In this document: piece by piece, positions 1 to 29,880 of the stretch | Layout of the letters: each line of letters starts with the position of its first letter | How positions within the stretch are numbered: the first letter of the stretch is position 1 | IMG/VR virus record: IMGVR_UViG_3300017991_004700 | Span: 1-29,880 of that record | From: a virus | Strand: one strand, 5' to 3' | Length of the DNA stretch: 29,880 bases | Translations under genes and position numbers: made by a program | The notes under the pieces: generated by a model | What the model saw: the letters and a program-made list of their open reading frames with translations, nothing else | The model's database searches: none | What the model was told of the DNA's origin: nothing

Positions 1-12
1 AACGAATCCTAA
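1..12 (+). CDS. 3' end of an upstream gene (partial)
   Basis: Reading from base 1 gives Asn-Glu-Ser followed by TAA at 10-12. The final A of that stop is the first base of the ATG at 12, the TAATG coupling seen at several other junctions here. The gene body lies outside the window, so nothing can be said about its product. The frame is inferred only from this junction. Confidence 0.3.
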   Translation, partial: NES

Positions 13-572
13 TGTCAGGAAGAACGCTTACTAATGGGGTTCTTACGAATGGTTTGAGATGCGCTATTTATAAAACAGGAACTACCGCTACTGACGCAAA
101 AGTTTTGCGGGAGATTATCAGCCCAAGAGTTACTTACAATCGGGATGCTAATATCGTTGTGATGTGGTTCTGGACGAATTTTGAATCTGAGGTTACGGAA
201 TATGACGATACAGAAGGGACTCTGTATTGGATTGATGAAGACGATTTTGATTCCAGTAAGACTGTTTACAGAGCACTGTGTTGTACGATTGGCCGTATTG
301 AAAAGCGTTACATCACAGGAGGGGCGATAGATGGTTCGGGCGAGGCTGATGGTTCTGATTTGTTAACTGTCTTTGAAAAGCCAACGATTTTACAATTGCG
401 CCCAACATCTACGGGCGGTGGTGTTCCTATTATTGACTTTACTGCTGGTGGTGATTCTGGATTGCTTTACCGAGCAGTAGCAGACCAATCAGGAAATACT
501 ATCCAAGTCAAAACGGTTGATGCTGTTGGCGCGGTTACTGGCGATACAATCGTTTTGCAAGTGGTAACTTAA
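12..572 (+). CDS. Hypothetical protein, probable virion-associated
   Basis: A 186-residue protein with no family I can name. It is rich in Thr, Gly, Val and Asp and shows short alternating hydrophobic stretches typical of beta-rich phage structural proteins. There is no signal peptide, membrane segment or catalytic motif. A Gly-rich segment around residues 134-150 may be a flexible hinge before a final beta-like stretch ending in Leu-Gln-Val-Val-Thr. It starts in TAATG overlap with the preceding gene and ends in TAATGG overlap with the large structural gene at 572, so the genes are probably translated together. The virion assignment rests on composition and on the repeat-bearing neighbour, so it is inference. 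Confidence 0.6.
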   Translation: MSGRTLTNGVLTNGLRCAIYKTGTTATDAKVLREIISPRVTYNRDANIVVMWFWTNFESEVTEYDDTEGTLYWIDEDDFDSSKTVYRALCCTIGRIEKRYITGGAIDGSGEADGSDLLTVFEKPTILQLRPTSTGGGVPIIDFTAGGDSGLLYRAVADQSGNTIQVKTVDAVGAVTGDTIVLQVVT

Positions 573-2530
573 TGGCGCTCCCTATTGAAACTGACGCTTA
601 TATTCATGGTCTCGGTTTTGCAGCACCGGGACGGCTTTGGGGAGATATTGTTAGTGGTTCCAATGTAATTAACAATATCTCCCCTTTGAGTTGGATTCAC
701 ACGGGCATGAAAGTATATGTTAACTCTGGAACTACGCGAAATTCAGCTTTCACAAAAGGTTCTCCTATTGTAACGGTGGACACCACTGCGTATTTTATTA
801 CTGGAATGCTGATCATTATTTCTGCTGTTCGGTTTAGATATACTGGTACAACAGTTATAGGTTCAAAGGAAGTTAATTTGGTTTCAAGTTTCAGAGCTAT
901 GACGAATATGGGTGTTGAAGGAACAGGGATACCGGCTGGCGCAGTTATGGAAACCTATGATGTGCCCGGTAAGAAATTTACAATGGATGTTGAAGCAACC
1001 GCAAGTGCTACTGGAGACATTTGGTTGTCTACGACTCTTAATCAAGGAATTCCGGCAGGGACGACTATTCTAAGTATCGACAGCCCGACTCAAATAACAT
1101 TAAGCGAAAACGCCGTAGAATCAAGTCCTAATTTTTCAATTGGTTATTCTGCTCCTTCTACTTCTTATATTGGAATTCCTGAAGGCACACTAACTACATT
1201 GGTGACTCTCCCGAACACTGTTGAAATGAGTAAAAACGCAACAGAAACAGGAAGAGCCAACATTTCATTTGAAGGCGTTCCAAACATAGGCGCAATTGAA
1301 ATGGTTGAACGCGTTAGTGACCTTCCGAAAATACATAGTGGAGATTTGGTTTACGAGATTCCAACTTTTGATGATGGTGGTTTTGGCTTTCGTGTTTTGC
1401 CGATGACGCTGAACGATCAATATGGATGGAAGGCGAAAGTAAAACCGCCATATTTTGAAGTTGTTAGCGGAAGCGGTGGAGGCCAGATTGAAAATTTTCT
1501 ACCAACTTTTGGCGGAACTTATTGGCCTTATAACGTGTATACAAACGTCGTTCAGAATGGTGGCGGTGCTCTTCATATTGATTTTTATTCTGATATTGCA
1601 AGGACAAATCAATTAGGTCATACTGAAAGCTATCCTGCGTCGGGGATTGGTTCGCAAAATATAATAGCTGATTCTCAGGATATGGGAGGAAGCATTTCAG
1701 TAGATGCATTTGGCCCTGTTACTACTGATCTTGTTTTAAGGCCGCACAAAAAAGAAGCCGCAATTCGTGCGCCTAAACGATTTTCTGGAACTGCTAATTC
1801 TTCTTCATGGCACGCCGTTGGAAACGAAGCAAATTGTCAATATCAGTTTAATAGTTTAACTTGTTTTACTAAAATGTCAAAAGCTGCTATGATTCCGTTT
1901 TGTAATTGGACTACTCAAATACTTCCACAACTGTCTGCTGCGCCGTCTTTACTGAGAACCGCTCCCGGCGGCACGTTAACGATTAACGATGAAAATTGGG
2001 ATTTCAAGTTAGCATATGTGAATGACTTTTGCTTTAATGGGACAGGGGGGCTTTTGTGCTATCGATGGGTTTCGGAACAAGGGTCGCTTATGCAGGTTGG
2101 CGTCATAATGGGTAGTATGCCATCAACTCGTTACGATGTTAAGGCGCAAATTGACGTTCAACCCATTGCAAGTTTTGGTGGTGGCCAATATGCTGTTGCT
2201 GGTGATGTGACTGTAGCAGATTTTACCGTTAAAGTAATGGAAGGATACAGCACAACAGGATATTGGTCGGGACCAGTAGCGGGCACTTTTTCGGCAGTAT
2301 CTGGATTTACTGGAGAGATGAGCGTGGCAAGTACAACGGCGGGTCTTACTTTTGAACTTGATACGACTCCTTATGGTTCTGATCCTCGCTTTCTTGGGCT
2401 ACCAGCAACGAATTGCTGGTATTCTGCGCCCGGCACTTGGTGTAATGATTTTTTGCAATGTTGGGGAGGTTATCGTTGGGAGTGGGGGCAAACTATTGAC
2501 GTTGATTTTGCTTACAAGTATACTGAGTGA
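572..2530 (+). CDS. Large repeat-bearing structural protein, tail fibre or decoration-like
   Basis: A 652-residue protein that looks like a phage tail or surface component. Residues about 115-195 hold two tandem copies of a repeat of the form GIPAG-T/A-x-I-x-x-x-D, then a Thr-Leu-Ser or Met-Asp-Val strand and an Ala/Ser-Thr-rich turn. This unit recurs in phage fibre and baseplate proteins ('GTGIPAGTTV' type). The rest is rich in Gly, Ser, Thr and aromatics with no enzyme motif. The C-terminal 60 residues contain several Trp and Cys residues (for example around CWYSAPGTWC), suggesting a compact tip domain. It overlaps the next gene at its TGA. Receptor binding is a reasonable inference, but no sequence feature fixes the target. 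The exact virion position is unknown. Confidence 0.6.
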   Translation: MALPIETDAYIHGLGFAAPGRLWGDIVSGSNVINNISPLSWIHTGMKVYVNSGTTRNSAFTKGSPIVTVDTTAYFITGMLIIISAVRFRYTGTTVIGSKEVNLVSSFRAMTNMGVEGTGIPAGAVMETYDVPGKKFTMDVEATASATGDIWLSTTLNQGIPAGTTILSIDSPTQITLSENAVESSPNFSIGYSAPSTSYIGIPEGTLTTLVTLPNTVEMSKNATETGRANISFEGVPNIGAIEMVERVSDLPKIHSGDLVYEIPTFDDGGFGFRVLPMTLNDQYGWKAKVKPPYFEVVSGSGGGQIENFLPTFGGTYWPYNVYTNVVQNGGGALHIDFYSDIARTNQLGHTESYPASGIGSQNIIADSQDMGGSISVDAFGPVTTDLVLRPHKKEAAIRAPKRFSGTANSSSWHAVGNEANCQYQFNSLTCFTKMSKAAMIPFCNWTTQILPQLSAAPSLLRTAPGGTLTINDENWDFKLAYVNDFCFNGTGGLLCYRWVSEQGSLMQVGVIMGSMPSTRYDVKAQIDVQPIASFGGGQYAVAGDVTVADFTVKVMEGYSTTGYWSGPVAGTFSAVSGFTGEMSVASTTAGLTFELDTTPYGSDPRFLGLPATNCWYSAPGTWCNDFLQCWGGYRWEWGQTIDVDFAYKYTE

Positions 2531-2532
2531 AA

Positions 2533-3435
2533 ATGCAGCACATAACGTTTGAATGTACTAATTCTCGTCCTGAAGACGCTATCGCTTTGACTGCGGTTAT
2601 GCGTGATGTTAATTATAGGTGCAAAGATTATTTTCGTTTCTCGGTTCTTTCGGAAGGCAAGAATTTGTTTCCAGAGATATTTGAAGGCAACCCAAATATT
2701 GCAGAGAAAGAATCAGAGACAACTATTATTCCTTTTGACGGTATTAAAGCAACCGATGACCGGCATCATTTTGACCAATTATCTAAACTTTTCTTTAAGT
2801 ATACAATGGTGTCTTTCAGTATAGGCTTTTTTCATGGTGAGCTGTTTCTTACAGATGAAGAAAAAAGTAAGAGTCCGGTTGAAGGAAAATACTACGTCTT
2901 TGCTGTTGACAAAAATCATCAATGGAATCGTTGGAAAGACCTTCAAAACAAGAATGAAACAAGTCGTGTTGTTTTTATAGGGTTTGACAAAGTGAATATG
3001 GAAAACGTTTTGAATAAATCGGGCGAACTAACGCTTCGAGAAATTATTCAGCACGCCTATCATGCCGACGCGATAGTGACTACTTGTACATTTGTTCAAA
3101 GTGTTGCTGGTGCTTTTCAGAAACCTTGCGTCTATTTTGCGAAAGAGAATGAATCGCTTACATGGCGTCAATTCGCTTGCTGTCGAATGATTGATGGTTC
3201 GTCTGATATTGAACTGGTTGATAATTGTTTTCATTCTTTTGACAAACCGCCATCAGAAGGGCAACGAGAAACTCCAAAACCGTGCAAACACGCAAAAATG
3301 TTGGATGAACTTTGGCACGAGACGCGACCTTGCAAGGGGTGCAAAGTGAAGTGCGAAAACCCGAAATGTCCAACTGACACGTGGTATGCTTCTGGATGTA
3401 ATCCAAAAAAATGTCGATTCTTTGAGGAAAACTAA
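2533..3435 (+). CDS. GT-B glycosyltransferase-like protein (family 9-like) with Cys-rich tail
   Basis: About 300 residues. The order of segments resembles the heptosyltransferase (GT9) fold: an N-terminal PEDAIALTAVMRDV stretch where GT9 enzymes have GDxLxxTPxxRxL, a strand plus EGNPNI, a central YYVFAVDKNHQWNRW (GT9: HPGxxxxxKxW), and HADAIVTTCTFVQSVAGAF followed by KPCVYFA (GT9: ADxVVxxDSGxxHxAxAxxKPVVxLFG). The usual Asp/Ser-Gly of the donor site reads TTCTF, so activity is uncertain. The last 60 residues carry about ten Cys (CKGC, C-x3-C-x4-C and others), suggesting zinc binding, which is unusual for the family. ATG 2533 is preferred; GTG 2527, overlapping the upstream stop, is an alternative. 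Position between virion genes suggests a role in modifying a surface glycan or the particle, which is inference. Confidence 0.5.
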   Translation: MQHITFECTNSRPEDAIALTAVMRDVNYRCKDYFRFSVLSEGKNLFPEIFEGNPNIAEKESETTIIPFDGIKATDDRHHFDQLSKLFFKYTMVSFSIGFFHGELFLTDEEKSKSPVEGKYYVFAVDKNHQWNRWKDLQNKNETSRVVFIGFDKVNMENVLNKSGELTLREIIQHAYHADAIVTTCTFVQSVAGAFQKPCVYFAKENESLTWRQFACCRMIDGSSDIELVDNCFHSFDKPPSEGQRETPKPCKHAKMLDELWHETRPCKGCKVKCENPKCPTDTWYASGCNPKKCRFFEEN

Positions 3436-3436
3436 A

Positions 3437-3949
3437 ATGTCTGATCAAATATATGGCGACGGGCGTTACAGTGGTTCTTATCAATTGCGCAACGCTGCGC
3501 CTGATACAGAGTACGGAGTCCCCGAACAATTACTTTGTGACATGTATTGGCAAGACGAGATTGAATGCCTCATTGATCGTGTATGGGAGAAAAGCGCGAT
3601 GGCTTACAAAAATCTTGATTTATACAAAGGCAACAACAAACAGTACGTTTGCTATGTGAAAGATCGCACCTTGACCGCAATTGACATTAGCAATGCGGTC
3701 TGTACTTTGACGGTGAAGCGTGAGAAATCCGATGTATCCCCGACGTTTCAGAAAAGCACTAACGTTCCGGGCGAAGGGGAAATTGGAGCAGCGAATAAGG
3801 GCGAGTTCTATTTTTACATTGTTCCCGCTGACACGACGTCGCTGGAAACACGGCAGTATGTGTTTGATATCAAAATTGCAATGCCAACTGCAACTCTTTA
3901 CACCGTTGCCGAAGGTGTGATCTACATGAGAGAGCCTGTTAATCCGTGA
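3437..3949 (+). CDS. Small beta-sandwich particle protein (BppU N-terminal-like)
   Basis: 170 residues from ATG 3437, which has GAGGA at 3424-3428 about 8 bases upstream. An in-frame start at 3386 would overlap the previous gene by 50 bases and has no such site. The second half follows the plan of small phage Ig-like or baseplate-type domains: TLTAIDISNAVCTLTVKRE (two strands with the 'Dlt-a-V-tftvkr' pattern), then a G-x-F-Y-F-Y strand, 'VPADT' and a final 'YVFDIKIAMP...LYTVAEGVIYM' strand pair. Comparable domains occur in BppU-like and other phage adaptor proteins. No enzymatic motif is visible. It is the last gene before an intergenic promoter, closing the virion-type block. The family call is by pattern only. 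Confidence 0.55.
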   Translation: MSDQIYGDGRYSGSYQLRNAAPDTEYGVPEQLLCDMYWQDEIECLIDRVWEKSAMAYKNLDLYKGNNKQYVCYVKDRTLTAIDISNAVCTLTVKREKSDVSPTFQKSTNVPGEGEIGAANKGEFYFYIVPADTTSLETRQYVFDIKIAMPTATLYTVAEGVIYMREPVNP

Positions 3950-3952
3950 ATT

Positions 3953-3992
3953 TTGACAAAAAGAAAAATTTTTCTTCCAACAGTTGTATAAT
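3953..3992 (+). promoter_or_regulatory. Candidate promoter with AT-rich dyad before the helicase operon
   Basis: GTTGTATAAT lies at 3983-3992 with a consensus TATAAT at 3987-3992. A perfect 16-bp palindrome, AAGAAAAATTTTTCTT, lies at 3961-3976 just upstream. TTGACA occurs at 3953-3958 but is 28 bases from the -10, too far for ordinary sigma-70 use. The same TTGTATAAT core recurs before other operons in the window. The transcription start would fall near 4000, ahead of the gene at 4026. Confidence 0.55.
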
Positions 3993-4025
3993 ATGAAAAT
4001 GAACCGCAGCGGATGAGGTCAGTTC

Positions 4026-5819
4026 ATGAGCATGCTTTTGGCGCGAGATGGGATGCTGTGCGTCCTTGATTGCTATCATGAAAAAGACAAAGTAAAGAAA
4101 ATCGGAGCAATTTGGCATCGGGACTCCAAGCTTTGGGTCATGCCTTTGACGCTTTCCAACGTCGAAGCAGCACTGGACGTGCTTGACGATCCAGCAATTG
4201 AATCAACTCTTGAAGAAGCTCTTACGGCGCAACAAAAAAAAGAAGACCGCCTTTATCAGATTGCAAGGCTTTCTAAAACCGACGAGCCTGTTCGGTTACG
4301 AATTCCCGGTTTGAAAATCCCTTTGTATAATTATCAAAAACTTGGCGTCATGTTTGCCATGACTAATGGTGATGGCGTTTTGATTGCTGACGAAATGGGG
4401 CTTGGAAAAACTCCTACTTCTATTGCTGCAACACTTTTCAGGAAAAATCGCAACAATTGTAAACGTTGTCTGATAGTAGTTCCTGCTGCTGTGAAATGGA
4501 ACTGGCCCATTGAGATTGAGAAATTTTCTGAGGAACCTTACGTTGTAATTGACGGGTTGCCCGATAGTCGCGTGAAACAATGGCTCGGAAAATTGATTTG
4601 TTTGCGGCAAAGTAGCGGCAATTACAAGTATCGTTCTGGCGAGCCATTTTTCTATGTTGTTAATTACGAATTGCTGACGCAGGATTTATTTGGCGGAAAG
4701 AACATCGAAGTCAAAGCAGACGATAGCGTAGCAACGGCGCAACGGAAAATAAAGCAAATCAATAAAGCGAAAGAGAGAGAAGGGAAGCTTTCCTCTGCTC
4801 GCGAACGGGTTTGGGGTTGTATGATTGTTGATGAAATTCACTATGCGAAAAATCATAACAGCAAGAGAACAAGAAACCTCAAAAAAATGAAGTCCGTTTT
4901 TCGTTTGGGGTTGACTGGTACGCCTTTGGATGGGAAGCTTGAAGAACTACACAGCGTCATGCAATTCATAAAACCCGGTTTGTTCACGGGCAAAACGAGA
5001 TTTCTTCAAAGGCACGCCGATTTTGATTTTTGGGGACGCGTGACGCGGTATAAAAGGATAGATGAGGTCCGGGAAAAAATAAAGCCGTTTTTTATTCGCC
5101 GTTTGAAAAAAGATGTAATGAAAGACCTCCCCGACAAGACTTATCAAAACCGCTATATTGAGTTCAATCCTCAAGAAAGAAAAATCTATGAATCCATTGC
5201 TGATCGCAAACATCCCGTAACGGAAGATTCTGAAGCGATGGTAAAGGTTATCCGTTGTAAGCAGTTTTGCGATCATCCTTCCTTGGTTGGTGAAATCTGC
5301 AAATCTTCAAAGATGGACATGTTTATTGAAATCGTCTCTGAATTGATTCGCTACAATGGCGAAAAGGTAATCATATTTTCGCAATACAAGAAGATGCTTG
5401 ACATTATCGACGAAGAGTTGAAAAAACAAAAGTTCACGTTTCTCCGTATCGACGGGGATACGAAACCGAAAATTCGAGCAAGTTATCAAGCGGAATTCAA
5501 CAACAATCCAAAGATCGACGCAATTATCGGTACTGAGGCAATGAGTACGGGTTTGAATTTGCAGGGCGCAACGTATGTTATCAACTATGATGATAATTGG
5601 GCACCAGCGATTATGCGTCAACGTGAAGACCGCGCCCATCGGGATGGACAAAAGAATGCAGTGACTGTGATTAACTTTATCTGTCGCGATACAATTGAAG
5701 AACGCATTCGTGACGTTCTGTTTAGTAAAGAATCCGTGTCTTCCGAGACATTGGGCGATGAAACAGATGAGATGGTATTGAAACGACTCGGCCCGCAAGA
5801 CATGGCCAAGCTGGTCTAA
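4026..5819 (+). CDS. SNF2-family DNA helicase/translocase, SMARCAL1/HARP-like
   Basis: A 597-residue two-lobe SF2 ATPase that would translocate on duplex or branched DNA, as SMARCAL1-type enzymes do when remodelling forks. Visible motifs: Walker A ADEMGLGKTPT (121-131), DEIH (269-272), LTGTP (296-300), then in the second lobe TEAMSTGLNLQGA (503-515) and QREDRAHRDGQ (532-542), the SNF2 motif VI arginine-finger stretch. Residues 1-65 resemble the short domain before SMARCAL1-like ATPases ('I-G-A-I-W-H-R-D-S-K-L-W-V-M-P'). All core motifs are intact and length is normal for a single-domain viral SNF2 protein. It is the first gene after the candidate promoter at 3983 and is followed by the replicative helicase, which fits a replication-fork role. 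Phages commonly carry SNF2 proteins; the substrate here is inferred. Confidence 0.9.
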   Translation: MSMLLARDGMLCVLDCYHEKDKVKKIGAIWHRDSKLWVMPLTLSNVEAALDVLDDPAIESTLEEALTAQQKKEDRLYQIARLSKTDEPVRLRIPGLKIPLYNYQKLGVMFAMTNGDGVLIADEMGLGKTPTSIAATLFRKNRNNCKRCLIVVPAAVKWNWPIEIEKFSEEPYVVIDGLPDSRVKQWLGKLICLRQSSGNYKYRSGEPFFYVVNYELLTQDLFGGKNIEVKADDSVATAQRKIKQINKAKEREGKLSSARERVWGCMIVDEIHYAKNHNSKRTRNLKKMKSVFRLGLTGTPLDGKLEELHSVMQFIKPGLFTGKTRFLQRHADFDFWGRVTRYKRIDEVREKIKPFFIRRLKKDVMKDLPDKTYQNRYIEFNPQERKIYESIADRKHPVTEDSEAMVKVIRCKQFCDHPSLVGEICKSSKMDMFIEIVSELIRYNGEKVIIFSQYKKMLDIIDEELKKQKFTFLRIDGDTKPKIRASYQAEFNNNPKIDAIIGTEAMSTGLNLQGATYVINYDDNWAPAIMRQREDRAHRDGQKNAVTVINFICRDTIEERIRDVLFSKESVSSETLGDETDEMVLKRLGPQDMAKLV

Positions 5820-5855
5820 ATCCCATCCCTATTTAACTCCTTCCTTGAGGTAATC

Positions 5856-7577
5856 ATGTCTTTTGAAACCATGTCTATTGAGCGTCATCTTCTGAAATTG
5901 TTGCTTACGGATATTATGGTCACGCGGCCTTTTATCCTGAATGTAAAAGAGATTTGGTTTTTCGGTTACAGGAAAATCATCTTCAAAATGGCCTTGGAAA
6001 TGTTCCGAGGCTCTGGAACAATTCTTACGCAAGACTTGTTCGAAGCTGAAATTGATAAACTTTATCCCGGTACGACCAAAAAAGAAATGCGGGAAAAGCT
6101 TGTTACTGAATGGACGCTGATCAAACAATGCGACGTACAAGAAGAAGTCAAAGCATTGATTGAAAAGCTTGAAGAAAAGGAATGCATCGGTAGCGTCAGT
6201 TTGATTTGCGAAGAAACACTTGGAAGGATTCAAAAAGGCGACATCAAAGGTGCCGTCCATCTTTTGAAAAAAGAGTCGATTCAACTAAATATTGAAAGTC
6301 AAACGGACCAACCTATGGTTCAAGTGACTGAAGTTAAGGATATTGATCAACGGATTCATGATCAAAAAGCAAACCCCGCTAAATATGGCGGAATCAAAAC
6401 TGGTTTTCAAACGTTTGATAAACTCACGGGTGGTTTATTTCCTGCGGAAATGACTTTGATCGCAGCGTTATCAGGCGTCGGTAAGTCAACGATTTTGAAA
6501 CAGATTGGGTACAATATTGTCATTGGAAATCAGACAGCGAAAAACCCGTATGATCGGTATCCCGGTAAAAACGTCTTACACATAACAAACGAAGAGCACC
6601 GTGATCAGGTCCGTTTGAAGTATCATGCATTGTTTTCCAATATTGACTATTTCCGTTTCAAAAATGCAACCATTGACCCCGCTGGATTGAAGCAATGGAA
6701 AGCGATCATGAAAGAATTGGAACGTGATTGCTACGGACGGTTGTTTATTAAAGATATTGGACAACATTCAACCGTTGCGGAAATTCATAGGGCTTACGCA
6801 GAGTTGGAGCAGATTGGTTTCAAAATTCACGTGATTATTCTTGACTACATGGATCACATGTCGCCAATGCAAAAAGCGTTTAGTGAAAATGATGAACAAG
6901 CAAAAGTGGCAAAAGATTGCAAGGGGATGTGCGTTGAATTCAATCTTCCTTTGGTTACAGCTACTCAAGCTGCAACAAGTGTTGCTAAAAAAGAAGAAAA
7001 AGGGCACCGATTCGGGCGGCAAGACGTGTATGGTTCAAAGCGTCGAGTTCACGCAAGTAACACGTTTATTGGAATCATGCAAAAGCGTTTTGATGACACG
7101 CAGATTGCGAACAAAGATGGAAGCGGTGGCGATAGAGAGGATATTGACGCTTGTGATAGGCTTTTGCTTGCGGAAGTTTGTAAGAACCGAGACAACAGGA
7201 ATTTTGTCTTCAAAATTCGGCATTGCGTAAAAACAGGTCGCGTAGTACAAGAGGATTGGAAAGGCGACGATGATACTGGGAAAACTGGGCCTATCAGTGC
7301 CGACAAAGTTAAGCAAGAACTTGAGAAAGCGTACGAAGAAGGCAGTTTGAAAATAACGGATGAAGAAAAATCCGTCAAAAAACCCGATGAAGAAAAGCAA
7401 TCGGAAGAAGTTCAAAAACGGCCCAAAACGGTTGATCAACCACCACCTGAAGAGAAACCTTCAGAAAAGCCTGAAGAGTTAAACAAAACACCCTCAAACG
7501 GGAGCGAGACGACATCAAAAGGTCTCTTTAACCTTGTTAAATCCATCCGTGACAAACGTAAGAAAAAAGAAGAATGA
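5856..7577 (+). CDS. DnaB-type replicative DNA helicase
   Basis: A 573-residue RecA-fold hexameric helicase candidate, expected to unwind the lagging strand 5'-3' at the fork. Residues 1-145 form a helical DnaB-N-like region. The ATPase core starts at the 'GIKTGFQTFDKLTGGLFPAEMTLIAA' region (about 179-205), with Walker A ALSGVGKS (204-211), a conserved Glu in THITNEEH-type position (244-248), Walker B VIILDYMD (326-333) and the TATQAA motif (368-373). The last 100 residues are Lys/Glu/Pro-rich and probably disordered, longer than in most DnaB proteins; they may dock a loader or SSB. GAGGTA sits just upstream of ATG 5856. Its stop overlaps the start of the initiator-like gene (ATGA), as in phage helicase/initiator pairs. 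Confidence 0.85.
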   Translation: MSFETMSIERHLLKLLLTDIMVTRPFILNVKEIWFFGYRKIIFKMALEMFRGSGTILTQDLFEAEIDKLYPGTTKKEMREKLVTEWTLIKQCDVQEEVKALIEKLEEKECIGSVSLICEETLGRIQKGDIKGAVHLLKKESIQLNIESQTDQPMVQVTEVKDIDQRIHDQKANPAKYGGIKTGFQTFDKLTGGLFPAEMTLIAALSGVGKSTILKQIGYNIVIGNQTAKNPYDRYPGKNVLHITNEEHRDQVRLKYHALFSNIDYFRFKNATIDPAGLKQWKAIMKELERDCYGRLFIKDIGQHSTVAEIHRAYAELEQIGFKIHVIILDYMDHMSPMQKAFSENDEQAKVAKDCKGMCVEFNLPLVTATQAATSVAKKEEKGHRFGRQDVYGSKRRVHASNTFIGIMQKRFDDTQIANKDGSGGDREDIDACDRLLLAEVCKNRDNRNFVFKIRHCVKTGRVVQEDWKGDDDTGKTGPISADKVKQELEKAYEEGSLKITDEEKSVKKPDEEKQSEEVQKRPKTVDQPPPEEKPSEKPEELNKTPSNGSETTSKGLFNLVKSIRDKRKKKEE

Positions 7578-8380
7578 TTCCTGAATACATCAGCATTGCT
7601 TTTCCGCACTTCAAAGGAAAAGAATTGCAAATCATTTACGCCATAAGCAAGCTTATGGAAAATGGTTGTTGCAGTCTTCCTGTGCCGGATATTGCTTACA
7701 AAGCTGGAGTGAGGCGAAAAACAGCAACAACATTGATCAAAAATCTTGAAATTTTGAAAGTCCTCGTTGTCGACAGGATTCCCGGAAAAGCTCCTGTGAT
7801 TTGTTTCGGGGATGCGCAAAGTATTAAACAGCAATGCGATGGACATATCAACGACTTACTTGAAAAACGCCGCAATCAAACAAAAATCGCACGAGAAGTC
7901 AAGGTAGGGTCGTTCAACAACCTGAGTCGTTCAACAACCGGGGTCGTTCAACGACCTGACCCTCCCTTAATTATAGATAAAGAGAATAAAGAAGTAGATA
8001 AGAAAGAAAAGAAAGAAGAAAAGAGAAGAAGAGGAAGAGTAAAAGAAAAGAATGGAAAACCTTCAAAACAACAAAAATCCTCCTCTTTTTCTGCTGCTTC
8101 TCAAACACCGTCAGTTTCAGAACAATCCATGTGCGAAGCAGTTTTTGAGATTTATTCGCAACAAGATTGGTCTGTTCAAAAAACATGGCATCCAAGGTTT
8201 AGCAAAAAGGAAAAAATCCGTCGTCATTGTCAAATCCTTTACGAGCAGGATTGCGCCGACGAATATTTCAGTTGGATTCACTTCAAACTCGTACAGATTG
8301 AAGAAGAGACAGGAAAAAAATACAGTCGTTATTTCGCCACGACGTTGGCTGAGGCTTGGTTTAATGATTTTTTTGATTAA
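7574..8380 (+). CDS. Winged-helix replication initiator-like protein (lambda O-like layout)
   Basis: 268 residues in three parts. Residues 1-85 look like a winged helix, with a recognition region near VPDIAYKAGVRRKTATTLIK, the MarR/DnaD/lambda-O-like 'plug in a regulator and pair helices' pattern. Residues 112-165 are a linker: first the stretch encoded by three 17-bp DNA repeats, then a Lys/Glu/Arg-rich low-complexity run. Residues 180-268 form a separate helical domain rich in aromatic and charged residues, possibly a helicase contact. The gene overlaps the DnaB gene by four bases. DNA-binding head, iterons inside its own gene, AT-rich tract and distinct C-terminal domain match the architecture of lambda O. 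I see no significant primary-sequence identity to O, so this is an architectural call. It could alternatively be a loader or a transcription regulator. Confidence 0.6.
   Translation: MIPEYISIAFPHFKGKELQIIYAISKLMENGCCSLPVPDIAYKAGVRRKTATTLIKNLEILKVLVVDRIPGKAPVICFGDAQSIKQQCDGHINDLLEKRRNQTKIAREVKVGSFNNLSRSTTGVVQRPDPPLIIDKENKEVDKKEKKEEKRRRGRVKEKNGKPSKQQKSSSFSAASQTPSVSEQSMCEAVFEIYSQQDWSVQKTWHPRFSKKEKIRRHCQILYEQDCADEYFSWIHFKLVQIEEETGKKYSRYFATTLAEAWFNDFFD
7909..7956 (+). repeat. Three 17-bp iterons, candidate replication origin
   Basis: GTCGTTCAACAACC occurs at 7909-7922 and 7926-7939, and GTCGTTCAACGACC at 7943-7956, with an exact 17-bp period. Each copy is a dyad; the third, with its flanking G, is a 15-bp palindrome around one central base (GGTCGTTCAACGACC). 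Because 17 is not a multiple of three, the copies are read in three frames and encode unrelated peptides, so conservation is at DNA level. No further copy was noticed elsewhere in the window. Confidence 0.75.
7965..8060 (+). other. Purine-rich AT tract next to the iterons, candidate DNA unwinding element
   Basis: Just after the iterons, TTAATTATAGATAAAG begins a strongly strand-asymmetric tract, almost all A and G to about 8060. It encodes the Lys/Glu/Arg-rich linker of the initiator-like protein. Lambdoid origins have a similar purine-asymmetric AT-rich region beside the O-binding iterons. The unwinding role is inferred from position and composition. Confidence 0.5.
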
Positions 8381-8384
8381 GTTT

Positions 8385-8414
8385 TTGTAAAACCTTTCAA
8401 GCGAGTTGTACAAT
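8385..8414 (+). promoter_or_regulatory. Candidate promoter before the OB/HD-protein gene
   Basis: GTTGTACAAT at 8405-8414 is a one-base variant of the GTTGTATAAT element. TTGTAA at 8385-8390 is 18 bases upstream of TACAAT (8409-8414), a possible -35. The leader then carries AAGGAGG at 8453-8459 for the gene at 8467. Confidence 0.45.
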
Positions 8415-8466
8415 TATAAAAGGTCTTGTGTTTTGTGTGCCGCAATTTTTGCAAGGAGGGTTTGGG

Positions 8467-9489
8467 ATGAATTCAGCGCTTAAAAAAGCAATGAGGCAAA
8501 ATAGCAATTCTTCTAACAAGTCAAACAGTCACGTCTTGATACGCCACGTTAGCGTCGGAGACAGCTTTTCAGGAGTTTATTTCGTTCAAGACGCGTTTGA
8601 ACGTGTTGCCCGGAACGGCAACATCTACAGCGATTGGACGTTGCGTGACCGTTCTGGAGAGTCGTTTGTGCGGCATTGGGGTCCGACAAATGGGATGAAA
8701 CGCAATAATTGGATTGAAATTATCGCAACAGTTGAAGAGTATAGGGGAAAGCTTCAAATCATTGCGCAAGAAATTAAAGAAGCAGACGTTCCTTCTGAAG
8801 CGCAGATGAATGAGAATTATCTAATTCAAAGCGAATCCAAAGAGCAAGATTCAGAAGCGTTTGCTTTGTACCGTGATCGTGTTGATAAAATTTGCGACGA
8901 AATTGACGATCAAACTTGTAGGTTGATTTTGGACTCTGTTTTTTCGGACGCGGTTGAAGCTCACTTCAAAAAAGCACCAGCAAGCGATAAGCCGTTTTAC
9001 GGAATGGATGGTGGCTTGTTGAAGCATACGATAAAAACGGCTTACGCGGTTGCGGGGTTTTCCAAACAGTACGGATTTTCTTCGAAAGAAAGTTGTCTTG
9101 CTGTAACTGCTGCATTGCTTCATCGCGTTGGTGCGTTGGACGCTTTCAGAATCGAAGGTTGTCAACCAGCAATGACCGTTTTTGGAAAGCTTTATGGTAT
9201 TGTGGAATTAAGCTTACGGCACGTGATAAAAGCGGCTGAGTTGGTACAAAGCAAGGAAGGCTTCAAAAGCGAAACCGCACAACGTGTGATTCATGCGATA
9301 AAAGCTCAAGAAGGGCAAGCGATTCTTCCAATGACGAAAGAGGCGATTCTTTTATCAGAAGCCGTGAACATGGATATCAAGCTTGTCAATGCGATCGAGT
9401 TTATTGACAACGACTTGAATTCGGACGATGAATTCACGGCATTTGATCCAATCAGCAAGCGCCAATTCTTCAAAGGCAGCGACGCGTGA
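8467..9489 (+). CDS. OB-fold plus HD-domain protein, YhaM-like, with altered HD motif
   Basis: 340 residues from ATG 8467, chosen because AAGGAGG at 8453-8459 sits 7 bases upstream; an in-frame ATG at 8428 lacks such a site. Residues 25-105 look like an OB fold ('SDWTLRDRSGE', 'IIATVEEYRGKLQIIAQEI'), and residues about 140-315 align in layout with the HD domain of YhaM, a 3'-5' exoribonuclease. The first metal His is present (LLKHT, H187). The signature HD dyad reads HR (ALLHRVGA, H219-R220), and the later H-H-G segment reads KAQEG. Loss of the metal-binding Asp suggests a non-catalytic nucleic-acid-binding protein. It lies between the origin-like region and the primase, so a role in primer or template binding is possible but inferred. 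Confidence 0.7.
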   Translation: MNSALKKAMRQNSNSSNKSNSHVLIRHVSVGDSFSGVYFVQDAFERVARNGNIYSDWTLRDRSGESFVRHWGPTNGMKRNNWIEIIATVEEYRGKLQIIAQEIKEADVPSEAQMNENYLIQSESKEQDSEAFALYRDRVDKICDEIDDQTCRLILDSVFSDAVEAHFKKAPASDKPFYGMDGGLLKHTIKTAYAVAGFSKQYGFSSKESCLAVTAALLHRVGALDAFRIEGCQPAMTVFGKLYGIVELSLRHVIKAAELVQSKEGFKSETAQRVIHAIKAQEGQAILPMTKEAILLSEAVNMDIKLVNAIEFIDNDLNSDDEFTAFDPISKRQFFKGSDA

Positions 9490-9648
9490 ATGCGTTGCGT
9501 GAAACGTGCGTATTTTTCTCAGAAAGTTCCAACAAAGTTCACGGCAAACGCTGCCGGTGCGGTTAAGGTTAATAAAGGTTCGGTGATTTGGAAAGCATTC
9601 GCGACAAGCTTTCGTTTGGTGATATTTCTTGGCTCATGCCCAAGATAG
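9490..9648 (+). CDS. Possible small basic protein (52 residues)
   Basis: An open frame starts at an ATG directly after the stop of the preceding gene (TGAATG) and runs to TAG at 9646-9648. The product would be basic, starting Met-Arg-Cys-Val-Lys-Arg. It fills an otherwise empty 98-base gap and overlaps the primase start. No ribosome binding site stands out and I recognise no family. It may simply be leader sequence of the primase gene. Confidence 0.25.
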   Translation: MRCVKRAYFSQKVPTKFTANAAGAVKVNKGSVIWKAFATSFRLVIFLGSCPR

Positions 9649-10655
9649 ACGTTCAGCTTGTTTTGGAGCGGCTCAACGTTCGGTTGCTTCCTAATCGCAT
9701 GGGAAATCAAATCTACGGGTGGTGTCCTGATCATTATATCCACGTTAAAAGGAATCCGAGCCATCCGAAATGGACGATTAACGTCGAAACGGGCCAGACG
9801 ATGTGTTTTACGGAGGGAAGAGGAAGTAATCTGGTTTGGATCGTTTCAAGGTTGAGAAAGTGCTCTCCCAAAGAAGCCGTCGATTGGATGCTGGGAGATA
9901 GCAAAGGGATTTCTAACATGGAAATTGCCAGCTTGAAAAAGCAATTCAAAAAGTTGCGGAGAAAGAAGGCGGCAAGCAAAGGGAAAGCTACCAACCAAGC
10001 GGTGGAGAGCGTCAAACGGTGGTTGAGAACGGAGACGATGGTGCAAAGTGGATATGAGTATTTTATGCGACCTCCGGGGAAAAAGCCCACGTTGATCGAG
10101 AAAGAAACTGTTGACCGCTATCGTTGCGTGCAATTACGTTCTGGGTATTACGCCAACCGGGTTGTTATTCCGTTCTTCTCGAAGAAGACGCTAATCGGTT
10201 TTGAGGCCGTTGATGTTCTCGGAAAGAAAGAATGGCTTCGACGCCATCCGACGCTTGAAGAGAACCAATATAAGAAGGTTCTCTACTCAAAAGGGTTCAA
10301 ACGTAGCGAGTATCTTTTTGGATTGGATGAAATTCAGAGTCAAGAAATAGTCGCCCTGACCGAAGGCGCACGTGAAGTCATGAAATTACGGCAATTGGGA
10401 TATCCGGCGGTTGCAATTTTAGGCGCAAGCGTCAGCCAGAAGCAAATTATGCTTTTGGCAGAAGCCAACCCCAAAAGCTTAATTTTGCTATTCGACGGTG
10501 ATGATGCGGGTTACGAAATTCAGCGCAAGGTTTTCAAGCAAATGAGTGAGTTTTTTGAAACGCATAAAGGGACGGTTCGGCGTGGTTACGACCCCAAAAC
10601 GCTACCGCCCGAAGAGGTCAAAAAATTATTTGGAAAGTTTGGATTTTTCTCTTGA
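9588..10655 (+). CDS. DnaG-type primase
   Basis: 355 residues that would synthesise RNA primers for the DnaB/DnaE fork. The N-terminal zinc-ribbon-like region has CPDH (C46, H49) and C73 in CFTEG; DnaG normally has CxxH...CxGC, so the fourth ligand is replaced by Glu. The Toprim core has the catalytic Glu in LTEGARE (E259) and the DxD motif FDGDDAG (D303, D305, D306), all intact. The protein lacks the C-terminal helicase-binding domain of cellular DnaG, being about 240 residues shorter, as in several phage primases. Start: TTG 9588 with AAAGG ten bases upstream gives this length; ATG 9636 is a shorter alternative that still includes the zinc and Toprim regions. A promoter lies right over its stop codon. 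Confidence 0.85.
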   Translation: MESIRDKLSFGDISWLMPKIDVQLVLERLNVRLLPNRMGNQIYGWCPDHYIHVKRNPSHPKWTINVETGQTMCFTEGRGSNLVWIVSRLRKCSPKEAVDWMLGDSKGISNMEIASLKKQFKKLRRKKAASKGKATNQAVESVKRWLRTETMVQSGYEYFMRPPGKKPTLIEKETVDRYRCVQLRSGYYANRVVIPFFSKKTLIGFEAVDVLGKKEWLRRHPTLEENQYKKVLYSKGFKRSEYLFGLDEIQSQEIVALTEGAREVMKLRQLGYPAVAILGASVSQKQIMLLAEANPKSLILLFDGDDAGYEIQRKVFKQMSEFFETHKGTVRRGYDPKTLPPEEVKKLFGKFGFFS

Positions 10656-10679
10656 CTTCGAGAGAAAACACGCTATAAT
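10645..10679 (+). promoter_or_regulatory. Sigma-70-type promoter with dyad, before the sigma-like gene
   Basis: TTGACT (10652-10657), a 16-base spacer and TATAAT (10674-10679) form the best consensus promoter in the window. An inverted repeat, TTTTCTCT (10645-10652) and AGAGAAAA (10661-10668), straddles the -35 and could be an operator. It drives the gene at 10764 after a leader of about 78 bases. Confidence 0.75.
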
Positions 10680-10763
10680 TAAAGAGCTTAAAATTGTGTG
10701 TTCTATGTTTTGTGTTTTGCGTTGTGTGGCCGGTAATCGGTTCTTTTTACAAAGGGCGCTCCC

Positions 10764-11444
10764 ATGTCTGAAGTAATCACTTCTGAACGTAACTTCAAAC
10801 AGGTTTTGAAAGAGGACGAGATTTGTGATAGCCCATATACTCGTGAAGGGCTTGCCGTGCTCATTGCGGAAGGCGAAGCAAACGAGTTTGAGAAACAGCT
10901 TTTCCACGACTCCATTGTCCGCGCCATTTACACCATCGTTTTTCGCTACGGCGAATGCGATACGCGCGTGCCGGTGGAAGAGCTTGCGAACGACGCAGAA
11001 TTGGCGTTGTGGAAGAACCTGCCTTTCTTCAAAAAGGAAAAAGGCGTCAAGTTTATCACGTGGATGTGGCGTGTGGTTCGGAATCATGTGTTCAATCACC
11101 GCAAGCGGGTGACCCGTTATAGAACGAATCAGAAAATTACGACCAACATGTCTTCAGAGGAAAGCGAGTTTATCACGACTCGCGCTTGCGACGAAAGTCT
11201 TTCAAACGCAGACAAGTCGTGGCAGATGAAAAACGCCATGCAGTTGCTTTTTGATGCTTACCCGGAAAAGCAGAAAATGCTGCTCGCTCTTTTTGGCGAT
11301 CCGTTTTCTGAAAACTTTTCAGGAAAGAAGCCGAACTTTGTCCGCGTGGCGAAAAAGTTGAAAACGAAAATGAACGATGTTCGGCGCTTTTGCAATCACG
11401 TTGCGTATCCGTTCTTGAAAAAGCACTTGGACGATCTGTTATAG
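10764..11444 (+). CDS. Sigma-70-family-like transcription factor
   Basis: 226 residues. Residues about 45-115 match sigma region 2 in pattern: 'DSIVRAIYTIVFRYGECDTRVPVEELANDAELALWKNL' type helices, then KGVKFITWMWRVVRNHVFNHRKR, which follows the region 2.3-2.4 pattern of an aromatic F-x-T/I-W...V-R-N-x-V-x-x-x-x-R and would contact -10 DNA. The C-terminal part (about 170-226) has a basic helical segment in the place of region 4 but is divergent. Phages use such factors to redirect host RNA polymerase to later genes. It sits alone behind a near-consensus host promoter, while other operons use a different -10-like element, which fits a regulatory switch. An alternative is a general sigma-fold DNA-binding protein without polymerase contact. 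Confidence 0.65.
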   Translation: MSEVITSERNFKQVLKEDEICDSPYTREGLAVLIAEGEANEFEKQLFHDSIVRAIYTIVFRYGECDTRVPVEELANDAELALWKNLPFFKKEKGVKFITWMWRVVRNHVFNHRKRVTRYRTNQKITTNMSSEESEFITTRACDESLSNADKSWQMKNAMQLLFDAYPEKQKMLLALFGDPFSENFSGKKPNFVRVAKKLKTKMNDVRRFCNHVAYPFLKKHLDDLL

Positions 11445-11455
11445 AGGGGCAAGCC

Positions 11456-11905
11456 GTGGCGAGTAAAAAATTTGGCAAGGAGATGAAGCATCTTGAGGAC
11501 AATATGAAAATGGGTGCATGCTATCGCCATTTTAGAAGCGATTCGGCAAACTGCAAAAACTGTCTCGCAAAATTGCTTTGCAGAAGCGCGACAGCGACGG
11601 CGGTTGGCGTTATGGAAGAGCAGAGTTTTGAAGAGATTTTGATTGAAGAATTGAAAGAGAAATTTCAATTCGCAAGGTCAAAACAAGGAGAAAGCTGCAA
11701 CTGTTACTGGTTTGAGTTTGGCCCAATCCCCATTCAAATTTGGATCGCGAAGTCAGGTAATATGAAAATAAGGATTGGTTACGAAAACAACAACAAGGTT
11801 TATGAAACGAAGAAAGACAGCGTTGAAGAAATAGATAGTTTCGTCAAACAATTGATGGATGATTCCAAAGAGTTTGGGACGGCTCATGCAAACAAGGGAA
11901 TATGA
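11456..11905 (+). CDS. Small protein with C-x10-C-x2-C-x5-C motif, unknown function
   Basis: About 149 residues from GTG 11456, preceded by GAGGGG at 11444-11449; a longer frame from 11390 would overlap the sigma-like gene by 55 bases. The N-terminus carries Cys at 22, 33, 36 and 42, the same spacing class as the C-terminal tail of the SSB at 16222 (C-x11-C-x2-C-x5-C), probably a zinc or protein-contact knuckle. The rest is alpha/beta: a Glu-rich helix, a WFEFGPIPIQIWIAKSG strand pair and a final amphipathic helix ending near a KQLMDDSKE stretch. No family is recognised. It overlaps the helicase N-half gene, so the two are probably co-translated. Confidence 0.6.
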   Translation: MASKKFGKEMKHLEDNMKMGACYRHFRSDSANCKNCLAKLLCRSATATAVGVMEEQSFEEILIEELKEKFQFARSKQGESCNCYWFEFGPIPIQIWIAKSGNMKIRIGYENNNKVYETKKDSVEEIDSFVKQLMDDSKEFGTAHANKGI

Positions 11906-12803
11906 GTATTTCGAGTTTCCTTTTAACAACTTCAACAAAGCGCAAGCCGCTGCCATTCCGCACATCCCAACCGAAACAAACCTCGTGATTTCATTCCCTA
12001 CCGCTACTGGCAAAACTGCGCTGGCCGAAGCAGCTTTCGGTTTTCATTTCAAAACATCCCCAAATTCAAAATGTGTCTATGTGTCGCCGTATCGTTCCTT
12101 GAGCATGCAGCAATACAATGCATGGAAAGAGAACGCGCAGTTTTCCAAACATGGAATCGTTTTAAGCATAGGTGATCGTTTTGCGTGTAAAGAGGATTTC
12201 GATTCAAACCGTTTGATTATCTTGACTACAGAATCATTTGACTCGAAGACGAGGAATCAAAGCCAACATAAATGGTTAAAAGAAATTACTTGTATAGTTT
12301 TTGACGAAGCGCATTTATTGGGGACAAAAGGGCGTGGCGACAACGTAGAAGTTTCATTGGTGCGTTTTACAAAGCTGAACCCAAAAGCAAGAATTATTTT
12401 GCTGTCCGCGACAATGGAAAATGCAGGAGAATTATCGTCGTGGTTGAAAAGTTTGAACAAAAAGACGACGTTGAAAATCGTAAGCACGTGGCGTCCATCA
12501 AAAATCGTAACACGCTTTTACACGTTCGATGATGAAAAGACTTGGGAAAAGAAAATTGAGTTAGCAAAGCAGCTTGCAACAACTCCACGTGGTGAAAAAA
12601 TAGTCGTTTTTGTTCATAGTAAAAAGCTTGGGAAAGAAATTACGAAGGCAGTTAGAAAAAAGGGTTTCATTTGCGAATTTCATAATGCAAATTTATCGCA
12701 CTCAAGGCGAAAAGCAATTGAAGAAGCATTCGACAATGTCCGTTCGGGGTTGGACATCCTTGTGAGTACATCAACATTGTCAAGTGGAGTGAATTTAGGA
12801 TGA
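11886..12803 (+). CDS. Hel308/Ski2-like helicase, N-terminal part (split gene)
   Basis: About 305 residues from ATG 11886 (ATG 11859 would add nine). It contains a Q-motif-like start (FNKAQAAAIP), Walker A PTATGKTA (38-45), DEAH (140-143), LLSATMENA with motif III SAT (174-176), and the start of the second RecA lobe, ending in motif V, VSTSTLSSGVNLG. In Hel308 proteins this motif continues as GVNLPA and then motif VI. Here the frame stops right after GVNLG and the uracil-DNA glycosylase gene begins at the overlapping ATGA. The missing continuation starts at 13371. The piece has a full first lobe but lacks the arginine finger of motif VI, so it can hardly hydrolyse ATP efficiently without the other half. 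Confidence 0.85.
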   Translation: MQTREYEYFEFPFNNFNKAQAAAIPHIPTETNLVISFPTATGKTALAEAAFGFHFKTSPNSKCVYVSPYRSLSMQQYNAWKENAQFSKHGIVLSIGDRFACKEDFDSNRLIILTTESFDSKTRNQSQHKWLKEITCIVFDEAHLLGTKGRGDNVEVSLVRFTKLNPKARIILLSATMENAGELSSWLKSLNKKTTLKIVSTWRPSKIVTRFYTFDDEKTWEKKIELAKQLATTPRGEKIVVFVHSKKLGKEITKAVRKKGFICEFHNANLSHSRRKAIEEAFDNVRSGLDILVSTSTLSSGVNLG

Positions 12804-13381
12804 ACAAGGCGGAACGTCTCACAGAATTGCAACAGAAGTGCTATGCTTGTAAGAAGTGTGCCATTGGCGGGCAAGACGTTGATGGTCATTTGAGCAACGT
12901 GTGGTCTAATATGAGCATGAAAGCTCAAATCATGGTAATAGGGCAGAATCCCGGTTACGTTGAAGTAGAACGTGGAAAACCTTTTGTCGGGCCGTCGGGT
13001 GAATTTTTTGATAAGGCAATTGAAGAAGTTTTAGGAATTGATAGAACGCATTTTTACATTACGAATACGTGCCACTGCTATACGGCAAAAAACCGCAAGC
13101 CAAGCAATGTCGAAATTGAAAATTGTTGCGAATTTTTAGACGCTGAAATCGAAGCCGTAAACCCAAAAATCATCGTGACCTTGGGAGCGCCATCGTTGGA
13201 GCAGGTGACTGGGCGAAAAGGAATAATGAAACTTCATGGTCAAAAGATAATTTCATTACGATACAAAAAGAACGTTTTGCCCCTATTGCATCCAAGCCCA
13301 AGAAATATGAACAAGCCTGAATTGAAAGTGAAATTTTATCAAGACTTAGAAGTCCTCAAAGAATATCTCAATGGCAGATAG
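12800..13381 (+). CDS. Family 4 uracil-DNA glycosylase (Fe-S type), inserted in the helicase gene
   Basis: 193 residues that would excise uracil from DNA. Motif 1 is MVIGQNPGYVE (GQNPG 48-52), followed by GKPFVGPSG; motif 2 is LLHPSPRN (HPSP 164-167). The four iron-sulphur ligands fit family 4 spacing: C14-x2-C17 and C93-x15-C109. ITNTCHC (87-93) matches the conserved strand before the third ligand. Family 4 enzymes usually have GExPG in motif 1; here Glu is replaced by Gln, with Asn before Pro. Its ATG overlaps the stop of the helicase N-half and its last codons overlap the ATG of the C-half, so the open reading frame fills the insertion completely. All conserved catalytic-region features are present, so it looks functional. 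Confidence 0.85.
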   Translation: MNKAERLTELQQKCYACKKCAIGGQDVDGHLSNVWSNMSMKAQIMVIGQNPGYVEVERGKPFVGPSGEFFDKAIEEVLGIDRTHFYITNTCHCYTAKNRKPSNVEIENCCEFLDAEIEAVNPKIIVTLGAPSLEQVTGRKGIMKLHGQKIISLRYKKNVLPLLHPSPRNMNKPELKVKFYQDLEVLKEYLNGR

Positions 13382-14369
13382 AATTGTTATTGTAGACATC
13401 TGGCGTGGCCGAGAGCGCGTTTCAACGGCAGAAATTTTGCAGATGGCAGGCCGGTGTGCCCGGCAACCAAACCAAATAGGTCATGTTGATATCATTATTA
13501 ACGAAGATGACGTACAAACGTTGAAAGATGAAATGCAGGACGCAGATCATCTTCGAGTTGATTCTGTTCTGTACGATGCAGAAACGCTTGCTTTTCATCT
13601 CGTTTCTGAAATTAGCAGCGGGGAGATAAGGACGCTTTCAGAGGCAAAAAGATGGTACGGAAAAAGTTTCGCGGCGTTTACGGGGTTTTCTTGTGAAGTG
13701 GAGCAAGCAGTTGACTTGCTTTCTGAAGAATGGGAGACAATAACGCGCCGGGGCGATTTTCTTTTTCCTACAGATTTGGCGCATATCGCGAGTCGTTTTT
13801 ATTTTCATCCAGCAGACATTTACTATTGGCGGGAAAATTTTTTTGAGCTTTTTGAAAGTGAACTTCAAAAAAATGATCCAGCAATTGCTTGGGCGCTATC
13901 TAATGTCGCGAGAGAGCGAAAAAGGGGCAATCTGTACGGTTGTTGGGAGTTGATAGAAGAATACAAAGACCAAGTGTCTTCACTTGGCTTAGACTGTTCA
14001 AAAACGATTGCTGGTGGCTTGGTTTGGTGGAGTCTTTTAGGAGGGCCGTCAACAAGCAAACTGTCCAGTCAAAAGAAAGAAGCAAAAGAGGATTTCGGGC
14101 GCATTTATGGTGCGCTCTTAAAGATCAACGAATGCTCGGGATGGGACAAACGGAAGTTTTTTGAGGATTTGAGAGTACGGATAGCATACAAAATCCCTGA
14201 TGAACTTGTAAACTTGTGTAAACTTGAAGGAATTGGAAAAAGTGTTGCGTTTGAGTTGTATAATTTAGGAGTGGAAAACGCGGAAGGAATTCGTGAAAAC
14301 TGGGACGCAATTGAAACGTTTGGAACTGACGAACTGATAGAAAAATTGAGACACTTGTCTTATGGCTAA
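13371..14369 (+). CDS. Hel308/Ski2-like helicase, C-terminal part (split gene)
   Basis: 332 residues that begin where the N-half ends. MADRIVIVDIWRG supplies the strand after GVNLPA in Hel308, followed by motif VI QMAGRCAR (24-31; Hel308 QMAGRAGR). Next come a winged-helix-like region (about 75-130), a helical Sec63/ratchet-like region (about 140-270), and a helix-hairpin-helix, CKLEGIGKSVAFELYNLGV (about 284-302), which binds DNA in Hel308. There is no first RecA lobe. It lies in the same reading frame as the N-half, separated by a multiple of three bases. It probably associates with the N-half to form one enzyme acting at forks or recombination intermediates; that association is inference. 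Confidence 0.85.
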   Translation: MADRIVIVDIWRGRERVSTAEILQMAGRCARQPNQIGHVDIIINEDDVQTLKDEMQDADHLRVDSVLYDAETLAFHLVSEISSGEIRTLSEAKRWYGKSFAAFTGFSCEVEQAVDLLSEEWETITRRGDFLFPTDLAHIASRFYFHPADIYYWRENFFELFESELQKNDPAIAWALSNVARERKRGNLYGCWELIEEYKDQVSSLGLDCSKTIAGGLVWWSLLGGPSTSKLSSQKKEAKEDFGRIYGALLKINECSGWDKRKFFEDLRVRIAYKIPDELVNLCKLEGIGKSVAFELYNLGVENAEGIRENWDAIETFGTDELIEKLRHLSYG

Positions 14370-14832
14370 AGATTTTTGGTTTACAGAGCGGGCAGTCAAA
14401 GCTTTCACACAAGCGGCTGATAATGGAGAGCTATCTCCTCGTCACGTTCGTGATGTAATCCGTTACAAGACTCTCAATATTGATGAGACATTGTTCGAGC
14501 CTTACTTGAAGTCAAGCAATGATTGGGTACGCAGGTGTACTGCGCAAGTGCTTGGAGAAATTGGCAGTAATCTAAAGCCATTAATTGAAGCCGCAAAGAT
14601 AGAGCAGAACAAAAGCACGCTGATAGAAATATTAAAACAATTGATGAAAAGCCGCGAAGGACTTGAAGAGTTAGTTTATTTGCTTGAGTCGAAAGATACG
14701 GCAATCAAAGAGCAGGCAATTGGTATGTTCAGACGTGCTGGTCGTTCAGATTGTTTAATGACGTTGCTTTTTGATGACGATGATTCGATGGTAAGCCGTA
14801 TCAAGCGGTATATGGACGAAGCAAATAAATGA
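14362..14832 (+). CDS. HEAT-repeat-like protein, unknown role
   Basis: 156 all-helical residues. Residues 50-140 show about three helical pairs with the HEAT pattern: 'DWVRRCTAQVLGEIG', 'NKSTLIEILKQLM', 'DTAIKEQAIGMFRRAG' and 'DDSMVSRIKRYMD', each with a D-x-x-V/I-R/K at the pair start. Such small repeats act as protein-protein scaffolds. It overlaps the helicase C-half by eight bases and the next gene by four, so it is made together with the split helicase and could bridge its parts or its partners. No catalytic residues are visible. Confidence 0.65.
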   Translation: MAKDFWFTERAVKAFTQAADNGELSPRHVRDVIRYKTLNIDETLFEPYLKSSNDWVRRCTAQVLGEIGSNLKPLIEAAKIEQNKSTLIEILKQLMKSREGLEELVYLLESKDTAIKEQAIGMFRRAGRSDCLMTLLFDDDDSMVSRIKRYMDEANK

Positions 14833-15509
14833 TTTCACGGCACGGTATTTCTTCGACACGAGAAGCAAGGTACAAGCGATTTCACTTGTGGCTCGTAGAA
14901 ATGTCAACGCTGTATGGGGTTGTTGATGATCCAGAGTTGAGAGATGTTATACATATTTTGCTTGAAAAACTTGAGAACAGAATAAGCGCAAATAAAGAAC
15001 AAGAAGAAGGAAAGCGCAAGAAAAAAGTACGCAGTTTCTTTGCAATCTTCAAACAAAAATATCTTCAATTAACAGATTTGGAATATTTTGGAGGATTCAA
15101 AGCAACAGAAGCAAAAATCATTGAAGGTTTGATAGGAAAACTGGAGCAAAATGGCGCAACGATGGAAGAGTATCTCAAGTGGTTGTTTGACGAGTTTTAT
15201 ATCAACAAAGAACAACTGTCTCCAAACATTCCTTTGTCCGTAAGTAATAGTGTCTTGCAAGAGTTCATGTATAAAAACGCGGCAAAGCTCAAAAATAGGA
15301 AACAGGCAAAAGAAGCCATAGAAGAGGAAGAATTGCTTTTGAGAAGGGCAGGCGTTCTCATACGGTCAAGCAAGGACGAAGGCTTTAAGCAAGAAGTGGT
15401 TACGCTATTGAAGCATTATCAAAAATCCGAATGCAATTTGCCAGAGTTTCGGTTAGAGCTTAAAAAATTATCAGAAAAGTTTGAAAAACTTAAAAGCCAA
15501 AGTGTATAA
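14829..15509 (+). CDS. Unknown helical protein in the helicase operon
   Basis: 226 residues, highly charged (Lys/Glu) and predicted helical. A middle part (residues about 70-115) has aromatic-rich 'FFAIFKQKYLQLTDLEYFGGFKATEAKII', a compact-looking segment; the C-terminal 70 residues look like an amphipathic coiled region. I do not recognise a family. It overlaps the HEAT-like gene (ATGA) and its stop codon is buried in the next promoter's TATAAT. A helper of the helicase or recombination genes is plausible by position only. Confidence 0.6.
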   Translation: MISRHGISSTREARYKRFHLWLVEMSTLYGVVDDPELRDVIHILLEKLENRISANKEQEEGKRKKKVRSFFAIFKQKYLQLTDLEYFGGFKATEAKIIEGLIGKLEQNGATMEEYLKWLFDEFYINKEQLSPNIPLSVSNSVLQEFMYKNAAKLKNRKQAKEAIEEEELLLRRAGVLIRSSKDEGFKQEVVTLLKHYQKSECNLPEFRLELKKLSEKFEKLKSQSV

Positions 15510-15510
15510 T
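15477..15510 (+). promoter_or_regulatory. Candidate promoter with dyad before the recombination operon
   Basis: TATAAT at 15505-15510 overlaps the stop of the previous gene, with TTGAAA at 15481-15486 and an 18-base spacer. An inverted repeat, AAGTTT (15477-15482) and AAACTT (15486-15491), covers the -35. The leader to the gene at 15566 is about 50 bases. Confidence 0.6.
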
Positions 15511-15565
15511 TGAAAAGCATGAGTTTTGTTGTTGGTCGTTTGTACTTTGTAATAAGGGTTGAGCG

Positions 15566-16177
15566 ATGAAAACAAATTTGAGCGAGACTGTAGAAAAGGT
15601 AGGAAATGCATGCGAGGAAGCAGGGAAAAGCACCATTCTTGGCATTTCTCTTGAAAACCCATCTCCACGCCTGTTAGACGTCCGCGACGGAAGTTTTGAC
15701 GAGCACGTTGCAATGCAACCAGCGGCAATTGCGTATTTCGGCGTGCTCAAAAAGGAAGCATTGAGGCAACATGACTCAATGAAACACGCTTACGAGCGTT
15801 GGCAGAAAAAGAAATTTCAAGAAGCAAGAAAAGCTTTGGAAGGCGCAAGTCAACCGGGTCAAAAAAAGGCCACTATATCTGATATTGAAGCATTCGTAAT
15901 CATTAACAATGAGAGAAAAATTGAAGAGTGGGAAACCAATTTGTCCTATTTGCAGGAACAGGTGGATACGTTGGATTCATGGTACGAAGCGTGGCGGCAA
16001 AAATCATTTAGTCTTCGCGAACATGGCCAAACAGTTTCGGATGAACGCAAGACACAACCATATTTGTTCGGCAAGAAAGAAGAAACAGATGGAACTCCAG
16101 CTAAAAGAAAACATCAATCTACTATTGATAGGGTTAGACAGATGAAGAAAAATAAAAATGGAAAGGGGGATAAGTAG
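15566..16177 (+). CDS. UvsY-like recombination mediator (tentative)
   Basis: 203 residues. The centre follows the two-helix layout of phage UvsY-like mediators: 'PAAIAYFGVLKKEALRQHDSMKHAYERW', a linker, then 'SDIEAFVIINNERKIEEWETNLSYLQEQVDTLDSWYEAWRQKSFSLREHG', a long amphipathic helix. UvsY helps the recombinase displace SSB from single strands. The position supports it: the next two genes are a gp32-like SSB and RecA/UvsX. The C-terminus is basic (Lys/Arg-rich), suiting ssDNA contact. Sequence similarity is of pattern rather than of recognisable motif, so another ssDNA-binding helper is possible. AAGGG precedes the ATG by about 9 bases. Confidence 0.5.
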   Translation: MKTNLSETVEKVGNACEEAGKSTILGISLENPSPRLLDVRDGSFDEHVAMQPAAIAYFGVLKKEALRQHDSMKHAYERWQKKKFQEARKALEGASQPGQKKATISDIEAFVIINNERKIEEWETNLSYLQEQVDTLDSWYEAWRQKSFSLREHGQTVSDERKTQPYLFGKKEETDGTPAKRKHQSTIDRVRQMKKNKNGKGDK

Positions 16178-16221
16178 TTTGTCGTGTGTAGTTTGTTTAT
16201 TCATTTTGAAAGGAGATTGTC

Positions 16222-17328
16222 ATGGGCGATAGCGTTTTAGACAAGGTAAAGAAGTTTCGAGAAAGTCGGCCAAAGGGTCAGAATTTCAAAAAGCAAAGGG
16301 ACATTTTCTTCAAGTTTGAAGATGGCGACAACATCATTCGTCTGGTGGGAGAATTCTTGGAAGTAAAGACGCATTTTATTTCTCCAAACCATCAACGGGG
16401 TGATCGTGGCCTTTGCATTTCGGAAGCGTTCAAAGGAGAAGGCAGATTGCCAAAAATGATCAATTGCCCGAATTGGGACATTGAAAATGAAAAGGCAAAA
16501 GAGGAGAAAACGTGCCCTATTTGCAAGCTTTGGCGCGTTGCGAAAAACGCGCTCAAAGAAGCAGGACAAGAAATTGAACCGCAGGACAAGCAGTTTCTTG
16601 AAAACCTTGTAAGCGACGCAAGCGTTACCACGGCGTTGAAGTGGAACGTTATTGATCGTCGAAGCCCCAACGTTACAGAAGTTGATGATGCTGGCGTTGA
16701 AAAACAGGTTTTGGGGTACAAGGTTGCGAACATAGGAATGGAAGCGTGGAACGATGTTGACGGGATTTTCAAGCAGCTAAAAGTTGATATTAGTGACGCT
16801 AAAGAAGGCGTTGATATCAATATTATCAAAGGACACAACGGCGCTCGTGTTTGCTATTCTGCTGTTGCCGTTACACAGGGAATGAGCGTGAAACAAACGC
16901 CATTGACTGATGAAGAAAAGAAAATGACGCTTCATGACTTGCGTCGCATCGCGGGTCGCATGGTTGAACCTCAAAAAATCGTTGACGGTTTACATGATGA
17001 CTTGCGGGAAATTCTTGAAAGCGCAGAGGGAGAGACAACGCCTTCAAGCGAAGAAGCTCCCGCAAGTGAAAGCGCGGTTACGAGCGAACCAGAATCTCAG
17101 GAAGAAAGTACGCCGGAAGAAGAGAAAGAAAAGCCGGAGAAAAAGAGAATGCCGCCGCTGAGTGAAGGTTTTGGCGATGACTTTTCCGACGATAAAGAAA
17201 AGGACAAAGAAAAGCCGACTTGGGATTGTTTTGGAACGGTTGATGATCCAAGCCACGACGAGTGCGCAAAGTGTGACAGCCTTGCGGATTGCATCATTGA
17301 AGCAAAGAAACGCGCAAGCAAGGAATAA
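16222..17328 (+). CDS. T4 gp32-like single-stranded DNA-binding protein
   Basis: 368 residues that would coat ssDNA at the fork and in recombination. The opening 'FFKFEDGDNIIRLVGEFLEVKTHF' matches the gp32-type OB start. Zinc candidates are H51, C65, C82, C98 and C101 (NCP...CPIC), comparable to the H-C-C-C site inserted in the gp32 OB fold. Residues about 275-335 are a Glu/Ser/Pro/Lys-rich flexible region like the acidic tail that recruits partners in gp32. Unlike gp32, the end carries another Cys cluster (C336, C348, C351, C357, CFGTVDDPSHDEC type). AAAGGAG precedes ATG 16222, and a strong terminator follows the gene, so it may be highly expressed. Confidence 0.8.
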   Translation: MGDSVLDKVKKFRESRPKGQNFKKQRDIFFKFEDGDNIIRLVGEFLEVKTHFISPNHQRGDRGLCISEAFKGEGRLPKMINCPNWDIENEKAKEEKTCPICKLWRVAKNALKEAGQEIEPQDKQFLENLVSDASVTTALKWNVIDRRSPNVTEVDDAGVEKQVLGYKVANIGMEAWNDVDGIFKQLKVDISDAKEGVDINIIKGHNGARVCYSAVAVTQGMSVKQTPLTDEEKKMTLHDLRRIAGRMVEPQKIVDGLHDDLREILESAEGETTPSSEEAPASESAVTSEPESQEESTPEEEKEKPEKKRMPPLSEGFGDDFSDDKEKDKEKPTWDCFGTVDDPSHDECAKCDSLADCIIEAKKRASKE

Positions 17329-17336
17329 GGAAAACT

Positions 17337-17371
17337 GGGAAGGCTCAGTTTCTGAGCCTTCCCTTTTATTT
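17337..17371 (+). terminator. Rho-independent terminator after the SSB gene
   Basis: A perfect 12-bp stem (17337-17348 with 17352-17363, GGGAAGGCTCAG and its complement) with a TTT loop is followed by TTTTATTT. It separates the SSB gene from recA and may set their relative expression. Confidence 0.9.
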
Positions 17372-17384
17372 ATGGGAGGAAGGG

Positions 17385-18548
17385 ATGGCTAAGGACAAGG
17401 ATAAAAAGCGTGATAAAAAGCGCAGAGAACGCATCAAAAAACTTAAAGGCATCTGTGATAGTATCAACGGTGGTGATTTTGGGGGTGATAACAAAGACGC
17501 TGTTTTGTTCTTTGGCGACGAAGATATTGAATCTGGAATTGAGTGGCTCCCCACGGGCGCAAAGACGTTGGATTGGGCTTTGGGCGGTGGTTGGCCTATG
17601 GGCCGCGTTTGTGCAGTATACGGACCCGAGAGCGGTGGGAAATCGACCCTGTGTCTTCATGCAATTGCGGAGTTTCAAAAGAAATATACAGAGGATGAAG
17701 TCGCGATTGTTGATACTGAGTTCAGCTTTGACGTGGACTATGCAAAGAACCTTGGCGTAGATGTCGAGTTGCTTATGATTCACCAACCAGAGTCGGGCAA
17801 TCAGGCGATGAACGTAATTGATGAATTGATCGATAAAGGCACACGTCTGATTATTGTCGATAGTGTTGCAGCAATGACAACCGAAGCCGAATTGGAAGGT
17901 GATTATGGGGCTGCTCATGTCGCAACACAAGCACGGTTGATGTCGCAAAGTTTGAAACGATTGGTTGGAAAAGTAAACAGGTCAAAAAGTTTGATTTTAT
18001 TTACAAATCAGGTGCGAGAAAAGATTGGAGTCAAATGGGGGAAGAAAACGACAGAACCGGGCGGTCGTGCTTTGAAGTTTTACTCTTCTTGCCGCGTTGA
18101 GATTGTCGCAATTGGGAAAGACAAAGAAGGCGAAGAAGTAGTTTCAAACCGCATCAAGGCGACAGTAACAAAAAACAAAGTTGCGCCACCATTCCGCGTT
18201 GCCCAATTTGTAATAACGTTTGGACACGGGATTGATCAAATCGCTGCAATTCTTGACGATGCTATTAACAAGAAGATTGTTGTTAAAAAGGGAGCGTGGT
18301 TCAGCCTTGGAAAAGGCGGGAAACCGCTTGGTCAAGGGCGAGGCAAGGTGCTTGACTTGATGCGTGCAGATGAAAACATTTTGAAAGAAATAGTAGAAAA
18401 GGCCGCAGCTACAGAAGCCCCAAAAGAAAAGACAGAAGAAACTGATTCAGAGCAGCCAGAGAAAAAAGCCCGGAAGCTTCCTACAGTCCCTTTTGATGAT
18501 GAAAGTAATGATGATGAAGGAGAAGTCACCGTGGAGCCAGTTGAATGA
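17385..18548 (+). CDS. recA: RecA/UvsX-type recombinase
   Basis: 387 residues; the strand-exchange ATPase of homologous recombination. Walker A GPESGGKST (80-88), catalytic Glu in VDTEFSFD (E112), Walker B IIVDSVAAM (156-164), and the loop NQVREKIGVKWG (208-219) followed by TEPGGRALKFYSS, as in RecA proteins. E. coli RecA has GPESSGKTT, so the match to bacterial RecA is close and stronger than to T4 UvsX. The N-terminus is a Lys/Arg-rich 20-residue extension. The C-terminal 45 residues are acidic, as in cellular RecA. GGGAGGAAGGG precedes the ATG. It overlaps the FEN gene by four bases. Confidence 0.9.
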   Translation: MAKDKDKKRDKKRRERIKKLKGICDSINGGDFGGDNKDAVLFFGDEDIESGIEWLPTGAKTLDWALGGGWPMGRVCAVYGPESGGKSTLCLHAIAEFQKKYTEDEVAIVDTEFSFDVDYAKNLGVDVELLMIHQPESGNQAMNVIDELIDKGTRLIIVDSVAAMTTEAELEGDYGAAHVATQARLMSQSLKRLVGKVNRSKSLILFTNQVREKIGVKWGKKTTEPGGRALKFYSSCRVEIVAIGKDKEGEEVVSNRIKATVTKNKVAPPFRVAQFVITFGHGIDQIAAILDDAINKKIVVKKGAWFSLGKGGKPLGQGRGKVLDLMRADENILKEIVEKAAATEAPKEKTEETDSEQPEKKARKLPTVPFDDESNDDEGEVTVEPVE

Positions 18549-19435
18549 ATCTACTTTTGATTGATGGAAATAATCTTGCCTTTCGAGTTCATTGGACGCA
18601 CAAAAAACTAACATCAAAAGGCGTCCCAGTTTCTTTGCTCTATGGATTTTTCAGAAGCTTGGTTGCTTTGCGGAAAAAGTTTCCAAACTATTTTCCTGTT
18701 GTAGCTTGGGATGGCGGATATGATCGGCGGTTAGCTGAATCAAAAATAGCAGTTGAAGAAGGTTTGATCCCTTCCGAATACAAGGCCAATCGAAAACGGG
18801 AACCAGACGAAGCACTGCCGCCGGATATTCAATGTATGTTTGAACAGCTGCCCGTGCTGAAGGAAGGTTTGAAATTTGCACGAGTAATGCAGGTTACGAG
18901 GAAAGGCGTTGAAGCCGATGATATTATTTATACGTACGCAAAATACAATGATGAAAACGGCGGACTGAATGTTATTGTGACTTCTGATCAAGATTACTAT
19001 CAAGTGCTTTCTGAAAACACTCACGTCTATGACGCAATGAAAACTAATTATTGGACGCGCAAGGTTTTCATTGAAAACTTTGGATTTGAACCAGCGCTTT
19101 GGGTTGACGTAGGGGCGCTTGCTGGCGACAGTTCTGATAACATTCACGGAGTGCCCGGCGTTGGGGAAAAGTGGGCTGTAAAGTTTGTGAAGGAATATGG
19201 AGATGTTGATTGCGTCTTAAGTGGTTTGAGTTGCAAAGAGAAGCGCAAGAAAAAAGAACAGGCCGTTTTGGACAACGAAAAACGGTTGCGCGTTGCTCGG
19301 TCGTTGAAGAAAATGGATAAGATTGACGCGTTACCGGGTTTGAAATGTGCGCCACGGAAAGCTGAGCCGTTGCTTCAATGGTTTGATCAATTCAGGTTTG
19401 AAACGTTGAAGCCTGATGCGTGGAGATTACTATGA
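18545..19435 (+). CDS. FEN-type 5'-3' exonuclease (T4 RNase H/T5 D15/Pol I exo-like)
   Basis: 296 residues that would remove RNA primers and flaps from lagging-strand fragments. Metal-binding acidic positions are present in order: LLIDGNN (D7), EADDIIY (E123, D125, D126), SDQDYYQV (D148, D150), and GDSSDNIHGVPGVGEK (D195, D198), the last being the helix-hairpin-helix of Pol I 5' nuclease domains. No polymerase domain follows, so it is a stand-alone nuclease as in T4 and T5. Length is normal. Its final codons overlap the next gene by four bases (ATGA). The phage-encoded polymerase at the window end is DnaE-type and lacks this activity, which explains a separate nuclease. Confidence 0.85.
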   Translation: MNLLLIDGNNLAFRVHWTHKKLTSKGVPVSLLYGFFRSLVALRKKFPNYFPVVAWDGGYDRRLAESKIAVEEGLIPSEYKANRKREPDEALPPDIQCMFEQLPVLKEGLKFARVMQVTRKGVEADDIIYTYAKYNDENGGLNVIVTSDQDYYQVLSENTHVYDAMKTNYWTRKVFIENFGFEPALWVDVGALAGDSSDNIHGVPGVGEKWAVKFVKEYGDVDCVLSGLSCKEKRKKKEQAVLDNEKRLRVARSLKKMDKIDALPGLKCAPRKAEPLLQWFDQFRFETLKPDAWRLL

Positions 19436-19983
19436 CGGATGTTCGTTTAGGTATCATCGGGTCAGCAGGAACGGGTAAGTCAGGGCTTGGTTTGAGCGTT
19501 GCAAAAAAGTTGGATATTCAATTTCTTGCAGCAAAAGACATTACACGCCCTATTCTTGAGAAAAAAGGTTATGATTGGTCCAGTGAAATTTTTGTCGAAA
19601 AATTCTTAGCTTTGGAAGTATGTCAAAAGGAAATCCTTGCAAAGACAGTAGAGACACAAAGCGAGTATTCGTCGTTTGTTACAGATAGAACAAGTATCGA
19701 CCTTGCAGCATACGCAATTCTTGAATTGCAAAAAGAAGTCGAGATAGTAGACGAGATAATTAACGCATGTCGTTCTCACGCAAATACTTACACACATTTG
19801 ATTTTTTGTCCGTGGGGGATTGTACCAATTGAAGACAATAAAGTAAGGACTATAAATCCGTGGTATCAGTTTGCAGTACATAGCGTTATGATGGGAATCT
19901 TGATGGAATGGGACGTCCCTTTCAAGATTGTAAGCGGGACAGGGACCAGCCGCATCGATGATGTTTTGAGTTACGTCTCTTAA
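19432..19983 (+). CDS. P-loop ATPase/kinase-like protein (AAA_28/NadR-like)
   Basis: About 183 residues from ATG 19432, which overlaps the FEN stop; an in-frame start at 19420 adds four residues. Walker A is GSAGTGKSGL near the N-terminus, and a DRTSIDLAAYAI stretch follows the D-R-T/S-x-x-D motif of the AAA_28/NadR-type nucleoside or nucleotide kinase-like family. A later strand 'THLIFCPWGIVPIED' and C-terminal NPWYQFAVHS helix also fit. Phosphorylation of a nucleoside or nucleotide would supply dNTPs, but the substrate cannot be read from the sequence. It closes this operon and is followed by a terminator. Confidence 0.6.
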   Translation: MTDVRLGIIGSAGTGKSGLGLSVAKKLDIQFLAAKDITRPILEKKGYDWSSEIFVEKFLALEVCQKEILAKTVETQSEYSSFVTDRTSIDLAAYAILELQKEVEIVDEIINACRSHANTYTHLIFCPWGIVPIEDNKVRTINPWYQFAVHSVMMGILMEWDVPFKIVSGTGTSRIDDVLSYVS

Positions 19984-20010
19984 CTTAATACAATAATTTT
20001 TTTATATTTG

Positions 20011-20046
20011 CCTTTTTATAGAGACATTCTGTAAAAGGGTTTTTTT
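20011..20046 (+). terminator. Probable rho-independent terminator
   Basis: CCTTTT-T-ATAGA (20011-20022) pairs with TCTGTAAAAGG (about 20028-20038) through a short loop, with one bulge and a G-U pair, followed by seven T residues from 20040. It ends the recA-FEN-ATPase operon ahead of the gene at 20080. The stem is AU-rich, so strength is moderate. Confidence 0.6.
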
Positions 20047-20079
20047 ATGTATTCGACGAACGCTAAAGGAGATTGAGAA

Positions 20080-20535
20080 ATGGATCGTATAAAGCTGGCT
20101 CGCGAGCTTGTCAAAATTGCAAAGCGACTTGTGTCTATTCCGATGGCCGTCGTTGATGCGAATCCATCTCAACTCAGAAGCATTCGTGACAAGATTCAAA
20201 GCGCGTTTCATTTGGGATCAGCAAAAATAGTTGATGAGTGGTATGGAACCGTCGTGAGTGAAAGAAACGTTAAAGAGCAGCGTGGTGTTTTGAAAAAAGG
20301 ACCAGACCATAACAAGTACTATTACGTAGTTGTTTTTGACGATATGGAAAGAAGCGAGCACTACGTCACAGCCGCAAGTTGGGGGCGTATTGGAAAGAAA
20401 TACATCTCCGGACAACATCGTCAATCAATTCTGTATAAAGGCCCAGACAAACGTGACGCAATTGCTGCGGCAAATAAAAAGATTAACGCCAAGAGAAAAT
20501 ACAAAAAGACCAAGTTTATGCCTTGGGGTTTTTAA
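20080..20535 (+). CDS. Small WGR-domain-like protein
   Basis: 151 residues. The C-terminal two-thirds match the WGR pattern: 'NKYYYVVVFDDMERSEHYVTAASWGRIGKKYISGQ' with the Trp-Gly-Arg signature, then 'GPDKRDAIAAANKKINAKRKYKK', the usual helix ending in a K-x-x-G-Y-like basic patch. WGR domains bind nucleic acid, for example in PARPs and with DNA ligases; free-standing small ones occur in bacteria and phages. The first 20 residues form an amphipathic helix (IKLARELVKIAKRLV) that recurs at the start of the aldo-keto reductase at 22777. AAAGGAG lies upstream of the ATG. Exact role unknown. Confidence 0.6.
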   Translation: MDRIKLARELVKIAKRLVSIPMAVVDANPSQLRSIRDKIQSAFHLGSAKIVDEWYGTVVSERNVKEQRGVLKKGPDHNKYYYVVVFDDMERSEHYVTAASWGRIGKKYISGQHRQSILYKGPDKRDAIAAANKKINAKRKYKKTKFMPWGF

Positions 20536-20903
20536 TGCGGCGAAGATTATTACAACCATTGCGAATGCAACGCGATTATGGTCTGCCGGAAGACGCAGAT
20601 GAAGATGATGTTTTGTGCAACACTTTGGATGCAGAAATTCATCAGAAAATTGCAGACCCAAAGCATGAAACGAGAATTGCGAAATCTGTTTTTGAATCCT
20701 TTTTCTCAGAACGGATTGTAAAGACAAAACGCGAGGTTAGGATTATAGCTGGAAAAGGAAAGAACATCAAGGAAGCTTTTTACAACGCTCTCGCAAACGA
20801 CGAGGACGAATACGGAATCGATGGCGGCTGGAACGCTATCCAAAGAGTCTTCCAAACTAAAAAGCGGATTGGCAAATGGATGTTCAAAGTAGAATTTGAA
20901 TGA
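20535..20903 (+). CDS. Hypothetical protein
   Basis: 122 residues from ATG 20535, in TAATG overlap with the preceding gene; a TTG start at 20523 would only add a leader. Charged, with an Asp/Glu-rich stretch near the N-terminus (EDADEDD) and a basic C-terminal half ending KRIGKWMFKVEFE. No family is recognised and no motif is visible. It is translated with the WGR-like gene by position. Confidence 0.6.
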   Translation: MRRRLLQPLRMQRDYGLPEDADEDDVLCNTLDAEIHQKIADPKHETRIAKSVFESFFSERIVKTKREVRIIAGKGKNIKEAFYNALANDEDEYGIDGGWNAIQRVFQTKKRIGKWMFKVEFE

Positions 20904-20912
20904 GGTATTACG

Positions 20913-21335
20913 ATGTCAAGAAGGATGAGAGCGCAGTGGGAAAAGAAGCCAGAGGGTTGGAATAAAGAAAGCATGAAAAAGTATTGGGAAACCCTTACGG
21001 GCGATGTAAAGCACAAAGTTACAAAGTGTATCAAGAAAATAGAAGAATCGGATTCAGGAATTACTGATGCCGGTGCATTTTGTGCTTCTCTTGCGGATAA
21101 GATTGAGGGAACGGCTTGGCGTCATGAACCCCGCAAAAAAAGGACGAAAAAAGCCATGGAAAAAACAGCCATGAAAATCGCATTCGAGAGGATTGTCGAT
21201 GAGTGTCCTGATTGCATGATGACAGCAAATGCAATGGAAGAAGTTTGCAAATCTTGTGCAGAGAAAATGCGCAAGAACAACATAAAAGCGATTAAAGCTT
21301 CTGCCGTTCTTGATGCACTCAGAATTGCTGAATAA
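20913..21335 (+). CDS. Conserved-type small protein with CxxC pair
   Basis: 140 residues. The first half has the order W-N-K-E-S-x-K-K-x-W-x-x-L-T, KHKVTKCIKKIEES, then AFCASLADKIEGTAWRHE. I have an impression of having seen this arrangement in proteins of large phages and some giant viruses but cannot name the family. The second half contains CPDC and CKSC separated by ten residues (CPDC-x10-CKSC), a likely zinc ribbon, and a basic C-terminal helix. The product may contact DNA or protein. GAGGTATTACG precedes the ATG. Function unknown. Confidence 0.55.
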   Translation: MSRRMRAQWEKKPEGWNKESMKKYWETLTGDVKHKVTKCIKKIEESDSGITDAGAFCASLADKIEGTAWRHEPRKKRTKKAMEKTAMKIAFERIVDECPDCMMTANAMEEVCKSCAEKMRKNNIKAIKASAVLDALRIAE

Positions 21336-21364
21336 TCCACCGTCTTTTTTGGCGGAGAATATAA

Positions 21365-22780
21365 ATGGAAAAGAATCTTTGGGAACGTAAAGGTATCATC
21401 GGCGGTCATGAAATCAAGCCTGATGACAATATTGATTCTGCCAATAAGGAGAATATGAAAATGGCAAAGGACAAGAAAGACTTAAAGCTTGATCCGAATT
21501 TTGGAGACGAATCGCAGGAGCAAAATATGCCAAAGAGCGAAGAAAAACCAACGGAGGAAATTGTAGAAGCGCCAGCAGCAGGACTGTTTGTTCCAAATAT
21601 TCCAATGCCTGTAACGGCAGAGGAAAGCAAGGAAATAATTAAGGACCAGTGCGAAGTAGCGTTCAAGATTGCTTTTGTTGGTGCAGGTCAAGCTGGCGCG
21701 AGGATGGTTGAAGCGTTCTACAAACTTGGTTATCGCCGCGTTTGTGCTGTAAACACAACCAGTCAAGACCTTGTTGCAATTGATATCCCAGATGAAAACA
21801 AGTTTGTTATGGACATTGGGGAAGGCGGCGCAGGCAAGGAACCAGAGAAGGGCGAACAGGCAGTCAAAAAGCATTATGAGAACGTTTATGATCTGATGCG
21901 TCGGAGTTTTGGAAAAGACTTCGAACGGATTATTGTTTGTATCGGCGCTGGGGGAGGAACGGGTAGTGGATCAATTGAAACATTGATCGATATTGCTCAC
22001 GACATTGCAGAGTCTTTCAAACTGGAAGGCGGACCGGAACAGGTACCGGCTGTTGGCGCGTTGGTTTCAATGCCGATGTCCAATGAGAGTCAGAAAGTAA
22101 ACGCTAACGCTTCAAAAGTTCTTGAGGTTCTTTTTGGACGTGTTGGAAAAGACAAAGGTGGAAGATTGTCTCAAAGGACGATGTCGCCATTGATAGTTGT
22201 CGACAATGACAGAATCAGCAAACTATATCCGGGGTTGCCAGTTACGCAGTTTTGGAGCGTCGCAAATCAAAGCATCAGTGGGCTATTCCACTTGTTTAAC
22301 AACATTGCGGCTGCGAAAGGCGAAAATACAATTGCGACGTTTGACCGTGCAGATTTCGCAGATGTCCTCAAGAGTGGCGTAATTACATTTGGAGCAACAC
22401 CATTGATCAAATGGCAGAACGAAACGGATATCAGTTTTGCAATCAGAGAGAATTTGAAGCATAACATTCTTGTTGCTGATATTGATTTAGGCTCTGCGGC
22501 TGTTGCAGCAGGCGTTGTAATTGGCAAGGACAAAATTTTGAATTCTGTCCCGCAAGATTATTTGAACCATGGATTTGAAATGCTTGGACGGATCATGAAA
22601 ACAAATAGCGTTGTCCATCGTGGAATCTATAAGTTGGGAGAAGCGATGGATAACGTAAAAGAACAGCCGGATTTAGTCGTTTACACAGCATTTGGAGAAC
22701 TCGGAAAGCCAGACGCAAGAATGGAAGAAATTCAACGTCTTGGCGCAGTCGATCAACAAAACAGAATGCGTTTGAGATGA
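21365..22780 (+). CDS. FtsZ/tubulin-like GTPase
   Basis: 471 residues. The nucleotide-binding half starts at residue 100 with FKIAFVGAGQAGARMVEAFYKLG, the tubulin/FtsZ opening. The tubulin signature is intact at 196-203 (GGGTGSGS, in IIVCIGAGGGTGSGSI). A T7 loop-like stretch, FDRADFADVLKSG (326-338), keeps the acidic residues (D327, D330, D333) that complete the GTPase site of the next subunit, resembling FtsZ NVDFADV. The C-terminal half follows the activation-domain layout. Residues 1-95 are an unusual charged N-terminal extension. A second start with AAGGAG upstream exists at 21461. Phage tubulins such as PhuZ form filaments that position DNA or capsids. It overlaps the aldo-keto reductase gene by four bases. 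Confidence 0.8.
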   Translation: MEKNLWERKGIIGGHEIKPDDNIDSANKENMKMAKDKKDLKLDPNFGDESQEQNMPKSEEKPTEEIVEAPAAGLFVPNIPMPVTAEESKEIIKDQCEVAFKIAFVGAGQAGARMVEAFYKLGYRRVCAVNTTSQDLVAIDIPDENKFVMDIGEGGAGKEPEKGEQAVKKHYENVYDLMRRSFGKDFERIIVCIGAGGGTGSGSIETLIDIAHDIAESFKLEGGPEQVPAVGALVSMPMSNESQKVNANASKVLEVLFGRVGKDKGGRLSQRTMSPLIVVDNDRISKLYPGLPVTQFWSVANQSISGLFHLFNNIAAAKGENTIATFDRADFADVLKSGVITFGATPLIKWQNETDISFAIRENLKHNILVADIDLGSAAVAAGVVIGKDKILNSVPQDYLNHGFEMLGRIMKTNSVVHRGIYKLGEAMDNVKEQPDLVVYTAFGELGKPDARMEEIQRLGAVDQQNRMRLR

Positions 22781-23730
22781 GCAAACTTACAAAAGAACTT
22801 GTCCGCATTGCAAATGAAATACTTGGGCCAGAAATGCCCAAGCGCCCATTTGGGAAAACTGGATTTGATGTTGGGATTTTCTCATTGGGCGGTCAAGGTT
22901 CTTTGGAAACTCAAGGTGGCGAGAAAAATTGCCGCGATATTATTAGACGCGCGTTTGATTTGGGGATCAATTATTTCGACACAGCACCGGCTTACGGGCC
23001 GTCGCAAAAGTTTTATGGTGAGGTGATTCCTGATTTCAGAGACGAGATTTTTCTCGCGACAAAAACAAACGAGCGCACAAGAGATAAGTCGCTTGAGCAA
23101 CTTGAAGATTCATTGAAGACGCTCAAAACAGATTACATTGATCTTTGGCAGATTCATAACATTGGAAACATCGACGAAGTAAATCAAGTCACTGCAAAAG
23201 ACGGTTCATTAAAAGCTTTGATTGAGATGCGCGAACAAGGCGTTGTGAAGCATCTTGGAATTACTGGGCATTCGCATCCAGAGCCATTGCTTGAATTGAT
23301 GAGTCGATTTGATTTTGATTCGGTACTTTGCCCTTGTAATCCTGCGGATGCGGCAATGGGCGATTCTTTTGAAGAAATGCTTATTCCAAAAGCAGACAGT
23401 CGCGGGATGGGCATTGTTGGAATGAAAGTATTTGCCCAAGGACGTATTTTTCATCCTGAAAGCGTTACAACTCCGTGGGAGACCGTTTCGTTCGCTTTGT
23501 CTCAACCAGTCAGTACGATCATCGTAGGGCACGACACGCCGGAACAACTTGAAGAAAATGTAGCTATTGCAAAAGCGTTTCACAAATTAAGCGATAAACA
23601 ACAAAAGGAAATTATAGGCAGGGCGTCAGATCATAAAGAACGGGGAGCTTTTTTCCGTAAAGAGTTTGGTGGTTATGATTCAGGGAAGAAATTCAAACGG
23701 CTCATGGTTCAAAGGCGAGGGAGGCTATAA
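22777..23730 (+). CDS. Aldo-keto reductase
   Basis: 317 residues, an NAD(P)H-dependent (beta/alpha)8 oxidoreductase. The catalytic tetrad is complete: D68 and Y73 in FDTAPAYGPS, K96 in FLATKTN, H127 in WQIHN. Other family segments are TLKTDYIDLWQIH, GVVKHLGITGHS and the cofactor-side stretch near the end, STIIVGHDTPEQLEENVAIA. Residues 1-20 (SKLTKELVRIANEIL) precede the usual RPFGKTG start and resemble the N-terminus of the WGR-like protein at 20080. The substrate is unknown. The gene overlaps the tubulin-like gene and the next small gene (TAATG), so it is an integral part of this operon rather than a recent stray insertion. Confidence 0.85.
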   Translation: MSKLTKELVRIANEILGPEMPKRPFGKTGFDVGIFSLGGQGSLETQGGEKNCRDIIRRAFDLGINYFDTAPAYGPSQKFYGEVIPDFRDEIFLATKTNERTRDKSLEQLEDSLKTLKTDYIDLWQIHNIGNIDEVNQVTAKDGSLKALIEMREQGVVKHLGITGHSHPEPLLELMSRFDFDSVLCPCNPADAAMGDSFEEMLIPKADSRGMGIVGMKVFAQGRIFHPESVTTPWETVSFALSQPVSTIIVGHDTPEQLEENVAIAKAFHKLSDKQQKEIIGRASDHKERGAFFRKEFGGYDSGKKFKRLMVQRRGRL

Positions 23731-24149
23731 TGGCTGCTAATACCAGACTTGAATTTGAATTTGATGACAAAGAATATTACTTGCAAGACGCACCAGCGCA
23801 AGCAAGTCGTGATTGGTACACTCCCGGAAAAGCTGCGCCAGCGACAATCAATGAGTCACAGAAGTTGGAACAAAATTGGCCGCGTGAATTTCCCGTGAAG
23901 ACAGGCGTTCCGGCAGTTGACAATGCAGGCTTGGGACATGGCTTGGAACACATCCGTGTTGAAAAGACAGATCGTCAGATCGTTTGTGATCAAACAATTC
24001 CATCGATGGTTCCATTTACGCATGGAACGCAAGTGCGCAGTGAAACGGGTCCGGGTTATTCTGGAACATACGTCTACACAAAAACAGATACGCAAAACAA
24101 CGACGGCGAACAAGAGCGCAAAACAGGCGCGGAGCGCATTTACATTTAA
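23730..24149 (+). CDS. Hypothetical protein
   Basis: 139 residues. Acidic N-terminus with Asp, Phe and Tyr (FEFDDKEYYLQD), then Pro/Gly-rich, low-helix stretches with Thr and Gln, ending in a basic segment. No signal peptide, membrane segment or family motif. GGGAGG precedes the start, which overlaps the reductase stop. It may be a particle or accessory protein, but nothing in the sequence decides this. Confidence 0.55.
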   Translation: MAANTRLEFEFDDKEYYLQDAPAQASRDWYTPGKAAPATINESQKLEQNWPREFPVKTGVPAVDNAGLGHGLEHIRVEKTDRQIVCDQTIPSMVPFTHGTQVRSETGPGYSGTYVYTKTDTQNNDGEQERKTGAERIYI

Positions 24150-24158
24150 GGGTGATCT

Positions 24159-24398
24159 ATGGCTGAACAAATTCCAGAGCAAAAAGATCGACACGGTGTA
24201 ATGCCAATAGGAGGTTTATTCATTTTACTTGGTATTGTATTGGCTGTTTTTCTTCCCATCCTTGTTTTTGTCGCCTTTCTGATTTTGAAATTGACAAGCA
24301 TAGTTTCTTGGAGTTGGCTTTGGACTTGTAGTCCGTTGTGGTTAGGTATTCCAGTTGAAGCCTTGATCCTTCTTGTCAAGGAAAAGTTGTTTGATTGA
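24159..24398 (+). CDS. Small membrane protein with two transmembrane segments
   Basis: 79 residues. After a polar, charged first 14 residues come hydrophobic segments at about 15-43 and 48-73, separated by a short Thr-Ser turn, followed by a basic KEKLFD tail. Such small phage membrane proteins may act at the envelope, for example as anchors, holin-like or superinfection factors, but no family is recognised. A holin reading is not favoured, as no lysis gene is visible nearby. The stop overlaps the next start (TGATG). Confidence 0.6.
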   Translation: MAEQIPEQKDRHGVMPIGGLFILLGIVLAVFLPILVFVAFLILKLTSIVSWSWLWTCSPLWLGIPVEALILLVKEKLFD

Positions 24399-24793
24399 TG
24401 AAAGAACAACAGATAGCAAATAGGATCGCGCGTTCATACTTTTCAAAGCAACGCCCGCCTGATATGTTCAAAGGCGTTTTCTTTGACATAAAAGAACGTG
24501 CGAAAGAATATATCAAAGAGCAATCAACTAAAGCCATTGCTCATTTGTCTAATACATTGAAAGCAGATTTAGCGAAACGAGGTTTGAAGGGAACGGCTGA
24601 TATTAAGTTGGGCCGGTTCAAAGGACATCCGTTTGTCACTTCTTCAAAGATCATCACTCAACCCACGCCGCCTTTTTCGGGGCCAGACGACCCACGCGTG
24701 CAAGAATTGCTTGCTTATTTGCAGCAGAAATATAGCCCCAAATTCAAATTGAAGAAAATAATTGAGGGCGCAGCCGTTTTTAACGTAAGATAA
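24398..24793 (+). CDS. Hypothetical protein
   Basis: 131 residues from ATG 24398, overlapping the TGA of the membrane-protein gene; a TTG at 24395 is a one-codon longer alternative. Basic, with an amphipathic start (KEQQIANRIARSYF) and a central KERAKEYIKEQSTKAIAHL helix, then mixed strands. No family is recognised. The beginning is loosely like the amphipathic helices of the genes at 20080 and 22777 but not clearly homologous. Confidence 0.55.
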   Translation: MKEQQIANRIARSYFSKQRPPDMFKGVFFDIKERAKEYIKEQSTKAIAHLSNTLKADLAKRGLKGTADIKLGRFKGHPFVTSSKIITQPTPPFSGPDDPRVQELLAYLQQKYSPKFKLKKIIEGAAVFNVR

Positions 24794-24811
24794 ACTTTTC
24801 TGCTGTGAACT

Positions 24812-25177
24812 ATGAAAGAATTTTCCGTAGAACAAATCATAGAGATTATGCGTCGTTCGCTTGCGTCTGACGAATTTGCGTATCATATTGCGCCCTCATG
24901 GTTTGTTAGTGATACATTCTATTTGACAAAAATCGACCCGCGTTTTCCCGGTATCCACATCGCTTCAAAATCAGGATTTTCACGTACCCCAAATGCTCCA
25001 ATTATTGTCGAGAGGCGATTCAGCCGTTTCACTTCGAAGTACATCGTGTTAGACGGTCAAAATAGGGTGGAATACGCCAGAAAGCACGCCGTTTCGAGCA
25101 TCCCAGCCTACGTTGGGAACAAAGCCCTTGATGTCATTGAAGAAGCGACTGAATGGGCTAAAAATCAGAAAAAGTGA
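24812..25177 (+). CDS. ParB/sulfiredoxin-fold-like protein
   Basis: 121 residues. The segment FTSKYIVLDGQNRVEYARKHAVSSIPAYVG (DGQNR 81-85) follows the ParB-like nuclease pattern of 'v-D-G-x-H/N-R-x-x-A...g...i-p-a-y-v'. A short helical N-terminus precedes it and a basic helix follows. ParB-fold proteins bind DNA or nucleotide; the small size and Asn in place of His suggest a single-domain variant. No ribosome binding site stands out before the ATG. Placed next to the Mre11-like nuclease and near another ParB-fold gene. Confidence 0.5.
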   Translation: MKEFSVEQIIEIMRRSLASDEFAYHIAPSWFVSDTFYLTKIDPRFPGIHIASKSGFSRTPNAPIIVERRFSRFTSKYIVLDGQNRVEYARKHAVSSIPAYVGNKALDVIEEATEWAKNQKK

Positions 25178-25204
25178 AAATTTTCTCGCCGTCGGTTGTA
25201 TAAT
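25176..25204 (+). promoter_or_regulatory. Candidate promoter abutting the Mre11-like gene
   Basis: GTTGTATAAT at 25195-25204 identical to the element at 3983, with GAAAATTTTC (a 10-bp palindrome) at 25176-25185. The -10 ends six bases before ATG 25210, so the transcript would be nearly leaderless. No other ribosome binding site is seen. Confidence 0.55.
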
Positions 25205-25209
25205 ATAGC

Positions 25210-26130
25210 ATGACCAAAATTATTGTCTACGCGGATTTCCACGTCACTGGAAAACGCCCCATCCACCGCATTGATAAATTTTCTAACAACCTGATAGCAA
25301 AGTTACTTGAGGTTTATCAGATTGCGGATGACGCCGCAGTCGACTGCGCGCTTTTTCTGGGCGATTTTTTCAATAATCATCGCATTTTTAGTTACGAAAT
25401 CCTCAATGACGTGATGGATATTATTTGTGATGCGAGGGTGACGACTTACGCAATCATTGGGCAACACGATTTAGTTGGATACAACGAGGGCAGTTATGCT
25501 TCGTCAACGTTGAATTTTATGGAGAGACATTGCTGTCAACTTAAAACGATCCGCACTCCGACAGATGTTGGCGATGCGATTTTGTACCCTTGCCATTGCT
25601 ATGATAATTTTTTGCAAGCATTCGAACGGCCTGTATCGAGAAAAAAGAAGGCAATTCTTGCCGCGCATCATCTTATCACGGATTCGAGCAAGCCTTTCAA
25701 AACGTACTTAATTCAGGATTTTCTGCCCTGCAACTACAGCGCTGTTGTGTTTGGTGATTATCATTTAGGAATGAAACCCAGCGGTGACGACAAGACGTTA
25801 GTTTGGTCTCCCGGCGCATTGGCGCGACTTGCGATCAACGAAAAAGGCCGTAAGGTTAAGGTAGGAATATTGACAGCAGTTCCGGGCAAGCCGGTTGAAG
25901 TTGAAGAAATCGAGTTGAAGTCTGCGCTGTCGGGAGAGGAAGTTTTCGGAACATCAATCTTAGAAGGCGTGCGAGAACAACCGGAGATGGTAGACGCATC
26001 AGGATTCGTCCAACGGATTCGCGAACTCGAAGCCGAATCTACTGACGTCTTTGATATGATTGAAAAGGCAGCAAAGCAAAAGGGCATCCGGAAGGAAGTT
26101 ATTGACTATATTTTGAAAAAAAGAGCATAA
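25210..26130 (+). CDS. Mre11/SbcD-like metallophosphoesterase (T4 gp47-like)
   Basis: 306 residues, a nuclease for processing DNA ends in recombination. The phosphoesterase motifs occur in order: YADFHV (D9, H11), LFLGDFFNN (D52), IIGQHD (84-87; usually GNHD), ILAAHH (H153-H154) and FGDYHLG (usually GHxH). The changes from Asn to Gln and from His to Asp at two sites could alter metal handling. C-terminal regions are Glu-rich and may hold the capping domain. No SbcC/gp46-like partner appears in the window, but one may lie downstream. The start at 25210 begins directly with the first strand MTKIIVYADFH, so the short leader is real for this gene. Confidence 0.75.
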   Translation: MTKIIVYADFHVTGKRPIHRIDKFSNNLIAKLLEVYQIADDAAVDCALFLGDFFNNHRIFSYEILNDVMDIICDARVTTYAIIGQHDLVGYNEGSYASSTLNFMERHCCQLKTIRTPTDVGDAILYPCHCYDNFLQAFERPVSRKKKAILAAHHLITDSSKPFKTYLIQDFLPCNYSAVVFGDYHLGMKPSGDDKTLVWSPGALARLAINEKGRKVKVGILTAVPGKPVEVEEIELKSALSGEEVFGTSILEGVREQPEMVDASGFVQRIRELEAESTDVFDMIEKAAKQKGIRKEVIDYILKKRA

Positions 26131-26143
26131 ATGCTTTCAGCGG

Positions 26144-26153
26144 GTTGTATAGT
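26144..26153 (+). promoter_or_regulatory. Candidate promoter element before the ParB-like gene
   Basis: GTTGTATAGT, a one-base variant of the recurrent GTTGTATAAT element, with a GCAT/ATGC inverted repeat and TTTC just upstream. It is followed by AGGAGG about 8 bases before ATG 26192. Confidence 0.45.
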
Positions 26154-26191
26154 TAAAAGTTATCAAACGTCTTTCGTTCAGGAGGTACAAA

Positions 26192-27370
26192 ATGCCAGAA
26201 GATGAATTTGCTGAGATTGCCGAAGAAGTAGTGCAGACAACGACAGCTCCGAGGAAAGCAAAGAAAGCAGAAAAAAAGGAGGAAAAATCCCGTAAGAAAC
26301 CAAAAGGTTCAAAACCCCCGAAAGAACGCAAACCGAAGGCAACTAAGCGGGAAAAGCTTATCAAAAACGTCCTGAAGAACGCCAAGGTTCAAAGCATTCC
26401 GACTGTCGACGAGTTGTTCAGCAAGCGTTCGGGTGATAAAATGAAGATCAAGAAAATTGCCGTTTTCTTGAGCAACAAACCGGGCGATGAAATTCTCGAC
26501 GAGTTGGCGGAACAGCTTTCCATTCCAAACACGGTCAATCTTTCAACAGAAGTTGATCTCAAGCAAGTAAAGAAAGTAGGCATCCAGATTCTTGAAGCGG
26601 GAAAAGTTTGGATGTCCATTGAAGTTGCAAAGCTGAAGGACGGTTCGAAGAATCACGAATGCTGGTCTGGCCGTCATCGTCTTGCTTTTCTTGCTCTCCT
26701 TTATGGACCCGATGCGGAAATCCCGGTCGAAATTTGCTCTATGACAACTCAAGAAGCCAGAGACGCTGTCGTTTACGCAAACAGCAGTCGCAAGGTGCTT
26801 GGACTTGAACAGGCAGAACATTGCGCAATGAAAGCAACAGAAGGTGCGCCAATGGAAGACATTGAGCGTGATGAGTTGTACGCGAAGATGGCAAGGGCGA
26901 AAAAGGGAGCCGTCGATTTCGGATTGATCACATTGATGGATTTGAAAGTCAAGGGATTGAAACTGAAATTTGATATTTCAAAATCTGCAAGCCGTGCCGA
27001 AGGTAATTGTTTGACCACGGTGAAAAACATTCGGGGATTTATCAACACTGCAATGGAAGAGTGGACGAAGACGACAACGCGGAAAGAGTATGATGAAACG
27101 CTTTCGGAAGCTGTGGCGTATCTTAATGCAATTGTTGAAGCGCTTAAGACGCTTGAAGGGTTTGATCCTACTCAGCAATTGGCGGCAAAGCCGCTTTCCG
27201 CGCTTGGAAAACTGTTCAACAAATTTGGCGCTTCCAGCGCAAAGCCGCACGAATATGGCGAGATGATTGCGGAAATCTTGATTGGTCTTGGCCAAATCGG
27301 GAGACACAAAGCAGGCGAAACGTTGAAGCAGTTGGTCCAAAAGCTCAAAGAGGCCACCACTAAAGAATAG
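26192..27370 (+). CDS. ParB-like domain protein with Lys-rich N-terminus
   Basis: 392 residues. Residues 20-60 are an almost pure Lys/Arg/Pro/Glu tail, likely disordered and nucleic-acid-binding. The central region contains HECWSGRHRLAFLALLYGPDAEIPVEI (GRHR 160-163), the ParB N-terminal fold signature, with the usual start 'KVQSIPTVDELF' about 85 residues before. The C-terminal half (200-380) is helical with a DNA-binding-like stretch around 260-300. The layout suggests a phage ParB-like nuclease or a DNA-partition or transcription regulator, but not the canonical chromosomal ParB. AGGAGG lies upstream of the ATG. The protein is abundant in Lys and Ala and may be a DNA-organising protein. Confidence 0.6.
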   Translation: MPEDEFAEIAEEVVQTTTAPRKAKKAEKKEEKSRKKPKGSKPPKERKPKATKREKLIKNVLKNAKVQSIPTVDELFSKRSGDKMKIKKIAVFLSNKPGDEILDELAEQLSIPNTVNLSTEVDLKQVKKVGIQILEAGKVWMSIEVAKLKDGSKNHECWSGRHRLAFLALLYGPDAEIPVEICSMTTQEARDAVVYANSSRKVLGLEQAEHCAMKATEGAPMEDIERDELYAKMARAKKGAVDFGLITLMDLKVKGLKLKFDISKSASRAEGNCLTTVKNIRGFINTAMEEWTKTTTRKEYDETLSEAVAYLNAIVEALKTLEGFDPTQQLAAKPLSALGKLFNKFGASSAKPHEYGEMIAEILIGLGQIGRHKAGETLKQLVQKLKEATTKE

Positions 27371-27382
27371 TAACTGAAGGGG

Positions 27383-27414
27383 ATGGCGGGGGAGCGTCAA
27401 AACTCCCCCGCCAT
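27383..27414 (+). other. Perfect 12-bp hairpin between genes, no T-run
   Basis: ATGGCGGGGGAG (27383-27394) pairs with CTCCCCCGCCAT (27403-27414) across an 8-base loop. Six consecutive G-C pairs make it very stable, but the next bases (TAGGTAGGTT) lack the T-run of a rho-independent terminator. It may act as an RNA-stability or attenuation element between the ParB-like gene and the gene at 27428. Confidence 0.7.
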
Positions 27415-27427
27415 TAGGTAGGTTAAG

Positions 27428-28393
27428 ATGATCCGTGGTTACGATGAGCGCACCGGACACACTTTTACATTCCGTGATAAAAAACCTGTTTATGAAGGGC
27501 GGCAAAAAAACCTTGAAGACAAACAGCCATGTCCTTGGTTTGAAGCAGAAATGCTTGCAACGCGGATGACGTGTACTTTTCCTTGTGAACCACTGTACGT
27601 TTTCCTTTCGGATGAGTGTTACAAAGTTTTTCATTGGTCTGGAAAATACGTTTACGAAAAGGCCACCCCACCAAAAAACTTGGAGTATGTTGCTTTTGTT
27701 AAAAAGCCAAAGCCTGACGTTTTGGATCGCTATCCAAACGCAAAAGCTTATGCGTTGAACATCGGCGACGCTCATGATGCTCTTGGTTTTTTGTTCTACA
27801 AGGTTTTGCGCAAGCATCCCACAACTGTTCCAAAACATTATTGGTTTCTCAAACCATTTGAACATCGAAATCCGTATGGTTTCGGATATGAACGTTTGTT
27901 GCAAGGAGATGCAGCCGGGAAAATTGCTCACTGTTGCGCTACCGGAACGCCAGCATTGAACCGGAGATATTCTGTTGTCAGGGACAATGGATTTGATGGG
28001 AATTTTTTACTTCCTGAATATGCAGGGAAAGACACGATTTGTTTGGTTGAAGCGCAGAACGTTGAAACACTTTTACCACGGCTGTCTATTTCTTGGCGAT
28101 ATGCGGCTATGTGTAGCCCAATGAGAATTGATAATGAAGAACCTTTTGAGAAGGCAACAGGAATTGATTCAAAACGCATAACGCTTCGGGTCGTCAGCGC
28201 CAACGATAGCGAAGATATAACGGCATTTATGCAGTTTTGGAACATAATCACAGGTGGGAAATTGGTTGCTTTTTCTCATAAACAATACCTTCCTAAATTG
28301 TATAATAGGATGGCGCTGTTTCACTATTTTGATTATTGCGTAATTGAGGGAAAAAATGCAATTGGCAATGTTATACGAGAAGCATGGTGTTGA
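27428..28393 (+). CDS. Hypothetical protein, unknown function
   Basis: 321 residues. No recognised family. It has paired Trp, Phe and Tyr throughout (W-rich, LHYWFLKPFEHRNPYGFGYERLL type) and Cys pairs near the middle. The alpha/beta alternation and a VVSANDSEDITAFMQFW stretch suggest an enzyme-like fold, but no catalytic motif is clear. Its last 38 bases overlap the start of the DNA polymerase gene, so the two are coupled. Upstream is the hairpin at 27383. Confidence 0.55.
   Translation: MIRGYDERTGHTFTFRDKKPVYEGRQKNLEDKQPCPWFEAEMLATRMTCTFPCEPLYVFLSDECYKVFHWSGKYVYEKATPPKNLEYVAFVKKPKPDVLDRYPNAKAYALNIGDAHDALGFLFYKVLRKHPTTVPKHYWFLKPFEHRNPYGFGYERLLQGDAAGKIAHCCATGTPALNRRYSVVRDNGFDGNFLLPEYAGKDTICLVEAQNVETLLPRLSISWRYAAMCSPMRIDNEEPFEKATGIDSKRITLRVVSANDSEDITAFMQFWNIITGGKLVAFSHKQYLPKLYNRMALFHYFDYCVIEGKNAIGNVIREAWC
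28297..28306 (+). promoter_or_regulatory. Weak internal promoter-like element before the DnaE gene
   Basis: ATTGTATAAT lies inside the 3' end of the preceding gene, 50 bases before ATG 28356. It matches the recurrent element but is in coding sequence, has no -35, and may be chance. GAGGG at 28346-28350 is a plausible ribosome binding site for the polymerase. Confidence 0.3.
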
Positions 28394-29880
28394 GGACAAG
28401 TTAAAAGGCGGGAAGAAAATCCTTTTAGTTTGTCCAGAAAAAGGCTATGATATTTCCAGCGCCATTGACGAATTTTTGTTCGATGAAACGCAATATGAAA
28501 TTACTTGGCCCAAGTCAAAAGATTCAACGGTTGCCTATGATATTTTGATGGAAGAGTGTAAATTCAGCGGGGCTGAATTGATCCTTCAGTTGAATTGCAA
28601 GTTTACCAAGAAGCTTTCTTGGTGCAAAGCAGATGGAAGTTGTAGTCCGGGTTTGACGGAAAAGATCAATAGAGTCCGTGGGCAGCTGTTTGTGAACCTT
28701 CACCATCATGATGAATTTTCGATTCGAGACGGTCTTGGGAAAATTGAAGATTTGGTAAAGCTTCTTCAAAGCCGCGATCAGACTATTTGTGCTGTAACTA
28801 ATCATGGCGCAATTGGTGGGTGGATTAAACAATATAATCAATGTCGAAAAGCAGGCATTAAACCGCTGTTCGGAATTGAGGCGTATATAAACAATTATCG
28901 CGGTGATGATCCAGAGGAAAGAAAACTCCACCGGAGCAACTTTCATTTGGTGATGTTGGCGCGGAATCTTGAAGGCTTTTACAACATCATCAAGATTCAT
29001 AACGAAGCACAACTGAATGGCTTTTATTATAGGCCACGGTGTAATCATAAAACAATAACTGAAAACGGCAAGGGGATTATAGGGACTTCTGCTTGCTTTT
29101 CTGGGGAGATTCCTCAAGCACTTTTGAAAGATGATTTCGCAAAGGCAAAAGAAATTTATGAGCTTTACAAGGAAGCATTTGATGAATTTTATATTGAATT
29201 GACGATGATTGAATGGGATGATCAGGTTGAAATGAACCGTAAACTCATTCAATTTGCAAAGCAAGTCGGAGCGCCATTGATTGTAACCTTGGATAGTCAT
29301 TACCTGTATCCAGAGTTTGCAGACACGCACGATATTCTTTTGTTAATCAGGGATGGCAAAACGGTTTTGGACAAGGTTGAAAAGCCAGAGGAGGTTTGGC
29401 AGTTTGACGTTCGCAATTTGTATTACCGAGAAGAAAAAGACGTGTGGCAACTTTGGGAAGAGAAATACAAGGATGCGGTTTTTACGAAAGATATTTTGAC
29501 TGATGCGATTGAAAACACCCGTCGGATTGCAGTAAAGATTGATAACATCAAACTGGACTCGGCGTTCAAGTTGCCAAAGCTGTATAAAAACGCAGACGAG
29601 GAGTTAAAAGCGCATGCTCGTGAGGGCTTGAAACGCCTTGCGTTGAATTCTATTCCCAAATACAATGAGCGTTTGGAATATGAGTTGGAAGTTATTACCA
29701 AACTTGGTTTTGCTGGCTATTTTCTCGTCGTTGAAAAAATTGTCAAAGACACCAAAGAAAAGTTTGGAGAATGGTCTGTAGGTTACGGGCGTGGCTCTGC
29801 GGGAGGTAGCTTAGTTTCTTATGCTCTGAACGTTACAGACCTTGATCCAATCAAATATGGATTGTTGTTTGAACGCTTCC
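28356..29880 (+). CDS. dnaE: DNA polymerase III alpha subunit, DnaE-type (5' part, runs off window)
   Basis: At least 508 residues, with no stop before the end. Residues 111-200 hold the PHP-domain start: NLHHHDEFSIRDG (motif H-x-H-D/S), then AVTNHGAIGGW and KPLFGIEAYI, in the order of DnaE. Near the end comes the start of the palm: SVGYGRGSAGGSLVSYALNVTDLDP...YGLLFERF, matching DnaE GRGSAAGSLVAYxLGITxVDP. The palm Asp motif lies beyond the window. About 110 residues precede the PHP domain, where DnaE normally has none or few. The gene starts with GAGGG eight bases upstream and overlaps the preceding gene. Phages that encode bacterial-type DnaE are known; this would be the fork polymerase. 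Confidence 0.9.
   Translation, partial: MQLAMLYEKHGVEDKLKGGKKILLVCPEKGYDISSAIDEFLFDETQYEITWPKSKDSTVAYDILMEECKFSGAELILQLNCKFTKKLSWCKADGSCSPGLTEKINRVRGQLFVNLHHHDEFSIRDGLGKIEDLVKLLQSRDQTICAVTNHGAIGGWIKQYNQCRKAGIKPLFGIEAYINNYRGDDPEERKLHRSNFHLVMLARNLEGFYNIIKIHNEAQLNGFYYRPRCNHKTITENGKGIIGTSACFSGEIPQALLKDDFAKAKEIYELYKEAFDEFYIELTMIEWDDQVEMNRKLIQFAKQVGAPLIVTLDSHYLYPEFADTHDILLLIRDGKTVLDKVEKPEEVWQFDVRNLYYREEKDVWQLWEEKYKDAVFTKDILTDAIENTRRIAVKIDNIKLDSAFKLPKLYKNADEELKAHAREGLKRLALNSIPKYNERLEYELEVITKLGFAGYFLVVEKIVKDTKEKFGEWSVGYGRGSAGGSLVSYALNVTDLDPIKYGLLFERF

Follow-up and report, generated by a model that had tools for sequence, protein, structure and literature searches.

How a viral helicase gene came to be cut at motif V, with a uracil-DNA glycosylase (UDG) gene lying in the cut, and what its pieces now produce, are the questions raised by a stretch of 29,880 nucleotides from the IMG/VR record IMGVR_UViG_3300017991_004700 (hereafter the window).

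Organization of the split helicase locus

The window helicase is encoded by two ORFs with the break directly 3' of motif V, and the UDG ORF occupies the break and overlaps both of them:

11886..12803, + strand: helicase N-half, Ski2-type SF2, with RecA1 and most of RecA2, ending G-stop; motifs I (GKT), II (DEAH), III (SAT) and V (STLSSGVNL)
12786..12789, + strand: GGAG, possible ribosome-binding site for the insert, within the motif V codons and 10 nt 5' of the UDG start
12798..12803, + strand: 5' junction GGATGA, in which GGA is the last codon and the TGA stop overlaps the UDG ATG
12800..13381, + strand: inserted UDG ORF, family-4-like, 193 aa, with Cys 17/20/93/109 and motif A GQNPG
13371..13381, + strand: 3' junction ATGGCAGATAG, where the C-half start overlaps the UDG stop over 11 bases
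13371..14369, + strand: helicase C-half, with the last RecA2 strands, motif VI (QMAGRCAR) and the helical C-terminal domains

A sequence-only reading of this DNA had placed the split exactly in motif V, and its ORF ends, overlaps, common frame of the two halves and 576-base segment (12798-13373) were all reproduced to the base. The N-half terminates in STLSSGVNLG followed by TGA, with 12803 as the last base; the final GGA codon occupies 12798-12800, and the overlap with the UDG ORF reads ATGA. The C-half opens with MADRIVIVD, and QMAGRCAR begins 24 residues in. The ORF finder set the N-half start at 11859; the start at 11886 proposed earlier is preferred, being backed by a conserved opening, M-K/R-T/V-S-E-Y, shared with two related virus records, L010 and L125. 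The hexamer GGATGA is also present at the 5' junction of L125. The spacing from GGAG to the UDG start is identical in L125 and similar in a further record, L069, as compared without shuffle control, and a loose Shine-Dalgarno pattern (five tetramers, at most 18 nt, likewise without shuffling) also occurs in 45 of 48 intact loci; that GGAG might serve the insert as a Shine-Dalgarno element is put forward as an idea only.

Fold and family of the helicase halves

In Pfam, the N-half matched DEAD and Helicase_C, the latter up to position 81 in a profile of 110; the C-half had no helicase match. The helicase family PHROG 6819 matched both halves in succession, over profile positions 18-302 and then 322-460. 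Predicted structures of the halves tile the solved Hel308 chain 9b15_A, the best Foldseek match of each, with the N-half over residues 1-340 and the C-half over 339-681. The C-half thus aligns to Hel308 right after motif V, and intact homologues were found, both as expected from the earlier proposal that a single gene had been split. Between them, the two polypeptides hold RecA1, RecA2, the C-terminal helical domains and motifs I to VI of a Ski2-type SF2 helicase of the Hel308/Brr2 group.

Combined, the half-models cover the whole fold of archaeal Hel308/Hjm and eukaryotic Brr2/ASCC3. In solved Hel308 and Brr2 one chain covers both parts, whereas the window helicase is viral, consists of two polypeptides and shares 13-32% identity with the chains listed. 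As a Hel308 orthologue it falls below the NCBIfam Hel308 cut-off of 1200 (N-half 97.8, C-half 23.1 bits), so the earlier label "Hel308-like" holds for the fold but not under curated cut-offs. A lone half is bound to miss that cut-off, and the summed bits are far short as well.

Virus records sharing the split

The same arrangement was looked for in related viruses and found, with the UDG inside the split, in two divergent records. Identities to the window for N-half, UDG and C-half are 62/68/50% in L010 and 43/44/33% in L125; the UDG values parallel those of the halves, indicating that the UDG diverged together with the helicase. A further record, IMGVR_UViG_3300017960_000024, has the same arrangement and overlaps window positions 1-16300 with one mismatch; because it is probably the same virus, it argues only against misassembly. 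The arrangement is not unique to the window, and an artefact is unlikely. The viruses with this arrangement are uncultured, the data are metagenomic, and all records may be fragments.

Single-query IMG/VR searches with the window C-half or UDG, and alignments restricted to the split clade, returned 1 to 3 loci each, and a wider set required IMG/VR profiles built with an intact helicase (one of them limited to the best 80 of 125 loci). No gap was present at the break point in 95 of the 109 fetched loci, a redundant set, and 48 of 55 non-redundant rows were uninterrupted there. A scan of genome contigs gave 11 weak loci, and the one inspected, L141, is a single 1000-aa helicase ORF. The Microcystis phage (L005) lies outside the tree, its C-half having no tblastn match, yet one ORF spans the break point.

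The midpoint-rooted helicase tree comprised 55 of 112 rows, leaving out near-copies and five rows with one half shorter than 250 aa (L110, L114, L092, L089 and L039), and carries a long-branch warning. The window, L010 and L125 formed a single clade among the 55 helicases (support 100/100), with L125 branching outside the window and L010 under this root; L125 and L069 are long branches, and the letter composition of L125 is odd.

Mobile endonucleases and inteins at motif V

Relatives of the window carry mobile elements at the same motif. The order in L010 is N-half, DUF559/Vsr-like endonuclease ORF, UDG, C-half, with overlapping starts and stops. L069 belongs to another lineage, and its helicase is split at the identical point by nothing but an endonuclease-like ORF. 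One codon is thus found in three states in related records, with an endonuclease-like insert alone, with endonuclease and UDG, and with UDG alone. The L069 insert gave weak nuclease matches, all under cut-offs, and no match in NCBIfam. It aligns to the L010 insert with 26% identity over 69 residues (E 2e-5), an alignment too short for common descent to be claimed. Relatives of the L010 endonuclease were returned at 12 loci, one of them L010's own; both flanks were tested at 3 loci, and in all 3 the interrupted gene encodes an N6/N4 DNA methyltransferase.

LAGLIDADG inteins are inserted at WG|CNL, three codons upstream of the split, in L086, L060, L018 (= L108) and L106, and account for three rows of the 55-row set. 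LAGLIDADG_3 scored above cut-off in all four loci (L018, L060, L086, L106), and Intein_splicing above it in L060 and L086 and below it in L018 and L106. The intein rows are scattered among intact rows in the tree and may be separate gains, the change count omitting the 48 intact rows. Label shuffles, which counted the 7 interrupted rows only, were not strong (UDG 33/500 as low, intein 29/500). The recurrence of endonuclease ORFs and inteins marks motif V of a phage Ski2-type helicase as a docking site for mobile endonucleases, targeted repeatedly by two unrelated endonuclease classes, and bears out the earlier impression that the target resembles those chosen by inteins and homing endonucleases. 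Motif II also holds an intein in L092 and L089, and L039, by the close likeness of its hit pattern to L089, is a candidate for another.

Origin of the interrupted gene

We consider it probable that the window holds an old gene in pieces, split in motif V at an endonuclease target, with the UDG inherited as resident of the break and the products acting as separate, coupled proteins that rejoin. An ancestral intact phage Ski2-type helicase gene would have been split after motif V by insertion at a site repeatedly targeted by mobile endonucleases, one of which presumably caused the first split, and the UDG gene would have taken the break and been passed on along with it. As in known genes in pieces, a conserved gene with intact relatives has become two ORFs at a critical site; the insert in the window is a UDG and not an endonuclease gene. 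DUF559 was searched for and not detected in the window, IMGVR_UViG_3300017960_000024 or L125, which leaves the case for an endonuclease in the first split an indirect one.

It is possible, though we doubt it, that endonuclease and UDG came together as a composite cassette, as in L010, and that the window and L125 then lost the endonuclease almost precisely, keeping the UDG as relic cargo. L010 shows exactly the order and overlapping starts and stops that such a cassette would have, and endonucleases related to the one in L010 interrupt other genes. Because L125 branches outside the window and L010, two independent losses would be required, each leaving GGATGA, and a single later gain of the endonuclease in L010 is simpler. 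The tree favours UDG insertion first and endonuclease entry into the L010 lineage later. A review (PMC2988022) likewise allows that an endonuclease may have entered a phage gene already split, which counts against the cassette.

The reading as a gene in pieces has precedents in the nrdA gene of Aeromonas phage Aeh1, split by mobE, and in the T4 topoisomerase gene with its mobA insertion, where, as in the window, a compact ORF interrupts a phage gene at a point critical for its function, giving two polypeptides. The resident in both cases is an endonuclease, whereas here it is a repair glycosylase and the host gene a Ski2-type helicase. In the "fractured genes" reportedly described by Dassa et al. 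in 2009, a Vsr-like endonuclease ORF separates the two portions of a conserved phage gene, an order also seen in L010; unlike in those genes, split inteins do not flank the break here, and no endonuclease is seen in the window. The splitters of known phage genes in pieces are selfish endonucleases, whereas an ordinary repair enzyme has been retained here over deep divergence. The locus would then be a concrete case of mobile endonucleases leaving behind new gene neighbourhoods.

The inserted glycosylase and its possible role

The insert carries a Pfam UDG domain, N-terminal and central Cys pairs and an HPSP motif, features shared with family 4 UDGs (PDB 4zbx, 1vk2). Cys 17, 20, 93 and 109 are invariant in all three clade members and align to Cys of 4zbx; we take them to be the four Fe-S cysteines of family 4 UDG. 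Motif A of that family is GE.PG; it reads GEAPG in 4zbx but GQNPG in all three clade members. TIGR00758 was among the best-matching UDG models, and its cut-off of 125.3 was narrowly missed (window 118.3, L010 113.6, L125 123.9 bits). The earlier assignment to family 4 was therefore close, and fails under the curated cut-off.

A UDG domain of any kind was present in 7 of the 41 records searched, including L010 and L125. Two of the seven, G012 and G038, have a stand-alone UDG, and in the intact-helicase records L096, L097 and L116 the domain is part of a DNA polymerase fusion; the polymerase in UDG fusions is of family A in L157 and L159 and Pol III alpha in L165. The helicases of L096, L097 and L116 branch near the split clade, with one fork weak. 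L122 has a UDG match without a helicase.

These fusions lend some support to a selected machine, as does the fact that each of the three lineages found, deeply diverged as they are, has retained the UDG between the halves. In such a machine, a UDG co-translated between the helicase pieces would form a uracil-excising, unwinding repair complex on one mRNA. We regard this as conceivable rather than likely, as vertical inheritance of a hard-to-undo insertion yields the same pattern, and few records have a UDG domain, two of them as a stand-alone gene. More tentative still is a combined course, in which the UDG captured a homing-endonuclease docking site and the split turned useful, the UDG joining the halves and excising uracil at unwound DNA; if so, a parasitic gene break would have become a co-translationally assembled repair complex maintained by selection. 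Our literature search, which covered subscription papers thinly and is weak evidence of absence, found no description of a UDG within a split helicase, and neither PMC7776575 nor PMC2147016 concerns one.

Products of the interrupted gene

Production of a full-length helicase is very improbable, whether the mRNA were spliced, the proteins trans-spliced or the UDG bypassed by recoding. Both the window and L125 have their two helicase halves in a common frame, the window UDG being in a different one, and the sequence-only reading had pointed out the common frame and the exact multiple of three in the window; the L010 insert is 1459 bp, no multiple of three, so the frame match is uninformative and carries no weight. 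The N-half stops one residue past motif V, leaving no room for an intein piece, no Pfam intein domain was found in the three ORFs of the window, and no slippery heptamer was seen by eye at the ORF overlaps. The sequences at the junctions, together with the frame in L010, led us to reject a split intein and recoding. Rfam searches gave four chance-level matches and no intron in the window (11500-14700, to E 5) and none at gathering scores in L010, L069 and L125; a group I or II intron in the insert was thereby discarded, in agreement with the earlier view that it holds no intron core.

An assembly artefact or dead gene is scarcely credible, for although the data are metagenomic and the frameshifted L114 illustrates that such assemblies occur, the break is repeated in an overlapping record and two divergent ones, the catalytic motifs are retained in both halves, and pN/pS is well below 1.

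On the reading as a gene in pieces, the three overlapping ORFs would give separate proteins through translational coupling, and the helicase pieces would rejoin non-covalently across the RecA2 sheet as an active enzyme; with its RecA2 core divided, the helicase is a candidate for self-assembly. According to the same review (PMC2988022), split T4-like phage enzymes reassemble, and split nrdA is reported to be active. The earlier reading offered reassembling halves and a mobile arrangement as alternatives; the results favour the two together, with an origin at a docking site of mobile elements and halves that function by reassembling. Values of pN/pS were 0.22-0.54 across the three ORFs, ratios that are rough because dS was infinite in 5 of 6 comparisons, and indicate that N-half, UDG and C-half are under purifying selection. 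Together with the kept motifs, this suggests three coupled proteins with halves that rejoin non-covalently. The C-half is the fastest-evolving of the three ORFs, which could reflect relaxed constraint.

A uracil-DNA glycosylase gene occupies a break in a Ski2-type helicase gene

The helicase split is real and old. The sequence-only reading had a uracil-DNA glycosylase (UDG) gene interrupting a Hel308-like helicase in motif V, and re-reading of the window sequence proved this split arrangement right to the base:

11886..12803 (stop included), + strand, helicase N-half, start set by conservation, ending in motif V (STLSSGVNLG)
12800-13381, + strand, UDG ORF, filling the break between the helicase halves
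13371-14369, + strand, helicase C-half, motif VI reached 24 residues in

Pfam and PHROG back these assignments, with the Helicase_C match in the N-half extending to position 81 of the 110-position profile, and PHROG 6819 matching the N-half and then the C-half, in order. Pfam and Rfam searches found no intron or intein in the window. The window spans the entire 29,880-base virus record, and IMGVR_UViG_3300017960_000024, probably the same virus, overlaps its positions 1-16300 with one mismatch and an identical arrangement.

AlphaFold models of the N-half and C-half, based on 51- and 54-row alignments, were both confident (mean pLDDT of 89.0 and 93.4, respectively), with low-confidence terminal residues in the N-half (block means of 69 and 49). 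As modeled, the N-half contains RecA1 and the first RecA2 strands, and the C-half opens with two strands flanking the motif VI helix, which together make up the remaining RecA2, followed by helical domains. The top Foldseek match for both halves was Hel308 (9b15_A), on which a second structure aligner placed the N-half at residues 1-340 (Z 24.5, rmsd 3.6, 285 aligned) and the C-half at residues 339-681 (Z 14.2, rmsd 5.9, 320 aligned); in profile comparison the C-half begins at Hel308 residue 339 (PARRV). Judged from the models, the two halves are one helicase. Because the N-half sequence is nearer Brr2/ASCC3 than Hel308, Brr2 chains equaled or surpassed 9b15_A with the second aligner (best Z of 27.7 and 17.0 for the N-half and C-half) and the curated NCBIfam Hel308 score was far from reached, Ski2-type helicase is the safe name for the split protein.

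Uninterrupted and interrupted relatives

One ORF spans the break point in the uncultured phage LR756511.1 (675 aa) and in Microcystis phage Mvi-JY20. Among 109 redundant loci fetched from IMG/VR (one contributing profile search being the best 80 of 125), 95 had no gap at the break point, 13 had one and one was without the helicase. Once near-copies and five short rows were removed, a non-redundant set of 55 helicases remained, 48 uninterrupted at the break point and seven interrupted. The helicase at L114:5001-6986 carried several apparent frameshifts, perhaps assembly errors.

Locus L010 (3300017987_005486) is split as in the window, with a 68% identical UDG, and bears between the N-half and the UDG a 290-aa ORF that contains Cys-rich repeats plus a DUF559 domain (42.0 versus a Pfam cut-off of 20.6 bits; its Vsr match was below cut-off). 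L125 (3300035698_022419) is also split as in the window, with the UDG alone inserted and the junction GGATGA common to both. In L069 (3300036983_000110), the ORF that breaks the helicase at the position of the window's split matched nucleases weakly (PF18741, E 0.00046; DUF559, E 1.3e-4; neither reaching its cut-off) and NCBIfam not at all, and no UDG was found in that record. In L018 (=L108), L060, L086 and L106, an in-frame LAGLIDADG intein of about 1290 bp separates WG from CNL, three codons upstream of the split point. Inteins at L092:3360-4502 and L089:3360-4496 lie in motif II (between DE and CH) of the same helicase family, not in motif V; their Intein_splicing matches were below cut-off and the intein ends were visible in translation. 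Conserved motifs of the Ski2-type phage helicase are repeatedly targeted, and endonucleases of two unrelated classes have struck motif V. DUF559/Vsr-like relatives of the L010 endonuclease split N6/N4 DNA methyltransferase genes in L127, L130 and L136, the three loci, of 12 returned, tested on both sides.

History of the insertion

In a tree of the 55 helicases, the three UDG-split rows (window, L010 and L125) formed one clade (support 100/100) with L125 outermost, and L069 and the intein-bearing rows were placed outside it. As the tree was midpoint-rooted, L125 and L069 had long branches and label shuffles were weak given the small number of rows (as low in 33 of 500 for the UDG and 29 of 500 for the intein), the history was drawn from this clade and the intact outgroups, not from the deep order. 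UDG identities track helicase identities among the three, as would be expected if the UDG had resided in the break since before these lineages separated. The simplest order has the UDG split first and the endonuclease entering L010 later; the reverse, with the endonuclease preceding the UDG-only state, requires two losses. An endonuclease possibly invading an already split phage gene is described in a review (PMC2988022). The striking position of the split, at this codon, is accounted for by the docking site in motif V. The gene-in-pieces theme is already known, but the window departs from it, and adds to it, in that the break's resident is a repair enzyme.

Selection and proposed function

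The pN/pS values of the three ORFs were 0.27, 0.22 and 0.46 against L010 and 0.47, 0.44 and 0.54 against L125, with dS infinite in five of the six comparisons; nonsynonymous change was well under synonymous in all three ORFs, and catalytic positions were invariant in alignments that include the window. The length of the L010 gap is not divisible by three, so there is no need for read-through. From the low pN/pS, the retained catalytic positions, the dispensable read-through and the lack of a detected intron or intein in the window, we infer that the overlapping ORFs would yield three translationally coupled proteins (N-half, UDG and C-half), with the helicase halves jointly completing the RecA2 sheet. 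The same is proposed here as for other split phage enzymes, whose parts are reported to complete each other (PMC2988022).

Three intact-helicase records branching near the clade encode a UDG domain fused to a DNA polymerase, of family A in L157:394-3687 and L159:1574-4117 and polymerase III alpha in L165:299-3574 (record of L097). The L157 fusion has an intein inside the polymerase, and that of L165 has one directly after the GEAPG of its UDG (HNH_3 match below cut-off). Free-standing UDGs occurred in two further records (L160 and L161), and of 41 records searched for a UDG, 34 yielded none. Since the UDG can therefore belong to the replication apparatus in the helicase's phylogenetic neighborhood, a working link between the UDG and the split helicase is plausible. 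UDG motif A (window 12941-12955) is GQNPG in all three clade members; GxNPG is the TDG/SMUG form of this motif, so their substrate choice may differ. The family 4 UDG structure 4zbx, in contrast, has GEAPG.

Other genes in the window

14362-14832, HEAT-repeat protein, immediately following the C-half and also conserved in L010 (57%)
21365-22777, FtsZ/tubulin-like protein, Pfam Tubulin above cut-off
4026-5819, SNF2-type helicase, separate from the split one, with a weak N-terminal DUF5710 match

The FtsZ/tubulin-like protein matched NCBIfam FtsZ below cut-off (E 4.6e-17), and tblastn against 50,697 phage records gave it no match. By eye, an ORF similar to the HEAT-repeat protein also follows the C-half in L125.
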